Shown: positions 1-64,000 of the stretch, piece by piece
How positions within the stretch are numbered: the stretch's first letter is position 1
How the letters are laid out: each line of letters begins with the position of its first letter
From: Acidobacteriaceae bacterium dw_441
Lineage (GTDB): Bacteria > Acidobacteriota > Terriglobia > Terriglobales > Acidobacteriaceae
Length of the DNA stretch: 64,000 nucleotides
NCBI GenBank assembly: GCA_018449715.1
Contig: JAAVVA010000005.1
Coordinates: 248,001 to 312,000 of the forward strand
Reading direction: 5' to 3'
Position numbers and translations under genes: made by a program
The notes under the pieces: generated by a model
The model's database searches: none
Seen by the model: only the letters and a program-made list of their open reading frames with translations
Told to the model about the DNA's origin: nothing

Positions 1-341
<341 letters not shown>

Positions 342-434
342 TTATACAGAGGCGAGGTTTTTCGTTGCAGCGCCGATATACCGTTGAGATAATTTGCAAC
401 TCCTGGACTTTTTGTGCGTCCAAACCTCACCTAT

Positions 435-1379
435 ATGAGCGGACACTGGAAGGCAGAACAGATTCCCCTGCTAACGGGCAGGCGTTTCTTAATTACCGGG
501 GCGAACAGCGGCATTGGTTTCTATGCCGCGCTGAAGCTGGCGCGAAAGAACGCCGAGCTGATTCTGGCCTGCCGCGATCTTCGTAAGGGGGAAGAGGCTC
601 TGGCGTGGCTGCGCGAAGAGGCTCCCGGAGCACGCGCCGAGGTTGCTGTGCTCGATCTTGCTTCGCTGGTCTCGGTGAAGGAGTTTGCCTCGCGTGAGTT
701 GGAACGCCAGCGGCCCTTGCATGTCCTGATCAACAATGCTGGTGTGATGGCTGTGCCAAAGCGCACGCTGACGGCGGATGGCTTCGAGATGCAGTTCGGA
801 ACGAACGTGCTGGGGCACTTCGCCCTCACGGGTCTGCTGTGGCCTGCTCTGGAGCGGGCGGCTGGGGAGGGGGCGCCTCCTCGTGTTGTGACGATCGCAT
901 CGATTGCGCACAAACGGGGTCGGGTCGATCTCGACAATCTTCAAGGGGAGAGGTCGTACTCGCCCATGCGGGCGTACCAGCAATCGAAGCTGGCGAACCT
1001 GATGCTCGCGCTGGAGATGGGGCGCCGCCTTCAGCGGAAGGGATCGCCGATCCTCAGCGTGGCCGCGCATCCGGGAGTGGCCTCGACGGCTCTCTTTCGT
1101 ACGGAGGAGCGCTCCTCGCTGGCCAAAGGGCTGCGCTCTGCGATTGGCCAGGTCATTCGCATGGTTCTTAATGATGAACCGGAGGGAGCTTTGCCGACAC
1201 TTTATGCCGCGACCTGCCCGGATGTGGTGAATGGCGGCTACTACGGTCCACAGCAGATGAATGAGATGCGGGGCGATGTTGTTGGTCCGGCGAAGATTGC
1301 GCCTCATGCTCTCGATGAAGCGCTGGCGGCGCGTCTATGGGAGAGATGCAGCCAGCTTACGGGTGTCGATTTCGTGTAG
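435..1379 (+). CDS. SDR family NAD(P)-dependent oxidoreductase (retinol dehydrogenase-like)
   Basis: A classical/extended short-chain dehydrogenase of 314 residues. The dinucleotide-binding motif TGANSGIG lies near residues 22-29, the structural NNAG motif near residue 101, and the catalytic YxxxK (YQQSK) at about residue 181, with the upstream serine in an IASIAHK stretch. The size and the motif spacing resemble the retinol dehydrogenase/WW-domain oxidoreductase-like branch; the substrate cannot be inferred. I chose the ATG at 435 because it begins just before the nucleotide-binding strand; an earlier ATG at 414 would add seven residues. It stands alone, 128 bases before metH. Confidence 0.88.
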   Translation: MSGHWKAEQIPLLTGRRFLITGANSGIGFYAALKLARKNAELILACRDLRKGEEALAWLREEAPGARAEVAVLDLASLVSVKEFASRELERQRPLHVLINNAGVMAVPKRTLTADGFEMQFGTNVLGHFALTGLLWPALERAAGEGAPPRVVTIASIAHKRGRVDLDNLQGERSYSPMRAYQQSKLANLMLALEMGRRLQRKGSPILSVAAHPGVASTALFRTEERSSLAKGLRSAIGQVIRMVLNDEPEGALPTLYAATCPDVVNGGYYGPQQMNEMRGDVVGPAKIAPHALDEALAARLWERCSQLTGVDFV

Positions 1380-1507
1380 GTCTGCCGCTGGAGGCGTTCT
1401 TCTGGACCGGATGAGATAATAAAAATTGGCCGCCTGACGCCTTTGGGTACGAAGGGAAACCCTTTGCATCCGCATAAGTTGGGTGCCAGGTAAGGTCCTT
1501 CGGAGAT
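1380..1507 (+). promoter_or_regulatory. 5' leader of the split metH operon
   Basis: The 128 bases before the first metH gene must contain its promoter and leader. A small perfect hairpin (AAGGG, loop AAA, CCCTT) spans 1452-1464, and GGATG near 1409 can pair with CATCC near 1467 to enclose it. Methionine synthase genes are often under SAM, SAH or cobalamin riboswitches, but I cannot match this leader to the conserved cores of those classes, so it is only a candidate regulatory leader. Confidence 0.25.
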
Positions 1508-2625
1508 ATGACGACAGTCCGCGAACATCCTCTGCAGAAGATCCTTCGGGAGCGCATCGCCATCATTGATGGAGCGATGGGAACGACCATCCGCACCTAC
1601 GGCATGACCGAGGCCGACATCCGCGGAGAGCGTTTCAAAGACTCGAAGAAGGACCTGCTGAACAACGGCGACATCTTCTCCCTTACACAGCCGGAGATGA
1701 TCTGCGATATTCACCGCAGGTTCCTTGAGGCTGGGGCCGACATCATCGAGACCAACACCTTCGGCGCGACCAACATCTCGCAGAGCGAGTTCTTCGTCGA
1801 TGACCCGCGTGAGCATGGCGGACGCAAGAACCCCGAGTTCTACCAGAAGATCGTCGATGATCCGTTTCTCAACGATCTTGCGTGGGAGATCAACGAGCGC
1901 TCGGCGCGGCAGTGCCGCGAGTGGGCCGACCGCGTTGCGAACGAGACGGGACGGCAGCGCTTTGTCGCAGGAGCCATCGGTCCGCTGACGGTGTCCCTCT
2001 CGAACTCACCCGACGCGGACGATCCGGGGTTTCGCGTTGTCACCTTCGATCAGGTGAAGGAGTCGTACATCCGGCAGGTGCGCGCACTGATCGCGGGTGG
2101 ATCTGATCTTCTGCTGGTCGAGACTATCTTCGATTCGCTGAATGCGAAGGCAGCGCTGGTTGCTATCCGCGAGGTCTTTGATGCGGACGGCAAGGAATTG
2201 CCGATCATGATCTCGGCGGCAGTCGGACGCGGTGGCGAGACGATGATCTCGGCCCAGACCGTCGAGGCGTTCTGGACCGCGGTGCGGCATGTGAAGCCGC
2301 TGTCGGTCGGGTTGAATTGCTCGATCGGTCCGGACCTGATGTATCCGTTTCTTGAAGAGCTTTCGCAGAAGTCCGATGCCTTTGTCTCGGCTTATCCGAA
2401 CGCGGGGCTTCCCAACCCGCTCTCTCCCACGGGCTTCGATCTTGAGCCGGAGGACATGGCGCGTTTCCTGGGAGACTTTGCAAAGTCGGGAATGGTCAAC
2501 ATTGCAGGCGGATGCTGCGGCAATACACCGGAGCACATTGCGGCCATCGCCCGAGCGCTTGAAGGACGGCCTCCGAGAAAGCCAGGAAGGACGAGCGTAG
2601 AAGCCTACGCCAACGAAGTCAAAGC

Positions 2626-2629
<4 letters not shown>
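1508..2629 (+). CDS. metH: Methionine synthase, homocysteine-binding (N-terminal) subunit
   Basis: This 373-residue protein is the homocysteine S-methyltransferase barrel of cobalamin-dependent methionine synthase, encoded as a separate gene. The start reads as the typical [10 protein letters not shown] strand, followed by the [10 protein letters not shown] motif. The three zinc-ligand cysteines are present: one in GLNCSIGP (residue 271) and the pair in GGCCGN (residues 336-337); zinc activates the homocysteine thiol. Its stop overlaps the ATG of the next gene by four bases, so the two halves are translationally coupled. Together they total about 1,280 residues, matching a full MetH of about 1,230. 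Cytosolic; methionine and SAM cycle. Confidence 0.93.
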
Positions 2630-5346
<2,717 letters not shown>

Positions 5347-5348
5347 TC

Positions 5349-6707
5349 TCACAGGCTTTTGTGACGAGCTGTTGGAAGTCGAAGCCGCACCTCAAGGCCG
5401 CTATGGTCCAGATTGTGGGCTGTAATTTCTCCGCCGTAAAGTGTTGCGATTCGCCTGCTGATGGAAAGGCCGAGCCCTGCGCCGCCCTGCCTGTGTGAAT
5501 CCGACGAGGCTAGACGGAAGAACGGATCAAAGATCTGTTCCAGTGCATGCTCCGGCACCCCTTTGCCTTCGTCTGTGGTCGTGACTGCAATCATTGGCGC
5601 GTCGTGGCTGGACGCATCTGCGATGTTTACCTCGACGACTCCTCGTGCAGGAGTATGTTTCAGCGCATTGCGGACGACGTTTTCGATACAACTGTGCAGC
5701 AGACCGGGATCAGCTGTGACATGTCGATCGAAGACTCCGGTTTGCACCACGGATTTTCCTTCCGTGACTCCTTCAAACGATGCGTCCTTCACGATCTGCT
5801 GCACCAGCCTGCCGATATGCACGGCCTCCTTGCGAGAGTGCTTGTCTGAGGCATCGATGCGTGCCAGCGTCAGCAGGTCAGAGATCATCTTTTCGAGCGA
5901 TCGGATGTCTGCCTGCATACGCGCGGCGGAGGCTGTATCGCCACGCTGCACCAACTCTGCCGAGACATTCAGGCGCGCCAGAGGCGACCGCAGCTCGTGT
6001 GAGATATCCCGCAGCAGAAGCTTCTGTTGATCGAGCAGAAGCTGCACCCGTTCCGCCATGCGGTCAAATTCGTGAGCCAGCGACGCAAGCTCATCATTGC
6101 GTCCGGCGAGAGCAGGAGACGCGCGCGCTGAAAGATCTCCTTTGGCAAGCTCCGTCGCAGTTCGCTGCAGGCTGCGGATTGGCCTGGTGATGCTTCTGGC
6201 GAGTAGCCCGCAGAGTGTTGCCGAGATCAGCAGAACCATCGCGACGCGAAACAGAAATTTTCTGGGATCGATCAGGCTGCCGTATGTTCTTGCGGGGTTT
6301 ACCTGTGCGACAAAGAAGTAGGTCTTCCCATCGTGCGCCTGTCGTACTACGCCAAGCCACTGCGACTGGAAAGCATACACGGAGTGCTGCTCCGACTGCG
6401 CCTGCCTCAGTAGAGCGAGCGCTTCGGATGGAACGGGATTCGTCGAGAGGTTGGAGCTTCCGTTCAGCAGCGTAGCCGTGATGCGTGAGTTGTCCTGTAT
6501 CGCCGCGAGATATTCCTGTAGCTGTGTTTCGCCGCCCTGTTCATAGAGGTCGATTGCGGTCTTCGCGTACAGGTTGAGCGAGCGGGCCAGCCAGCGATGC
6601 GCCAGTGGATGCGCGTTGGTCAAAGAGCTGATGACCGCCATGCTCACGATCATCAGCGCAGAGGCAAACCAGAAGGTGAGGAAGACGCGAACGAAGATGC
6701 TACGCAT
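5349..6707 (-). CDS. Sensor histidine kinase, CpxA/EnvZ type
   Basis: A 452-residue membrane kinase. Transmembrane segment 1 lies at about residues 7-27 and segment 2 at about 153-171, enclosing a periplasmic sensor of roughly 125 residues. A HAMP domain (RSITRPI start) follows. The phosphoacceptor His237 sits in DISHELRSPLARL, and the ATP-binding domain shows the N box (ENVVRNALKH), the G1 box (DEGKGVP) and the GGAGLGL box. I chose the ATG at 6707 because it directly precedes the first membrane helix; upstream sequence in frame lies inside the regulator gene. It overlaps the response regulator by eight bases. The CpxP-like gene divergent from the regulator suggests envelope stress sensing. 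Confidence 0.93.
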   Translation of the reverse strand: MRSIFVRVFLTFWFASALMIVSMAVISSLTNAHPLAHRWLARSLNLYAKTAIDLYEQGGETQLQEYLAAIQDNSRITATLLNGSSNLSTNPVPSEALALLRQAQSEQHSVYAFQSQWLGVVRQAHDGKTYFFVAQVNPARTYGSLIDPRKFLFRVAMVLLISATLCGLLARSITRPIRSLQRTATELAKGDLSARASPALAGRNDELASLAHEFDRMAERVQLLLDQQKLLLRDISHELRSPLARLNVSAELVQRGDTASAARMQADIRSLEKMISDLLTLARIDASDKHSRKEAVHIGRLVQQIVKDASFEGVTEGKSVVQTGVFDRHVTADPGLLHSCIENVVRNALKHTPARGVVEVNIADASSHDAPMIAVTTTDEGKGVPEHALEQIFDPFFRLASSDSHRQGGAGLGLSISRRIATLYGGEITAHNLDHSGLEVRLRLPTARHKSL

Positions 6708-7386
6708 GGAGAATCCCCGTGTAGCAGTAGCCAAGATGACGAATGCTACGGATGCGTTCGACGTCCCCCGCCTGCGATCCCAGCTTCTTTCGCAGGTTGC
6801 TGATGTGGTTGTCAATCGCGCGGTCTGCGAATCCCATTGGGCGTCCGAGAACCTGTCGCGTCAACTCATCTCTTGTGACGCACTCTCCACTACGTCGCAC
6901 CAGGAATAGCAGAATATCGAATTCCGCTGCGGTGAGCGTGACCTCCTGTTCCCTGCGAAGGACGCGGCGACTGGGGATCTCGATCTTCAGGTCGCCTACG
7001 AGAAGAGTGTCGCTTTTCCCTCCAACTCTTCTGCGCAACACCGCGCGAATGCGCGCCAGAAGCTCGCCTGGAACAAATGGTTTGGGAATGTAATCATCTG
7101 CTCCACCTTCGAGGCCTGCGATGCGGTCTCCAGCGTCGCCTCGCGCAGTCAGCATGATGACAGGAACATCGGAGCGCTCGCGAATCTCCCTGAGCAGAAC
7201 ACGTCCATCGCCATCCGGCAGCATGACGTCGAGAACGACAAGATCGTGCCTCTTCTCTCGAAGCCTGTTCTTTCCTTCGGCAAGATTATGCGCTGGCGTT
7301 ACTGTCATCTGTTCCATTGCCAGAAGGCGAGTCAGCGATTCGCAAAGCTCGGTGTCATCGTCGATCAGAAGGATGGGCGTGTTCAT
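6700..7386 (-). CDS. Response regulator, OmpR/CpxR family
   Basis: A 228-residue regulator with a receiver domain (acidic IDDD near residue 8, phosphorylated Asp53 in LDVMLPDGDG, Thr80, Lys102 in IPKPF) and a C-terminal OmpR/PhoB winged helix. The winged-helix recognition region ends with the RIRSIRHLGYCY segment typical of this family. It is the first gene of a two-gene operon with the kinase, with overlapping reading frames, and it diverges from the CpxP/Spy-like gene at 7543. By analogy with CpxR it probably controls that gene and its own operon; no convincing tandem binding box could be picked out by eye. Confidence 0.93.
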   Translation of the reverse strand: MNTPILLIDDDTELCESLTRLLAMEQMTVTPAHNLAEGKNRLREKRHDLVVLDVMLPDGDGRVLLREIRERSDVPVIMLTARGDAGDRIAGLEGGADDYIPKPFVPGELLARIRAVLRRRVGGKSDTLLVGDLKIEIPSRRVLRREQEVTLTAAEFDILLFLVRRSGECVTRDELTRQVLGRPMGFADRAIDNHISNLRKKLGSQAGDVERIRSIRHLGYCYTGILHA

Positions 7387-7440
7387 GGATTCACCGCAAC
7401 AACAGCCGCAAAGCGGCTTTCGTGTAGTGTAAGGCCGGTT

Positions 7441-7469
7441 TTGAAAGACTTAGCCGCGGGACCTATCTT
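7441..7469 (+). promoter_or_regulatory. Candidate sigma-70-type promoter for the Spy/CpxP-like gene
   Basis: TTGAAA at 7441-7446 and TATCTT at 7464-7469 are separated by 17 bases, matching a housekeeping promoter in spacing. Transcription would start near 7476, giving a leader of about 65 bases that ends with a very strong ribosome binding site (AAGGAGG, 7531-7537) before the ATG at 7543. Identified by eye only. Confidence 0.4.
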
Positions 7470-7542
7470 TCGACAAAACTTTACGCCGATCACGACGTTT
7501 CTACACGCTTGACGGACTTAGATTTGGGGCAAGGAGGAAGTT

Positions 7543-7980
7543 ATGAAAGCCCAGATAAAACTATGGCTCGTTGCAGGTCTCATCATTCTTGGAGGATGTT
7601 GTCTTCCGCTGGCATCGGTCGCGGCCAGCAGCCAGACTACGTCCGACGATTCCACAGCACAGATGCGCGGTGGCTGTCCTTCTCCGGAAGAGACGGTTAC
7701 TCGTATGAGCAGCAAGCTCAACCTTTCAGACGATCAGAAGAACCAGATTCTTCCCATCATCACAAACCGTCAGGCACAGATGAAAGCTCTGATGGGTGAC
7801 GACTCAGGAAGAAGGATGCAGAAGGCGAGGAAGGCGCGGTCCATTATGTCCGAAAGCGACCAGAAGATAGAAGCCGTGCTCACCAGCGAACAGAAAAAGA
7901 CATACGAACAGATGAAGGAAGAGATGCGCGAACAGGTACGGTCTCGTATGCAGCAACGCAGCAGTAGCGGATTGCAGTAG
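7543..7980 (+). CDS. Spy/CpxP family periplasmic stress protein
   Basis: A 145-residue exported protein. The N-terminus has a signal peptide (MKAQIK, hydrophobic core, then ASVAAS cleavage region at about residue 29). The mature part is mostly charged helix and contains two LTxxQ-like repeats, one reading LNLSDDQK near residue 66 and the other LTSEQKK near residue 112, which define the Spy/CpxP superfamily of periplasmic chaperones and kinase modulators. The gene is divergent from a CpxR/CpxA-like pair, the arrangement seen for cpxP in enterobacteria, so a role as feedback inhibitor or target of that system is a reasonable inference. A methionine- and arginine-rich C-terminus is also typical. 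Confidence 0.85.
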   Translation: MKAQIKLWLVAGLIILGGCCLPLASVAASSQTTSDDSTAQMRGGCPSPEETVTRMSSKLNLSDDQKNQILPIITNRQAQMKALMGDDSGRRMQKARKARSIMSESDQKIEAVLTSEQKKTYEQMKEEMREQVRSRMQQRSSSGLQ

Positions 7981-8090
7981 CAGAGCCGTCCTTACATATC
8001 CAGACATTTGAGGGCGCGACTTCAGGTACGCGATCACGTTTTACCGATCACACGGCTTGTTTCCGTGACTCACTCCAGATGAGGTGCAAC

Positions 8091-8576
8091 ATGATGAAGC
8101 AATGCAGAACTAGGTTTGCCGTAACAGCAGCTCTTCTTCTCATAGTCAGCCAGGCAGATGCCCAGGTCACTCGGCATAGAGCCGTGGTTGGTCCGCGGGG
8201 AGGAACGCGGTCTGTGACTCAGACACGGGGGAATGGACAGTTCACCGGAACGCGTCAGGCTGTCGGTCCGAATGGCGCGTCCTACACCAACCAGAGAAGC
8301 GTCGCTCCCGGTCAGTACGCGGACACCCGCACGAGAACTGGTCCCAACGGTGGAACAATCACCGCACAAAGGACGGCGCAGAATGGTGAATTGACGACTA
8401 CGAAGACCGCCACCGGTCCGAACGGGGCAACTTATACCTCGCAACGCGTGGCGCAGCCCGGTCAGTTGAACAGCACGAAGACAGCGGTTGGTCCAAACGG
8501 AGGAGTCTATACCGACCAGCGCACTGTCACGAATGGACAGGTGACGAACACCAGAACCGTTACGCCTGCTCACTAA
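8091..8576 (+). CDS. Secreted protein made of five 25-residue repeats
   Basis: I do not recognise a named family. A signal peptide (MMKQCRTRF, hydrophobic stretch, cleavage after SQADA) is followed by five imperfect repeats of 25 residues built around GPNGxxYTxQRxxxxGQ. The repeats are rich in Thr, Gly, Asn and Gln and poor in hydrophobic residues, suggesting an extended or beta-rich cell-surface or matrix protein. The ATG at 8091 is preferred because GAGGTG lies just upstream; another ATG at 8079 precedes that site. A strong hairpin follows the stop at once, so the gene is probably monocistronic. It resembles short repetitive acidobacterial exported proteins only in a general way. Confidence 0.72.
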   Translation: MMKQCRTRFAVTAALLLIVSQADAQVTRHRAVVGPRGGTRSVTQTRGNGQFTGTRQAVGPNGASYTNQRSVAPGQYADTRTRTGPNGGTITAQRTAQNGELTTTKTATGPNGATYTSQRVAQPGQLNSTKTAVGPNGGVYTDQRTVTNGQVTNTRTVTPAH

Positions 8577-8580
8577 CTGG

Positions 8581-8628
8581 AAAGATCCCAGGCTGTAAAT
8601 GACGGTTGAGATTTAGCCTGGGATCTTT
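8581..8628 (+). terminator. Rho-independent terminator after the repeat protein gene
   Basis: A perfect 14 bp stem (8581-8594 pairs with 8615-8628, ending AGCCTGGGATCTTT) encloses a 20-base loop. It starts four bases after the stop codon. The 5' arm begins with AAA and the 3' arm ends with TTT, so it may work in both directions. Confidence 0.8.
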
Positions 8629-8762
8629 CGGGCAGGATGTTCAAAGATATCTTCTCGCGGATGAATCCTTTTTCTTTCGGAGACCCTCTCTTATAAGAAG
8701 AGAGAAGATTATGATGGCGTTTGAAAAATAGAACCACGGGCAATTACAGGTGGGACTGACTG

Positions 8763-8885
8763 ATTATTGATCTTCGCAGTCCATCGGAATTTGCAGCCGA
8801 GTATATAAAGTCTCATCTGCATCGGACGAAGAAGTTGCTTCGGGAGCAGATGGACATGGTTTTATTTCGGAAGGAAGAGCGATGA
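8763..8885 (+). pseudogene. Rhodanese-domain remnant overlapping osmC
   Basis: An open frame without an ATG, GTG or TTG near its beginning reads IIDLRSPSEFAAEYIKSHL, which matches the start of a rhodanese domain (normally vIDVRsp.EFa.GHI.gA), and then about 20 unrelated charged residues. A stop codon lies just before it, and the active-site loop and the rest of the domain are missing. Its stop codon overlaps the osmC ATG as ATGA, so it may once have been coupled to osmC. Either a decayed sulfurtransferase or a tiny translated leader beginning at a rare ATT/CTG codon. Confidence 0.45.
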
Positions 8886-9286
8886 AGATCGAGATTCAGC
8901 ACCTTGGGGATGTACAGTTTTCCGTCAGCACGCGGGGCCACATTATTTACAGCGATCAGCCGGAAGACAATGGTGGATATGATGAGGGCATGACTCCGCC
9001 GGAGATGTTTCTGGGAGCGCTAGGAGCCTGCGCAGCGTTCTATGCCGTCGCATATCTGAAGCGCAAGGGGCTTCCTTACGAAGGAACGCGGGTCGAGGCA
9101 CATGCGGATAAGCTGAAGAATCCGGCGCGTCTTGGTGAGATGGTTCTGCGCGTTCTTACTCCGAGCGAGTTGAATGAAGAGGACCAGCGCGGAGTGGATG
9201 AGAGTGTTGCCAAGTGCATTCTGCACAACACGCTCACTCATCCTCCTGTCATCAAAACAGAGATTCTCTGCGCCCAGCAGGTTTGA
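8882..9286 (+). CDS. OsmC family peroxiredoxin-like protein
   Basis: A 134-residue OsmC/Ohr-fold protein, the usual length of the family. Two conserved redox cysteines are visible: one in the LGACAAF helix near residue 50 and the second in AKCILHNTL near residue 115. OsmC/Ohr proteins reduce organic hydroperoxides or bind small thiols in the cytoplasm; the YhfA-like branch is also possible because the first motif is GACAAF. AAGGAAGAG just before the ATG is a good ribosome binding site. It is preceded by a rhodanese remnant and followed by a strong terminator. Confidence 0.85.
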   Translation: MKIEIQHLGDVQFSVSTRGHIIYSDQPEDNGGYDEGMTPPEMFLGALGACAAFYAVAYLKRKGLPYEGTRVEAHADKLKNPARLGEMVLRVLTPSELNEEDQRGVDESVAKCILHNTLTHPPVIKTEILCAQQV

Positions 9287-9304
9287 GTCGCTTCCATAAA
9301 ACAG

Positions 9305-9336
9305 CGACAGGCCGCTGCGTTGGCAGCGGCCTGTCG
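9305..9336. terminator. Strong hairpin between osmC and the convergent TonB receptor gene
   Basis: A perfect 14 bp stem, 9305-9318 with 9323-9336 (GACAGGCCGCTGC core), with a four-base loop. It lies between convergent stop codons at 9286 and 9358 and likely terminates both transcripts. Confidence 0.75.
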
Positions 9337-9357
9337 GTTGAGAGGAATCCCAGCTTG

Positions 9358-12300
9358 TTAGAACGAGAGGCGTCCAGCGAACTGAACCTGTCTCGGGTTA
9401 TTGGTCTGCGTACTTACGATACCGAAGGTTGCGCTGCCCAACTGTGTTCCAGGGTCTCCGAACTGAACCCTGTTGAACAGGTTGAACATCTCCGCCTTGA
9501 AATCGAAGGATAGCCTTTCGGTGATTGGAATGGCCTTGCCTACGGTGAAATCCCAGTTGGCAATGCCGTGGCCACGCAGCGTACTATCCAGGCGGCTCTC
9601 ATTGCCGAAGGTGAACGCCGGAGGCGCCGCAAAGGCTGAGGTATTGAACCACTGCGTAACGCGCGACTGTGCAGAGCCGGACTTTTTCTTACGCTCGGGA
9701 TCAATCACATTCGGACGCGAACCGCCTCCCTGCGAGCCGGTCTGGTTGGCTGCGGTGGTCAGGCCAAGAGGAAATGCCGACTGCAGCGTGGTGATGCCGT
9801 TCACTGTCCATCCACCCACAATGCGATCGACGACCGGGCCAGCATTGGCGAAGTAGTGCTTGTTCTTGCCAAACGGGAGATTCAGAACATAGCTCACGAC
9901 AAACCGATGTGGCACGTCGAAGCTTGCCAGGCTTTTTTCTGCACGAAGGTTATTCCAGTCCTGAACACCCGCCGTGCCGTGGCTTTCCAGCCAGCTTGTT
10001 AGTGTGTCGGTATTGCTGATGAGCTTCGAGAACGTGTAGGAAGCAGAGATGATGCCTCCGCTCTTGAAGCGCTTCAGCAGCCTCGTCTGGAGAGAGTTCC
10101 AGTTTGAAGCGCCGCGTCCCCCGCCCGCGTCCTGAAAGTTCTGGAACTGCGGATAGGGACGAAGCAGTTGTCCGCGGGATACAGTTGGGTTCGCAAGGAG
10201 TCCATTGGTGATGTGACCATAGAACGGGTTGGTCACCGGTGCGTTCAACGCCGAGCCAAGAGACAACGCGGAGTCGGGAAGCTGATTGAGTTGGATCAAT
10301 GAGTGAGCAAGATGGGTTCCCTTCGATCCGGCGTATCCGATGTCGAAGAGAAGGTCTCCGGCAAACTGTTGTTGGATCTGGAAGTTCCACTGCTGTGCAT
10401 AACCAAACGGTGCGTCGGGGTTTGGCGAGGTAACGCTTTGCCCTTCGAAAAGGGAGAGTTGCGACGGATCGTGTCCGATGGGAGGGATGAGTCCCGTTGG
10501 GAACGGATCGGCAAAGGTAGCTGAGGGATACAGGCTGGTTGTGCCACCGACGGACGAGACGATGGTGGTGGTAGCCGCGTTGATCGGCGACTGGAACGGC
10601 GAGAGACTGTAATTCACCATGTCCGGTGGAATCCACGAAAGTCCGTAGCCTGCGCGAATGGACATGGTGGAGTTGGGGCTGTATGCCATGTTGATGCGTG
10701 GAGAAAACAGCTTGAACCGGTTGCGCAGGAACTGACGCGGGTTGTAAGCGTCGCTGTTGACCAGTGCGATCTGTCCTTTGAGCGGCAGGCCAACGCTGCT
10801 GCCCAGCGGGTCGGTGGCATTCGGCAACAGCACGGTCAGACGATCTCTTTTTTCGGTGAAGGTTTCAGGCCACTCCCAGCGAATGCCGCCAGTTACAGTG
10901 AGCTTGCGGGTGACGCTATAGGTGTCCTGCAGATAGGCGCCAATGTACCAGTTGATGGCATCGGTGAAGGCGATGCTGGCGGCCGAACCGCTGGCCGGGT
11001 TGCCGAGGAAGAAGGACGCGCCAGCATAGCCGGTGTTGGGGAGCTGCGCGTTGTTATGACCGGGATCAAGCTGCGCTGTGAAGCCCTGGTCGAAGGTGAA
11101 GGAGCCTGCCGCGGAACCGCTCTGCGCGAAGTTCCATTCGTTGTGCCGGGCTTCGCCGCCGAACTTGAGCGTGTGCTGTCCCAGGATCTTTGTAATGCCT
11201 CCGGAAAGGTCGTAGTTATTCACAATCGAGCGGTTATCCGTGCCGTTGAAGCCGTAGTATCCATTGCTTGCCAGAGGAGCCACGGGCAAGGTTACCTGTG
11301 ATGAAAGTTGCGCCCAGGCGGGACCGAACTTCGAGAGATCCGTTCCGAGCTGTTGCGGAGTGAAGCCGTTCGTCGCTCGCAGATACGATACGCGGAAGTC
11401 TGCAATCGTGTGTGGGTTGAAGGTGTAGGTATCGCCGATTACGAAGTTCTGCGCTCCGGTGTAGCTGTTAAGACCACCGAAGTTCACGTTGAAGGGATCG
11501 GCGGGAAGGCTGGTGCCTGCCCAGTAGCTGTAGCGCGCAAAGATGCGCTGATTCTCGCTCACGCTCCAATCCAGACGGGTGTTGTATTGGTTCGTGTTTC
11601 CTCCCAGCTTGGTGTTAGTGGCGAAGTTATTGCTTGGCAGCCCGGCGCCGCTGATCGTGGCAGGCTGATTCGGTAGTCCGTAGTAGGTCTGGAACTGCCT
11701 GGATGCAGTATCGAGACGTTCGACCGGAATGCGGTTGTATGCGAACGGCAGGCGTGGAGTTGTCCGTCCCGCAGGGCACGCAGGAGAACCGGAGACGCCG
11801 CAGGTGGTAAGCGGGTCGTACAGCTGCGTTCCGTTGCTTGCCGTGCAGAGGCCTGAGGCATCATAGGAAGAGCACAACGAACTGAAGTCACCGTTCTTGA
11901 ACGCGGCAGTAGGAACAGTTGTTTGTAGCGGATTACCGCGGCGGAAGGAGAAGCCTTCCCAGGAAAAGAATGCGAACAGCTTGTCGCGCTTGATTGGTCC
12001 GCCGACCGACACGCCGTACTGGTTCTGCGAGAAGGCAGGCGTGGGAATAATGGCAGCTGGATTGCGCTTGTTGAAGTACGTGTTCGAATTGAGTACGCGG
12101 TTGCGGATGTACTCGTACACGCTGCCGTGAAAGGCGTTGGTGCCGGACTTGGAAGCCATGTTGATGACGCCTCCGGCAAAGTGTCCAAACTCGGCGCTGA
12201 CCGCGTTGCTGTCAACGCGGAACTCCTGGATTGCATCCTGCGTCGGAACGAGTCCGGGGCTGTTGATGTACGTAGTGTTCAACGGAACGCCGTCCAGATA

Positions 12301-12993
12301 AAAGGCGCTCTGGTTGCCCATGCCGCCGCCGATCTGGTAGTTGCCGAAGCCGGTGTTATTCGTAAATGTTCCGCCGGACTGGTTGCCCAGCGGGTTGCCG
12401 CCTGTGGAACCTTGTGGCACGACTCCTGGTGCAAGGATTAGCAGGTTGAATACGTTGCGGCCGTTCAGTGGCATCTCCTGAACCTGCTTGCCTTCCACCA
12501 GTTGTCCCAGCGCGCCGGGCTGTGTCTCGAGGATGGGAGAGGTGGTGTCTACACTGATGGTTTCGGTGACACTGCCTACCTGCAGCTTGGCGTCGATGCG
12601 TATCGACGCCTGTACGGTGACTTGAATATTGGGGCGCTTCAGTGTGGCAAAGCCTGCATTTTCAACATCAACTTCATACGTTCCGGGAACAAGATTGGCG
12701 AACTGATAGTCGCCGGAGGTGTTCGTCTGAGCGGTTTTCCGTTCCTGCGTGCCGGTGTTGATCAGAGTGACATTTGCTCCCGGAAGTCCTGCATCGGAGG
12801 CGTCCGTAACGCGCCCCAGAATCGTGCCATAGGTCGTTTGCGCCGAGGCCGGAAGGAAGGAGAGAAAGAGCAGGGCGACTCCCAGGAGAAGCGAAGTCGC
12901 TGCACGGCGGTGAAGGTTAGAGGAGATACGGTATCTGGTCGTCCTGCTTGCATTCGTAAGCAGGTACATCCGGCAATTATGTTCGGTTTGCAT
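9358..12993 (-). CDS. TonB-dependent receptor with carboxypeptidase-regulatory domain (Oar-like)
   Basis: A giant outer-membrane protein of about 1,211 residues. After a signal peptide (cleavage near SFLPASAQ) comes a CarboxypepD_reg/Cna-B-like beta domain (GTILGRVTDASDAGLPGA and a GDYQFANLVPGTYEV segment), then a plug domain (QEMPLNGRNVFNLL, TKSGTNAFHGSVYE) and a 22-strand-type barrel ending in the aromatic C-terminal signature RLSF. Such Oar-like receptors import large nutrients, often oligosaccharides or metal complexes, using TonB energy. The ATG at 12993 is favoured because AAGGGAG (minus strand, 13004-13010) precedes it; an upstream ATG at 13023 adds ten residues. The divergent partner is a Tat-exported Nif3-like gene. 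Confidence 0.93.
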   Translation of the reverse strand: MQTEHNCRMYLLTNASRTTRYRISSNLHRRAATSLLLGVALLFLSFLPASAQTTYGTILGRVTDASDAGLPGANVTLINTGTQERKTAQTNTSGDYQFANLVPGTYEVDVENAGFATLKRPNIQVTVQASIRIDAKLQVGSVTETISVDTTSPILETQPGALGQLVEGKQVQEMPLNGRNVFNLLILAPGVVPQGSTGGNPLGNQSGGTFTNNTGFGNYQIGGGMGNQSAFYLDGVPLNTTYINSPGLVPTQDAIQEFRVDSNAVSAEFGHFAGGVINMASKSGTNAFHGSVYEYIRNRVLNSNTYFNKRNPAAIIPTPAFSQNQYGVSVGGPIKRDKLFAFFSWEGFSFRRGNPLQTTVPTAAFKNGDFSSLCSSYDASGLCTASNGTQLYDPLTTCGVSGSPACPAGRTTPRLPFAYNRIPVERLDTASRQFQTYYGLPNQPATISGAGLPSNNFATNTKLGGNTNQYNTRLDWSVSENQRIFARYSYWAGTSLPADPFNVNFGGLNSYTGAQNFVIGDTYTFNPHTIADFRVSYLRATNGFTPQQLGTDLSKFGPAWAQLSSQVTLPVAPLASNGYYGFNGTDNRSIVNNYDLSGGITKILGQHTLKFGGEARHNEWNFAQSGSAAGSFTFDQGFTAQLDPGHNNAQLPNTGYAGASFFLGNPASGSAASIAFTDAINWYIGAYLQDTYSVTRKLTVTGGIRWEWPETFTEKRDRLTVLLPNATDPLGSSVGLPLKGQIALVNSDAYNPRQFLRNRFKLFSPRINMAYSPNSTMSIRAGYGLSWIPPDMVNYSLSPFQSPINAATTTIVSSVGGTTSLYPSATFADPFPTGLIPPIGHDPSQLSLFEGQSVTSPNPDAPFGYAQQWNFQIQQQFAGDLLFDIGYAGSKGTHLAHSLIQLNQLPDSALSLGSALNAPVTNPFYGHITNGLLANPTVSRGQLLRPYPQFQNFQDAGGGRGASNWNSLQTRLLKRFKSGGIISASYTFSKLISNTDTLTSWLESHGTAGVQDWNNLRAEKSLASFDVPHRFVVSYVLNLPFGKNKHYFANAGPVVDRIVGGWTVNGITTLQSAFPLGLTTAANQTGSQGGGSRPNVIDPERKKKSGSAQSRVTQWFNTSAFAAPPAFTFGNESRLDSTLRGHGIANWDFTVGKAIPITERLSFDFKAEMFNLFNRVQFGDPGTQLGSATFGIVSTQTNNPRQVQFAGRLSF

Positions 12994-13399
12994 CACGGTG
13001 TCACTCCCTTGAAGATTTGCCAATGCATGCCCTGCGCGATGTCTCCAGCATCGGAGCCCCTTATTCCATCCAGCGGAAAGCGCAATTAAGAATGCGTATT
13101 ATGCAATCATGTTTTGACGACGACGGAACGCTAGCACCGCGACATGCCACAGTCAAGAAGGATTATTTGCACGTATTTCTACCTGCGTAACTCTCTGTAG
13201 CTTGAAAACTAGTTAATCCCTGTTGTTCAGAGTTACGAAAGCGGTGACGTGACTGTTCACGAATGGACGCCATGTCCAGCATGGTCACCTGGAAAAAACG
13301 ACCCATTGCAAACCATGTGGCGATTCAGGCTATGATGTTGCTCGCTCCTCAAAGCCCCGCAATCGGAGTCGTGTACCGGTGCGGTGAAAGATAGGAACT
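12994..13399. other. Divergent promoter region between TonB receptor and Nif3-like operon
   Basis: About 400 bases with no credible gene. It must hold the promoters for the receptor (minus) and for the Nif3-like operon (plus). On the plus strand TTGCAA (13306-13311) and TATGAT (13331-13336) could be a promoter, but the 19-base spacing is long. I see no clear operator. Confidence 0.35.
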
Positions 13400-14335
13400 A
13401 TGCAACTTATCTCGAGACGTAAGTTTGTCGCTCTTACGGCGACCAGTGTGGCGGCTGTGCCGCTGGCATCCCTGGCACATCCGCTTGGCAGCGTTGTTAC
13501 TGCGCAGGAGATTGCTGATCGTATCCGGAAAAACATCGGAGGCGAATGGAAGACGGATACAGTCGACACTTTCAAGGCTGGTGATCCTTCGACGCCTGTT
13601 ACAGGCATAGTCACCACGTCACTCGCATCGCTGCATGTGCTCGATGCTGCGGTAAAGGCAGGCGCGAACATGATCGTCACCTGCGAACCTACGTTCTATG
13701 CCAGGGCCGATTCGCCAACCCCTCCAGTGCGTCGCCTTCCAGGAGCTCCTCCTCCTGTTGAGCCTTCCGCTCCACCACCACCCGATCCTGTATTCACGGC
13801 CAAGGCGGAGTTTCTGAAGAAACACAACCTGGTCGTGATGCGGCTTAGTGATCACTGGCGTCTGCGCAAACCCGATCCATTTGCACAGGGCTTCGCCAGT
13901 GCGCTTGGATGGTCAAAGAACACCAGCACCGCAGATCCGGCGCACCTGGCCATTCCTGAGACATCGCTCGATGCGCTCGTCTCGCAGGTAAAGAAGTCGC
14001 TGAAGTCCCGCGGCGGCATGCGCATTGTCGGAGACCCGAAGCTGTCTGTTCGCAAGATCGCTCTTCTTCCCGGCTCAACGCCGATTCAGGCTTCCATTGA
14101 GGCGCTGCCCGAAGTGGATACGATCATTGCCGGTGAAGTGCGCGAGTGGGAGACCGTCGAATATGTGCGCGATACGGTTGCACTTGGCGGAAAAAAATCG
14201 CTGATCCTCGTTGGCCGCATCGTCTCCGAAGACCCAGGAATGCAGGTATGCGCACAGTGGTTGAAGACGATTGTCCCTGAGGTTCGATCAACATGGGTTT
14301 CCGCTGGGGATCCCTACTGGAGGCCGATGTTATGA
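13400..14335 (+). CDS. Nif3-like dinuclear metal centre protein with Tat-type leader
   Basis: A 311-residue protein whose N-terminus (MQLISRRKFVALTATSVAA) has the SRRKF twin-arginine motif followed by a hydrophobic stretch, suggesting export of a folded, metal-loaded protein. The remainder resembles the Nif3/YqfO family (GTP cyclohydrolase 1 type 2 fold): TAQEIADRIRKNIG at the start, a GIVTTSLASLHVLDAAVKAG segment and MIVTCEPTFYARAD, where Nif3 proteins normally carry an HHP metal motif; here that motif reads CEPTF, so metal binding may differ. A proline-rich insert (about residues 110-130) is unusual. Its last four bases overlap the start of a second paralogue. Confidence 0.75.
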   Translation: MQLISRRKFVALTATSVAAVPLASLAHPLGSVVTAQEIADRIRKNIGGEWKTDTVDTFKAGDPSTPVTGIVTTSLASLHVLDAAVKAGANMIVTCEPTFYARADSPTPPVRRLPGAPPPVEPSAPPPPDPVFTAKAEFLKKHNLVVMRLSDHWRLRKPDPFAQGFASALGWSKNTSTADPAHLAIPETSLDALVSQVKKSLKSRGGMRIVGDPKLSVRKIALLPGSTPIQASIEALPEVDTIIAGEVREWETVEYVRDTVALGGKKSLILVGRIVSEDPGMQVCAQWLKTIVPEVRSTWVSAGDPYWRPML

Positions 14336-15132
14336 GCGCATTAACCGCAGGCGAGATCGTCGCCCGCATCAAGAGCAACCTCGGTTTTCCGTGGAGGACG
14401 ACCACCTATCGCGATACCTTCAAGTTCGGAGGTCCTGACACTGTCGTCCAGGGAATCGCGACGACAATGTTTTGCTCGTATGACACGATCCGGCGTGCGG
14501 CGGAGCAGGGATGCAACATGATCATTCCTCACGAAGACACGTACTGGAACGATCCAGACAAACTCGATGTGGTGAGTGGTGACCCGAGTTACAAGCTGAA
14601 GACCGACTTCATGCGTGAGCACGACATCGTCGTCTTTCGTATGCACGACCATATGCACGCACAGAGGCCGGACTTTACCTACGTCGGTTGTGCGCGCGCG
14701 CTTGGCCTCGAGAGTAAGTACGAGACCGCTCCGCAGTCGCACCATTTCGTCCTACCCGAGACAACGCTCGGCGAACTTGCTTCCACGTTTCAGAAGAGGC
14801 TTGGCGACAGGGCATTGCGAGTGGTCGGCGATCCAAAGACGAAGGTGAGTCGCGTGCAACTTGGTGTGGGATACGCAACTCCCAGTATCAATAATCCTGA
14901 TATTGACGTGGTGGTCAGCGGAGAGCAGCAGGAGAGCGACGGCTTCCTGGACAGCCCGGCCTATGTGCTCGATGCCACGATCCTGGGCATTCCGAAGGGA
15001 TGGATTATGCTCGGTCATAACGTCTCGGAAGAGCAGGGAATGCTTGAGATGGCGCAGTGGGTCAAGTCGTTCACACCGGAGGTTCCGGTCCAGCTTGTCC
15101 GTTCGGAAGAGCCGTTCTGGGTACCGAAATAA
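14332..15132 (+). CDS. Nif3-like dinuclear metal centre protein, cytosolic-type paralogue
   Basis: A 266-residue paralogue of the preceding gene, lacking the export leader. It begins MSALTAGEIVARIKSNLG, and contains GIATTMFCSYDTIRRAAEQG and MIIPHEDTYW, where PHEDT takes the place of the HHP-type motif, and a C-terminal GHNVSEEQGMLEMAQW helix that matches the VGRIVSEDPGMQVCAQW helix of its neighbour. I start it at the ATG at 14332, which overlaps the upstream stop as ATGA; this predicts coupled translation and perhaps a mixed oligomer. The biochemical role of Nif3-like proteins is not settled, so only the fold is named. Confidence 0.78.
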   Translation: MSALTAGEIVARIKSNLGFPWRTTTYRDTFKFGGPDTVVQGIATTMFCSYDTIRRAAEQGCNMIIPHEDTYWNDPDKLDVVSGDPSYKLKTDFMREHDIVVFRMHDHMHAQRPDFTYVGCARALGLESKYETAPQSHHFVLPETTLGELASTFQKRLGDRALRVVGDPKTKVSRVQLGVGYATPSINNPDIDVVVSGEQQESDGFLDSPAYVLDATILGIPKGWIMLGHNVSEEQGMLEMAQWVKSFTPEVPVQLVRSEEPFWVPK

Positions 15133-15209
15133 GTTTGATGGAAGGCGGGTAGAATCTTTGAGTGCCACGTCATAACAAGCGGCTCGATGACATAAGGGAT
15201 GAAAACTGC

Positions 15210-15860
15210 ATGATACGGAAACGATTGCTCCCATTATTTTTGATGGCGGCATCTGCTGGCTTGTTCTGCATCACAGCCAAGGCGCAAACTGCGAAGAGCA
15301 CAATGAACTGGGACAACGAACCGAAGACGTGGAAGCAGGACGGAGCTTCTTTGTTGGAAACAGTGCCTGCCGGTACGGACTACTGGCGAACCACACACTA
15401 TGGTTTTATTCGTGACAATGGCCCGTTCCATTATGAGAGCCGGGGCGGTAACTTTGAGGCGAAGGTTAAAATCTCAGGACGGTATCATGAGCTGTACCAC
15501 CAGGCTGGCCTGATGATTCGTATCGACGACAGGAACTGGATCAAGACGGGGATCGAGTTCGTGAATGGTCATCAAAATGTCAGTGCAGTAGTCACGCGTG
15601 GATACTCCGACTGGTCAGTCCTTCCACGCACTGATAGTCCAGCCTCTATCTGGATGCGTCTGCAGCGCTTCAACGACACTGTGCAGATCTCGTATTCGCT
15701 CGATGGAGCGAAGTGGTTGATGATCCGACTGGCTTACTTTCCAGCAAATGTTCCGGTCAAGATAGGTATGGTCACGGCAGCGCCGGGTAAGGAGTCTTTC
15801 GACGTTCGCTTCGACGAGTTCAACGTCAAAGACCTTACGACCGCACCGAAGGAAGACTGA
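15210..15860 (+). CDS. Secreted DUF1349 (concanavalin-like) protein
   Basis: A 216-residue exported protein with a clear signal peptide (MIRKRLLPLF, cleavage after CITAKA). The mature part reads like DUF1349, a concanavalin-like lectin/glucanase sandwich also seen in YesU: WDNEPKTWKQDGASL, a FEAKVKISGRYHELYHQAGLMIR core, IDDRNWIKTGIEFVNG, and a final FDVRFDEFNVKDL strand. Proteins of this fold bind carbohydrates or support polysaccharide breakdown, fitting the nearby TonB receptor. AAGGGA at 15194-15199 precedes the ATG at 15210. It lies 77 bases after the Nif3-like pair and may share its transcript. Confidence 0.82.
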   Translation: MIRKRLLPLFLMAASAGLFCITAKAQTAKSTMNWDNEPKTWKQDGASLLETVPAGTDYWRTTHYGFIRDNGPFHYESRGGNFEAKVKISGRYHELYHQAGLMIRIDDRNWIKTGIEFVNGHQNVSAVVTRGYSDWSVLPRTDSPASIWMRLQRFNDTVQISYSLDGAKWLMIRLAYFPANVPVKIGMVTAAPGKESFDVRFDEFNVKDLTTAPKED

Positions 15861-15930
15861 GTTGATCGGTAAATTTGATGGTTAGACGGTCGATCCTGGG
15901 TGGCCGACCATTTGAGGTTGTGTCTCGTAT

Positions 15931-16803
15931 CTAAGAGCGTTCAGAAGAGCTATGGCTGACGAGCCATTCTAAAGCTTCGCGAGCAGTCGACGGAAATTCA
16001 TTGATCGGTTCCTTTTCAAGATAACTACAAGTCCTCTTGAAGAGTGCTTTTACACCCGGTAAGACATCTACTGGAAGACCGGATTCCTGCAGCAGGCTCT
16101 CTGCTTTTTCGATCTCCTTCAGACGTCGAGGCGCATGAACTAAATGAGTTCTTACAAAAGATTCCAGTGTGCTACGCAAAGGATTCTGATCTATGTCAGA
16201 GAGCATTTCGTATAACTGATCTGTAACGCCCTGTTTTTCTGCTGCCATAAAGGTTTCGATGGCGAGTGCTTCTAAGCCTTTCACAAAAACGCTTCGTAGC
16301 AGTTTGAGAGAGGATGCATCTCCTGCAGAACTGTCGGGCAGTACTCGTATGGGAGCGCCAATCTTTGTAAAAATCTCTGATATTTCCTCTGTGTGGGAGC
16401 CAGCGCAGAGGAGCGCCGTTTTTTCGCCAGCCAATGCGACTGCTCCCATAATGGCTATGTCTACATATCCTATTTCCAGTTGTTCAGCGATCCGCGACGC
16501 GTCATGAATCTCAGTCGGATCACAGGTGGTCATGTCGACGAAGAGCGCCCCTTTGTGAATCCAGGGAAATGCTCCAGTCGCCACACTGAAAAAGATGGTT
16601 CCGACAACACAGGAGAGGATGATGTCTGCCTCTTTCAGCCACTCCCCTGGTTCAAGAAAGATCGGCACGTTCATTTCGCCAGAAAATGTTGTCGTTTTAG
16701 AAGAAGGCCTAGGATCGCAGAAGGATAGCTTTGCGCAGAGGGGGAGCATGACTCGTGCATAAAGCATTCCGACTTCTCCACAGCCAATTACCGCCATTTC
16801 CAT
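15931..16803 (-). CDS. NAD(P)-binding dehydrogenase, 6-phosphogluconate/3-hydroxyisobutyrate type with DUF1932
   Basis: A 290-residue oxidoreductase. It opens with a Rossmann motif (AVIGCGEVGMLYA) and an acidic SFCDPRP turn after strand two, followed by the NAD-binding 2 domain. The C-terminal helical half begins with GDASSLKLLRSVFVKGLEALAIE, which corresponds to the DUF1932 domain and places a conserved lysine in the active site. Such enzymes oxidise or reduce beta-hydroxyacids or similar compounds. It is convergent with the DUF1349 gene and has no operon partners. Its A+T content looks slightly higher than its neighbours, which may point to transfer. Confidence 0.82.
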   Translation of the reverse strand: MEMAVIGCGEVGMLYARVMLPLCAKLSFCDPRPSSKTTTFSGEMNVPIFLEPGEWLKEADIILSCVVGTIFFSVATGAFPWIHKGALFVDMTTCDPTEIHDASRIAEQLEIGYVDIAIMGAVALAGEKTALLCAGSHTEEISEIFTKIGAPIRVLPDSSAGDASSLKLLRSVFVKGLEALAIETFMAAEKQGVTDQLYEMLSDIDQNPLRSTLESFVRTHLVHAPRRLKEIEKAESLLQESGLPVDVLPGVKALFKRTCSYLEKEPINEFPSTAREALEWLVSHSSSERS

Positions 16804-16857
16804 TACTGGAGCCCCCTAAGTTCTAAAAGGATAGAACATAATGGCGCTCCAGACGAA

Positions 16858-16885
16858 GAAGGCAGCGCTGAGTGCTGCCTTTTTC
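16858..16885 (+). terminator. Orphan terminator-like hairpin, plus orientation
   Basis: AAGGCAGC and GCTGCCTT form an 8 bp stem with a seven-base loop followed by a run of five T on the plus strand. No plus-strand gene lies just upstream (the neighbour is on the minus strand), so it may belong to a lost gene or to an unrecognised small RNA. Confidence 0.45.
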
Positions 16886-16899
16886 TGTCCGGCTGTAAC

Positions 16900-17031
16900 T
16901 TATTTGCTTGAAGACGGCTTTGCCGTGGTGGTTTGCGGCTGAGTTGCTAGTGGGAGCGCTGCTTTCGGAATACCGGAACCTTTGAGCACGGTCCTGTCCG
17001 GCAGTACCTGATCGTAAACAATATCAACCAC
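16900..17031 (-). pseudogene. Short protein tail of unknown family between two hairpins
   Basis: The minus strand reads 43 codons from a GTG at 17031 (VVDIVYDQVLPDRTVLKG, then a Thr/Pro/Ser-rich end TTTAKPSSSK) to a stop at 16900. An in-frame stop lies five codons before the GTG, inside the hairpin at 17029-17064. The composition looks protein-like rather than random and resembles a C-terminal tail. No family recognised and no clear ribosome binding site; a remnant is more likely than a live gene. Confidence 0.3.
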
Positions 17032-17064
17032 GAGGCTGTGAGCCTATTGGGTCACAGCCTCGTG
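17029..17064 (-). terminator. Terminator hairpin after the metallo-hydrolase gene
   Basis: A perfect 13 bp stem (CACGAGGCTGTGA paired across a ten-base loop) begins 15 bases after the stop codon of the minus-strand hydrolase gene at 17079. The T tract is modest (TTGATATTGTTT on the minus strand). Confidence 0.65.
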
Positions 17065-17078
17065 AGATTAAACGATCT

Positions 17079-18368
17079 TCATGCATACGAGAAACTTCCG
17101 AAGTGTGCGATGACTCCGCCATCAGGCACGGAGCTATCTTTTACGAATACTTCGAATGAGTTGCCGCCGGGTGGAACTCGAATGATCACATGCCCGTTTC
17201 TACTCGCCATCTCCGACATACGACGGATTGCAATCTCGGCCTCCGGTTTCGTAGCAGTCGAGAACACGAGACGAGGTCCAGCATAAAGATCCTGATCGAG
17301 CATGTTGTCGAGAGCGTTGATGGTAGGGTGTGCCGAATCCCAGCTATTGATCACGAAGATCTTCGGCTGAAGTGCTCGGACCCAGTCGGGGCCGCACGCA
17401 TTCGCGTATCCGTGGTGATCTGCCACCGCAACCTGGACCTTTCCTGATGCTCGCGCGGTAACAGCTTCAATGTCCCCCCATGGCCAACGACCGTGTCTCA
17501 CTTCATGGTCCTGATCTCCGGCCGAGAAGTAGCTGAATTTTCCATATTGCAGACGTATAGCAAGCGAACACTTGTTTTCTGATGGATAGTCTTCAGGCTT
17601 CAGTGTTTCCAGTGGTGGAAAGTGTGCCTTGGTTTCGTCGCCAACGCCTGTCCAAACATCTCCGTTCGATGCAAGATTGCGAATGCTGAAGTCCGGATAA
17701 CGGTCCGGAGTGCGTTTAAGTGTGATCTGTTTCTTCACGCCCGGAACAAACCGCTCCACAGTTCCTCCCCGGCCAGGCAAGCTCTTGATGAACGCATGGT
17801 AGTTGGGGAACTGTGGACCGGCGATTGGAGCAGGATAAGCATAGTCGGGATAACAACGGTCGATGACCTTGCGAACAGGGATCGTCTCCGCTACGTCCGT
17901 TATACCGCCAAGCTGATACGGTCCAAACTGCGATCGCGGAGAGATGTCATATCTCCCCGGCCAAACCGTTCCGAAGTGGTCATCATGCATGTGAGTAAGA
18001 AGGAAGTAATCGATCTCATTCCGACCTGCTTGTGAGAGACATTCTTGTGCATATTTTGCGATCCATTGCCCAGGGCGCAGGCTGTCATTGGGGCGCGGGG
18101 CAATTAAAAATTTGTCACTCTCTGGATCGAGACCTTTGACCTTTGAACCTGCATCAATCATCATCGTGGTCGCGTCAGGAAGGATAAGCAATGCGCAACT
18201 TCCGCGGCCTGTAGAGATGTGGTGGATATAGAGATAACCCGGCTCCCAAGAGGGGAGCGTTAAGTGCTCGACAGCTTGGGATTGGCTTAGAAGTATGGGG
18301 GAGAACTGTGTTGTAATAAATGAGGCCGCGGCTCTGCTGAGAAATGCTCTTCTGTCGAGTGACATCAA
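17079..18368 (-). CDS. Exported MBL-fold metallo-hydrolase (ComEC/Rec2-type)
   Basis: A 429-residue protein with a leader containing SLDRRAFLSRAAASF, which resembles a twin-arginine signal. The metallo-beta-lactamase motif HMHDDH lies near residue 128, followed by other likely zinc ligands: an Asp in SAGDQDHEV near residue 275 and a His in VADHHGYAN near residue 310. The layout resembles the ComEC/Rec2-related hydrolases, here as a free-standing exported enzyme with no membrane channel. The substrate is unknown. It lies 62 bases downstream of a TonB receptor gene on the same strand, with a hairpin between, so the two may act on one nutrient. The ATG at 18365 is an alternative start. Confidence 0.85.
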   Translation of the reverse strand: MMSLDRRAFLSRAAASFITTQFSPILLSQSQAVEHLTLPSWEPGYLYIHHISTGRGSCALLILPDATTMMIDAGSKVKGLDPESDKFLIAPRPNDSLRPGQWIAKYAQECLSQAGRNEIDYFLLTHMHDDHFGTVWPGRYDISPRSQFGPYQLGGITDVAETIPVRKVIDRCYPDYAYPAPIAGPQFPNYHAFIKSLPGRGGTVERFVPGVKKQITLKRTPDRYPDFSIRNLASNGDVWTGVGDETKAHFPPLETLKPEDYPSENKCSLAIRLQYGKFSYFSAGDQDHEVRHGRWPWGDIEAVTARASGKVQVAVADHHGYANACGPDWVRALQPKIFVINSWDSAHPTINALDNMLDQDLYAGPRLVFSTATKPEAEIAIRRMSEMASRNGHVIIRVPPGGNSFEVFVKDSSVPDGGVIAHFGSFSYA

Positions 18369-18389
18369 TTTTTCACCTATATAAGAAAT

Positions 18390-18427
18390 GAGCGCGGCCG
18401 ATACTCTGAAATGAGTTGGCCGCGCTC
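18390..18427 (-). terminator. Hairpin between TonB receptor and metallo-hydrolase genes
   Basis: A 10 bp perfect stem (GAGCGCGGCC, 18390-18399, with GGCCGCGCTC, 18418-18427) starts four bases after the receptor stop codon. It probably ends or attenuates the receptor transcript before the hydrolase gene. Confidence 0.65.
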
Positions 18428-18430
18428 TTG

Positions 18431-21400
18431 TTAGAAGCTGAATCTTCCTGAGACTCTAAGAACACGTGCGTCTGCAACTCCGCCGGCTGTCGCGGTAATT
18501 TGACCAAAGTTGCTTGAAGACACATTGTTTGCAGGGTTTGCAAAGAATGGCGTATTCGTCAGGTTGAATGCCTCTCCTTTAACTTCGAAGTGCATCCGAT
18601 CCATGATTATGAAGGTTCTGCTAAGTCCAAGATCTAAGCCAGCACCTTTCGGGCCTCGCAACGAGTTACGGCTTGCGGTTCCGAAGGCAGCGGTTGTCAC
18701 AGGAGCAAATGCAGACGTATCAAACCACGTCGCCGTCTTGCCAATTCCACCGAGCGTTGCTACTTCTGACTTCACCCGATTTGCGACCTGCGTATTGAAC
18801 GGGGCGTTCAAAGAGGTTCCTGAAGCCAGCGGCGTAAAAGGAAGGCCGGTATAAGCAGAGAGCAATGCGTTGACTTTCCATCCGCCAAGAATCGCTCTTG
18901 CTATACCAGGATCTTTTAGCAAGAGATGGTTACGTCCGAACGGAAGTTCTGCTGTCGTTCCGAGTGCTAAGACGTGTCGTCGGTCGAAGTCACTCACAGC
19001 CTTGTTTCGATATTGATAAGCGACAGCGTTGAAGAGCGGTGTGCTGTCGTCATCCGTATTCAGATCAGTGGACTTCGCATAAGTGTATGCCGCAGTCAGC
19101 AACACGCCATGCTTGAAGGGATGCTTCAGGCTTGCCTGAAGGGCGTTGTAGTGCGTGGTTCCGAAGGGAGTAATGACCTGCGTTTGAGCATTCCGTCGAA
19201 ATGCTGCGTAGAGCGGCTGTCCCGCAGCGCCAAGTCCGGGAGTCTGACCTGCGTTAGCTTCTATGTATGCGGTTTGACGTATTCCCTGTGAACCGACATA
19301 GCTTACTGCCAGATTGAGGTCCCACGGAAGCATCCGCTCGACAGTGGCATTCCAGGATTCAATGTAGCCGCGACGGTAGGTGCCGGCAGGAAGCGTCTTC
19401 GTATAGGCGGTCAATGGAAGCTGTGCGAAACCATTGTTGATTACGGGAGCAACTGTGTCGAAGCCCGGAAGGCCAGTTACAAAATTCCCAGCACTTTGAT
19501 AGGAGTTATTCGCATTGATGGTTTGCGCAATCGTGACAGGATAGGGATCGCGCATCGCTCTGCTGAAAGGATAGGGATCGACGCTGATGCCATAGCCGCC
19601 ACGAAGGACTGTTTTTTCATTCATGCGATAGGCAAGCCCCAGACGCGGCCCGAACTGCAATTTACTGGATCTAGATCCAGCGCCAGATGGATTACTTCCG
19701 ACGCCACCGAGAATGACCTGATTGGTGGTCATATCGTAGCGTTCCATGCCTTTTCCATCCGCACGGACCATGATTGGGTAGAGCTCCCACCGCAGACCGT
19801 AGGTCAATGTAAGCTTACGGCTAGCCTGCCACTGGTCCTGAGCGTAGAGTCCATATTGCCATTCGCGTCCGATGATTGGATTGAGGTATTGATAGCTTCT
19901 TCCCATGGAATCAGGAAGCCCCAATAAGAATTGTGCGAAGGCATTGGTAGAGTTGGCAGAGGCACCTCCATTCAAAGCGGTGACTCCACCAGTGAAGGTG
20001 AATCCTCCAACGGGACCAAAACCGCGTTGAGGCTGATACTCGCTCATACGGTTGTTCATCATCTGAAGACCGAAGCGAATCGTATGTTTCGCGTGACTCC
20101 AGGTCATATTGCCAACGTAGGTCAGGGTAAGGTCGTCGCGAATCTCTGGGTTCCAGCCGTCGGTATGGCCAAAGGTTTCGAATCCAGTCACTGCAAACGA
20201 TGGCAGTCCCTTCTGATTAAGATCGGGGCCGTAAGAACCACTTCCGTTTCCATCGCCAATACCAGGAATGCCAAGAGACGTTCCCAGATCCGTGTTGTAG
20301 TCGCTCTCAAGAACGGATACGTAGTTGTGTCCGATGCCGAAGTTCGCATCGAGAAGCAGCGTAGGGGTGAAGATATGCGTGAAGCCGAGTCCGCCCACAT
20401 AGACATTCGATCGGCTGTAACCCGAACCGCCACCTGAGATAAGTCCGGAACCACCACCGATCCCCAACGCGCTTGGAGCCTTTACGTAAGCCAGCAAATA
20501 GCTGAATTTTCCAAAGAGCGAAGACTTGGGACTAACTTGCCACGATACCTTTTCATCAAAGGAAAACCGATCAATGGCATCGATACCAGAAACGGAATAA
20601 TTATTCGAAGTACCTGGAAGATTCGCGTGTGGGATGAGAGCGAGCACTCTGTTTGCTGCAGGGCTTATACCGGATTCAATTGCATTTCTGCCATCAGAAT
20701 TTTGGCTGGCAAAGCTTCTCCGTCCGGTGCCATCGGTATTTCCTGTGGTCGGATCGTAGATGGTCGTCAGGCCGGTGAAGTCACCTGCGCGCATCGCATC
20801 GGTAGGAACACTTGTGATGGTTGCATAAAGTTGGCGTTGAGAGATGCCCTCAAACCCTGAGAAGAAGAAGAGCCGGTTCCTCAGAATTGGACCACCGATG
20901 TTAGCTCCGAACTGGTTGAGGATGTTTTTCGGCGGAGCATCTCCTGCCTGTGCAAAGTAGGTCTTGTTATAAAAGTAGTTCCTTGCAGCCATGGCTGAAT
21001 TCGTGTGCATTTCCCACAGCGTGCCGTGGAATTCGTTCGTTCCGGATTTCGTCAGGACCGAAATTGCCGCGCCTCCAGCAAGCCCCTGCTCCGCAGTAAA
21101 GCTGTTGGTTACGATGTCGACCGACTGAATATTCTCCGTTGGAGGGTTGTAGAGCGTATGGTGCGGAAGATACACCTGCTGAATCGCAGCACCATCGACA
21201 GAGGTGATGTTGCTGGTACGCGATGCTCCATTAATATTGGTGGTCAATGAGCGTGACGGGGTATCCATCACGGCATTCTGATAGCGCGATGGAGTCGCCC
21301 CGGGCGTCAAATTAATTAAGCTCTGGTAGTTTCCATAGCCTCCGATGGGAAGGTTGCTTAGTTCTCGCGAAGAGAGTTGCCCATGAAGTACGCCGCTGTC

Positions 21401-21796
21401 CGTCTGCAGCTCGGAAGAGGACGCGTGGACTTCAACCGTTTGCTCGGAAGTGATTTTGAGGCGTTCGTCCGCACGTGCGGTTACGTTCGCTCGGACGTCC
21501 AGGCCATCCACAGCGACGGAGGCGAAACCGGGGGCGGAAATTTGGACACGGTAAACTCCCGGCGTCAGGTTGTGAATTTCATAGTTTCCCGCTGAGTTGG
21601 AACTCACGCTGGCCGAGACGCCCGTCTGCTGATTGGTTGCTACAACTATTGCGTTCGGGATGGATTGACTTGAGGGATCAGTTATATTGCCGACGACTGT
21701 GCCATACAGAACCTGACAGCGTGCAACACATGCTGGGAGTTGGAGTGCTGCCAGCGTAAGGCCTACTCTTAAGAAATTTGTGAATCGATTCCGCAT
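18431..21796 (-). CDS. TonB-dependent receptor with carboxypeptidase-regulatory domain (Oar-like), second copy
   Basis: A 1,121-residue outer-membrane receptor of the same family as the one at 9358, though clearly diverged. Signal peptide to about residue 27, Cna-B-like domain (GTVVGNITDPSSQSIPNA, GNYEIHNLTPGVYRV), plug with LSSRELSNLPIGG and TKSGTNEFHGTLWE, then the barrel with several GGPILRNRLFFF and YVGSQG-type strands and the final RVSGRFSF. The missing conventional TonB box is typical of this family. The region upstream has an inverted repeat at 21921-21971. The metallo-hydrolase follows downstream, giving an uptake-plus-hydrolase pair. Ligand unknown. Confidence 0.93.
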   Translation of the reverse strand: MRNRFTNFLRVGLTLAALQLPACVARCQVLYGTVVGNITDPSSQSIPNAIVVATNQQTGVSASVSSNSAGNYEIHNLTPGVYRVQISAPGFASVAVDGLDVRANVTARADERLKITSEQTVEVHASSSELQTDSGVLHGQLSSRELSNLPIGGYGNYQSLINLTPGATPSRYQNAVMDTPSRSLTTNINGASRTSNITSVDGAAIQQVYLPHHTLYNPPTENIQSVDIVTNSFTAEQGLAGGAAISVLTKSGTNEFHGTLWEMHTNSAMAARNYFYNKTYFAQAGDAPPKNILNQFGANIGGPILRNRLFFFSGFEGISQRQLYATITSVPTDAMRAGDFTGLTTIYDPTTGNTDGTGRRSFASQNSDGRNAIESGISPAANRVLALIPHANLPGTSNNYSVSGIDAIDRFSFDEKVSWQVSPKSSLFGKFSYLLAYVKAPSALGIGGGSGLISGGGSGYSRSNVYVGGLGFTHIFTPTLLLDANFGIGHNYVSVLESDYNTDLGTSLGIPGIGDGNGSGSYGPDLNQKGLPSFAVTGFETFGHTDGWNPEIRDDLTLTYVGNMTWSHAKHTIRFGLQMMNNRMSEYQPQRGFGPVGGFTFTGGVTALNGGASANSTNAFAQFLLGLPDSMGRSYQYLNPIIGREWQYGLYAQDQWQASRKLTLTYGLRWELYPIMVRADGKGMERYDMTTNQVILGGVGSNPSGAGSRSSKLQFGPRLGLAYRMNEKTVLRGGYGISVDPYPFSRAMRDPYPVTIAQTINANNSYQSAGNFVTGLPGFDTVAPVINNGFAQLPLTAYTKTLPAGTYRRGYIESWNATVERMLPWDLNLAVSYVGSQGIRQTAYIEANAGQTPGLGAAGQPLYAAFRRNAQTQVITPFGTTHYNALQASLKHPFKHGVLLTAAYTYAKSTDLNTDDDSTPLFNAVAYQYRNKAVSDFDRRHVLALGTTAELPFGRNHLLLKDPGIARAILGGWKVNALLSAYTGLPFTPLASGTSLNAPFNTQVANRVKSEVATLGGIGKTATWFDTSAFAPVTTAAFGTASRNSLRGPKGAGLDLGLSRTFIIMDRMHFEVKGEAFNLTNTPFFANPANNVSSSNFGQITATAGGVADARVLRVSGRFSF

Positions 21797-21920
21797 GATT
21801 CCTCTTTTTGATTGGCGTCACTTCGCCCGGCCTCATCAAGAATGGAGGGGAACTCATTCCTCGCTGAAACTGGGACTTCTCCACCATTCCCCTTAGGGAA
21901 GGGGTCCGGAAAGTGGTGAT

Positions 21921-21971
21921 GAGGGTGAGAAGTGGAACGAATCAAGGGGGTGAGTAAACCTTCTCACCCTC
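21921..21971. repeat. 12 bp inverted repeat in the divergent intergenic region
   Basis: GAGGGTGAGAAG (21921-21932) and CTTCTCACCCTC (21960-21971) are perfect inverted copies separated by 27 bases. They lie between the TonB receptor start (21796) and the winged-helix gene start (22074), so a regulator-binding site or an RNA hairpin in one leader are both possible. Confidence 0.5.
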
Positions 21972-22073
21972 TATAAATTGCACAAATAAAGCAACTTACA
22001 ATCATTACGCGGAGAGCTTTGGCGAGATTTTAAAATTGCGTGAATAGGAGTCAAGCGGCAAGGTTGAGACAGT

Positions 22074-23072
22074 TTGGTTGATAGTGAGCGCAGTATTCTT
22101 AAGTACGGGAAGACTCCCTTGCTCCTCTTAGATCAAACGAAATTGCGCGCACAGGTCGAACGGCTTGCTGCCAGCGCTGAGTTCGCACGGGCGGACCGCA
22201 TGGTCCAGTTCCTGCGATATGTCGTGGAAAAGACCTTAGACGGTGACACGGCTGCCCTGCGAGAACGCCAGATCGGTATTGAGGTCTTCGAGCGGTCTCC
22301 TGATTGGGACCCTAAATTAGACAACATCGTCCGCAGTGAGGCGCGGCGGCTTCGCGGAAAGCTGGAAGCATACGCGGCAAGCAACGATCCTGATGAAACT
22401 GTCCGCATCACTATGCCGACTGGAGGGTATGGTGTGCGGTTTGAAGAGCTTTATCCTGAAGCTGCCCCTTCTGTAGAACCTCCCGCCTTCCATGTGCATA
22501 TCGCGCAGCCTCCGCCACTCGTCTCCAGTGAAAATATCCTGCAACCCCCGAGTAGACGCAGTAATGCAAATCGAATTAGGCTTTCGCTCATCGGCATCGT
22601 ATGCCTTATAGCTGTGCTCTGCGTCGTTTTGTTGCATCCCTGGAGAGCACATTCCCGAGAGGATGAATACGAGATAGAGCCGTTCTCCTCAGAGGTGGGT
22701 TTGCAGTTCAGCCCGGCTATCTCTCCAGACAATAAGACGATCGCCTTTGTTTGGAACGGTGGTGGCGACCAATTTGACATCTATAGCAAATCGGTCGGTT
22801 CAACGGAATTGCAACGGCTTACGCACGATTCTTTGCCGAGTATCCATCCGGCGTGGTCACCCGATGGAAAGCAGTTAGCGTTTTTTCGCGAAGCTGGGCC
22901 TGAACTTCCTCTAAGCAGAGCAAGCGGAGAAGCCCAGCTAATCGTGCTTGATACCGTCACGCATCGAGAAAGATTGATCCGTCGAATGCAGGATTGGCTC
23001 GGTTTTTGGGGCGCCAATAATCCGCTGGACGGCTCCAGAGACTCTCCTGGAGCCCAGAAGGCGATCAGTTGA
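22074..23072 (+). CDS. Winged-helix/PD40 membrane protein, N-terminal part (frameshifted)
   Basis: The first piece of a protein type common in Acidobacteriota. Residues about 20-130 are a helical DNA-binding-like N-terminus (FLRYVVEKTLDGDTAALRER, GIEVFERSPDWDP, RSEARRLRGKLEAY, ending with an ITMPTGGYGVRF strand). A single transmembrane helix follows near residue 170 (IRLSLIGIVCLIAVLCVVLL), then the first TolB-like PD40 propeller repeats (ISPDNKTIAFVW, WSPDGKQLAFF). The frame ends at 23072, but a -1 shift between about 23020 and 23055 restores the propeller (a WSPEGDQLILTDPSGG segment), so the gene is broken or mis-sequenced. The start is TTG; AAGG lies ten bases upstream. Confidence 0.75.
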   Translation: MVDSERSILKYGKTPLLLLDQTKLRAQVERLAASAEFARADRMVQFLRYVVEKTLDGDTAALRERQIGIEVFERSPDWDPKLDNIVRSEARRLRGKLEAYAASNDPDETVRITMPTGGYGVRFEELYPEAAPSVEPPAFHVHIAQPPPLVSSENILQPPSRRSNANRIRLSLIGIVCLIAVLCVVLLHPWRAHSREDEYEIEPFSSEVGLQFSPAISPDNKTIAFVWNGGGDQFDIYSKSVGSTELQRLTHDSLPSIHPAWSPDGKQLAFFREAGPELPLSRASGEAQLIVLDTVTHRERLIRRMQDWLGFWGANNPLDGSRDSPGAQKAIS

Positions 23073-24346
23073 TCCTGACCGATCCTTCAGGAGGAGAACA
23101 TGGACTGATATCCATATCGACCCTTACTGGAGAGCAGAGAACAATTTCCAGGCCTGGTGGTTCGGATCAGGATTGCTACTCCCGGCTTTCTCCAGATGGC
23201 AGAACAATCGCCTTTGTACGTTTGATCAGCCATGCGGTTGGATATCTGTATACCATCGATGTCACTGGCAACCATCTGAATCGGTTGACGCGAGCGGTCA
23301 AAGATCTACGTGGTATCAGCTGGACCCCTGATGGATCGCATTTGGTCTTCGCTTCCAAGGAGCGAGGCGTCTATCAACTGCGGGTAATCTCTGTGCAAGG
23401 CGGAGAATCGAAGCCCTTACCTGCGGCAACGTCATCCGCTGCCGATCCCTCTGTCTCGTCGAACGGCAAGTTCGTTGTTTTTGTCGAGAATCGCGAGAAC
23501 TGGAATATCTGGCGAGTTGGAATTAAAGAAGATCGGATTGGTGTACCGGAGCGGTTCCTCGCGTCGACGGGACAAAATCATTCCCCGAGCTTTTCACCAG
23601 ACAGCCGCACAATCGCGTTTGTTTCAGATCGCTCCGGCAGTCCTGAGATCTGGCTTTGTGATAGGGAGGGCCAACATTTACGCCAACTGACCCATTTCGG
23701 AGGGCCGTGGCTTGGGACAATCCGCTGGTCACCAGACAGCACCTCCATCGTATTTGACGCTCGTCCTAAGGGACACGCTGCTGTATATAGGATGGCAATC
23801 AATCGCGAAAAACCAGAACTGGTGAAGGAGGATCAACCCTTCGAAGTCAGGCGTCCATCATGGTCGCGCAACGGCAGATACATTTACTTCGATACAACAA
23901 ATGGCGGAGGACTCGGAATCTGGAGACGGGACCTAAGCACGAATAAGGATCAAGTCATCGCTCCGGCCGGCTTCATGATTGGAATCGAGTCACCCGACGG
24001 AAAACAACTTTTCTACCAGGAGAACGGCTACCACCATGTCTGGGTCTCTGATCCTGATGGCGGCAGCCCGAGACAACTTTCGCAGGTCAGTCCCATGCCA
24101 GATTTGGATTGGACTCCTGTAGGGACGTCGATCTACTTCGCCTCTTCAGCGTCGACCGGAGGAACCGACATCCTCGCCTTCGATCTCGGCACTGACAAAT
24201 TAAAAAAACTAGGCCACGTGAGTCAAAATTTGGCTCTTGGAACGCCCAGTTTTATTGTCAGTCCTGACGGACAGACACTTCTATATGCTGCCATCGACAA
24301 CAGTTCAAGCGAGATAAAGCTCCGCCGCGGTAGTTTGCCCCGGTAA
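23069..24346 (+). CDS. PD40/TolB-like beta-propeller, C-terminal part of the preceding gene
   Basis: A 425-residue run of PD40 propeller repeats, each with an SPDG-type turn and a hydrophobic strand (LSPDGRTIAFVRL, WTPDGSHLVFAS, FSPDSRTIAFVSDRSG, WSPDSTSIVFD). It has no signal peptide or separate ribosome binding site, and its frame opens in the middle of a propeller blade begun by the upstream gene, so it is the second half of one split gene of about 757 residues in total. If translated alone from the ATG at 23069, it would lack an anchor. The intact protein would be membrane-anchored with the propeller outside and a DNA-binding-like domain inside. Confidence 0.75.
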   Translation: MILTDPSGGEHGLISISTLTGEQRTISRPGGSDQDCYSRLSPDGRTIAFVRLISHAVGYLYTIDVTGNHLNRLTRAVKDLRGISWTPDGSHLVFASKERGVYQLRVISVQGGESKPLPAATSSAADPSVSSNGKFVVFVENRENWNIWRVGIKEDRIGVPERFLASTGQNHSPSFSPDSRTIAFVSDRSGSPEIWLCDREGQHLRQLTHFGGPWLGTIRWSPDSTSIVFDARPKGHAAVYRMAINREKPELVKEDQPFEVRRPSWSRNGRYIYFDTTNGGGLGIWRRDLSTNKDQVIAPAGFMIGIESPDGKQLFYQENGYHHVWVSDPDGGSPRQLSQVSPMPDLDWTPVGTSIYFASSASTGGTDILAFDLGTDKLKKLGHVSQNLALGTPSFIVSPDGQTLLYAAIDNSSSEIKLRRGSLPR

Positions 24347-24465
24347 TTGTACGACTGAGTTCATATAAGAAGGCATGCCTGTCATGTTCCTGGGATCCTC
24401 GCTTGAGATCGTCGAACAGATCGTTACCATACTCCGAGAAGAGCAAGCGGGTAGAGTAGGGCAAG

Positions 24466-24912
24466 ATGAGTTCAGAAAGGTCACGCCTGAGTGTGCCTTA
24501 TTTCCCGCGTGGCGATGTCAGCGTCTTCGAGCGTATGCGAACCTCTGGGCATGAAAACGACTTCTACATGTTCGAGCAGATCAAACCGGAAGCCGATCAG
24601 ATTTGGGCCGATGCTGCTGTCACGATTCCGGGGATCTTGTTTTGGGCATCGGGTTCTGCTCCGGCAGACGAGCGATGGAATCCTCTGGACCCTGCACGAA
24701 GCCTTCATCGCCCTGCTCCTGGGCCGTTGCCTTCATGGGTAGAACCGGATTATGTGGCTTACAACGTAGCGGAATTCCAGCGCACCGGTTTTCATGAGGC
24801 ACTGAACTACTATCGCGCCGCCGAACTCTATTTCGACCTGTCCGCTGCCTGGAAAGGCGCGAAGATATCTGACCTTCTCCGGCTTTTCCAGAGAACATTC
24901 CACCCCCCATAA
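24466..24912 (+). pseudogene. Epoxide hydrolase core, truncated at both ends
   Basis: The 148-residue frame reads like the cap-domain region of a soluble epoxide hydrolase: LSVPYFPRG, a DFYMFEQIKPEADQ segment, then EFQRTGFHEALNYYR, ending YFDLSAAWKGAKI. The N-terminal half with the nucleophile-bearing HGFP/GHDWG region and the C-terminal catalytic histidine part are absent. After GAKI the sequence departs into about 15 unrelated residues and a stop. So this is an internal fragment left after rearrangement, not a functional enzyme. It lies just before the recombinase cluster. Confidence 0.7.
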
Positions 24913-24948
24913 CCGGAGACCAACCCAGGCAAGGGGTATTGACCCCTT

Positions 24949-25143
24949 GTGACGGGTAGGGGAACAGAACGAAAACGGCAGCCCTCAATCTCCGATGAGA
25001 TCGACGCGACATCCTGTTCCCGTCCTCTGGAAAAGGAGTTGGATCAGGCCGATCTACGCCTGTTCGCCAACTTCTTCCTCTTACTCGATAAATGGGATAC
25101 CCTGCAGGTCGACCAGAACTCCAGTGAACTATTCCGGAAGTGA
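24949..25143 (+). CDS. Small hypothetical protein coupled to the serine recombinase
   Basis: A 64-residue frame starting at GTG 24949. The C-terminal half (ELDQADLRLFANFFLLLDKWD) is predicted helical and looks like the short helical proteins that often precede large serine recombinase genes. Its stop overlaps a GTG start of the recombinase (GTGA, 25140-25143). No conserved catalytic motif. Could be a recombinase accessory factor; I cannot name a family. Confidence 0.45.
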   Translation: MTGRGTERKRQPSISDEIDATSCSRPLEKELDQADLRLFANFFLLLDKWDTLQVDQNSSELFRK

Positions 25144-25964
25144 GAAGCAGCATGACACCAGCCATCATCTACACGCGAGTTTCCAGCCGCGAACAGCAAC
25201 AGGAAGGGTTTTCCCTTGGCGCTCAGGCCAAAGGACTGCGCGAGCATGCTGACTGCCACGACATGACCATCCTCAAGGTCTTCGAGGACGTGGAAACGGC
25301 GAAGGTCTCCGGTCGAAAACAGTTCAACGAGATGGTCTCCTGGCTAAAGAAGAACCGATCCTGCAGAACCCTGCTGGTGGAGAAGACGGATAGACTCTAC
25401 CGTAACTTGAAGGACGCGGTGACACTCGAGGAGTTGGATATCGAGATTCACCTCGTTAAAGAGGGGCAAATCATTTCCAAGGACGCCAAGTCTCAGGCAA
25501 AGCTCATCCACGGCATCAATCTGGTTCTGGCCCGCAACTACTCCGAGAACCTCCAGGAGGAGGTGAAGAAGGGCATGCGGGAGAAGGCCTCCCAGGGTGT
25601 CTTCCCCGGCCATGCTCCCTTCGGCTACCGGAACAATAAGGCCGATCGCACTATCGAGATCGACCCGGTCGATTCGCTTGCAGTCGTTCGCCTTATGGAT
25701 GAATACGCAACTGGTGCGCATACGCTATCAACTCTCCAGAAGATGTTGAAGAACGAGTTTGGCAAGACGATGAGCCGCAACAACATCCATAAAATCCTGA
25801 CAAACTGGTTCTATGTCGGCTTCTTCGTGTGGTCCGGGGAGACCATCACGGGACGCACTCCCTCTTCATCGATCCCAAAACCTTCCAGAGGGTTCAGGAG
25901 GTACTCACCGGTCACAATCGTCCCAAATACTCTAAACGGGAGATCGCCTTTAGGGGATTGCTGA
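25140..25964 (+). CDS. Large serine recombinase (resolvase/invertase superfamily), frameshifted
   Basis: The catalytic resolvase domain is intact: IIYTRVSSREQQQEG holds the nucleophilic serine near residue 13, and KTDRLYRNLKD supplies conserved arginines. The Recombinase domain follows (MREKASQGVFPGHAPFGYRN, then KMLKNEFGKTMSRNNIHKILTN). After WSGETI the frame runs into about 35 unrelated residues and stops. In the -1 frame the protein continues correctly (GTHSLFIDPKTF), so one G seems to be missing from the run near 25853. Large serine recombinases integrate phages and conjugative elements. Start may be GTG 25140 or ATG 25152. Probably inactive. Confidence 0.8.
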   Translation: MRSSMTPAIIYTRVSSREQQQEGFSLGAQAKGLREHADCHDMTILKVFEDVETAKVSGRKQFNEMVSWLKKNRSCRTLLVEKTDRLYRNLKDAVTLEELDIEIHLVKEGQIISKDAKSQAKLIHGINLVLARNYSENLQEEVKKGMREKASQGVFPGHAPFGYRNNKADRTIEIDPVDSLAVVRLMDEYATGAHTLSTLQKMLKNEFGKTMSRNNIHKILTNWFYVGFFVWSGETITGRTPSSSIPKPSRGFRRYSPVTIVPNTLNGRSPLGDC

Positions 25965-26323
25965 ATTGTGCCCACGATGGCTGCATGCTCACCGGCGACG
26001 TTCAGAAGCAGAAGTACGTCTACTACCATATGGCGACCGAAGACTTGCAAAAGGCGGGAGCTATCGATGCAGAGGGTAAGCCGATCATTGATCCAGAAAA
26101 CAATATGAAGACTCCCGAACAAGGAGCCGCCACGAACGTATGGTGCGCCACGAGTCACCAGCTTGATGGCATGGGTGGCGTCTACTGCGAGAACTGCGAT
26201 ATCGCAGTCGCGGTCCCCGCGGATTCCAAGGAAATGCTCGGCGTCAGACCGTGGGCAGTCGATCCAGCTCTTGCAAATCGCCTTTGGAGCCTCAGTGAAG
26301 CACTTACTGGGAAATCCATATAG
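25829..26323 (+). pseudogene. Recombinase middle piece fused to an SDR enzyme tail
   Basis: This frame has two parts. Residues up to about 67 continue the serine recombinase (THSLFIDPKTFQRVQEVL, then a zinc-ribbon start GLLNCAHDGCMLTG). At about 26027, after KQKYVYYH, the sequence changes to MATEDLQKAGAIDAEG and KTPEQGAATNVWCATS with DGMGGVYCENCDIA, which I recognise as the C-terminus of a short-chain dehydrogenase. The SDR part lacks its N-terminal cofactor site. It is a chimera produced by deletion or insertion; neither half can work. Confidence 0.7.
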
Positions 26324-26679
26324 TAATGGGTGCCTTGCCGAAATAACTTCTGAGTGCAACGAATGTGGTCGAGATGAATGGCGCTCATGGCCTAGGATGA
26401 AGCTCATCGGGCAGTCAAAACCACTTCTTCCAATCGGGACCTGGCCAACTACTTTGCGGACTATCCGGACATACTCGCCAAACAACGCTGACTTGTTAGC
26501 GTTCCTTAAAAGCTGAGGAATCGGCTTGCTATCAGGGCATGGCAGGCAGCCTCAAGTCTGCGATGCTCTTGGCATCGCACAACTAGCTCTTTGCGAGGCC
26601 AAGTTCGAGTGCCTTTCATGCGAAGGTTGAAGAGAAGGTGCGTCTGAAATTGCGACGCACCTCTCAAAGGTGAACTGAT
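26324..26679. other. Non-coding stretch after the recombinase remnants
   Basis: About 355 bases without a convincing gene. One frame ends YSPNNADLLAFLKS near 26515, which resembles a cytochrome c-type C-terminus, but there is no CXXCH heme motif and the match is too short to rely on. Probably more debris of the rearranged region. Confidence 0.35.
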
Positions 26680-27429
26680 CTAAACCTGTCCCTGACCGCC
26701 ATCGACGAAGATATCCGCTCCAGCGATGAAGCTAGCGTCATCCGAGGCGAGAAACGCTACGGTCTTGGCTATCTCCTCTACGTGGCCGAGGCGCCCCAGG
26801 GGAACGAAGGAAGCAAGTTGGCTGTACAGGCCGTCCTTCTGGTCCGGAGGCACGAGGCCGCTCAATCCTGGCGTATCGATCACACCCGGACTAACTGCAT
26901 TCACGCGGATCTTGCGGTCTTTCAGGTCAGTCGTCCAAGTACGAGCGAAGGAGCGCACTGCGGCTTTGGTTGCAGAGTAAACGCTGAATGCGGGCAGCCC
27001 CTTAATCGACACAACCGACGCATTGAGAATGACCGCTCCACCATCCGGCATCAATGGAAGTGCCTTTTGGACGGTGAACACGACACCCTTTACATTGTTG
27101 TCGAAGGTATTGTCATAATGCTCTTCGGTAATGGAGCCGATCGGAACAAACTCTCCACCGCCAGCATTGGCGAAGACGATATCTACCCGTCCCTTCTCTT
27201 TCTTGATCTGGTCATAGACCGCATCCAGATCGGCCAGCTTTGAGGAATCGGCACGAATGGCTGTGACATTCGAACCAATTGTCTTGACAGCTTCATCGAG
27301 TGCGGTCTGGCGCCGACCCGTGATATAGACGTGGGCTCCCTGAGCAACGAGTTCCTTAGCACTGCCGAGCCCTATACCTGTGCTGCCACCTGTGACGAGC
27401 GCAATTTTACCTTCAAGCTTCTTGGACAT
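26680..27429 (-). CDS. SDR family oxidoreductase (classical)
   Basis: A 249-residue classical short-chain dehydrogenase. TGGSTGIG (residues 14-21) binds the cofactor; arginines in the TGRRQ turn suggest NADP; FANAGGG is the NNAG-equivalent; the catalytic serine is in NASVVS and the YSATK motif lies near residue 152; the C-terminus VDGGQGQV is typical. It diverges from a TetR-family regulator 111 bases away, the usual layout for a regulator-controlled detoxification gene, and a 17 bp palindrome lies between. Substrate unknown, perhaps a quinone or aldehyde. Confidence 0.9.
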   Translation of the reverse strand: MSKKLEGKIALVTGGSTGIGLGSAKELVAQGAHVYITGRRQTALDEAVKTIGSNVTAIRADSSKLADLDAVYDQIKKEKGRVDIVFANAGGGEFVPIGSITEEHYDNTFDNNVKGVVFTVQKALPLMPDGGAVILNASVVSIKGLPAFSVYSATKAAVRSFARTWTTDLKDRKIRVNAVSPGVIDTPGLSGLVPPDQKDGLYSQLASFVPLGRLGHVEEIAKTVAFLASDDASFIAGADIFVDGGQGQV

Positions 27430-27456
27430 TCATCTCTCCTGCGATACTTTTTGACC

Positions 27457-27473
27457 GCACATTCTAGATGTGC
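27457..27473. promoter_or_regulatory. Candidate TetR operator between SDR and TetR genes
   Basis: GCACAT (27457-27462) and ATGTGC (27468-27473) form a perfect inverted repeat around TCTAG. It lies between divergent start codons at 27429 and 27541, where an autoregulating TetR protein would bind. Confidence 0.5.
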
Positions 27474-27540
27474 AGATTTGGAGATTAGTCGCAAACATTT
27501 TGGAACAATCAGTTAAAATAGTGATCTAAAGGTAGTGGGT

Positions 27541-28146
27541 ATGAGTGAAACAACGTCAGTCAGGATGGGCCGGCCTCGTGAGTTCAGTGAAGATACAGCG
27601 CTGGAGGCTGCCATGCGTCTGTTCTGGGAGAGAGGTTATGAAGGCACCTCACTTAATGATTTGACCGAAGCGATGGGCATCAATCGTGGCAGTCTTTACT
27701 CCACTTTCGGCGATAAGGAGTCTCTGTTTCTCAAAGCGCTCGCGCGGTATGGGGAAGGGCCAACCTCATATCTGAAATTCGCTCTCAAAGAGCCGACGGC
27801 AGTGCGGGTCATCGAAAGTATCTTTCGCGGATCAGTCAACGTACTTGGCGACCCCAAAAACCCACGCGGCTGCCTATCGACCCAGGGCGCACTTGCTACC
27901 GGACCGGCTGCCGCCTCTGTGAAGCAGGCTCTCATCGATTGGCGCAAAGCAGGAGAGACTGAGTTGCTGGCGCGATTCAAACGGGCAAAGGCCGAGGGTG
28001 ACCTGCCGGAAACGACAAACATTTCAGATCTTACGCGTTTCGTATCTACCATTTGGTATGGTCTCGGTGTGCTCGCTGCCAATGGAGACAGCAAGGCAGA
28101 GATGAAACGCGTCACCGATCTAGCTTTGAAGGTACTTCCGATCTAA
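27541..28146 (+). CDS. TetR/AcrR family transcriptional regulator
   Basis: A 201-residue regulator. The N-terminal helix-turn-helix is complete: GRPREFSEDTALEAAMRLFW, then GYEGTSLNDLTEAMGINRGSLYSTFGDKESLF. The C-terminal ligand domain resembles the AcrR-type branch with an LSTQGALATG segment. The ATG at 27541 is favoured over a GTG two codons upstream because AAAGG lies at the right distance. Divergent from an SDR oxidoreductase, which it probably represses along with itself, releasing on binding a small toxic or electrophilic ligand. Confidence 0.9.
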   Translation: MSETTSVRMGRPREFSEDTALEAAMRLFWERGYEGTSLNDLTEAMGINRGSLYSTFGDKESLFLKALARYGEGPTSYLKFALKEPTAVRVIESIFRGSVNVLGDPKNPRGCLSTQGALATGPAAASVKQALIDWRKAGETELLARFKRAKAEGDLPETTNISDLTRFVSTIWYGLGVLAANGDSKAEMKRVTDLALKVLPI

Positions 28147-28401
28147 CTCATGGAGCGCTGCGGCGAAAGTGTTTTTGAGAACACCGACTACTGTAAACAA
28201 TGGAAATTGTGACTCGATTGCTTTAAGGAGATTCGGCTCGACTAAATGAGCCTGGATTTGCTAAGAGGAATTCGGGTGAGAATCCAGAAGGTTTTCTCAG
28301 ATCGCTAGCTACGTGTTACGCCGCATCGAATTATGGTGATTGTCCATATCCTCGGACAAATGATTGTTGCCTCCGCTCGCGATTCTAGAAATCATTCTTT
28401 C

Positions 28402-29178
28402 CTATAATCTCTTCGCGGCAAACTGCGCTATGAAAGATGCGAGTTGCTCTGGCTCATCGATTGGAATCAAATGCCCGCTTTTTGCGATCACTTCTAATGT
28501 CGAATTCGCGATTCGAGAAAGGACTTCACGACGATGCTGCTCGACAGAATCCAAGTTGTCGTGTTCGCCAGCCAGAACCAGAGTCGGAACGGCAATCCTG
28601 GAAACCTCCAATGAGATATCTTCCACAATGCCCACAGTCGGCCATGCGATCTTGGCAGCCGACGATCCCGAAAGGCTATCTTCGACAATTTGCTCCAGAA
28701 TTTCGGGGGTGGGAATTTTTGCGCTCAGAAACCCAATCGTCTGCACAATCGTCTCCCGATTATCGTAAGCATGTAACTGCTGTTGAAAAGCTACTTCTGG
28801 AAAGTGCGTTGGAGTAGGGGTTGCCGGTGCTACTAAAATCAGCCCTACCAAACCGAGTGGGTTTCGCGAAGCCAGTAACTGTGCAACCTTTCCGCCCATT
28901 GAATGCCCAACGAGGATATATTTCTTCAGTCCAAGAGTCTGGATAAGCCCTTCGGCTTCGTCTGCCAGATCTCTGATGGAATAGCCGCTGTCTGGACCTT
29001 CGGACTGCCCCCAGCCGCGTGAATCGTACGCTACGCAGCGGAACCGATCCACGAGGTGGGCAATAGCTCCGTGCCAGGTACGATGTGTTCCTCCCCAATA
29101 GTGCAGAAATATCAGCGTGAGTGCGCCTGCTCCACTCTCTTCAACATACAGGGATAAATTATTGACCGTATATTTCAT
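28402..29178 (-). CDS. Alpha/beta hydrolase
   Basis: A 258-residue serine hydrolase. FLHYWGGTHRTW is the oxyanion-hole region (HG replaced by HYWGG), GHSMGG near residue 95 carries the nucleophile, the acid is in LAGEHDNLD near residue 210 and the histidine in KSGHLIPID near residue 238. The start at 29178 follows a good AGAGGAA site; the longer frame to 29283 has no signal. Convergent with the TetR gene. Fold and triad are clear; the substrate (ester, lactone or haloperoxidase-type) is not. Confidence 0.87.
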   Translation of the reverse strand: MKYTVNNLSLYVEESGAGALTLIFLHYWGGTHRTWHGAIAHLVDRFRCVAYDSRGWGQSEGPDSGYSIRDLADEAEGLIQTLGLKKYILVGHSMGGKVAQLLASRNPLGLVGLILVAPATPTPTHFPEVAFQQQLHAYDNRETIVQTIGFLSAKIPTPEILEQIVEDSLSGSSAAKIAWPTVGIVEDISLEVSRIAVPTLVLAGEHDNLDSVEQHRREVLSRIANSTLEVIAKSGHLIPIDEPEQLASFIAQFAAKRL

Positions 29179-29343
29179 CTTGATTCCTCTCGAATAGCTG
29201 ACGTAATAAGACAGCTGAAGTGAGATGGCAGACAACAGTAGTAGATGATGATGAGACAGCGATGGCTGCCAAGGAAACGGCATGATGAATCTGGCCGTTA
29301 TTCCCTGACAACCACAACCTTCTCTGTGACACGCACGATTCGG

Positions 29344-29916
29344 TTAGCTTGCCGACAGCGCCTTCCGCTCGATGCTCTTGGCGAAATTGGGTGTCTCTTC
29401 ATGGTTGTGTGCGTCTAACGCCTTCTGCATCGCCTCTTTAGCTGCTTCATAAGGAACGCCATTTTTCTCAAGGAACGCTAGGTAATCGTCAGTAGCGCCA
29501 GTGACGACATTATTGGTCAATTCGCAAGTATTTTCCGTGAGAGCAGTCGCAATCATCTCCCAACGAACCTGTATCCTGGTCCGTCCCTGCGGGGCCAGCA
29601 CATCGGAGAGCGAGATCAACCGGCAATGATATCTCTCTGAGATGTCCTCGACATAGTGCTCAAGAATGAGACCAGGACCGACCATTTCTACATTAATGGA
29701 CATGCGTTTGCCGTCGGAATTCGTGCTCGTTCCTCCGGCGTAGTGAGCTGTGGAACAGCTCTGGTACTCGGCATCGCTTAGGGTAAACACCCATTCTGTG
29801 ATGTCGATCTTTTCAAGTGGAGCGTTGATCACAGCCTTGGAGCTGCTCTGGACAAGTATCCTTTGGATGCTCTTGTCGTCCGATGACGTCTGGTGAAGAA
29901 GAATATCCTGGCTCAT
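29344..29916 (-). CDS. SRPBCC-like protein of unknown ligand
   Basis: A 190-residue cytosolic protein. The segment SKAVINAPLEKIDITEWVF resembles the first strand and helix of START/SRPBCC (polyketide cyclase-like) folds; later strands (RLISLSDVLAPQGRTRIQVRWEM) and a long C-terminal helix fit that layout. I place the start at the ATG at 29916; a GTG at 29964 is possible and would almost abut the AraC gene upstream. It is the second gene of a two-gene unit with an AraC regulator. The fold assignment is inference, not recognition of a specific family. Confidence 0.6.
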   Translation of the reverse strand: MSQDILLHQTSSDDKSIQRILVQSSSKAVINAPLEKIDITEWVFTLSDAEYQSCSTAHYAGGTSTNSDGKRMSINVEMVGPGLILEHYVEDISERYHCRLISLSDVLAPQGRTRIQVRWEMIATALTENTCELTNNVVTGATDDYLAFLEKNGVPYEAAKEAMQKALDAHNHEETPNFAKSIERKALSAS

Positions 29917-29982
29917 AGGTGCAGCATAGATTTCTTCTATCGGTGCTCGCTTCCACGAAATCACGGGCTTGCCTAAAACTTT

Positions 29983-30894
29983 CTACAAATCGCTTCGAAA
30001 ACGGCTAGGGGATACGCCATATTGCTTTTGGAAAGTGCGAGAGAAATGCGCGTGGCTAGCGAAGCCGCAGTCCAAAGCAATCTCCAGCAGTGTCAGACTG
30101 CGGTTACGCATCAATTTCTTTGCGCAGGTCAAACGCTGATGCAGGAGGTACTGATAAGGCGAGAACCCCGTACTGGAGCGAAAAGCGCGGAGAAATCGGT
30201 TGTAGCTATATCCTGCTTCGGTTGCCAGGCTCTCAATATCTGGACACGTAAAGGGATCTTCCTGCATACGGTCAATGATTCGCCTTAGCGCGCTGGCACT
30301 CAGAGCCTCAGACTCTCCGGGAACCACGCTGACGCCTCTACTCGCAATGGAAGCAAGGCGGGCGGAGAGCGCATAGGCTAGATGTTCAGCATACAATTGA
30401 CCCGACTCACCGCCAGACCTCACCTCATCTCGTAGGAGCAAGAGGATCTGAAAAAGAGACGGATCATGGAACATGGGTTCGTCGGAAGCTATATTCCGTT
30501 GCGCGCCACAACTCTGCCGCTTTCCTTCATCTTTGATCTGTTCTGAGAGCGTGAGGAAGAACTTCCTGTCGATAGCGCAAAAGAGAAGGTCCGAGGTGGT
30601 CGAAGTGCGCGCAGAAGGAATCGCCCCAGGTGGGTATAGCGTCATTGTTCCGGGACGCTTTGAGTACGTCACGAAGGAACCGCCGGAACTCGCATGTTCG
30701 CCGCGAGCACTGGAATCCCCCTGCCACAGCATAAGGAGAATCGAATCGATAGAAGCTTCAGGGATTTCCCTGGGAGAAGCCTCATGTCCTTCGAGAGCCA
30801 GGCGAGACCACGCTAACTCGACGCTCGATAACTTCATGGTGGAGTCGCCGCGAAGGAAGGTCCGGATTGCTGCGTTGCTTCCTGGAATCGTCAT
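29983..30894 (-). CDS. AraC family transcriptional regulator
   Basis: A 303-residue regulator with an N-terminal effector domain and a C-terminal pair of helix-turn-helix motifs. The C-terminal hundred residues are diagnostic: DIESLATEAGYSYNRFLRAF, GFSPYQYLLHQRLTCAKKLM, LTLLEIALDCGFASHAHFSR and the final GVSPSRFRSDL. AGGAAG just before the ATG at 30894 supports this start. It is followed by the SRPBCC-like gene, which is likely one of its targets. Effector unknown. Confidence 0.9.
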   Translation of the reverse strand: MTIPGSNAAIRTFLRGDSTMKLSSVELAWSRLALEGHEASPREIPEASIDSILLMLWQGDSSARGEHASSGGSFVTYSKRPGTMTLYPPGAIPSARTSTTSDLLFCAIDRKFFLTLSEQIKDEGKRQSCGAQRNIASDEPMFHDPSLFQILLLLRDEVRSGGESGQLYAEHLAYALSARLASIASRGVSVVPGESEALSASALRRIIDRMQEDPFTCPDIESLATEAGYSYNRFLRAFRSSTGFSPYQYLLHQRLTCAKKLMRNRSLTLLEIALDCGFASHAHFSRTFQKQYGVSPSRFRSDL

Positions 30895-31042
30895 CCGTCT
30901 TCCTCCAGTATCTGCTGCACGTCAGATCAAGCTTCTTCTCAGATTAATGGCTGTGGAGCCCTTTGCACAGAGATTTACCAAATGCAGCAGATATTTCAGA
31001 CAGCACTGGCTGTCTCTTTCTGTAAAGGCACGGTCGAATCAT

Positions 31043-32002
31043 TTACTTGGCAATGTGAATTCGCTCCAGCAAGGGAGCCAATTGTTGGGCAGCGGTATCT
31101 GCAATGGCAACCATCGCTTTCTCATTTGGGTGGAATGGGGCTGGACCAAATTCAAGAAAGTGGGATGGAAACTGATATCCATAGACCCAAGGGTCCGCAG
31201 AGCAAACATCATGTCCATGCGTAACCTCCGAGGCCTTCAGTAGCTCAGAATTTGTTTCACGGGCGACCTGCTCTGTAATCGAGCGGAGCCGGTTCGCGAT
31301 AGCTCTTCCGTTGTCCGCCTGCAGGTTCGTCAACGGGAGGCGGTCGCACGTCCCTGCGTCGGGAAATACCGTTGCGTAGTCAACGAACAGAATATGAGCT
31401 CCGGGCGCGCGACGATGGATCTCTCCAACGATCTGCCTGAGTTGATCGGGGAGTGCCTGGAATCCCTTCTCCACCTTGTCCGATTCTGGTATGCGGCACC
31501 AGCCCAGAGGACGGACCAACAGAGGGGTCTGAGATGGCCGATTGGCGCATGCCCATGCGGTAAACAACCCGCCGTAATGCACATCATTGCCGCCCACCGT
31601 TATCGTCACTAGTTTCGTGCTCCGATTGACGGCATCCAACTGCGCTCGTTGAAACCACTGGCCTCCTTTTAGAACATCGTCAGTCGTAGCACCGGAGCAA
31701 GTGGCGTCGTAAAGAGAGAGTCCGTATCGGCGCGCCAGGAGATGAGGGTAATTGGTGTCTGACTGGAAACAAAGTGCGAGACTGCCTTTAGACCTCTTTA
31801 CGTCACCAGGTCCAGCCGCAAAGGAACTGCCCAATGCGACATACTCGGCATTATTCTTAGCCGGAAGCGAATGCCACCGAACAATAACACCCGCAACAAT
31901 AAGACAGGCAAGGAGGAGGGTTGCACCCAACGTTAAGAGAAGGGTTCTCGGGCCTCTCCTATTCGTGAAGGATCGCAATTGAGTCTTTCGTTGATAGTTC
32001 AT
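31043..32002 (-). CDS. SGNH/GDSL-family hydrolase with N-terminal membrane anchor
   Basis: A 319-residue esterase/lipase-type protein. Residues about 20-42 form a hydrophobic anchor. The block I serine is in YVALGSSFAAGPG (GDS replaced by GSS), block III in VTVGGNDVHYGG and the block V catalytic Asp/His pair in APFHPNEKAM. Two cysteine pairs suggest disulfides outside the cell membrane, as in Streptomyces-type SGNH lipases. Its ATG at 32002 overlaps the stop of the upstream gene by one base (TAATG), implying translational coupling. Confidence 0.85.
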   Translation of the reverse strand: MNYQRKTQLRSFTNRRGPRTLLLTLGATLLLACLIVAGVIVRWHSLPAKNNAEYVALGSSFAAGPGDVKRSKGSLALCFQSDTNYPHLLARRYGLSLYDATCSGATTDDVLKGGQWFQRAQLDAVNRSTKLVTITVGGNDVHYGGLFTAWACANRPSQTPLLVRPLGWCRIPESDKVEKGFQALPDQLRQIVGEIHRRAPGAHILFVDYATVFPDAGTCDRLPLTNLQADNGRAIANRLRSITEQVARETNSELLKASEVTHGHDVCSADPWVYGYQFPSHFLEFGPAPFHPNEKAMVAIADTAAQQLAPLLERIHIAK

Positions 32003-32967
32003 TAGTTCATCCTCGTGCGGTCGAGCCAAAGATCGGCCTTCTTCACTGCTTTTGCAATGTCTCCGGCCGCAGAAGAGGCCGCGGTCAAGCTCTCTCGATC
32101 GCCTCTGCGAGAGGCTTTCACTTCTTTGCCCAGAAGGAGTCTGCCGTTTGCATCACGCAATTCCACGCGGACCGCGAGCTTTGTGACGCCAACGAATAAT
32201 CCTGCGGGACCGGTAGAGGCTCTGGTAAGTGCATTGCCTTTGGAGAAGTTCTCTACGATGAGTGTCAGGGAGTAATTCGCACATTCCGCACCTTGTGCGC
32301 CGTCAGGGAAGAGTCTATTGACGTGGAACTTCTGCGCAGGCAGTTCGATGAGATTTTCATATAGCAACGACTGGTATTCCGGAGCAACTACGAGGCCCTG
32401 GATACTCTGAACTGGCAGTACATGTAGGGATGCCGACGCATCGTGACTTTCACATACTCGATGAGGAAGGAGTGGCGGATGGCTAACAATGTCGACCTCC
32501 ATCTCGTTTTCAATCTCTAAGGCTTGCTGCTTTTCAAGCTGAAAGATGGCGCTCCGAAGACCATCGTGGTCATCCCGATAGTTAATGGTGAGGAGCCCAA
32601 CCTGCTGCTGCGTAATCGTGCCTAATACCGCCCCGCCGCCAAAAGGTATCGCAACGCGAGCCACTTTGCCGACAGCACCTCCCGTTTCTACTCGTTCATC
32701 TCCCACGAAAACATCGCTGATTCGGCGTCGCGTCAATCGATCAGTCACTCTCGAACTCGTGAAGGTGACATTGCTCGGTGTAATTGCAAGCTTTCCTTTG
32801 GCCCCTGCCGGCATATCTTGAAAACCCACAAGCAACTTGGCCTCAACCGAAAACGAATGCGAGGAAGATGTGAGGAGAGGTGCGTGGTTCGACGGCGACT
32901 GAGCATATCCTGCGGTGCCGATTACAGCAAGCAGGAAGCAGGTTCTGAGATTTTGTTGCATACTCAT
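32002..32967 (-). CDS. Secreted protein of unknown function, coupled to the SGNH hydrolase
   Basis: A 321-residue exported protein I cannot assign. It has a signal peptide (MSMQQNLRTCFLLAVIG, cleavage after GYAQ), a GKLAITPSNVTFTS strand region with an IPFGGGAVLG segment, and a C-terminal domain with alternating strands (LTLIVENFS, AVRVELRDANGRLLLGKEV) ending in a helix. The start at 32967 is supported by AAGAGA upstream and by the signal peptide; longer in-frame starts lie inside the divergent TetR gene. It diverges from that TetR gene across a perfect 11 bp inverted repeat, so it is probably regulated by it together with the hydrolase. Confidence 0.75.
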   Translation of the reverse strand: MSMQQNLRTCFLLAVIGTAGYAQSPSNHAPLLTSSSHSFSVEAKLLVGFQDMPAGAKGKLAITPSNVTFTSSRVTDRLTRRRISDVFVGDERVETGGAVGKVARVAIPFGGGAVLGTITQQQVGLLTINYRDDHDGLRSAIFQLEKQQALEIENEMEVDIVSHPPLLPHRVCESHDASASLHVLPVQSIQGLVVAPEYQSLLYENLIELPAQKFHVNRLFPDGAQGAECANYSLTLIVENFSKGNALTRASTGPAGLFVGVTKLAVRVELRDANGRLLLGKEVKASRRGDRESLTAASSAAGDIAKAVKKADLWLDRTRMN

Positions 32968-32980
32968 TGATCTCTTTTCC

Positions 32981-33012
32981 AATATACAAACAATCCGTCT
33001 GGTTTGTATATT
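32981..33012. promoter_or_regulatory. Strong TetR-type operator between divergent genes
   Basis: AATATACAAAC (32981-32991) and GTTTGTATATT (33002-33012) are perfect 11 bp inverted copies around a ten-base spacer. The site is 13 bases before the secreted-protein start and 49 bases before the TetR start, an ideal place to repress both. The TACAAAC half-site resembles operators of QacR/AcrR-like TetR proteins. Confidence 0.75.
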
Positions 33013-33061
33013 ACACTGGGATAATAGATGCTTTGCGACGCAATTCGGTGCAGAGGAGAAA

Positions 33062-33754
33062 ATGTTGTCTATTTCAAAGAAGGTTTCAGATAGATCTGCA
33101 GAGGGAGAGAAACGTCTTCGCCCATCCCGTCGCATTAGTGTGCGTCCCGAACGCCAGACGCAGGAGGAACGAAGCGAGGGCACTCAGCAGCGAATCCTCA
33201 ACGCTGCGATCGAACTCCTTTACAACGAAGGCTATGTGGCCGCCACGACCCACAAGATAGCTGAGCGGGCGGGTGTGAGCCGCGGAGCCATGCTCCATCA
33301 TTTCCCATCAAAAGATGACCTGATGCTGGCTGTGGTGCGCGCCGCACATGAACGTGATTCGATCAGTTTGCGAGCAGGACTAGCGAAGATCAGCGATCCG
33401 CTCGAAAGATACTTCGCTCTACCCGATCTAGCCTGGGAGGTAATGAGCGGCCCGTCCGGCATCGCAGTACTTGAAATCATGATGTCCTCGCGGAGCAATA
33501 GTGCGTTGGGCGCACGTCTCGCTCCACTACAAGCCGAAATCGAGTCTGAATCACAGGCTCGATTTCGGCAGCTTATGCATGACGCGGGACTGCGCGGCGA
33601 AGCCATCAACCGAGAACTTGCGAACTTCGCCGTAGCGGCCATACGCGGATTCTCCATCGAAGCCATGTTCCGTAAAGACACGAAATACATCGCGAATTCC
33701 CTTAAGAGCTTTAAGACTTTGCTTCGTCAGTACCAGGCAAGAAAAGACACCTAA
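33062..33754 (+). CDS. TetR/AcrR family transcriptional regulator
   Basis: A 230-residue regulator with an arginine-rich N-terminal tail before the DNA-binding domain (RILNAAIELLYNEGYVAATT, then KIAERAGVSRGAMLHHFPSK). AGGAGAAA precedes the ATG at 33062 closely. The C-terminal domain (LPDLAWEVMSGPSGIAVLEI) is of the common TetR ligand-binding type. It is divergent from a secreted protein/SGNH hydrolase pair with a clear palindromic operator between, so autoregulation and control of that pair are likely. The effector is unknown. Confidence 0.9.
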   Translation: MLSISKKVSDRSAEGEKRLRPSRRISVRPERQTQEERSEGTQQRILNAAIELLYNEGYVAATTHKIAERAGVSRGAMLHHFPSKDDLMLAVVRAAHERDSISLRAGLAKISDPLERYFALPDLAWEVMSGPSGIAVLEIMMSSRSNSALGARLAPLQAEIESESQARFRQLMHDAGLRGEAINRELANFAVAAIRGFSIEAMFRKDTKYIANSLKSFKTLLRQYQARKDT

Positions 33755-33782
33755 TGAACGAGATGGTTAACAATTTCGGTAG

Positions 33783-33820
33783 GCGCTGCTGGAGCGATAT
33801 CAATATCGTTCCAGTAGCGC
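33783..33820. terminator. Long hairpin between convergent TetR and esterase genes
   Basis: GCGCTGCTGGAGCGATAT (33783-33800) and its near-perfect complement (33803-33820; two mismatches) form an 18 bp stem between convergent genes. No T run, so it may slow polymerase from both sides or be an RNA-stability element. Confidence 0.5.
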
Positions 33821-33823
33821 GGA

Positions 33824-34804
33824 TCAGCGACCTTGGGCATTCTCATCAATCAAGGAATACTCAAAATCAAGTGCGGGATTCACGGCACTCCAGGGCGCGC
33901 TATTGTGCGTCTGTCCTTTGAAGATATTGAACGAGAATCTTAGTTTGTTCTGCTCAAAATAGGGACCAATTTGATTCGCAAGGTCCTGCGCATTGCCGAC
34001 CATGCGCACATAGCTGATCTCCTGGCGAAACTTGTCTTTGTCGTAGCCCCATTTCTCCATCGAGGGGAGAAATTTCTCTTCCAGTTCCCCAACGCCAAGA
34101 AACAGGTTCAAGTCAATCTTGCTCTCAGACACTCGCTTCTCGAAGTCCGGGAGTTCCGCAAGAACGGCTTTGTTGCCTCGCCAAATCGAGGGACTAAGTG
34201 CAATGTATCCGTGGAACGACTCTGGATGCACAAACATCGTATGAACAACAAATAGACCACCGAGAGACCAACCGAAAAGCGATGCGCGCTTTGCGTTCAG
34301 AGGCACCAGGCGGTTCACCATCGGCTTCACCTCTTCTTGAATCGTCCTAAAGAACTGATCGTATCCGCCGAATCGCGGATGATCCCCAAGATCGACAGAA
34401 AAGGACTTTTCGTCCGGCGACATATCTGAATAGGTAAAGTCGTAGGTTCGGTTTCCACCTTTAGGGCCGTCCGCTCCGCTGATTCCGACGACTACGGCAG
34501 GTTCAATTTCTTTTGCTTTTGATTTATTGCGTACAGCGTCAGCAAACGTGGCAAATACGATGTCCCCATCGAGCAAATACAAAGCGGGGTACCCTCCCGG
34601 AGGCGGTGTGCCCTTGGGTATGTAGATATCGATCTTGTATGCCTCATGGTTAAATTGGGACACAAACGTTAGCGTCTGGCCGGATTTAACAGCCGCGGGG
34701 ATGGGCCGCTGTTGAGGCGGTGGAGCGGACGAGTGGATAGCGGCACGGACTTGGTTGGAGAGAAGGAATGCTCCCGCTAAAGCCAGGAACGTGATGGACT
34801 TCAT
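33824..34804 (-). CDS. Secreted esterase-D/Fes-type alpha/beta hydrolase
   Basis: A 326-residue exported protein (signal peptide MKSITFLALAGAFLL, cleavage after VRA). It belongs to the putative esterase family that includes ferric-enterobactin and S-formylglutathione esterases: a YPALYLLDGD strand, nucleophile in LFGWSLGG near residue 190, PESFHGYIALSPSIW, and the catalytic His in KGQTHNSAPW near residue 300. The ATG at 34804 follows GAGG. It lies 74 bases after another hydrolase gene on the same strand. Could hydrolyse a siderophore or an ester prodrug; not determinable. Confidence 0.85.
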   Translation of the reverse strand: MKSITFLALAGAFLLSNQVRAAIHSSAPPPQQRPIPAAVKSGQTLTFVSQFNHEAYKIDIYIPKGTPPPGGYPALYLLDGDIVFATFADAVRNKSKAKEIEPAVVVGISGADGPKGGNRTYDFTYSDMSPDEKSFSVDLGDHPRFGGYDQFFRTIQEEVKPMVNRLVPLNAKRASLFGWSLGGLFVVHTMFVHPESFHGYIALSPSIWRGNKAVLAELPDFEKRVSESKIDLNLFLGVGELEEKFLPSMEKWGYDKDKFRQEISYVRMVGNAQDLANQIGPYFEQNKLRFSFNIFKGQTHNSAPWSAVNPALDFEYSLIDENAQGR

Positions 34805-34878
34805 ATGGCCTCGTGTGGTGAATTGATGCTGTCTTATGAAAAAATCGTTGCCGCCTCGAGCCGTTAGGCCCAAACGCT

Positions 34879-35655
34879 TCACGCGTGCTCTCCAATTGAC
34901 TTCGAGTTAGCGGCAGCGTCTTCTATGACCTTCACAACCTCCGTTGGATGTGTCAGCATGACCACGTGACTGGAAGGAACTGTAGTCGTGGTGGCATTAA
35001 TGGTCTTTGCCATATTGAATTCTTGTTCAGGAGCGATCATGTTGTCATTTGCAGCGGCGATGTACCAGGAGGGTTTCGTTCGCCATGCCGCTGTCATTGG
35101 CTTCGCGCCAAAAATCGATGCTGAGGTTTGTGTCTGAACAGCGGCCAGAAGAGCTTTCTCTTCTTTGCTTAGATCTTGAGCGAAGCCCGTATCGATTCCG
35201 TCCCGTGACATGAGCAGAAAGCCGTCCGGCTGGGGTACGACCTTATCTAACCCAAGAGGCTTCGGAAACTTTTCACTGAGACTGGCGATGGTCTGCCCTG
35301 CGTCCGGGGCGAACGCTGCGACATAAACAAGCCCTACTACTTTTGGATCGTCCCCGGCTTCGGTAATCACGACTCCACCATAAGAGTGGCCAACCAAGAT
35401 CACCGGGCCGTCCTGCGCAGCTAGAGCCCGCTTTGTTGCGGCAACATCGTCCTGAAAAGACGTCAGAGGGTTCTGAACCGAAGTTACGTTATATCCCTTT
35501 GCGAGAAGCAGGGGAATGACTTTATACCAACTTGATCCATCGGTAAAAGCTCCGTGTACGAAGACAATATTTTTCACTACCGGTAGAGATGAATTGATCT
35601 TGTGGAGGTTTTCGCTGTCAGATGTAGTCTGCTTCGGAAGCATATCTTGAGTCAT
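34879..35655 (-). CDS. Alpha/beta hydrolase (salicylate esterase/hydroxynitrile lyase-like)
   Basis: A 258-residue hydrolase: oxyanion region VFVHGAFTDGSSWYKVI, nucleophile in LVGHSYGG near residue 90, Asp in the AANDNMI segment near residue 203, and His in SSHVVMLTHP near residue 233. The compact cap and the VYVAAFAPD segment are typical of the EstC/MEKC-like branch with plant hydroxynitrile lyase relatives. First gene of a two-gene unit with the secreted esterase. Confidence 0.87.
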   Translation of the reverse strand: MTQDMLPKQTTSDSENLHKINSSLPVVKNIVFVHGAFTDGSSWYKVIPLLLAKGYNVTSVQNPLTSFQDDVAATKRALAAQDGPVILVGHSYGGVVITEAGDDPKVVGLVYVAAFAPDAGQTIASLSEKFPKPLGLDKVVPQPDGFLLMSRDGIDTGFAQDLSKEEKALLAAVQTQTSASIFGAKPMTAAWRTKPSWYIAAANDNMIAPEQEFNMAKTINATTTTVPSSHVVMLTHPTEVVKVIEDAAANSKSIGEHA

Positions 35656-36624
35656 AACGGAAGCATAGGCTGCTCTCGATCATGTTCGCTTTCACAAAAC
35701 CACTGACTTGTCTATAACTTTCTAAGGTTCGTTCCGCGAGTGCATGCACTCACGATGTCCGCAGTGTTCGAATCGATCCCAAACTAACTGACATATGACG
35801 CGGGATAAGGCGACAGGAATGACGATTCAGAAGAGAGGCGACACTATAGGAAGCATGCTTGAGTTCTCTTATTGGACCTTTTGTGGACTCTCAAACGTAG
35901 ACCCTTGGGCTGGAAACAACAGAAAATAAACGATTAACGGGTTGGAGCGGAATGTGGACGCCTCCTGCTCATTACGGCAATGTAACGCAACTCATTGAAA
36001 CCAGATGGTACAGACCACACTCTACGCCACTGATTGCAAGGGAAAATCCTCTTATTGGACCTCTTTTGGAACCTTTTTTTCATCGTTCCCAAAGGCGTGT
36101 CTTTCGCTAGCTAGATGCTGACGGTAGCTGATCGCTATTGATCGAATGACCGCCTGGGTTATGAGAAGGCTAAATAGCTGATTCTAAAAGAACTAGAGCG
36201 GCGTAGATGATCGCTAGCCCCTCTTTAGAATCAGTAAGATACAAATGGGCTTTCTTAGTGTTCCCCAGTTGGTTCCCTCGTTCTTGGCCTTAGCAACAGA
36301 GTATTACCTTGGGATTGGCTGCTTCAGATCAAGTTAAGGCGGTTCGATCCCGGCTTTGTGGTCATACCGCTGAAAAATACCTTACTCAGATCTGAACTCT
36401 GCAAGAGCTCGGCAGAGGTCTGTACTCACGTACCGGGAAGACGTCTTTCGTAGACTGGCTGGATCATGCATCCGCGTTCATACAAATAGAGGCTTTGAAG
36501 GGTGCCGTTGCCGCCCGCAACATGGTGAGTCGGACCCATGATCGACTGCGATAGTCTTTGAAATATTCGATATGGAATGTCCCAGACGAAACCGTCATAC
36601 TGATTCCACTGTCCCTTCACAGGA
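35656..36624. other. Gene-free stretch before the TerB cassette, with a 14 bp direct repeat
   Basis: About 970 bases, lower in G+C than the surroundings, with no credible gene in six frames. CTCTTATTGGACCT occurs twice, at 35866-35879 and 36049-36062, with similar flanks (TTTGTGGA and CTTTTGGA). A T-arm-like GGTTCGATCCC stands near 36336. The promoter for the TerB operon must lie at its right end. Such stretches often mark an island edge; nothing here proves one. Confidence 0.5.
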
Positions 36625-39600
36625 ATGCCTATGCTTTGGCTGCTCGCGCCCGGTACGCTGGTTCTGATTTGGGTGCTCTACTCGATGTCCCCCGCGAAGA
36701 AGGCGATCCGCCTCGTCGAGGCCGCGGCCAAAACGGTTGAAGGGCTCCAGGCGGAAACAGACGCCTGCCGCGAAGAATGTCGGTCCGAGGTCTCCGCTGC
36801 TGCTGGAGCCCGCAGGGATGACATCCAGTTCATCCGCCTGCAAGCCATCTCGATGGAGGAATTGAAGAAACATGCCACTGGTCTCCGATTGCAGCCGCTT
36901 CGTGATGCTGGCGTGCGCAACATGGCGGATCTGCAAAGCTGGAGCCAAGGGCGCCTCGAAAACTTGCGCGGCGTCGGGCCGAAGTCTGCGGCAACGATCC
37001 CAGGCATCGTTCAGCGGATCTCCTCTTCGGTTAGAGCTCAACCCATCGCGGATCCCGAACCACCTTTTCTCCGGGACAAAGAGCGGGGACTTGTCTTGGC
37101 AATCTACCGTGAACTCCAATGTGACCGCCTACTGGCTAAGATGCCTTCCGAATTCCAAAAGCTTCGGAGCGACACGAATGAGACTCAGGAACAGGTGCGA
37201 ACGAAGACGCGCTTCTTTCGGTGGGTCTGGACCTTCGGCAAGAGCGAGGATGTCCGAACCGCTATTCTGGCAGCCCAGGACACTGCGCGTTCCTATGAAA
37301 AAGGAGACGACGCCGACACAGTATGCGAGCAGGTGCGAGCGTTGCTATCTGAGTGCCGCTCCGTGCGCTCCAATCGCGTCGAGACATCAACACTGACCGA
37401 AGAGTACAACGAGCATTGGAATGACTTTGGCGTTGTGCTTGGAAGAACCATCGGGGACAACGGTCGCGTGAGGCGGACACCACCGGTTCGTTTACGGCCA
37501 GAAGCCCCGCTGACCAACGCTCTGCCGCCGCAAACTTCGGCATCGAGCACGGGCTACCAAAGCCGCTTGCAAGTTGGTCCGGAACTTACCCGACAGAACC
37601 TAGACGACACAACGACCGCGCAAGATATCGAGCTTACGAATTCCGGAAATGATTTGAAACAAGAAGGAGCCAGCTCGGTGGCCATAACAAACGCTTCCGC
37701 GGGTTCGCTCGATGATTCGAAGCAACAGGCTCGAGAGCAACTTCAGAAGTACATCGATTCCATCGCACCGGCGAAGTTTGATAAGGAGAAGCTCTCAGTC
37801 GATCACGGCCTTACTTCCTTTCGTATCGGCGTACAGACGACGGTCTCAGCGTTTGCGATACCGACGCCGGCGGGCGGCCGCTCCAAGAAGGTCGAGCGCT
37901 GGATCGGTAAGAATGATTCCGTCGTGGTTCAGGGTGTAACGCTTGCCAGGGGAATGGTCTTTGTGAGCGATGAGGCCGCCGAGCCTGCGCCGGGAGTGAT
38001 CTATCCTTCGCTGGAGGTGCGGGCCGGAAACTATCAGCCCAGCGGGGCGGATATGCATTGGCAGGGCTACGCGGGCCTTACACCGGTGCAGCGTTACCAC
38101 TATCTGCATTGGCTGGCGGATGGAGCTCGCTCGAAGGACTTCCCTCATTTTGCGGTCTTCTATTTCCATGGCCTTGAGCGTCGCCTGGTCCAGATCGCCG
38201 AAAGTGGAAACGTCCCGTCGTCCGACAAGAACGAAGTGCTGGACGAAGTTCGAAGGATTACTACCGAATTCTCCGAGTTCAACATTCCCCTGTCGTTCTA
38301 CTCGGATCGCCTTGTTTCTTTCTTTGAGCTTCGCGCTCTGTCGCCAGACGCTCCCGTTGACCTCGATGCCCCCCTGCGCCGCTTCCATGAACTGCCGTGG
38401 AGACTCGTGTATGACTTGGGGCGCCTCGCAGCAGATCAAAGACCTGTACCTCCCGCACTTGCACTCCGCTGGTTGAAACTAGAGCCGAACTACTATCCCC
38501 GAACGTCCGTGACTCGTTGTCCCGAGCAGTTCGACTCGCTCTTCCTATCTATGTACGTCGAGAAGTTTGGCGAGGGCATGATGCTACCCGCTCGTGGAAA
38601 GACGCTCACCTTCCGATACGACCCCTCGAACTACTACCTGCGAAGCAAGGAACTCGAACTGACGTTCAAGGCACTACCGGACGTCCGCGAATGGGTAAAC
38701 ATCCGGAGCGAGTTGGGAACTCTCGCCAACGAGGTCACTGGCAAAATCGACGCCTACAGCAGGTTTTGCGGCCGGTCGCCAGACAAGGCGAACACGGTTC
38801 AGGCTTGTCTGCTCCTACCCCGCGAAATTTGGCCCGAGACAGCGCGAGCAACGCTGGAACATTTGAAGCAGCTGGCCAGTGGTTTTGCGTCGACCGAGTG
38901 GAGTCTTTTTCTTGAACACCTCGACACCGCGGAGCCGCTCCCCTCGAACCAATTGCAGGAAATCGCTCGTGGTTTGCAAGCGATGGGCCTGGGAATCGAG
39001 CCGGATCTCTTGGAGGGAACGCGCAGACCGAAGGCCGGCGAACTCTGCACGTTGTTCCATCTCACGGCGGACGAAGAACCAGCCCGTACTGATGCTGCAT
39101 ACCGCAACGCATCCCTTGCGGTTTCCCTCATGGCATGTGTCGCCGCGGCCGATGGTCACGCGAGCGACACCGAGGAGGCCACCGCGGGGAACATCATTTC
39201 TTCGTGGACCCACTTGCACCGTGATCATCAGACGCGGTTGCAAGCGATATACCGCCACCAGACGCAGCAACCTGCTCGCCTCTCCAATCTCAAGAGCCGG
39301 ATGCTCTCGATGCCACAGGACGACCGGGCCGCACTGCTTGGCATTCTTGCGCAGATGGTGACCTCGGACGATGTTGTGAGTGCTGCCGAGGTCAAGTTCC
39401 TGGAGCAGGTCTACATCATGCTTGGGGTCGACCAGGGGCAGCTCTACACCGCCCTCCACAAGGGGAACATTGCGGCGACGCGGGAATCGGTCGGCACCGG
39501 TATGTCGCCGCGCCGTGAGGCTTCCCCCAACAGTTTCGCATTGGATCTGGGACGCATTGAGCGTCTGAAGGCTGAGAGCGCGCAAGTATCGCAGCTTCTG

Positions 39601-39930
39601 GCTGAAGTCTTTCAGGATGAGGAACCAGTTACTGCAGTTGCGATGATCCCCGAAGCAAATCTGGTGGAAGTTGTGACGGGGCCTAACGAGGCAGATGCGC
39701 CAGCGATCTGGCCTGGACTCAGCAAAGCCGAGACCGAGTTCCTTACGTTGCTTCTGACCAAATCCGAGTGGACTCGTCAGGAGCTCGCTGCAGCGGCTGC
39801 CGAGCGAAACATGATGCTCGACGGAACGCTGGAGGTGATTAATGATGCCTCCTTTGATGTCCTGGGCGAAGCCTTGCTCGACGGGCATGATCCAATCTAT
39901 GTACAAACCACGCTTCTGGAGAACGCCTGA
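36625..39930 (+). CDS. TerB_N-TerB-TerB_C domain protein with N-terminal anchor and HhH domain
   Basis: A 1,101-residue multidomain protein, first gene of a three-gene cassette. Residues 4-20 form a membrane helix, followed by a coiled region. Residues about 89-130 resemble a helix-hairpin-helix (LENLRGVGPKSAATIPGIV), a DNA-binding fold. A TerB_N domain spans about 425-610 (GLTPVQRYHYLHWLADGARS, then FAVFYFHGLERRLV). The TerB helical core near 830-950 carries the acidic metal-binding signature CVAAADGHASDTEE. TerB_C forms the last 150 residues (GLSKAETEFLTLLL to PIYVQTTLLE). Inference: a membrane-tethered sensor/scaffold that recruits the ATPase and helicase encoded next. ATG 36631 fits AGGA better than 36625. 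Confidence 0.88.
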   Translation: MPMLWLLAPGTLVLIWVLYSMSPAKKAIRLVEAAAKTVEGLQAETDACREECRSEVSAAAGARRDDIQFIRLQAISMEELKKHATGLRLQPLRDAGVRNMADLQSWSQGRLENLRGVGPKSAATIPGIVQRISSSVRAQPIADPEPPFLRDKERGLVLAIYRELQCDRLLAKMPSEFQKLRSDTNETQEQVRTKTRFFRWVWTFGKSEDVRTAILAAQDTARSYEKGDDADTVCEQVRALLSECRSVRSNRVETSTLTEEYNEHWNDFGVVLGRTIGDNGRVRRTPPVRLRPEAPLTNALPPQTSASSTGYQSRLQVGPELTRQNLDDTTTAQDIELTNSGNDLKQEGASSVAITNASAGSLDDSKQQAREQLQKYIDSIAPAKFDKEKLSVDHGLTSFRIGVQTTVSAFAIPTPAGGRSKKVERWIGKNDSVVVQGVTLARGMVFVSDEAAEPAPGVIYPSLEVRAGNYQPSGADMHWQGYAGLTPVQRYHYLHWLADGARSKDFPHFAVFYFHGLERRLVQIAESGNVPSSDKNEVLDEVRRITTEFSEFNIPLSFYSDRLVSFFELRALSPDAPVDLDAPLRRFHELPWRLVYDLGRLAADQRPVPPALALRWLKLEPNYYPRTSVTRCPEQFDSLFLSMYVEKFGEGMMLPARGKTLTFRYDPSNYYLRSKELELTFKALPDVREWVNIRSELGTLANEVTGKIDAYSRFCGRSPDKANTVQACLLLPREIWPETARATLEHLKQLASGFASTEWSLFLEHLDTAEPLPSNQLQEIARGLQAMGLGIEPDLLEGTRRPKAGELCTLFHLTADEEPARTDAAYRNASLAVSLMACVAAADGHASDTEEATAGNIISSWTHLHRDHQTRLQAIYRHQTQQPARLSNLKSRMLSMPQDDRAALLGILAQMVTSDDVVSAAEVKFLEQVYIMLGVDQGQLYTALHKGNIAATRESVGTGMSPRREASPNSFALDLGRIERLKAESAQVSQLLAEVFQDEEPVTAVAMIPEANLVEVVTGPNEADAPAIWPGLSKAETEFLTLLLTKSEWTRQELAAAAAERNMMLDGTLEVINDASFDVLGEALLDGHDPIYVQTTLLENA

Positions 39931-39932
39931 CC

Positions 39933-41228
39933 ATGCCACCCATACGTGCTCGTGACCGCGACTCAGTTCTGCAATCGCTTCGTGCCGGGGTAGTGCCTCG
40001 CCAGGGACAGCATTTAATCCAGGTCGGCCGCGTCCAGGAAATCCGCGCACTCATGGCGGACATCGACCGTATCGCGGATGGTGGCTCAACGTTCCGGCTC
40101 GTCATTGGTGAGTATGGCGCTGGCAAGACATTCTTCCTGAATCTGGTCCGGTCCATCGCGTTGGAGAAGAAGCTTGTCACCATGCACGCAGACCTAAACC
40201 CGGATCGGCGTCTGCACGCGTCCGGAGGGCAAGCGAGATCGCTCTACGCGGAACTTACCCGCAACATGGCGACACGCACCAAGCCCGAAGGCGGAGCTCT
40301 CGCCGGGATCCTCGAAAAGTTCATCGGAACCGCGCGAACGATCGCGGAAGAATCGGGCGCAACCGTCGAACGAGTTGTGCGCCAACAGGTCCAGTCGCTG
40401 ACCGAGATGGTCAACGGATACGATTTCGCAGAAGTCGTGCTTGCCTACTGGCGCGGCCACGAAGAAGGCAACGAGCAGCTGCGGACGGACGCGGTGCGGT
40501 GGCTGCGCGGAGAGTTCACGACACGCACCGACGCGCGTGCAGCACTGGGCGTTCGCTCCATCGTGGATGACGCGACGGTGTACGACCAGTTGAAACTAAT
40601 GGCTCGCTTCGTTCGACTGTCCGGCTACAGCGGTTTGTTGGTCTGCCTGGACGAAATGGTCAACCTGTACAAACTGGCCAACACGCAGGCTCGCACGTCG
40701 AACTACGAGCAGATCCTCCGCATCCTCAACGACTCCTTGCAGGGGTCCGCCGAAGGCCTGGGATTTGTTCTGGGAGGCACACCTGAGTTCCTCTTCGACA
40801 CCAGGCGTGGCCTCTACAGCTACACGGCCCTGCAGTCGCGGTTATCGCAGAACACGTTTGCGCAAGGTGGCCTGACAGACCTCTCGGGGCCCGTTGTTCG
40901 GCTGACCGCACTGACCCAGGAAGATTTCTACGTCTTGCTGCACAAGCTGCGCGATGTCTTCGCCTTCGGCGACCCAGCGAAGTACACGCTTCCCGAAGAA
41001 GGCATCCCGGCGTTCATGCAGTACGTGAGCCAGAGGCTTGGTGCGGAGTATTTCCGCACGCCACGCACGACCATCACCTCGTTCATCGATCTGCTGAGTG
41101 TCCTTGAAAGCAATCCCGGAGCGGATTGGCAAAGCCTGCTCGGCGGTATTAGCGTGCAGCCCGATCACGGCGGCGATGGAGACAACGCCCTGGAGCCCGA
41201 GGATGACCTCGTCAGCTTCAAACTCTGA
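39933..41228 (+). CDS. BrxD-like P-loop ATPase (DUF2791)
   Basis: A 431-residue AAA-type ATPase that I recognise as the DUF2791 family, the BrxD component of type 2 BREX phage defence. The start is GRVQEIRALMADIDRIADGG, the Walker A is GEYGAGKTFFL (residues 59-69), the Walker B is LLVCLDEMVNLYKL near residue 227, followed by the conserved GLGFVLGGTPEFLFD and LYSYTALQSRL segments. It starts two bases after the TerB gene stop. In BREX this ATPase works with the helicase BrxHI; the same helicase type follows here with a 26-base overlap. The Cys-free C-terminal tail is acidic. No other BREX genes lie nearby. Confidence 0.9.
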   Translation: MPPIRARDRDSVLQSLRAGVVPRQGQHLIQVGRVQEIRALMADIDRIADGGSTFRLVIGEYGAGKTFFLNLVRSIALEKKLVTMHADLNPDRRLHASGGQARSLYAELTRNMATRTKPEGGALAGILEKFIGTARTIAEESGATVERVVRQQVQSLTEMVNGYDFAEVVLAYWRGHEEGNEQLRTDAVRWLRGEFTTRTDARAALGVRSIVDDATVYDQLKLMARFVRLSGYSGLLVCLDEMVNLYKLANTQARTSNYEQILRILNDSLQGSAEGLGFVLGGTPEFLFDTRRGLYSYTALQSRLSQNTFAQGGLTDLSGPVVRLTALTQEDFYVLLHKLRDVFAFGDPAKYTLPEEGIPAFMQYVSQRLGAEYFRTPRTTITSFIDLLSVLESNPGADWQSLLGGISVQPDHGGDGDNALEPEDDLVSFKL

Positions 41229-43449
41229 GACAGCGTCATTTCATCTTCTCGACCCGCGTATCCAGCACTGGATCTGGCAGCGCGGGTGGACGAGCCTCCG
41301 TGCCGTCCAGGAACTCGCTGTGCCGCCTCTCCTCAAGGGCGAACAGGATGTCATCCTTGCAGCGGCCACGTCTGCGGGCAAGACCGAGGCCGCCTTCTTT
41401 CCTATCCTCACGCGGCTCCTCAATAGTGGCGAGGCGTCAGGCTTTGTATTGTCCATCAGCCCGCTCAAGGCACTCATCAACGATCAGGCGGACCGACTGA
41501 CGGACCTATGCGAATCGCTTGACCTGCCAGTGCTCGGCTGGCATGGCGATGTCTCTCAAACGCGGAAGCAGAAGTTCCTGAAGAGTCTGCGGGGCGTGCT
41601 CATCATCACCCCTGAATCGCTTGAGTCCCTGTTCGTGAACAAGGGGACGATGATGCCAGCCTTCGCAGGCGCAATCGCCCATATCGTGGTCGACGAGTTG
41701 CATTCGTTCCTCGAAGCGGAGCGTGGCAAGCAGGTACAGTCCCTCATGTACCGCCTGGAGCGGGCGGCGGGACGACGCATCCCCCGCGCCGGTCTATCAG
41801 CGACCCTCGGAGACAAGACGCTTGCCGCAACCTTCCTGCGCCCCGGCCCTAACAACAACGTCTTCACTGTCGACGCCGGTAGCGAAGGCTACGAGATGAA
41901 GCTCGCTGTGAAAGGTTACGTCGATGGGCAAGTCGCCGAGGAAGAATCCTGGTCCGACGATCCAGCGGCGGCCGCACCGCCAGAGAAGCAGATGGCCAGC
42001 ACAGCAGAGCTGGCGATTGCCGACTACCTCTACACGCATCTGCGCGGATCGAATCACCTGATCTTTCCAAATAGCCGTGCGAAGGTTGAGAAGTACGCGG
42101 ATCGGCTCCGTCAGCGCTCCGAACGCGAAGGCGTGCGAAATGAATTCTGGACGCATCACGGCAGCCTGTCCCGCGAGTTGCGCGAGGAGTCGGAAACCGC
42201 CCTCAAAGGCGGTACTGCATCAGCGTCCGCGTTGTGCACGACCACGCTCGAACTGGGCATCGACATCGGAAACATCAAGAGCGTCGCCCAGATCGGGCCC
42301 CCTCCTTCCGTTGCCAGTCTTCGCCAACGACTTGGCCGCTCGGGTCGACGAGCTAGGGAGCCAGCGATCCTGCGGTGCTTCTGTATCGAGAAGCCACTCA
42401 CCCCTGACTCCCCTCTCTCGGATCGCATTCGGGAAGGCTTGGTACAGACCGTCGCGATGGTACGACTGCTCATGCGGCCGTGGGTGGAACCGCCACGGCT
42501 AACCGCGATCCATGCGTCGACTTTCGTGCAGCAGGCGCTTTCCGTCATTGCGGAGCGTGGCGGTGCCACTGCCGCAGAACTCTGGACGGTCCTTGTTCAA
42601 AGCGGAACCTTCGACCGGATGTCGCGGGAGATGTTCACCGATATTTTGCGCGGACTCGGCGCACGCGACATCCTGCAGCAGGAGAACACCGGCCTCCTCC
42701 TCGCCGGCACCGTTGGCGAGAAGCTCATCAATCACTACGACTTCTATAGCGCCTTCTCCTCACCGGATGAGTTCCGGCTGGTCGCGGGCGATCGGGTGCT
42801 TGGTTCACTGCCCGTGACACGGCCTTTGACTGTCGGGCAGCGCATGATCTTTGGTGGACGGCGCTGGCGTGTGCGCGAAGTCGATACCGAACATAAGGTA
42901 ATCTATGTCTCCGCGGACCGCGGTGGCGCTCCCCCGTCTTTCGAATCCAACGGTGGCGGAGTGCACGACGTCATCCGGCAGGAGATGAGAGTCGTGCTCG
43001 GCGAAACCGGTGAGCTCTCGTACCTCGACGCTCCAGCAAAAGAACTGCTCTATGAAGCCCGAAGGACGTACCGGGACCTTCGTCTGTCGGAACGGCAGTC
43101 CTTCCGGGATGGCAAGAACACCCTGCTGTTCACATGGATGGGAGACGCGGTGAACAGCACGCTTGCATTCATGCTGTCGCAGCGTCGCCTCGAGTGCACG
43201 AATGAAGGCGTCGCGCTGGCGATCTCCACCGATGTTGACCAAGGTCGCCTGATAGCTGAGCTGAACTCTATCGCGGAGGAAGCTGTGCCAGCCGCTGGTG
43301 ACCTTGGCATCTCTCCCGAGATGGCCGCAGTCGAAAAATGGGATTGGGCGTTGTCGAAGTCCACGTGTGTAGAGTCTTACGTGTCCGCGCGGCTGGATCT
43401 TGCGGGGGCCAGGGTTCTCGCGGCTCAGCTGGCTGAGAGCATCCGCTGA
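41203..43449 (+). CDS. Lhr/BrxHI-like superfamily 2 DEAD/DEAH-box helicase
   Basis: A 748-residue helicase. Motif I is ATSAGKTE (about residues 55-62), motif Ia SPLKALINDQ, motif II DELH (164-167), motif III GLSATLG, then the second RecA domain with TTLELGIDIGN and the arginine-finger motif VI RQRLGRSGRR. A winged-helix and a beta-rich C-terminal segment follow, as in Lhr and BrxHI (COG1201). I start at ATG 41203, preceded by GGAG, which overlaps the ATPase gene by 26 bases in another frame. It is the third gene of the TerB/BrxD/helicase cassette and probably unwinds or translocates on DNA. A 20 bp palindrome follows. Confidence 0.9.
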   Translation: MTSSASNSETASFHLLDPRIQHWIWQRGWTSLRAVQELAVPPLLKGEQDVILAAATSAGKTEAAFFPILTRLLNSGEASGFVLSISPLKALINDQADRLTDLCESLDLPVLGWHGDVSQTRKQKFLKSLRGVLIITPESLESLFVNKGTMMPAFAGAIAHIVVDELHSFLEAERGKQVQSLMYRLERAAGRRIPRAGLSATLGDKTLAATFLRPGPNNNVFTVDAGSEGYEMKLAVKGYVDGQVAEEESWSDDPAAAAPPEKQMASTAELAIADYLYTHLRGSNHLIFPNSRAKVEKYADRLRQRSEREGVRNEFWTHHGSLSRELREESETALKGGTASASALCTTTLELGIDIGNIKSVAQIGPPPSVASLRQRLGRSGRRAREPAILRCFCIEKPLTPDSPLSDRIREGLVQTVAMVRLLMRPWVEPPRLTAIHASTFVQQALSVIAERGGATAAELWTVLVQSGTFDRMSREMFTDILRGLGARDILQQENTGLLLAGTVGEKLINHYDFYSAFSSPDEFRLVAGDRVLGSLPVTRPLTVGQRMIFGGRRWRVREVDTEHKVIYVSADRGGAPPSFESNGGGVHDVIRQEMRVVLGETGELSYLDAPAKELLYEARRTYRDLRLSERQSFRDGKNTLLFTWMGDAVNSTLAFMLSQRRLECTNEGVALAISTDVDQGRLIAELNSIAEEAVPAAGDLGISPEMAAVEKWDWALSKSTCVESYVSARLDLAGARVLAAQLAESIR

Positions 43450-43476
43450 AGGTGGGAATGTCCCTATTCGACTCTT

Positions 43477-43496
43477 GGTCCTAACTAGTTAGGACC
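43477..43496. repeat. Perfect 20 bp palindrome after the helicase gene
   Basis: GGTCCTAACTAGTTAGGACC is a perfect palindrome 28 bases after the helicase stop codon. It could fold as a short terminator stem, though no T run follows, or be a dimer-binding or recombination site at the end of the cassette. Confidence 0.6.
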
Positions 43497-43668
43497 TGCG
43501 GCAGTAGTTCGAGATGCCCTGACAGCCTCCTCGGAGATAGTCGATCGCCGTTGGTTTGGTGAACCTGAAGATCGAGACGGCAGGATAGAAGACGTACCAC
43601 AGCCTTCCGTACGCGTCGACTTTGAGGTGAAAGGCCTTTTGGCAATGGCAGCATGACCTTCTCCGTCT
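43489..43668 (-). pseudogene. Cysteine-rich protein tail of unknown family
   Basis: On the minus strand 59 codons without a start codon end inside the palindrome. The translation is protein-like: CCHCQKAFHLKVDAYGRLWY, then IDYLRGGCQGISNYC. The clustered cysteines and histidine suggest a small metal-binding module. With a stop codon immediately upstream and no ATG/GTG/TTG, it is probably the remnant of a gene cut by an earlier insertion. No family recognised. Confidence 0.3.
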
Positions 43669-44434
43669 TTATGACGACGAGGGAGCAGATGGACGAGCGT
43701 GCGCGGTTGCTGGTGGAGAGGGCATCACCGGCCCTTAGCTAGTCTGCCCGTTAGCCGCCCACTGGGCGGCGGATCATTCGGACCCTATTGCGCGGGCATT
43801 GACGATCGACTGGATGCGGATATTGTCCCAAAGCACGACTCGACCGTTCGCATGAGTAATGGCGCGCACGTCGCTATTGCGATGGTGGGTTGTCTCGGAA
43901 GTGCTGAGACAATCCACGAGTCACCGGCATGTCTGATCTTTGCTCACGTGCGGCAGGGGTTTTGGTCAAATTGTGCAGGCTTTACTGAAGGTTGAGGTGC
44001 TCAGAAGGGTGCTGAAGAGTGTCAGGACGATTAATGCAGACGATCACACAAGGATGCCAACACCTCCAACGGCTGAGTCACTAACGTGAATGAGCGCATT
44101 GACCTGTTCTCGTTATTTGAGAAGACTGCCATCGTTTGGAGTTTCACATTTGGATTCAAGAAGGTTTTCTTTTTCCTAGAGAGGTCGGCGCAGTAGGATA
44201 GGTCGCGAGCTCCAACGAAGCGAAAACTAAAAGATGGGCAATCGGTTACCCACGTCGCTGACATTAACACGAAGGCTACTCCTCAATACACGCCGCTGTA
44301 GCCACCCGGACTCTATATCATCCCCCTTCGGTTAACGGCCAATCCCAGGATGAGAATAATCGTCCCAGAAACTATTGACTCCTGCATACTCGGCTGCAAG
44401 TCTTGTATCCTGAACCCCGAGTTCTGGAGCTGCT
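43669..44434. other. Stretch without a recognisable gene between cassette and OLD remnant
   Basis: About 770 bases. Short frames exist on both strands (for example 79 codons at 44031-44270 on the minus strand), but none shows motifs, a ribosome binding site or a signal. G+C drops to around 50%. Likely degenerated accessory DNA. Confidence 0.4.
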
Positions 44435-44878
44435 GTGCACATCCATTCGTATCGATTGCGAAATTATCGACGCTTGAAAGACGTCCAAATTGAGTTGGCG
44501 CAGGATATTTCGATTTTTGTGGGATCGAACAATAGCGGCAAGACATCGGCGACCCATGCAATTCATGCTTTCCTGTCTGGTTCGAAGGATCGCTTCAGCC
44601 TCTATGACTTCACGTCTGCTTTGTGGCATGGAATAGATAAAGCCGGAGAAGCCGATTTAACGACAGAACTTCCGGAAGACTGGGGGTTGCCGAGTATCAG
44701 CTTGGACCTATGGTTCGAAGTCGCCGAATCGGATCTTTATCTCGTCATCCCTCTCCTTCCAAGCACCGAATGGGCTGGGACCAAGGTCGGGATACGGATT
44801 GCGTTCTCTCCTCGGAGCTCTCTCGAAGTCGTCCGCAACTTTCAGGCGGCGAAAGCAAAAGTCGCCCGAAACTTGTGA
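44435..44878 (+). pseudogene. OLD-family/RecF-like ATPase, N-terminal fragment
   Basis: The 147 residues start with the typical RLRNYRRLKDVQIEL strand-helix and the Walker A motif GSNNSGKT (residues 30-37), as in OLD family nucleases and Gabija GajA-like proteins. The signature motif, Walker B and any Toprim nuclease domain are missing: the frame stops after AAKAKVARNL. It meets the 3' end of the truncated integrase gene on the opposite strand within 40 bases, so a deletion has removed both C-termini. GTG start at 44435 with GGAG seven bases upstream. Confidence 0.75.
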
Positions 44879-45867
44879 AGCCAGAACTCATCGTGATTCA
44901 ACCTGGCCTTCCTGGCGTTCCGCTTGAGAGCGCGCAGCATATGCTTGTCGCGTGTGGTGTTCTCTGTGCTGAAGACCAACGAATGGGCCGACGCGCGTGA
45001 TGCTGGCAGGGACTTGCGATGAGCTTCCAGTATCGCCAGCAACTCGTTCGGCACGGGGACTTCACGCTCCTTGTAAGCCTTCGGAGTCCAGTTGAACTGG
45101 GGCTTCCAGCGCATCTCGATGATGTTGGCGTTGAAGCGGATGTTATTCCAGACAACGTGCATGGCCTCTTGTTCTCGAAAGCCGCTCATGAGAAGGAAGT
45201 CGTAAAGCGTGCTGTGGTACGGAGAGCAGACGGCATGGAGCTTCGATAGCTCCTCTTCTTCGTAGATCGAGACTTCCTGCTCGATGAAGCGCGGATGATC
45301 GTTCTTGCCAATCAGCTTCGGCACGCCTTGGGCCTGAAGGAAGGTGAGCACGTCTGCGAACTTGTTATGCACGGTGCGTGGAGAGAGCTTCTTCGTATCG
45401 CGGAGGAAGGCCGCCAGGCGCAGGAGATCTTTCCGCTCCACCTCGTCCAGAAATCTCTTGCCGCAGGACTCCTGGAAATACCGCAGGGAGACGATATATC
45501 CCATCCAGGTTTTTCTTTGCCTGCTGAGTTGAATCTCTTCGAGAAAGTCGTCTACTGCAGAACTGATTCGCAAACGAGAGTCATCTTCGATGAGGATTGG
45601 AAACGATGAGTCCAGATGCGAGCGCATCCAGTTCTCGCTGTTTTCGAGTGCGGCAATTGTAGGCAACAGTTGCGTCGGTGCCGACGGACACGCGGTTGCG
45701 TTTCCGTCTTCGGTCCAATCGAGGTAGTAGGCGCCTTCGGGATGCTTTTCCTGGCGTCCGTCGACCATCACCGAATCGGGCTTGATGCGGCCGTTGGGAC
45801 CGACGACAACAGGGCAGTAGCGCTTGCCCTCCGGGGTGTCGATACGTTTGGTGATATTCACCTGCAT
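44842..45867 (-). pseudogene. Tyrosine integrase lacking its C-terminal catalytic tyrosine
   Basis: A 341-residue phage-type integrase. The SAM-like N-terminal binding domain (KTWMGYIVSLRYFQESCG) is present, the first catalytic arginine is in LMSGFREQEAMHVVW, and the H-x-x-R box reads LHKFRATFA near the end. After TFA the sequence stops within three residues, so the LGH..D box and the nucleophilic tyrosine, normally 35-60 residues further on, are gone. The ATG at 45867 follows GGAAGG. The gene begins 87 bases from tRNA-Pro, typical for an integrase whose element entered the 3' end of that tRNA. Inactive as written. Confidence 0.8.
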
Positions 45868-45953
45868 GGGACCTTCCCACGGCAAAGTTCGTATCACTTT
45901 TCGTATCACCCCTTCCATACTCGGTCAAAAGTATTGATAGGAAAATGGTTAGA

Positions 45954-46030
45954 TGGTCGGGGCGGAGGGATTCGAACCCCCGACCCTCTGCTCCCAAAGC
46001 AGATGCGCTACCAGACTGCGCTACGCCCCG
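45954..46030 (-). tRNA. tRNA-Pro(TGG)
   Basis: The minus strand gives a full cloverleaf of 77 bases including an encoded CCA: acceptor CGGGGCG, D arm with GCGCAGTCTGGTAGCGC, anticodon loop CTTTGGG (anticodon TGG), T arm GGGTTCGAATCCC. The truncated tyrosine integrase lies next to its 3' end, suggesting use as an integration site. Confidence 0.95.
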
Positions 46031-46057
46031 ACGTTCCCCTAGTTTACCGCAAGGCTC

Positions 46058-46597
46058 TTAAAACCATGCCGGGAAGTAGGTATTCGTTCCGAACATCCTG
46101 TGCATCAACCAGTTTGCCAGCCATGCCAACACAAGCATCGGCACCAGCATTAGGACACCGAGAGCCACGCACAGTCCAATCAGAAAGAGCCAGCTCCTCA
46201 CCGTATGTTTTCTCGGCTGATACAGCGTGCCCGTCAGCAGGGCATAGTTGCGGCGGTTCGCTCGCCATGCAATGTCAAACGCATCCCCCAGCACCGGAAT
46301 CGACCCGACGGCGACTTCAATTAGCACATTGGTGGCCATGCGCGTCAGCACAACATACGGCACCCCTCGAGCCCACGCGGCAATGATGATGATGCACGAG
46401 GCAATTCCGCCCACAATGTCCCCGATGCTCGGGATCAAACCGACGATTCCGTCCAGGCCAAAACGGATCGAGGTCCCCGGAATCCGCAAGAAGTCATCCA
46501 GCAGGTGCGACAGAATATCCAAGTTCTCGTCGTCGAAGAGACGGCGGCGCTTGTCGGCGCGGGGAGAAAGGATCTCGGGTTGTATCTGCGGTTGCAT
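46058..46597 (-). CDS. DUF4112 membrane protein
   Basis: A 179-residue protein matching DUF4112: the N-terminal region LSHLLDDFLRIPGTSIRFGLDGIVGLIPSIGDIVGG is the family signature, followed by the VGSIPVLGDAFDIAWRANRRN motif. Hydrophobic segments at about residues 47-75 and 140-165 suggest an inner-membrane protein. The function of the family is not known. Lies between tRNA-Pro and tRNA-His. Confidence 0.85.
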   Translation of the reverse strand: MQPQIQPEILSPRADKRRRLFDDENLDILSHLLDDFLRIPGTSIRFGLDGIVGLIPSIGDIVGGIASCIIIIAAWARGVPYVVLTRMATNVLIEVAVGSIPVLGDAFDIAWRANRRNYALLTGTLYQPRKHTVRSWLFLIGLCVALGVLMLVPMLVLAWLANWLMHRMFGTNTYFPAWF

Positions 46598-46667
46598 CGT
46601 TTCTTCCCTCCGAACGACGAGAATCTCCCTCTCCCGGCATCTGAAATGCTACAATTGAATCTGATAC

Positions 46668-46743
46668 GGCGGCTATAGTTCAGTGGCAGAACGCCGCTCT
46701 GTGGCAGCGGATGTCGTGGGTTCGAACCCCACTAGCCGCCCCA
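46668..46743 (+). tRNA. tRNA-His(GTG)
   Basis: A 76-base cloverleaf with the extra 5' G (position -1 at 46668) pairing with C73 at 46740, as required for tRNA-His. Anticodon loop CTGTGGC gives GTG, T arm GTGGGTTCGAACCCCAC, and CCA encoded at 46741-46743. Confidence 0.95.
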
Positions 46744-46809
46744 AAATACCTCTTTTACGATTCGGTAGGCATTTTGTGGGTTAGAACCGTATCGAGATCC
46801 CTCTCAGCC

Positions 46810-47610
46810 GTGGCCCGACTCCCGCAAGCCCCGTTGCCTTCGAGTGAAACCGCAGTAGCTGCGGCCTCCTCTCACATCTTTGCCGGGACCTCCGGCTGGG
46901 CCTATCCTACGTGGAAACCGGACTTCTACCCTGAAGGTACTCCTGCGAAGCGTTTCCTCGACTTCTACTCCACGCAATTAAGCTCGGTTGAAGTCAACTA
47001 CACCTTCCGCGCCTTCCCCACTGCAGCTATGCTCGAGGGCTGGCTCGCCGCGACGACCGGCTTCTTCCGCTTCAGCTTTAAGGCCCCGCAACGCATTACG
47101 CACATCAAGCGCTTGGCCAACTGCGAATCGGACCTCGCGTACTTCGTCTCGGTGCTCGAAGCCGTGCGCCAGGCGGGAAAACTTGGCCTTCTGCTCTTCC
47201 AGCTTCCTCCTAATATGAAGGCCGACCCCGCGCGACTCTCCAGCTTCCTCGCCCTGCCTCCGCTCACAACCGCAGGCGCCCCCTCCATCGCCTTCGAGTT
47301 CCGCCACGAGTCCTGGTTCACCGACGAGATCTACTCCATCCTGCGCGCCCACAACGCTGCGCTCTGCATCGCCGAAAGCGACGACCTCGCCACGCCCGAG
47401 GTCCACACGGCCACCGGCTTCACCAGCTTCCGCCTTCGTAGAACCGGAGCCTACGCTCCCGCCGAGATCGCAGCCTTCGCCGACCGCTTCACCGCGCTGG
47501 CCGCCGATCGCGACGTCTATATTTACTTCAAGCACGAGGACGAGCCCACCGGAGCTCTCAACGCAGTCGCCTTCCTCTCCGAAGTCGCTGCCCGAAAGGC
47601 GAAGCAATAG
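46810..47610 (+). CDS. DUF72 domain protein
   Basis: About 266 residues of a TIM-barrel-like DUF72 (YecE) protein. Signatures: HIFAGTSGWAYPTWKPDFYP near the start, QLSSVEVNYTFRAFP, FRFSFKAPQRITHIKRL, LLFQLPPNMKADP and a YIYFKHEDEP end. The function is not established. The start is uncertain: a GTG at 46810 is plausible, a TTG at 46774 also; earlier codons lie in the tRNA. The stop overlaps the GTG of the YheT-like gene by one base, so the two are coupled. Confidence 0.87.
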   Translation: MARLPQAPLPSSETAVAAASSHIFAGTSGWAYPTWKPDFYPEGTPAKRFLDFYSTQLSSVEVNYTFRAFPTAAMLEGWLAATTGFFRFSFKAPQRITHIKRLANCESDLAYFVSVLEAVRQAGKLGLLLFQLPPNMKADPARLSSFLALPPLTTAGAPSIAFEFRHESWFTDEIYSILRAHNAALCIAESDDLATPEVHTATGFTSFRLRRTGAYAPAEIAAFADRFTALAADRDVYIYFKHEDEPTGALNAVAFLSEVAARKAKQ

Positions 47611-48665
47611 TGGCCCCCACTCTGGACCCCATAGAATCCCCTGTATCCATCGCCGAGCCCCTCGCGTATTCCGCCGAGTTCATCCCGCGCCGCTTCTTCT
47701 CGAACGGCCATCTCCAGACCATCCTGGGAAACTTCCTCCCCCGCGCCAACTCGCTTCCCGCAGGGGAAGAGGCTCTCGTCGAAGTCTCTCCAGCGTCCGG
47801 CGGCCAGATCGCCAGCCGTGTCCGCTGCGTCTGCCACTGGCAGCCCGAAGAGGTCCGTGCCACCCGACCCACCGCCATCATCGTCCACGGACTCGAAGGC
47901 TCCTCCAGCTCGCAGTACGTCGTTGGCAATGCCAACAAGCTGTGGCAAGCCGGGGCCAACGTCGTGCGTATGAACATGCGCAACTGCGGCGGCACCGAGG
48001 CCCTCACCCCCACGCTCTACCACTCTGGCCTCTCCGCTGACGTCGGCGCCGTCATGCGCCACTTCACCCAGCTTCATGGACTCACCTCCATCTCCCTCCT
48101 CGGCTACTCGATGGGCGGCAACCTCGTCCTCAAACTCGCCGGAGACCTCGGCTCCTCCGCCCCTTCCTCCCTGCGCTCCGTCATCGGAGTCTCGCCCGCC
48201 ATCGATCTCGGCCCCTCCGCCGACGCGCTCCACATCCCGCAGAACCGCGTCTACGAGATCAAGTTCCTCCGCGCTCTCCTCGCCCGTTTCCGCCGCAAGG
48301 TCGCTCTCTTCCCCCGAGCCTACGATCCTTCCCGAGCCGACGGCATCCGCTCCATCCGCGACTTTGACGAGCGCATCACCGCCTTCTACTCCGGTTTTAC
48401 CGGCGCCGACGACTACTACTACCGTGCCGCCAGCGCCCGCGTCCTCGACCGCATCGCCGTGCCCACACTCATCCTCAACGCCGCTGACGATCCCTTTATC
48501 CGCCTGCTTCCCGAGAGCATCGAGAAGATCGCAGCGAACCCTCACATCACCTTCCTCGAGACTCCTCACGGCGGCCACTGCGCCTTCCTCGCCGCTCCTT
48601 CCGCGGGGTACGACGGCTACTGGGCCGAGCACACTCTTCTGCGTTTCCTTCTCGAACAAGCCTGA
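47610..48665 (+). CDS. YheT family alpha/beta hydrolase
   Basis: A 351-residue hydrolase of the YheT/ABHD1-3 type. The N-terminal signature FFSNGHLQTILGNFLPR is characteristic, then IIVHGLEGSSSSQY for the oxyanion region, LLGYSMGGNL with the nucleophile near residue 170, LNAADDPF with the acid and the catalytic His in TPHGGHCAF near residue 330. Starts with GTG overlapping the upstream stop (TAGTG). Likely cytosolic esterase or thioesterase. Confidence 0.88.
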   Translation: MAPTLDPIESPVSIAEPLAYSAEFIPRRFFSNGHLQTILGNFLPRANSLPAGEEALVEVSPASGGQIASRVRCVCHWQPEEVRATRPTAIIVHGLEGSSSSQYVVGNANKLWQAGANVVRMNMRNCGGTEALTPTLYHSGLSADVGAVMRHFTQLHGLTSISLLGYSMGGNLVLKLAGDLGSSAPSSLRSVIGVSPAIDLGPSADALHIPQNRVYEIKFLRALLARFRRKVALFPRAYDPSRADGIRSIRDFDERITAFYSGFTGADDYYYRAASARVLDRIAVPTLILNAADDPFIRLLPESIEKIAANPHITFLETPHGGHCAFLAAPSAGYDGYWAEHTLLRFLLEQA

Positions 48666-48716
48666 CCGGATCGCACTCTGCGCGTAAGAAACCGCATAAG
48701 CCTCTAAAATAAAAAG

Positions 48717-49310
48717 ATGCTTTCCGAGTGGTCGATTGAATGTGGTGTTGATGATCCTGTCCTTGTCGTTCCCTGGTCCGATCCCTCTGACCCCACCCGG
48801 CACTTCATCGACCTTCGCGAGAACCCCGACGATCTCGACTGGCTCGAAGAGGTCGCGCAGCACCCTCCTCTCCTCCACGCTCTCCGCGCCCTCAACGCCC
48901 CACGTTCGCCGGTCTTCACCGCGAAGTGCGACGTCTGGCCCCTGACTCCCGACGAAATCGAACCTCTCCTCCTCGAACTAGACCTCATCCCCGAAGATGC
49001 TCCCGTCGGCATCGCCAGCTACATCGACCTTATCTGGCGCGAGCGTTCCGTCTTCGTCTCCTTTCATCAGCACGAGCAGCTTCTGCACCGCATCACGCGC
49101 CTGGCCACTCCGCTCGATCTCCCTTACGTGGCGCTCGAATGCACCCTTCGCCCCGCGCTGGTCGACCTCACCGGGCCGCAGGAGGGCTTCGCCATCACTC
49201 TCTACCTCAAGGCGCTCGGCCACGACGAGACCGCCGCCGAGGAGCACTGGGCCTCCGCCCTGTCCGAAGTCTCCGCGCTTCTGCGCAGCCGCTCCTTCCC
49301 AACTCCCTAG
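48717..49310 (+). CDS. Conserved-looking hypothetical protein
   Basis: A 197-residue acidic soluble protein with no motif I recognise. It has a WSDPSDPTRHFIDLRENP start, leucine-rich helices (EIEPLLLELDLIPED), and a strand-rich core (YIDLIWRERSVFVSFHQHEQ). The base composition and codon use match the genomic neighbours, so it is probably a native gene. It follows YheT by 51 bases without overlap and precedes tRNA-Arg. Confidence 0.7.
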   Translation: MLSEWSIECGVDDPVLVVPWSDPSDPTRHFIDLRENPDDLDWLEEVAQHPPLLHALRALNAPRSPVFTAKCDVWPLTPDEIEPLLLELDLIPEDAPVGIASYIDLIWRERSVFVSFHQHEQLLHRITRLATPLDLPYVALECTLRPALVDLTGPQEGFAITLYLKALGHDETAAEEHWASALSEVSALLRSRSFPTP

Positions 49311-49449
49311 CCTGTCTTCTTCTTTCATTTTTGTGAAAAGGGGAGGAATCTCCCCATAGAACCCGCGATTCCCGCAACACTCCGTTCGGGGCCACCAGTT
49401 ACAATGGGCAAGAAGCCGATCCGCACCCGTGGACCGGCCTTCCATGTGT

Positions 49450-49526
49450 GGGCGAGTAGCTCAATCGGATAGAGCACGAGCCTTCTAAGCTCGGGGTTGC
49501 AGGTTCGATCCCTGCCTCGCCTACCA
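49450..49526 (+). tRNA. tRNA-Arg(TCT), integration target
   Basis: A 77-base cloverleaf: acceptor GGGCGAG pairing with CTCGCCT (one G-T pair), anticodon loop CTTCTAA (anticodon TCT), T arm GCAGGTTCGATCCCTGC, encoded CCA at 49524-49526. Its 3' 52 bases are repeated exactly at 52510-52561, marking the att site of the element that follows. Confidence 0.95.
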
Positions 49527-49529
49527 CAC
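49475..49529 (+). repeat. attL: 3' end of tRNA-Arg, left 55 bp direct repeat
   Basis: The last 52 bases of the tRNA plus three beyond CCA (CAC) are repeated perfectly at 52510-52564. The repeat includes anticodon stem, anticodon and T arm, so insertion leaves the tRNA intact, as is usual for tyrosine-integrase elements. Confidence 0.92.
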
Positions 49530-49592
49530 CCTAAAGCATAGAAAACATTCGGTCGATACCTCGGACAAGGCTTTCATTCCAGCGAAAGTGTT

Positions 49593-49611
49593 TGTGTCCA
49601 CGTGTGTCCAA
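49593..49611 (+). repeat. Arm-type repeat near the left end of the element
   Basis: TGTGTCCACGTGTGTCCAA differs at one base from the copy at 52428-52446 (TGTGTCCACGTATGTCCAA). The two lie near opposite ends of the element, where integrase or excisionase arm sites are expected. This copy overlaps the likely integrase start. Confidence 0.55.
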
Positions 49612-49742
49612 TGTACCAAGTGGGAAACTGCTACCTTGCGGACTGGCGCGATAGGAAGGGCGTCCGTCATCGTAAAGGGTTCAACAATCCAGAAGCTGCG
49701 CGGGCGTACGAAGACGCGCAAAAGGGCCTTCACCCAAAACAC
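49611..49742 (+). CDS. Integrase N-terminal segment (0 frame)
   Basis: From ATG 49611 the frame reads MYQVGNCYLADWRDRKGVRH, then KGFNNPEAARAYEDAQKGLH, the AP2-like/N-terminal arm-binding beta sheet of tyrosine integrases. After PKHKRK the frame becomes low-complexity (Ser/Arg-rich to 50045) and loses integrase character, while the -1 frame picks it up (TVARVLAGYARGDAKSNTTR). So the real product continues in the -1 frame; the end given is where the change is placed. Confidence 0.6.
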
Positions 49743-49777
49743 AAGCGCAAGGCCGCACAGTCGCCCGTGTCCTTGCG
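49733..49777 (+). promoter_or_regulatory. Candidate -1 ribosomal frameshift signal
   Basis: The heptamer C CCA AAA at 49733-49739 is in the correct 0-frame register for -1 slippage (X XXY YYZ type). Six bases later CGCAAGG (49746-49752) can pair with CCTTGCG (49771-49777), a stimulatory hairpin. The -1 frame after it is open to the catalytic end of the integrase at 50578. A simple one-base deletion in the A run would look the same. Confidence 0.45.
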
Positions 49778-49825
49778 GGGTATGCTCGCGGCGACGCGAA
49801 GAGCAACACCACGCGCATCGCAAAG

Positions 49826-50578
49826 ATGCTCGTCGAGGTTGCCGGAAACCTCGAGGTCGGCAAGCTCTCCACGGTCCAAACCGACTTCATCAACGGGTGG
49901 CTCAACAGGTACACGAACGTTGTATCGAAGCACCGGCGGGCGGGTGCGGCGCGTACGCTCTTCCGGCGGCTCTGGGAAGACCACAAAGCTCCGAAGCTCT
50001 ACCAGCACATCGTCAAAGTCCACAAGCCGAAGCCGCGCAACGTAACGGCGACGGACAGGGAGAAGGCTCTCATTCTAGCGGCTGCGTCGCCGCATCTGCT
50101 CTGCTGGCTGCTGCTCTGTTCCGATCTGGCGATAAGGTCAGGCACCGCAGCGAAGCTGGGGCCGGAGCATTACAACGACGGCACGGGCGAACTCGTCTTC
50201 CGTACGAAGTACGACAACGCTCAGCGGCTGCCGACGACGGCCCAGCTTCGAAAGCTCATCGGCATGTGCAAGGGCGATGGGCCGTTCGTCGCCCAGCTAA
50301 ACCCCGGCAAAAAAGCTGCATACAAAAATCTCATCGACGACTACGCCAAGCTGAAAAAACGGCTTGGCATCACACGAAAACTGACGCCACACGACCTACG
50401 TCGAACCACGGCCAGGGCGGTATACAAGCTCACAGGCGATATGCGAGAGGCCCAACATTTGCTTGGCCATGCCGACCTCGCAACAACGGCTTGGTACTTG
50501 CAGGATTCAACCGTCGAGGTCAGCGGAGCGACGCTCGAGCGTGTGAAGCTCACCACCGCCACGGAGGTCATTCAGTGA
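49826..50578 (+). CDS. Tyrosine integrase, catalytic part
   Basis: The frame is open from 49674 but its first ATG is at 49826; upstream codons in the same frame continue the core-binding domain, so the true start is probably the 0-frame segment joined by frameshift. All catalytic residues are present: Arg104 in DLAIRSGTAAK, the HDLRR box with His189 and Arg192, LGHADLATT with His215, and the nucleophile Tyr224 in AWYLQD. The enzyme should integrate at tRNA-Arg next door. Its stop overlaps the following gene as GTGA. Confidence 0.85.
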   Translation: MLVEVAGNLEVGKLSTVQTDFINGWLNRYTNVVSKHRRAGAARTLFRRLWEDHKAPKLYQHIVKVHKPKPRNVTATDREKALILAAASPHLLCWLLLCSDLAIRSGTAAKLGPEHYNDGTGELVFRTKYDNAQRLPTTAQLRKLIGMCKGDGPFVAQLNPGKKAAYKNLIDDYAKLKKRLGITRKLTPHDLRRTTARAVYKLTGDMREAQHLLGHADLATTAWYLQDSTVEVSGATLERVKLTTATEVIQ

Positions 50579-50901
50579 AGCTCATCATCCATCGGGTCGT
50601 TGCGGCGTACGACGGCGAAGCGAACGAAGCGGAACAAATGGTCCTGTTCTGCCTCGGTGCTGCACAGGAAGCTCATCACGCAGTGCACGAAGCTGGCGGC
50701 ACTCTCGAGGCCGCAAAGGCTGCGGCCTCGGAGGCATACAAAAATGCGATGCCGAAGCTCACGCACCACGCGCTCGTACGGTTCTACATCGCCTGTGTCG
50801 CGCAGGGCGTGGCGCTCAACTACATCACCGGCAAGGAAGCGAAACTCATGCTCTACGCCGCACAACTGGCGCTCGCCGCGCTTCGGAGGTCCAACCTGTG
50901 A
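50575..50901 (+). CDS. Small helical protein of the element, gene 2
   Basis: 108 residues starting at GTG 50575, overlapping the integrase stop by four bases. Alanine-rich amphipathic helices dominate (EANEAEQMVLFCLGAAQEAH, LEAAKAAASEAYKNAMPKL, LMLYAAQLALAALRR). No family recognised. The position suggests an excisionase-like or regulatory role, but there is no clear helix-turn-helix. Confidence 0.6.
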   Translation: MKLIIHRVVAAYDGEANEAEQMVLFCLGAAQEAHHAVHEAGGTLEAAKAAASEAYKNAMPKLTHHALVRFYIACVAQGVALNYITGKEAKLMLYAAQLALAALRRSNL

Positions 50902-51143
50902 CGGTCACGGTTACAGAACATTACGTCCCTTCCTGCCCCGACTGCTGCACGCAAATCGAGTTCATCACTCGTACGGCCATCCGCGATATCACCGTCGCGA
51001 AGCTCACGTTCATCCCCGGTCACCGGCACAACCACGACGTTGCACAGCCGCCTACGGCGGCTGTGCTCGAAGCGGCTGGACAACAGACCATCCCTGGCAC
51101 GCTGGTAGCCGTCGAGCCGAACGGGTTTGAGGTGGGCCAGTGA
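50898..51143 (+). CDS. Small cysteine-motif protein of the element, gene 3
   Basis: 81 residues from GTG 50898 with a GTGA overlap to gene 2. The start TVTEHYVPSCPDCCTQIEF holds a CPxCC motif that could be half of a zinc site; the rest is strand-rich (VAKLTFIPGHRHNHD). Unrecognised. Translational coupling argues that it is a real gene. Confidence 0.55.
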   Translation: MTVTVTEHYVPSCPDCCTQIEFITRTAIRDITVAKLTFIPGHRHNHDVAQPPTAAVLEAAGQQTIPGTLVAVEPNGFEVGQ

Positions 51144-51484
51144 GCGTGTACAACCTCGTCGGGCCGCTCAAATGGCCCGCTCTCAAGCGTCTCTGCGATG
51201 CTGTGGACGAAGTGCTCTATGCTGCACAGGCGTTGCGCTCCGCGCAGCACCCGCCGCAGTTCAAGGTTGTCCCACAGCTTCATCGCCTCAATGCTGCTGT
51301 GGCGGCGTGGGAGGTCGCAGTGGTGGAGTGCGAGTTGGATAGCGATGTGAACGGGTTCGACCGCTCCCAGCGGTGGGAAGGGGGTGAGTCCCATAGCATC
51401 AAGCAAAGTCATCAGCAGCCGCTCGAACGGCGGGCCGGTCCATCGTCCGCGTCGTCGGGCGGCGAAGAAAGCCGCATTGCGTAA
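51140..51484 (+). CDS. Small hypothetical protein of the element, gene 4
   Basis: 114 residues from GTG 51140, again with a GTGA overlap. The N-terminal two thirds are helical (LKWPALKRLCDAVDEVLYAA, RLNAAVAAWEVAVVECELD); the last 35 residues are polar and low in complexity. No family recognised. Last gene of the operon; a hairpin follows at 51545. Confidence 0.55.
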   Translation: MSVYNLVGPLKWPALKRLCDAVDEVLYAAQALRSAQHPPQFKVVPQLHRLNAAVAAWEVAVVECELDSDVNGFDRSQRWEGGESHSIKQSHQQPLERRAGPSSASSGGEESRIA

Positions 51485-51544
51485 CTCTGCGGGGCAGTTC
51501 GTCGCTCGCAAGGTTGTAATTCGCAACAAGTAGCCCTCCCCCAG

Positions 51545-51569
51545 CGCCCGTGGAATCCCTCCACGGGCG
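51545..51569 (+). terminator. Probable terminator of the element operon
   Basis: CGCCCGTGGA (51545-51554) and TCCACGGGCG (51560-51569) form a 10 bp perfect stem with a five-base loop, 60 bases after the last stop codon. The following TTCCTG is only weakly T-rich. Confidence 0.55.
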
Positions 51570-52427
51570 TTCCTGCGTCCGGACATATCCCATGCCTATG
51601 CAAAGCGTGCAACGCTTGGTGCCGCGTCGCACTCTTCGCACAGGCACGACGGCGGGGCTCCCTCCATTCATCGGTTCGGGCTCCCGAATCTCTGTCCGGA
51701 CGCGGTCGTGGCGGTCCTTGGCGGGCGTGCCTCCACGCTCAGTTGCGGTGGGTCATTGGCACGCGCCATGCTCTGCGGTTGGGTGCACGGTCGTTCCGGC
51801 ATGTCGCGTGCCAATGCCCGGCTTGCAGCTCCGGCCCAAAGCGCCCGCGCCCCCGTCTTCGCCAGCGCCGTGCGCTTAGTCGGTGGCACGTTGTTCGGTG
51901 TGCCGGGTCGCGCACGGCTCGGCTGCGCGGGTGTGTCGCGGTCTGGGCCTCCGCTGCGCCCACCCCTTCGTCCGGTCGCGTGTCCGCCGCCTCCGGTCCT
52001 AGGCTCACAGCGTCGCACAGGCAGGGGCAAAAAGCCGCCCCTGCCTGTGCAACGCCGTATCCCCTGCCCCCAGTCGCCCCGGTCGCTCTACATCCACCTC
52101 CGTCCTCATTGCCCCACACGGTCAGCGGTGGCCGGGACAAAAAACAAAGGAAGCGCGTTGCCTCGGTTCCGCGCCCTACGTGTTGCCGGGTCAAAGGGTG
52201 TGTACGGGCGCGGTGTGGGGCCGCTACGCGGCCCCAGAGGGGCACTCGCGTCCTTGGTCGACCCCCCGGACCCCCTACCCCACCCCATGTTTTTTGCCTT
52301 CGGGATCTTGAACGGGAAAAAAGCGGGTGGCCGCAGGTTGCTCCGACCGTGCAAGCGGCCACCCGACCCATAGGGGCACCTCCCTTGAAGTGCCGGAAGG
52401 AGACTAGCAGAGGCCGCAAAAATTGAT
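51570..52427. other. GC-rich, hairpin-dense stretch with no credible gene
   Basis: About 860 bases around 65-70% G+C. Open frames exist in several registers on both strands at once, which is expected from GC-rich DNA with few stop codons; none has motifs. Perfect inverted repeats: 51754-51765 with 51805-51816 (12 bp), 52015-52028 with 52037-52050 (14 bp), 52217-52224 with 52228-52235 (8 bp), 52325-52334 with 52355-52364 (10 bp). This could be an origin, a packaging or transfer site, or a structured RNA. Confidence 0.6.
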
Positions 52428-52473
52428 TGTGTCCACGTATGTCCAACTTTCTTTGGACATACGTGCGGACACA
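52428..52473. repeat. Inverted pair of arm-type repeats near the right end
   Basis: TGTGTCCACGTATGTCCAA (52428-52446) is followed after six bases by its inverted copy (52453-52473, with a two-base insertion). The same unit occurs at 49593. Such inverted pairs near an att site are typical integrase arm or excisionase sites, and could also fold as a hairpin. Confidence 0.6.
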
Positions 52474-52509
52474 TGATAAAACTTGGAAAAAGCCACGGTT
52501 CGAAGTTTT

Positions 52510-52564
52510 CACGAGCCTTCTAAGCTCGGGGTTGCAGGTTCGATCCCTGCCTCGCCTACCACAC
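52510..52564 (+). repeat. attR: right 55 bp direct repeat of the tRNA-Arg 3' end
   Basis: Identical to 49475-49529. It contains anticodon stem, anticodon TCT, T arm and CCA but no 5' half, so it is not a second tRNA gene. Confidence 0.92.
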
Positions 52565-52607
52565 AGCCTTCTCAGGTTCCGAATCCTGAACTGACTTCAG
52601 AGTGTCC

Positions 52608-53390
52608 TTATGGCGTTGTAATCTGGCGATCCAGCCAGACAATATTGTCCCAGCTCAACGGCTTCTCGACGCCCGCTGCAAACTTCGCAAAGCTGCCGCC
52701 ACTGATCTTTAGCGAAAACGATTTCACCTTGTCTGGCGGATTCGTCGTCGTATTGCGCAAGATCTCCAGCATCTGTTCCTGGTGCGAAACCTCTGCATAC
52801 GGCGTCTTTGCCGAGTAGAACTTCGCATCCTGGGGGCGTCCACTCCTGTTTCCTGCGCCGCGTTCGTAGCGGATGTGCATCTCAAGATGCTCGCCGGACT
52901 TCGCCTCGAAGACCCAATCCTGAGTATCTGTCACCGTGCCACCGGCGTTCGTGGATGTCGTGCGCTTCATCTCATGCATGGTGGCCAGCAGATAGTTCCC
53001 AAACGGCCCCGGAGCATCCCCAGCTTCATCGGTAAGCCCTCCAAGGATCAGTTGAGCGTTTGCACCCGCCGCATCCTTCACAGGGGCGGCAAAATAGACC
53101 AGCCTGCTGTTACCGGTGCCCAATGGTTTTCCGTCCGGTCCATTCACTGTAATGCGATCGACAAAAATCAGACGCACGTTACAGTCCTTCGCTGGACCCT
53201 GCGTTGCAACCAGCGAGGTGAATCCTTCGGGCAGGTAAGGCTTAATCACCTCGTCCGGAACCTTCAGATCGAGTTGAAAGCGCACTTCCGTGCTGGCTTC
53301 CTTATACGGAGCTCCTGCTGGAGCAACGGGGCTTTGTGCGAGAACCGAAGCAGCACAGAATGAAAGTGCAAGGCACAGGCTAATTTTCAC
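52608..53390 (-). CDS. Secreted protein, possibly acetoacetate decarboxylase-like fold
   Basis: A 260-residue exported protein with a clear signal peptide (MKISLCLALSFCAASVLAQ). The segment KVPDEVIKPYLPEGFTSL, followed by RLIFVDRITVNGPDG and a SRLVYFAAPV strand, resembles the acetoacetate decarboxylase-like beta barrel, in which the usual lysine nucleophile cannot be identified here. A role as secreted binding protein is as likely as an enzyme. It ends 44 bases from the att repeat. Weak family call; the signal peptide is solid. Confidence 0.65.
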   Translation of the reverse strand: MKISLCLALSFCAASVLAQSPVAPAGAPYKEASTEVRFQLDLKVPDEVIKPYLPEGFTSLVATQGPAKDCNVRLIFVDRITVNGPDGKPLGTGNSRLVYFAAPVKDAAGANAQLILGGLTDEAGDAPGPFGNYLLATMHEMKRTTSTNAGGTVTDTQDWVFEAKSGEHLEMHIRYERGAGNRSGRPQDAKFYSAKTPYAEVSHQEQMLEILRNTTTNPPDKVKSFSLKISGGSFAKFAAGVEKPLSWDNIVWLDRQITTP

Positions 53391-53475
53391 GTCGTCTCCT
53401 CGAGCTTAGGACAAACCACTGAAGTCTATAGCGCGAGAAAGAAATTCATCAAGATGCTCCTGATTGAGAGCATCC

Positions 53476-54714
53476 TCAAGCCTCCAGCAACTCATCTTCC
53501 TGCGTCGCATGATGCTGCGGCTCGCCTGCCGAGCTTTTTCCAACCGTATGCCGCAGAGCCGCCAGTCCAACGAGCCCCAGCGCCAGCAGACACACGCCGT
53601 TCCAACGCCAGTGAACCCACGCCATCGTCGCCAGCGCCGACCCAACCGCTGCGCCTGTGAAGTAGATCGTCATGTAGACCGTGTTCAGCCGGCTGCGCGC
53701 CGAAGGAACCAGCCCGAAGATCCTCGTTTGGTTGGCCACCTGGCACATCTGCGCGCCGACATCCAGCACGACCACTCCCACAGCCAGCGCGATCATGTGC
53801 AGCACCGTTGAAAAATGAGCCTTTTCCTGTCCCCAAAGGAAGAGGTACGAGACCGCCAGCAGCGACATCCCCACCGACAGCACCCATCGCGATCCATGCC
53901 GGTCCGCGAGCCTTCCCGCCAGAGGAGCGACCATAGCTCCCGCCGCGCCCACCAGTCCGAAGGTCCCGGCTACGCCCGGCCCAAGGTGGTAGTGGCTCTC
54001 CAGCAGAAACGCCAGCGTCGTCCAAAAGCAGCTGAACGATGCGAAGACCAGCGCCCCGATCTCGGCCGACTCGCGCAGCAGCGGCTGCGTCCGATAGAGC
54101 GTCCACAGCGACCGCATCGCATCGCCGTAGCTCAGCTTCTGCTTCGGCGGCAGCTTCGGCATCACCTTCCACAACAGCGGAACGAAGGCGGCATTCATCA
54201 CCGCGCCCACGCCGAAGACCCATCTCCAGCTCGAAAGATTGCTCACCCATCCTGCAAAGGTTCGGGCCAGCAGAATCCCCAGCAGGAGCCCGGTCATGAC
54301 GGTTCCGATAGCGCGGCCGCGCTGCTCATGGCTCACCAGGTCAGGAGCGATCGGCAGCACAACGTGCGTCACCGAGGCCAGCACTCCGATCAGCACCGAC
54401 CCAACCATCATCCACGCGAGCGTTGGAGCGAAGGCTACCAGCATGAGGGCGGCTCCGACCGCGGCGAACATCCGCATCATCAGTCCGCGGCGCTCCAGCA
54501 CATCGCCCAGCGGAACGAAGCACAGCAGCCCGAAGGCATAGCCTACCTGCGTGGCCACGGCGATAAATCCGGTGCTCGCAGCGGTCGCCCCAAAGGTGTG
54601 GCCGATCTCTTCAAGCAGAGGCTGGTTGTAGTACATGGTCGAGACGCCGACGGCACAGGCGACTCCCAGGAAGGGAAGGGGAGTACGAGGAGTCGGGTTC
54701 GGTTTCTTGGTCAT
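53476..54714 (-). CDS. MFS transporter (drug/metabolite efflux)
   Basis: 412 residues with about 12 hydrophobic segments. The loop between helices 2 and 3 carries the MFS signature LGDVLERRG, repeated in weaker form between helices 8 and 9 (GRLADRHGSR). The GVSTMYYNQPLLEEIG start is typical of the YgaY/AraJ-like efflux branch. Substrate unknown. The cytosolic histidine-rich C-terminus (QHHATQED) is unremarkable. Confidence 0.88.
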   Translation of the reverse strand: MTKKPNPTPRTPLPFLGVACAVGVSTMYYNQPLLEEIGHTFGATAASTGFIAVATQVGYAFGLLCFVPLGDVLERRGLMMRMFAAVGAALMLVAFAPTLAWMMVGSVLIGVLASVTHVVLPIAPDLVSHEQRGRAIGTVMTGLLLGILLARTFAGWVSNLSSWRWVFGVGAVMNAAFVPLLWKVMPKLPPKQKLSYGDAMRSLWTLYRTQPLLRESAEIGALVFASFSCFWTTLAFLLESHYHLGPGVAGTFGLVGAAGAMVAPLAGRLADRHGSRWVLSVGMSLLAVSYLFLWGQEKAHFSTVLHMIALAVGVVVLDVGAQMCQVANQTRIFGLVPSARSRLNTVYMTIYFTGAAVGSALATMAWVHWRWNGVCLLALGLVGLAALRHTVGKSSAGEPQHHATQEDELLEA

Positions 54715-54909
54715 GGCGAAAAAGCCTGAACCACCAGTATAAAACTTTTGTCCTATCCCGACGTCCGCTCATTGCCGCACGAATCCCCAATTGGCACGGC
54801 AGGCTCATCCTCCCGCGGCAAAGCGGAAGAAGCAGAACCTGCATCGAGTTCTGCCAAAAGTGGATAAGTCCTGTAGATATAGTGTTTTTCGATAAGGGAA
54901 GAGAAGCGC

Positions 54910-55902
54910 TCACCCAGCCCGCACCAGCCGCCCCCTGCGGCTGACGATGGAGAGCTTCTCGGTCTTCAGAATCTTCTTTGCCTGATCCCGCGCATGGCTC
55001 GCCCAGGGGCCCACCGGGTCGAGCCGAACATAGGCCAGCCAGTGCCGCAGAGCACGCCGCTTCATCCCCTGCCGCTCGTAGGCCAGGGCCAGGTTGTAGT
55101 GCGCGTCCGCGTACTGAGGAACCAGCGCCACGGCCCGCTGATAAGCCTCTGTGGCCTCGTCCAGCTGCTGCATCTCGTCCAGAACGTTGCCCAGGTCGAA
55201 GAAGGCCAGCGCGTACTCAGGATCGGCCACGGTGGCCCGGCGATAGAGCTTCTCCGCCTGCTCGAACCGTCGCAGGTTGTACTGGATCGTCCCAAGGTTG
55301 ATCAGCGAAGGAGCATGGTCCGGCTGCACCGCAAGGATGGCGTCGTAAAGCATCACCGCCTGCTGCACCGTCTCCGAGCGCTCCTCAAGCTGCACCGCGC
55401 GCAGAAACATCTCCTGCATCTCGGCCATCTGCTGCGCCCACGAGTCTCCGGTCCGCACGATCTCCAGCCGGGAGCCGGAGGAGGCGTCGAAGTCGAAGGC
55501 AAGCTGCTGCGTCAGAGGATCGACCAGAGCGCCGCCGATGCGGAAGGCCAGGTGCGACCCGCGCCGCACTGCCGAGCTTTCAAGCAGAGGATTCCGCATT
55601 CCAGCCACGCGCTGCATCGCGTCGATCGAGGCCCGAATGCTTCTGGCCGTGATCCGCGCCCGCGGCTTGGATGCATGTGTATTCGACGTATGAGCCTGGG
55701 ACGCAGGTGTTTTGGCCGCGTGCATCTGGAGGTCGCGCAAGGCTCGAAGCTGCCCCAGCTCTTCGAAGGAATAATCGTCTCTGGAGGGAATCAGCCCCAC
55801 CCGTTCCCACGACGAAAGCTGTCGTGTATTCAGGTGCAGAATCCGAAGGACGTCTTGCCGGTTATATCGGGTCTCGGTCACGATCGGTATCTCGCTGGTC
55901 AA
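54910..55902 (-). CDS. MerR-type helix-turn-helix protein with TPR repeats
   Basis: A 330-residue fusion. The N-terminus is a MerR-like winged helix: YNRQDVLRILHLNTRQLSSWERVGLI, then YSFEELGQLRALRDLQ. After a linker and an unassigned middle region, the C-terminal half holds at least three tetratricopeptide repeats (INLGTIQYNLRRFEQAEKLY, FDLGNVLDEMQQLDEATEAY, YNLALAYERQGMKRRALRHW). MerR-TPR fusions are found in Acidobacteriota; the TPR part probably binds a partner protein and the winged helix DNA. Monocistronic; no neighbour suggests a regulon. Confidence 0.85.
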   Translation of the reverse strand: MTSEIPIVTETRYNRQDVLRILHLNTRQLSSWERVGLIPSRDDYSFEELGQLRALRDLQMHAAKTPASQAHTSNTHASKPRARITARSIRASIDAMQRVAGMRNPLLESSAVRRGSHLAFRIGGALVDPLTQQLAFDFDASSGSRLEIVRTGDSWAQQMAEMQEMFLRAVQLEERSETVQQAVMLYDAILAVQPDHAPSLINLGTIQYNLRRFEQAEKLYRRATVADPEYALAFFDLGNVLDEMQQLDEATEAYQRAVALVPQYADAHYNLALAYERQGMKRRALRHWLAYVRLDPVGPWASHARDQAKKILKTEKLSIVSRRGRLVRAG

Positions 55903-56069
55903 CCGTCTCCAGGGTCTGGGCCTTTCTTGTTTGGAGTATGCTTCTAAAACCTTTGTGTATCAAGAGGTTTGAAGCCCTCATCCATGAAATTCCCGTGGAT
56001 AACGTGTACCAAACCGGATTCGGAACGCCCAGGCGTGGAAAAACCTTCCCGTAACAGGAAAAGAGAAGA

Positions 56070-57473
56070 TTATTGCGTGACCGCTGAGAGCAGCAGAGTC
56101 CGAGCGGCGGCCCGCGAATCGCGGATCAGATCCGGCAGACCGACGCCGCGATAGCCGTTACCCAGCAGCGTAAGACCTCCAAGGTTGCCGACCCTCGCAT
56201 CCAGCTCCGCCATGCGTTCCAGGTGACCGACCGCGTACTGTGGAAGGGACTGGGGAAGGCGCCGCACCACGGTCACGCGAGGCTCAGGCAGAGGACCGAG
56301 AATCCTCGCCAGCTCCATCCGGGCAATCGCTGTAATCTCGTCGTTGCCGCAGTTCAGCACGCGCTCAACGGAGGAGCCGCCGAAGAAGGCGCGCAAAAGG
56401 CGGCCGCCCTCGGGAACGCGCCCCGGAAACTTCTGGTCCATGAAGGTGCAGGCCAACAGAAGACTCTTCGAATCCGACCCCGGAGGCACGAGGAAGCCGA
56501 AACCTGACGGCACAGGAACAGCCGCCGCATCCTCGAAGCCGAAGCCCACGACTACGGCGGAGCTAGCATCCATCTCCATCAGCTCGGCGGCGCGGGCATC
56601 GACCGGAGCAAGCAGCTCACGTGCGATGTGTACCGGGGTCGCCAGCAGCACGAAGTCGTACCGCTCGTCGCCGGTTTTGGTCGAGACGACCCACTCCTCG
56701 CCTTCACGAGCGAGGGCCGTCACCTTGGTGTGAAGGCGAACCCACTCCTGCGGGACCGAGGAGATCATGCGGTCAATCAGGGTTCCAAGGCCGCTTCGCA
56801 GCGTAGTGAAGATCGGAGTTTTATTGTTCGCGGAAGCGACACGCGCCCGCAGTCCGGCGATCAGGCTTCCATGCTCTCGTTCCATCGCGACAAACGGAGC
56901 CATCACGGACTGCACACTAAGCTGCGTGACATCGCCGCCGAAGACGCCGCTCAGCAGCGGAGCGCCAATCTTGTGCAACACCTCATCCCCGAAGTGCCTG
57001 CGAACGAACGATGCGATGCTCTCATCGTGGTCAGGAGCAGCAGCCTTCAACTCGTCGGGGCGAAGAAGCTCCTGCTGGAAGGCGGTCTTCGCCTCTTCGC
57101 TGAAGAGGTCGGAGGCGTCGAGCGTCGCAAGGTCCGTCGGGACCATCATGCGCATCCCGTCGGGAATTGCCTTCAGGGCGTTGTCGCTCAGGACGTAGGT
57201 TCTGCGCTGGTGATCGTTCGAATGGATCAGCTCGTCTTCGAGGCCCAGCTCGATGGCAAGCTCACGCGCCCACGGCTTTTCGCTCATCCATCCGTCGGGT
57301 CCGCCTTCGATGACGAAGCCACCTTCGCGCACCGTCTCGATGATGCCGCCCAGGTGCGACGAAGCCTCGTAGAGCGCGACGTGCAGAGGTTCTTCCCGTT
57401 CGGCGCGGCGGGCAAGCTCACAGGCCGCAGCCAGCCCCGCGATTCCGCCGCCGAGGATGGCGATGCGTTTCAT
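56070..57473 (-). CDS. hemG: FAD-dependent protoporphyrinogen/coproporphyrinogen oxidase (HemY type)
   Basis: 467 residues. The FAD site is ILGGGIAGLAAACELARR at the N-terminus followed by the ALYEASSHLGGIIETV acidic turn; the family signature FVIEGGPDGW follows, and the C-terminus has LLGNGYRGVGLPDLIRDS. It oxidises protoporphyrinogen IX, or coproporphyrinogen III in the coproporphyrin-dependent route, using oxygen. Starts at ATG 57473, overlapping the ferrochelatase stop as ATGA. An upstream in-frame extension exists but lies within hemH in another frame and is not coding. Confidence 0.93.
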   Translation of the reverse strand: MKRIAILGGGIAGLAAACELARRAEREEPLHVALYEASSHLGGIIETVREGGFVIEGGPDGWMSEKPWARELAIELGLEDELIHSNDHQRRTYVLSDNALKAIPDGMRMMVPTDLATLDASDLFSEEAKTAFQQELLRPDELKAAAPDHDESIASFVRRHFGDEVLHKIGAPLLSGVFGGDVTQLSVQSVMAPFVAMEREHGSLIAGLRARVASANNKTPIFTTLRSGLGTLIDRMISSVPQEWVRLHTKVTALAREGEEWVVSTKTGDERYDFVLLATPVHIARELLAPVDARAAELMEMDASSAVVVGFGFEDAAAVPVPSGFGFLVPPGSDSKSLLLACTFMDQKFPGRVPEGGRLLRAFFGGSSVERVLNCGNDEITAIARMELARILGPLPEPRVTVVRRLPQSLPQYAVGHLERMAELDARVGNLGGLTLLGNGYRGVGLPDLIRDSRAAARTLLLSAVTQ

Positions 57474-58459
57474 GCACTCACCTTTTCGAAGGGAACAGTG
57501 GTCGAGGTTGCGAGATCGGCCAGTGCGCGGGTGAGCGTGGCCGAGTCGTTGAGGCTTTCTGCGCGTGTGAGCTTCAGGCCCATTCCTCCTGCCAGTTCCT
57601 TGAAGGCGATGTCGATGTCGTACAGGATCTCGACGTGGTCGCAGAGAAAGCCGATGGGCTGCAGTACGACGCTGGTGTGCCCCTCGTCGCGCAGAGTCGT
57701 CAGCACCTCCTCGACGGTCGGCCCAAGCCAAGGGCCTCCGCTTACGCCCTGACTCTGGAAGGCGAAGCGATAGTCCTGTTCGGTGAGTCCGAGCCGCTCG
57801 GCGACCAGCGCCGCAGTCCTCTTCGCCTGCTCGGGATAAGGATCGGGCGTGTCCTGCATCGGTGTTCCGGGGCGCGCTCCCTCGATGGAGGCCGGGCCGG
57901 TCATCACGGTGCGGGTGGGAACGCTGTGCGCTGTGAAGAGGACCGGAACCTTCCGGCCCGCCTCTGCATTCGCCGCGTCCAGCACCGGTTGCAGCTTCTC
58001 GACGAAGGCCTCGACCAGCAGGGGATGTTCTGCCCACGCCGAAAGGAACTCGATCTCCATCCCGGTCGCCGCTGCAAGCAACGCCTTGCGATACAGCCCG
58101 ACGCTGGTGCGCGAGTTCTGCGGGGCCAGGCAAAGAGCCCGGATCTTCGTCACGCCGTCGGCCCGCATCTGCTCGACGACATCGGCGATGTAGGGCGACC
58201 AGTTCCGCATGGCCGCGTAGACCGGCGTTCCGACGAGCAGGTTTTCGAGAGCCTCTCCCTGCGCGAAGGTCCACTTCGTCAGATGTGGCGAATCCTCGCC
58301 CGGAGTCTCCCGCAGGCCAATCAACGAGTAGCGATGCTTTAGCTCTTCGACGACCTCGGCGGGCATGGGCCGTCCGCTCGTGACCTTGCTGAGATACTCG
58401 GCCATTTCGCCGAGCACGTCCGGGGTCCCATGCGCGAGCAGAAGAATGGCGTGGCTCAT
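57470..58459 (-). CDS. hemH: Ferrochelatase
   Basis: 329 residues. ILLLAHGTPD opens the protein, LCLAPQNSRTSVG and the metal-binding histidine in LFTAHSVP near residue 180 are conserved, and the acidic metal path appears in IGFLCDHVEILYDID. Inserts iron into protoporphyrin IX or coproporphyrin III. The ATG at 58459 overlaps the hemE stop (ATGA) and directly precedes the first strand. Middle gene of hemE-hemH-hemG. Confidence 0.93.
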   Translation of the reverse strand: MSHAILLLAHGTPDVLGEMAEYLSKVTSGRPMPAEVVEELKHRYSLIGLRETPGEDSPHLTKWTFAQGEALENLLVGTPVYAAMRNWSPYIADVVEQMRADGVTKIRALCLAPQNSRTSVGLYRKALLAAATGMEIEFLSAWAEHPLLVEAFVEKLQPVLDAANAEAGRKVPVLFTAHSVPTRTVMTGPASIEGARPGTPMQDTPDPYPEQAKRTAALVAERLGLTEQDYRFAFQSQGVSGGPWLGPTVEEVLTTLRDEGHTSVVLQPIGFLCDHVEILYDIDIAFKELAGGMGLKLTRAESLNDSATLTRALADLATSTTVPFEKVSA

Positions 58460-59556
58460 CGTGCGGAGAGCTCCTTCACCCATTCGACGGTTTTGATGAC
58501 GTTCTCGACCGGGGTGCCGGGGACGATGCCGTGGCCAAGGTTGAAGATGTGTCCGGGGCGTCCGGCTGCGGCGTCGAGCACCTCGCGCACACGGGTCTGA
58601 AGGACATCTTCCGGAGCGAAAAGAGCGATGGGATCGAGGTTGCCCTGCACCGCGCAGCCTTCTCCGATGGCCTTCCAGCCTTCAGCGAGGGGAACGCGCC
58701 AGTCGAGGCCGATGACGTCGGCTCCGGTCTCGCGCATGGTGGATAGCAGTGAGGCGGTATCGACACCAAAGTAGATGACCGGAACCCCGAGGGCTTGAAT
58801 GCGCCGCACAAGCTCGGTCGTGGGCTGCAGGCAGTACTCGCGGTAGTCTGTGACGCCGAGCGCCCCGGCCCAGCTATCGAAGACCTGGATGACATCGGCC
58901 CCGGCCTCAACCTGCTGGGCGGCGTAGGCGACGAGAACGTCCACGAGCTTTTCCGTCAGCAGCGACCATGCGGCGCCATCGCCGTACATCATGCGCTTGG
59001 ACTCTATATAGTTGCGCGAAGAACCGCCCTCGATCATGTAGCTGGCCAGCGTGAACGGAGCGCCGCAGAAGCCGATGATGCCGAGCTGGTCGCCGTCGGG
59101 GCGGGGGGAAGAGAAGTGCTTCGAGACTTTTTCGATGGCCTGCGCGACGTACTGCAGCTCTTCGACGCGATCGGTGCGAAGTGCCTGCACCTGTTCGAGG
59201 GTCCGCACGGGCGAGTGAACGACCGGGCCTTCTCCGGCCAGAAACTCGAAGTCCACGCCCATCGGGGTGAAGGGAAGCAGAAGGTCGGCGAAGATGATGG
59301 CCGCGTCCACACCCAGCCGCTCGGCGGCGGTGATGGTGACCTCGGAGGCGATCTCGGGGGTCCTGCATATTTCAAGCAGAGTGTGGTGCTTGCGGACCGC
59401 CATGTACTCCGGCATGTAACGGCCAGCCTGCCGCAGCAACCAGACCGGCGTGCGGTCCACAGGTTGCCGGAGACACGCCCTTACGAAGCGGCTGGTTCCG
59501 CCTGCGAGGGCTGTGCTGGTGGTGTCGTCGTTTCGTTCTGAGGGTGCATGATTCAA
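58456..59556 (-). CDS. hemE: Uroporphyrinogen decarboxylase
   Basis: 366 residues. The signature RQAGRYMPEY holds the substrate-binding arginines; FADLLLPFTPMG, GIIGFCGAPFTLASYMIEGG and the catalytic Asp/Tyr region and the C-terminal HIFNLGHGIVPGTP are all present. Decarboxylates the four acetates of uroporphyrinogen III to coproporphyrinogen III. First gene of the heme operon, coupled to hemH by ATGA. The order hemE-hemH-hemY matches the hemEHY operon of Bacillus. Confidence 0.95.
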   Translation of the reverse strand: MNHAPSERNDDTTSTALAGGTSRFVRACLRQPVDRTPVWLLRQAGRYMPEYMAVRKHHTLLEICRTPEIASEVTITAAERLGVDAAIIFADLLLPFTPMGVDFEFLAGEGPVVHSPVRTLEQVQALRTDRVEELQYVAQAIEKVSKHFSSPRPDGDQLGIIGFCGAPFTLASYMIEGGSSRNYIESKRMMYGDGAAWSLLTEKLVDVLVAYAAQQVEAGADVIQVFDSWAGALGVTDYREYCLQPTTELVRRIQALGVPVIYFGVDTASLLSTMRETGADVIGLDWRVPLAEGWKAIGEGCAVQGNLDPIALFAPEDVLQTRVREVLDAAAGRPGHIFNLGHGIVPGTPVENVIKTVEWVKELSAR

Positions 59557-59680
59557 TGCCTGTCTCCCATATTTGAGGGTAGCACCGGCAGGGAGCGGCC
59601 TTCCACGCAGAGACTGCGAAGACCAAAAATGTGTGCGGTATGCGATTTCGGCGAGAAGATATTCCGCGGAAACAGCAAAA

Positions 59681-59708
59681 CGCGGCTCGCCGATGGGGCA
59701 AAGCCGCG
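59681..59708 (-). terminator. Terminator after purS
   Basis: CGCGGCT (59681-59687) and AGCCGCG (59702-59708) form a 7 bp stem. On the minus strand it is followed by GTTTTGCTGTTT, a reasonable T tract, 19 bases after the purS stop. Confidence 0.6.
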
Positions 59709-59726
59709 TGATCTCCTGAGCTTCGA

Positions 59727-59972
59727 TTACTCTTCGATGCGGAAGCTGGCTTCTTCGATGACGGGGTTGGTCAGGACCTCGCGGACGATGCGGGCGACCT
59801 CGGCCTCCGCCTCGGCGCGGTCGAGACCGTCGTCGAGCGTGAGCACAAAATACTTGCCCTGGCGGACATCGGATACACCGCGGTACTGCATTCTGCGCAG
59901 CGCATCGGCCACTGTCTGCCCCTGGGCATCCAGCACGGTTCGTTTCAGCGTGACATAGACATGAGCCTTCAT
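59727..59972 (-). CDS. purS: Phosphoribosylformylglycinamidine synthase subunit PurS
   Basis: 81 residues, the exact size of the PurS family: HVYVTLKRTVLDAQGQTVADAL, then GVSDVRQGKYFVLTL and the helix EAEVARIVREVLTNPVIEEASFRI. PurS forms the small bridge between PurQ and PurL in purine synthesis. The partner genes purQ and purL are not adjacent in the window, so the purine genes are dispersed. Confidence 0.93.
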   Translation of the reverse strand: MKAHVYVTLKRTVLDAQGQTVADALRRMQYRGVSDVRQGKYFVLTLDDGLDRAEAEAEVARIVREVLTNPVIEEASFRIEE

Positions 59973-60110
59973 CTTGTTTGATTATAGACGTGATGCGGTC
60001 TTCGAAATCGAACTCTGCCAGCAGGATCGGCGCTGCATCTGTTCGGCGGCCACCCCTGGCCGTACCAGTTGCGAGCTACTTCGCAGATAACGAGAAGAGA
60101 AATCAATCCT

Positions 60111-60653
60111 ATGCCAAATTATCTTGAGCTTCCGGTGGGGCCGAACTCGCCTGAGGTGATAAATGCCGTCATCGAGATTCCGCTGGAAGGAATCAACAAG
60201 TACGAGTACGACAAGGAGCTTCATGTCTTTCGTCTCGACCGCAATCTCTATTCGCCGGTGCACTACCCGGGGGACTATGGGTTCATTCCCTCGACCCTGA
60301 GCGAGGACGGCGACCCGCTCGACGTCCTGGTGTTGGTCGATGCCGCGAGCTTCCCCGGATGCGTGATGGAGGTTCGTCCCATCGGCCTGCTGGAGATGCG
60401 TGACCAGGGTGTTAGCGACGAGAAGGTTCTGGCGGTCGGCAAGGGGAATCCTCGCTACAAGGACGTCTGGAACTTTTCGGAGATCTACCCGCACATGCTG
60501 AAGGAGATCACCCACTTCTTCGCGATCTACAAGGATCTCGAGGGCAAGCGGGTGGAGGTGAAGGGCTGGCGTGACGCGGCCTTTGCTCGCTCCAAGGTGG
60601 TGGAGGCGCAGCAGCGCTTCCTCGACAACAAGGCTGCAAAGGATTCCAAGTAA
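60111..60653 (+). CDS. ppa: Inorganic pyrophosphatase (soluble, type I)
   Basis: 180 residues. Signature DGDPLDVLVLVD carries three metal-binding aspartates; the substrate lysine/arginine in NKYEYDKELHVFRLDR and the YPGDYGFIPSTL strand are present. Cleaves pyrophosphate in the cytoplasm. ATG at 60111 gives the standard N-terminus (MPNYLELPVG). It diverges from purS and is followed by tRNA-Ser. Confidence 0.95.
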   Translation: MPNYLELPVGPNSPEVINAVIEIPLEGINKYEYDKELHVFRLDRNLYSPVHYPGDYGFIPSTLSEDGDPLDVLVLVDAASFPGCVMEVRPIGLLEMRDQGVSDEKVLAVGKGNPRYKDVWNFSEIYPHMLKEITHFFAIYKDLEGKRVEVKGWRDAAFARSKVVEAQQRFLDNKAAKDSK

Positions 60654-60781
60654 GGGTTCGTCTCAGAGATTCGGGCCTCTGCCGGAGGAATTTTTCCGGC
60701 AGGGCTCGGATTTCGTGAACACATGCAACCCAGAGTGCAAACGGGCACGGTATAATCACCAGAAGCCGAGGATATACATCC

Positions 60782-60874
60782 GGAGAGTTGGCCGAGTGGC
60801 TGAAGGCGGCGGTTTGCTAAACCGTTATAGGGTCAAAAGCTCTATCGGGGGTTCGAATCCCCCACTCTCCGCCA
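60782..60874 (+). tRNA. tRNA-Ser(GCT)
   Basis: A 93-base class II tRNA: acceptor GGAGAGT with ACTCTCC, long variable arm, anticodon loop with GCT in TTTGCTAAA, T arm GGGGGTTCGAATCCCCC, encoded CCA at 60872-60874. Confidence 0.95.
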
Positions 60875-60914
60875 GATTCTTTCCCCGCGCATTTCCCCTT
60901 TTCAATTCAAAAGC

Positions 60915-61832
60915 TTAGGAGACTTCGTTTCTCGAACGGAGAAGCTCTGTGACCTCCTGCTCGTCTGCGAGCGAGGGCTGCGCACCGCGTCGTGTGACCG
61001 AGATGGCAGCTGCGGCGGATGCGAAACGGGCAGCATCCTTTACGGAGCTGCCGCGAGCGAGGCTGGTGGCGAAGGCTCCGTTGAAGGCGTCTCCGGCGGC
61101 GGTCGTGTCGATTGCGGTCACAGAGAAGGCGGGAATCCACTCCCGCGAGCCGTCCTGTGTGGCCACGAGCGCTCCCTCGGAACTGCGTTTCAGGATGACG
61201 TTGGCGATGCCACGATCGAAGAGGCGGGTGACGCTCTCCTCGGCGGTCTCGCAGTTCGGAGCGTAGAAAGAGGCCTCTGTCTGGTTTGGGGTGAACCAGG
61301 TGACCTTCCGCAGCACGGCGTCGGGAAGCTCTGCCGCAGGGGCCGGGTCGAGCATGAAAGGTATGCCGTAGCGGGAGCAGGTCTCCGCCAGCCACGCGAT
61401 GGACTCCAGAGGAATCTCAAGCTGGGCCAGCACGAGGGCGGCTTCTTGGATGAGGTCGAGTTTGGTTTCGAGATACTCCGGCGTGACCGCAAGGTTCGCT
61501 CCCGGCACGACGAGGATGGAGTTCTCCCCCGCCGCATCGACCACGATGCTTGCGACACCCGAGTTCTGCTGAACGGAACGGATGTGGGAGATGTCGACGC
61601 CGAATCCTTTCAGCGTCTCGAGCAGCTGCCGTCCGAAGACATCGTCGCCGATGGCTCCCAGCAGGATGGATGGGTGCCCGAGTCGGGCGACGGCTACAGC
61701 CTGATTCGCGCCCTTGCCGCCGGAGTGCATCTCGAAGCTGCTGCCGATGATCGTCTCTCCCGGCCGTGGAATGCGATTCGTGCGTGAGACGAGGTCCATG
61801 TTGATGCTTCCGAAGACGACGATGGGTTTCAT
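60915..61832 (-). CDS. rbsK: Ribokinase (PfkB family)
   Basis: 305 residues. PfkB signature 1 near the N-terminus (SGGKGANQAVAVARLG) and signature 2 with the catalytic aspartate (DTTAAGDAFNGAFA) near residue 245. SINMDLVSRTNRIPRPGET is typical of ribokinase and the HSGGKGAN motif binds ribose. Phosphorylates D-ribose to ribose-5-phosphate. No rbs transporter or rbsD lies adjacent, so ribose may come from nucleoside salvage. Confidence 0.92.
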   Translation of the reverse strand: MKPIVVFGSINMDLVSRTNRIPRPGETIIGSSFEMHSGGKGANQAVAVARLGHPSILLGAIGDDVFGRQLLETLKGFGVDISHIRSVQQNSGVASIVVDAAGENSILVVPGANLAVTPEYLETKLDLIQEAALVLAQLEIPLESIAWLAETCSRYGIPFMLDPAPAAELPDAVLRKVTWFTPNQTEASFYAPNCETAEESVTRLFDRGIANVILKRSSEGALVATQDGSREWIPAFSVTAIDTTAAGDAFNGAFATSLARGSSVKDAARFASAAAAISVTRRGAQPSLADEQEVTELLRSRNEVS

Positions 61833-61922
61833 GTAAGTCCTTTGCTCCGAAACGCCGCAGAGGGAGATTTGATGGAGCTATGTGGTCTTTGATAGTGTTC
61901 GGTACGTCTCACACGATAATTC

Positions 61923-62495
61923 ATGCCCGACACCTTGCCCCAAAGCACGGAAACCTCCCTGTTGCAGAGACTCGCTTCTGCGAAGGAAAAGGCGTCTCTG
62001 GAAGAGGAGGTTTTGAGCTTCTACGACCTGTTCCAGACGCGCCTGCTTCGGTATGCCGTCTCGCTGGGGCTGAAGACGCAGGACGCCGAAGACATCATTC
62101 AGGAGGTCTTTCTGGCGCTGTTCCGCCATCTTCAGCTGGGCCGGTCGCGGGAGAATCTTCGGGGATGGATCTTTCGCGTGACGCACAACCTCGCGCTCAA
62201 GCGGAGAATACGGTATCGCAGGGAGGATCTCGCGGACGAGGGCGGGCACGACCTTCTCGCATCGTCTTTGACGAATCCGGAGGAGGAGCTGCTCTTCAGC
62301 GAGCGGCAGACGCGGTTGCGGAGGGCGTTTTCCGCGCTTCCCGAGGCCGACCGCCTGTGCCTTCAGCTGCGAGCCGAAGGATTGAAGTATCGCGAGATCG
62401 CGGATGTGTTAGGAATATCCCTTGGAAGCGTGGCGAATTCGCTGGGGCGGTCGATGAGCCGCCTGCGGCGCAGTGACGGAGAGAGCGCAGGATGA
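61923..62495 (+). CDS. RNA polymerase ECF-type sigma factor
   Basis: 190 residues with sigma region 2 (YAVSLGLKTQDAEDIIQEVFLALF, then NLRGWIFRVTHNLALKR) and region 4 (LPEADRLCLQLRAEGLKYREIADVLGISLGSVANSL). The short linker of about 60 residues is typical of ECF factors. It is followed with a four-base overlap by a zinc-finger anti-sigma factor, forming a regulatory pair. Its promoter set is unknown; autoregulation is likely. Confidence 0.92.
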   Translation: MPDTLPQSTETSLLQRLASAKEKASLEEEVLSFYDLFQTRLLRYAVSLGLKTQDAEDIIQEVFLALFRHLQLGRSRENLRGWIFRVTHNLALKRRIRYRREDLADEGGHDLLASSLTNPEEELLFSERQTRLRRAFSALPEADRLCLQLRAEGLKYREIADVLGISLGSVANSLGRSMSRLRRSDGESAG

Positions 62496-63283
62496 CCGGC
62501 GACAGGCACATCTCTCAGTTCGAGCTGGTTCGTTTCGTGGACGGCGAGGCCTCCGCGGAGGAACAGGCGCGCATTGCGTCGCATCTGGAGATGTGTGATG
62601 TTTGCCGCGAAGCTTTCACCGAGACCCGGTGGGCGTCGGAAGAGTTGAAGGTCGCGTACGAATCGATCGATCGTCAGCCGCAGGATGCGGACGGAGCGCG
62701 TTCTTTGCTGAGGTCACAGCTCGCCCATGAGGGACAGGGAGACTCTTCAGGGCTGGGAGCCAGTGCTTTTACCAGAACGAAGCTGTGGCCTCGCTATCTG
62801 TACGGAGCGATAGGCATCGCAGCGGCTGCGGCCCTCTTGTTCTTTGTTCCGGCGATCCGTTCGTCGCTTCCGGACCTCTCCGCTTCGCTTCCCAACCGCG
62901 GTCTGACGCCGGGAATGACTCGTCCGGTCGATGTGGAGCAGGTGTGTTCCGCGGAGGACGACGATCTTGACCCCGAGGTCTCGCCTTCAACGCAACAGAC
63001 GGTCTTTCAGGAGTACGGCATCTCGCGGGATAACTCGGCGCGGGACTTTCAGGTGGACTACTTGATCAGCCCGCAGCTGGGTGGAACGGACGATGTCCGC
63101 AACCTGTGGCCGCAGTCCTACAAGGTGACGGTCTGGAATGCTCGTGCGAAAGACCAGTTGGAGCGGCACCTGTACCAGCTGGTGTGCGAGAAGAAGATCA
63201 GCCTTGCGGACGCGCAGCACGATATCGCAACCAACTGGATTGCCGCCTACCAGAAGTACTTTCACACGAGCAGGCCGGTCTGA
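62492..63283 (+). CDS. Membrane anti-sigma factor with zinc finger
   Basis: 263 residues. The N-terminal zinc-binding motif appears as HLEMCDVCREAF (ZAS-type H-x3-C-x2-C) near residue 31. A single transmembrane helix lies near residue 103 (YGAIGIAAAAALLFFVPAI), placing the sigma-binding domain inside and the C-terminal 140 residues outside. The external part ends with a compact domain (VDYLISPQLGG, NLWPQSYKVTVWN, KISLADAQHDIATNWIAAYQ). Overlaps the sigma gene by ATGA. Proteolysis or ligand binding outside probably releases the sigma factor. Confidence 0.88.
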   Translation: MTGDRHISQFELVRFVDGEASAEEQARIASHLEMCDVCREAFTETRWASEELKVAYESIDRQPQDADGARSLLRSQLAHEGQGDSSGLGASAFTRTKLWPRYLYGAIGIAAAAALLFFVPAIRSSLPDLSASLPNRGLTPGMTRPVDVEQVCSAEDDDLDPEVSPSTQQTVFQEYGISRDNSARDFQVDYLISPQLGGTDDVRNLWPQSYKVTVWNARAKDQLERHLYQLVCEKKISLADAQHDIATNWIAAYQKYFHTSRPV

Positions 63284-63286
63284 GAA

Positions 63287-64000
63287 TTACTTCAGGACGA
63301 TGATGCCCCAGGGGCCCTTTCCTGCCTTGACCTTGCGGATGACGGTGTTATCAGCCACGTTGACCGCAGTGACATCGTTCGAGGGGCCATTGGCAGAGTA
63401 GAGCGTCTTTCCGTCGGGCGAAAGCGCGATGCCCCACGGACGTTGGCCGACCTCGACCGAGCCCATCACCGTGTTCGTCGCGGTGTTGATCGTGAAGACC
63501 TGGTGACCGCGGCCCGTGCTGACGTAGAGACGGCTGCCGTCCGGCGACAGCAGCACATTCATCGGCTTGATGACGCCCGGCTTGCCAAGGGAGATGGTCT
63601 TGAGGATCTTGTACTTCTGCGTGTCGACGAGGACGACGGTGCCGTCGTTTTCCGCGTTGATGTAAGCGCGCTTTCCGTCCGGCGTGAAGGCGATGTTGCG
63701 AGGACGATGGCCAACCTTGAAGGTCTTCACGATCTTCGCGGCCACAGGGTCGAGCACTGCAATCTCGCTGGTCTCCTCCGAGGTCACGTAGACATACTTG
63801 CCGTCCGGCGTAACCTTCACGCCCTCGGGCTGCGCGCCGATCTTCAGCGTCTTGACGATTGTGCCGGAGGCGATATCGAGGATGCTGACGCCCGAGATAT
63901 CCTCGTTCGAGATGTAAAGCTGCTTGCCATCGGCGCTGACGTCGAAGTTCTCCGGGTCCGAGCCTCCGGTGATGGTCTTCACCAGCTTCCTCTGGGCTAC
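63287..64000 (-). CDS. YVTN-family beta-propeller protein, C-terminal part (start beyond window)
   Basis: At least 238 residues of repeated propeller blades, each of about 42 residues with a VxxxPDGKxxYV turn and a pair of strands (FDVSADGKQLYIS, VTPDGKYVYVTS, FTPDGKRAYINA, LSPDGSRLYVST, LSPDGKTLYSANG). The reading frame continues past 64000 upstream of the ATG at 63982, so the true start is outside. Such YVTN propellers are usually exported and bind surface polymers or cytochromes. Ends four bases from the anti-sigma gene on the opposite strand. Confidence 0.87.
   Translation of the reverse strand, partial: VAQRKLVKTITGGSDPENFDVSADGKQLYISNEDISGVSILDIASGTIVKTLKIGAQPEGVKVTPDGKYVYVTSEETSEIAVLDPVAAKIVKTFKVGHRPRNIAFTPDGKRAYINAENDGTVVLVDTQKYKILKTISLGKPGVIKPMNVLLSPDGSRLYVSTGRGHQVFTINTATNTVMGSVEVGQRPWGIALSPDGKTLYSANGPSNDVTAVNVADNTVIRKVKAGKGPWGIIVLK

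Follow-up and report, generated by a model that had tools for sequence, protein, structure and literature searches.

Shango is a three-gene anti-phage system consisting of a TerB protein, an ATPase and a DEAD/DEAH helicase. Experiments on it have been made in Pseudomonas aeruginosa, and it is also reported from Escherichia coli; in P. aeruginosa PAO1 it lowers plating 10- to 100-fold for many phages, though not for all (PMC10250203). A 2026 review lists its mechanism as unknown (PMC12926258). Our literature search, for which most subscription papers were out of reach, returned neither a mechanistic study of Shango nor a paper joining Shango, Acidobacteriota and defense systems. Type 2 BREX (Pgl) likewise contains an ATPase of the BrxC/BrxD family followed by an Lhr-like helicase; it has PglZ at the place that a TerB protein takes in the locus studied here. 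SngC, BrxHI, DruE and DpdJ have been described as a potentially distinct helicase clade (PMC12278908). A TerB domain or homologue is also mentioned for the defence systems Bunzi and Dionysus (PMC10952713; PMC12926258).

Gene layout and conserved motifs

The window, i.e., the whole stretch of 64,000 nucleotides analyzed here, stems from Acidobacteriaceae bacterium dw_441. Open reading frames for three adjacent genes were found on its forward strand exactly where the original prediction had placed them: sngA (36625..39930, 1101 aa) for a TerB_N-TerB-TerB_C protein, sngB (39933..41228, 431 aa) for a BrxC/BrxD-family ATPase and sngC (41203..43449) for a DEAD/DEAH helicase that belongs to superfamily 2 and is akin to SngC, BrxHI and Lhr. 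All three frames are open over their full length. The predicted spacing of two bases between sngA and sngB was confirmed, while the predicted overlap of 26 bases between sngB and sngC holds only if sngC begins at the ATG at 41203; with the longest sngC frame (41098-43449, 783 aa, GTG start at 41098) the overlap amounts to 131 bases. The order A-B-C, the direct adjacency, the tight spacing and the location on a single strand are those of Shango, and the order and strand arrangement recur in the E. coli locus. Adjacency of the trio extends to 76 of 80 related loci, in some of which sngA is a fragment.

All three domains predicted for SngA exceed the curated Pfam cut-offs, namely TerB_N (aa 430-628, 5.6e-21), TerB (aa 832-940, 39118..39444 on the forward strand, 2.4e-11) and TerB_C (aa 959-1100, 2.7e-28). 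The PADLOC SngA profile matches aa 417-1097 (2.9e-60, 203 bits), and these matches together mark the protein as the TerB-domain component of Shango. SngB was recognized by Pfam BrxC_BrxD (4.4e-153) and PADLOC SngB (7.3e-180) and carries a Walker A (GEYGAGKT) and a Walker B motif (LVCLDE), both patterns being present in 80 of 80 homologues. SngC was matched by Pfam DEAD (3.7e-28) and Helicase_C (1.7e-13) as well as by PADLOC SngC (1.1e-260). Helicase motif patterns I, II and III occur in 79 and motif VI in 78 of its 80 homologues, and the window protein has all of them. In the window, the Walker motifs of SngB and the DExH, SAT and motif VI signatures of SngC are intact. A nuclease domain was not matched in any of the three proteins.

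When searched by sequence against solved structures, SngA matched 2h5n alone (E 0.0021), SngC hit helicases of a general type, with YprA at the top (6.8e-21), and SngB had no match at E up to 0.1. The predicted model of SngB was poor (pLDDT 52) and below use for a fold search. That of SngA reached a mean pLDDT of 69, its better part lying roughly between residues 421 and 940. The predicted fold of its TerB domain resembles two solved structures, 2ou3 (Z 11.7, rmsd 4.2, 132 aligned residues), whose title reads tellurite resistance protein, and 2h5n (Z 9.6, rmsd 3.7, 119 aligned). In SngA, VIA-align rows fell for the most part on the TerB region and on residues 1030-1101, and barely on the rest of the protein. 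Rows at Z 5 to 7.5 for residues 1030-1101 include the winged-helix proteins ScpB and MukE and may reflect only a common arrangement. A hidden nuclease in SngA was also considered and rejected, as Foldseek gave no match at an E value of 0.001 or below for the predicted model, whose well-modelled part is mainly the stretch of residues 421-940.

Relationship to Shango

The best PADLOC matches of the three proteins are SngA, SngB and SngC. For the second gene product, SngB scores 597 bits versus 166 for BrxD, and for the third, SngC scores 865 bits versus 419 for BrxHI. The reverse was found for a control pair encoded beside PglZ in a genome of the same genus (G225), where BrxD reached 642 versus 148 bits for SngB and BrxHI 880 versus 422 for SngC. 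Profile scores therefore separate Shango from BREX in both directions. A tree of the ATPases places the window protein within a Shango clade of 17 rows (100/100), while the rows labelled BREX stand separately (4 rows, 100/99). In the helicase tree, which offers one BREX row for comparison, the window protein likewise belongs to the Shango group (13 rows, 97/93). While the original prediction of a BrxD-like ATPase and a BrxHI/Lhr-like helicase proved right with regard to domains, gene order and kinship, it missed that the trio is a system already named and experimentally tested, Shango. Note that NCBIfam yielded no Shango-named match for the window proteins.

In the E. coli locus L146, PADLOC likewise assigns the three proteins to SngA, SngB and SngC; the locus shares gene content and order with the window and has defence-type neighbours, AbiEii and an ATP-dependent nuclease. 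Sequence identity between window and L146 is 59% for SngB, 41% for SngC and 26% for SngA; the values for P. aeruginosa PA7 are 72%, 53% and 32%, respectively. The large divergence of SngA (26-32%) counts against identification as Shango. The window SngA has 1101 residues, compared with 775 in L146 and 954 in PA7. A further SngA, in genome G251, is found by the profile and missed by BLAST with the window protein. Taken by sequence, the cassette is very probably a Shango system, SngA-SngB-SngC. Phage restriction is known for homologous systems and would apply to the acidobacterial locus by analogy.

A different, four-gene cassette was noticed in which an Lhr-like helicase is encoded along with a pair of BrxD-like ATPases. 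As in the window, a BrxD-like ATPase is combined with a SngC/BrxHI-like helicase and no PglZ match lies beside them, whereas a second ATPase and an unmatched protein of about 290 aa stand in place of TerB. These helicases form a separate clade in the tree (8 rows, 100/99).

Distribution and genomic neighbourhood

SngA was detected in 6 of 297 genomes of the phylum, and exactly these six have SngB at more than 540 bits with SngC adjoining. SngC alone is useless as a census marker, matching 289 of the 297 genomes and 13 of 14 control genomes. SngC-like helicases, possibly including BrxHI, are present on 744 of 72,556 plasmid records, all at less than 60% identity.

Downstream of sngC, and outside Shango, lie a fragment of the Gabija gene gajA (44435..44878, forward strand; PADLOC GajA 2.8e-52, Pfam AAA_15), matching positions 1-148 of a profile of 752, and a gene on the reverse strand for a tyrosine integrase without its C-terminal end (44842..45918; Pfam Phage_integrase 9.5e-08). 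The integrase is 63% identical over 346 columns to one located at the same tRNA in the relative L128, which extends 60 residues further. A tRNA-Pro (tgg) gene identified by ARAGORN follows on the reverse strand (45954..46030) and is the likely integration site of the island. Its right flank is common to all seven relatives examined, none of which carries the cassette at that place. As for a left attachment repeat, a second copy of the tRNA-Pro end (at least the first 18 bases, 20% mismatch) was not found in the window.

The truncation of both neighbours would fit a decaying island in which the Shango locus is a relic that no longer works. Pointing the same way, one SngA of relative G410 stops before TerB_C, and in G063 the SngC frame contains two stops and no match for SngA or SngB was found. 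In the window, however, each sng gene keeps an uninterrupted full-length frame with intact ATPase or helicase signatures, and we consider a relic unlikely.

Even less probable is a TerB-linked module for DNA repair or for tellurite or oxidative stress. The family name TerB, a helix-hairpin-helix-like motif in SngA (see below) and the similarity of SngC to the DNA-damage-response helicase model TIGR04121, which at 192 bits stays far below the cut-off of 850, could be read in this way. In the ter (tellurite resistance) operon, terB adjoins terC, terD or terZ, and none of these families was encountered by Pfam among the 18 neighbouring ORFs scanned. The sporadic distribution, the location at a tRNA near integrase and Gabija remnants and the occurrence of related helicases on plasmids all argue against such a module, as do the homologous cassettes that restrict phages (PMC10250203). 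The DNA-damage role that the original prediction offered as an alternative to defence found no support.

A PglZ match was absent from the genome itself at E 0.001 and from all six SngA-containing genomes of the phylum. Among 50 Shango-bearing genomes, four matched PglZ, two of them over the cut-off and both off the Shango contig. Nor did Pfam reveal BREX genes, PglX, PglW and BrxC included, among 18 chosen neighbouring ORFs. A degenerate type 2 BREX that lost PglX, PglZ, PglW and BrxC and retained BrxD and BrxHI is rejected as hardly credible: although SngB and SngC are distantly related to the BrxD/BrxHI pair of G225 (23% and 32% identity) and NCBIfam gives a BrxD match, the latter is far from the equivalog cut-off (161.8 versus 350 bits), profile scores and ATPase tree place the window on the Shango side, the genome has no PglZ match, the trio is adjacent in nearly all related loci and PMC12839542 lists no TerB gene as a BREX component (no occurrence of the term). 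The independence from BREX put forward in the original prediction is thus borne out, PglZ having served as the test, though it had already been published.

The N-terminus of SngA

SngA was also predicted to be membrane-anchored and to contain a helix-hairpin-helix motif. A single hydrophobic stretch of middling strength does exist at aa 3-21 (36631..36687, forward strand) and is a possible membrane anchor, but its Kyte-Doolittle value of 1.83 over 19 residues falls below the stricter threshold of 1.9. A value of at least 1.6 is reached close to the N-terminus by 33 of 35 other aligned SngA proteins. The helix-hairpin-helix-like motif (aa 92-125, 36898..36999, forward strand) is weaker than claimed, with 14.5 bits for Pfam HHH_5 versus a cut-off of 27 (E 0.052). 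Its hairpin, GVGPKSA, is nevertheless identical in all five aligned acidobacterial SngA N-termini, counting the window and two near-identical sequences. A loose pattern is unspecific and matches several other SngA proteins; the tighter G[VI]G[PE] occurs in the window and L001 alone among 36 aligned rows. Only a handful of acidobacterial SngA proteins, that of the window included, showed the motif; hydrophobic segment and motif, shared by the five, were not seen in three other SngA proteins of the phylum. The TerB core is common to the window and all 35 aligned SngA proteins and the first 140 residues can be aligned in only one of the 35, a pattern suggesting that the place or the target of the core's action is set by the N-terminus.

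Possible mechanism and implications

How Shango works can at present be guessed, and we offer the following tentatively. The N-terminus of SngA may anchor the protein in or near the membrane, where SngA would sense or hold incoming phage DNA via TerB and, in this lineage, the helix-hairpin-helix-like motif; TerB would here be the sensor or tether that the original prediction supposed. The ATPase SngB would load the helicase SngC onto the phage DNA, and SngC would unwind it and strip off or block the phage replication or transcription machinery. The DNA might possibly be laid open to host nucleases, which are invoked because the three proteins lack a recognizable nuclease domain. More doubtful still is the specific idea that Shango gained its own DNA-binding membrane tether in some Acidobacteriaceae, with hydrophobic anchor, long helix and helix-hairpin-helix of SngA capturing phage DNA as it enters at the membrane and SngB loading SngC there.

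Since Shango has already been described, the acidobacterial cassette adds a member to the family, and the finding is sound yet not new. It confirms a TerB/ATPase/helicase cassette separate from BREX in Acidobacteriota, and its value lies mainly in annotation. The N-terminus of SngA is a usable lead. If the tether were real, it would show where Shango meets its target and offer a handle on its mechanism.

Identity of the cassette

The cassette is Shango, an already published three-gene anti-phage system. In agreement with the original prediction, ORF calling placed three genes on the + strand, sngA (36625-39930), sngB (39933-41228) and sngC (ending at 43449). sngA and sngB are spaced by 2 bases, and sngB overlaps sngC by 26 bases if the latter starts at the ATG at 41203, its longest frame beginning at a GTG at 41098. 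The proposed domain content was likewise recovered with Pfam: TerB_N, TerB and TerB_C in the first gene product, BrxC_BrxD in the second, and DEAD and Helicase_C in the third. PADLOC models identified the three proteins as SngA (2.9e-60), SngB (7.3e-180) and SngC (1.1e-260). With the same models the ATPase reached 597 bits as SngB versus 166 as BrxD, and the helicase 865 bits as SngC versus 419 as BrxHI. Scores were reversed for a pair with PglZ alongside in a genome of the same genus, namely 642 bits for BrxD versus 148 for SngB and 880 for BrxHI versus 422 for SngC. The NCBIfam equivalog cut-off for BrxD was not reached by the window ATPase (161.8 of 350). In a maximum-likelihood tree of 29 ATPases this protein falls among 17 Shango rows (100/100), separate from four BREX-labelled rows (100/99), three from genomes with PglZ on the same contig and one (G176) that has no PglZ match and bears a BREX label of our own. 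The helicase falls among 13 Shango rows (97/93) in a tree of 22 helicases with a single BREX row for comparison; long branches are flagged in both trees.

PMC10952713 names Millman et al. (2022) as the original E. coli report of Shango. An E. coli Shango locus included here encodes a TerB_N protein, an ATP-binding protein and a DEAD/DEAH helicase in the same order as in the window, with AbiEii and an ATP-dependent nuclease as neighbours. Its proteins score as SngA, SngB and SngC, and the window proteins are 26%, 59% and 41% identical to them, respectively. A further study describes Shango as three genes with TerB, helicase and ATPase domains in the P. aeruginosa defence hotspot cDHS1; when it was expressed in PAO1, many but not all phages plated 10-100-fold less efficiently and liquid cultures were protected, and E. 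coli islands also carry the system, with approximately tenfold inhibition of two phages (PMC10250203).

Independence from BREX

The SngA profile matches six of 297 genomes of the phylum Acidobacteriota, the window's own genome counted. SngB exceeds 540 bits only in these six (next best, 147), and SngC adjoins SngB in each of them, split over two frames in one (G098). PglZ matches 29 of the 297 genomes (20 with scores above the cut-off); the six with SngA are not among them, an absence that is weak taken alone at n = 6. Beyond this census, of 76 candidates from the 80-locus set of SngB relatives, 50 Shango-bearing genomes were searched, and PglZ matched four of them, two above the cut-off. The contigs with the two strong genes (52,383 and 35,420 bases) differ from the Shango contigs of those genomes (166,928 and 20,626 bases), with no sequence overlap between them. 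Because PglZ is lacking from all six genomes in the phylum, is rare in the wider set and, where strong, lies off the Shango contig, the refuting case named in the original prediction, a trio almost always accompanied by the other BREX genes, did not arise as judged by PglZ. The independence of the cassette from BREX is real.

Elsewhere in the phylum we observed a four-gene cassette that encodes a protein of about 290 aa, two BrxD-like ATPases in a row and a helicase resembling Lhr/BrxHI/SngC (locus L134, 6744-12211; L132, 6411-12139; also L136, L137, L138, L139 and L140). Counting the two query loci, 7 of the 12 loci examined have all four genes. Two of the ~290 aa proteins gave no Pfam or PADLOC match. 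In none of the seven genomes does the contig with the cassette match PglZ; in two (G005, G060) a different contig does. The helicases form their own clade in the helicase tree (8 rows, 100/99), and no named system was assigned to the cassette from these comparisons.

Conservation of the trio and architecture of SngA

Of at least 550 SngB relatives the top 80 were kept, a set which hence leans towards close relatives; in 76 of these loci sngA, sngB and sngC lie next to each other (within a few hundred bases) on the same strand. Some of these count a partial sngA: two frames in L002, a 174-residue piece in L034 and, in L033, L055 and L061, short pieces close to the end of a contig. The four exceptions comprise a contig edge (L032), a partial second sngA and sngB (L003), an extra frame (L014) and a split sngA (L060). 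In L003, from Pseudomonas, this is a partial tandem duplication with part of a second sngA and a short part of sngB (6363-11296); in L014, from Aromatoleum, the frame between sngA and sngB has TerB_N-like and TerB_C-like parts (6061-10004). In this same best-80 set, Walker A and B patterns occur in all 80 SngB proteins, and helicase motifs I, II and III in 79 and VI in 78 of the SngC proteins.

Alignment of the window SngA with those of 35 chosen loci covered TerB_N, TerB and TerB_C in all 35 and the first 140 residues in only one. In the predicted structure, good quality is largely confined to about residues 421-940, and the TerB region aligns with 2ou3 (Z 11.7) and 2h5n (Z 9.6). Two features of the original prediction stood in part: the HhH motif has a Pfam match, but a sub-threshold one, and the membrane anchor corresponds to one hydrophobic stretch, but of only middling strength. 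Judged from sequence, a membrane link seems common among SngA proteins, since 33 of the 35 aligned have a segment of at least 1.6 (Kyte-Doolittle) near the N-terminus and 57 of 83 SngA pieces reach 1.9 within the first 250 residues, but it appears weakest in the window, which does not reach 1.9.

An N-terminus with the GVGPKSA hairpin is common to the window, L001, L002, L112 and L145 (5/5; L001 and L112 are near-identical). With residues 1-300 as query, only the window and G410 were matched among 80 family genomes, and the G410 match is itself a SngA ending before TerB_C; these searches turned up the module on no protein other than SngA. It is not general even in the phylum, since BLAST with the window SngA matched two other phylum loci (L113, L114) in the core only and found nothing in a third (L115). 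The G410 gene (L145, 8866-11598) is followed by an opposite-strand ORF with the contig end close, and L145 is apparently a broken Shango locus.

The tRNA-Pro region

A tRNA-Pro (tgg) gene at 45954-46030 divides the region, with the cassette to one side. The far side, with DUF4112 and DUF72 genes, is common to all seven relatives examined (the six with the best DUF72 matches plus G210), and none of them has the cassette at this place within the up to about 18 kb covered; G210 carries Shango elsewhere (L112). Within the genus, this tRNA gene seems to be a site of repeated integration, because the cassette side of L128 shares an integrase (63% identical) and that of L129 an exact 46-base repeat of the tRNA end (7626-7671), about 8.6 kb away. 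Otherwise, single genes from the far left of the window recur on the cassette side, 414-1379 in L126 and 25140-25964 in L127, and window 26680-27429 has weaker matches in L126 and L130. The window also encodes two large outer-membrane beta-barrel proteins of the CarboxypepD_reg/OMP_b-brl_4 kind, ordinary for the group, at 9358-13023 and 18431-21796.

A gajA (Gabija) fragment (44435-44878) abuts an integrase gene without its C-terminal end (44842-45918), with 37 bases common to both frames; the junction looks like the product of a deletion. We regard the region as a decaying defence island.

Possible mode of action

No study of how Shango works was among the papers listed by literature searches, and a 2026 review gives its mechanism as unknown (PMC12926258). 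We tentatively propose, as a reading that is somewhat less probable than its negation, that SngA, SngB and SngC might form a membrane-associated complex in which SngA would sense or hold phage DNA and SngB would act as loader, placing SngC on that DNA. The loader idea derives from a paper that describes BrxD as an ORC/Cdc6-type ATPase and a possible loader or activator of BrxHI; that text contains no mention of Shango (PMC12839542). Since Pfam matched no nuclease family in the three proteins, unwinding or blocking would be more likely than cutting; SngA may hold an unrecognised nuclease. What is new here is the lineage, together with its SngA N-terminus.
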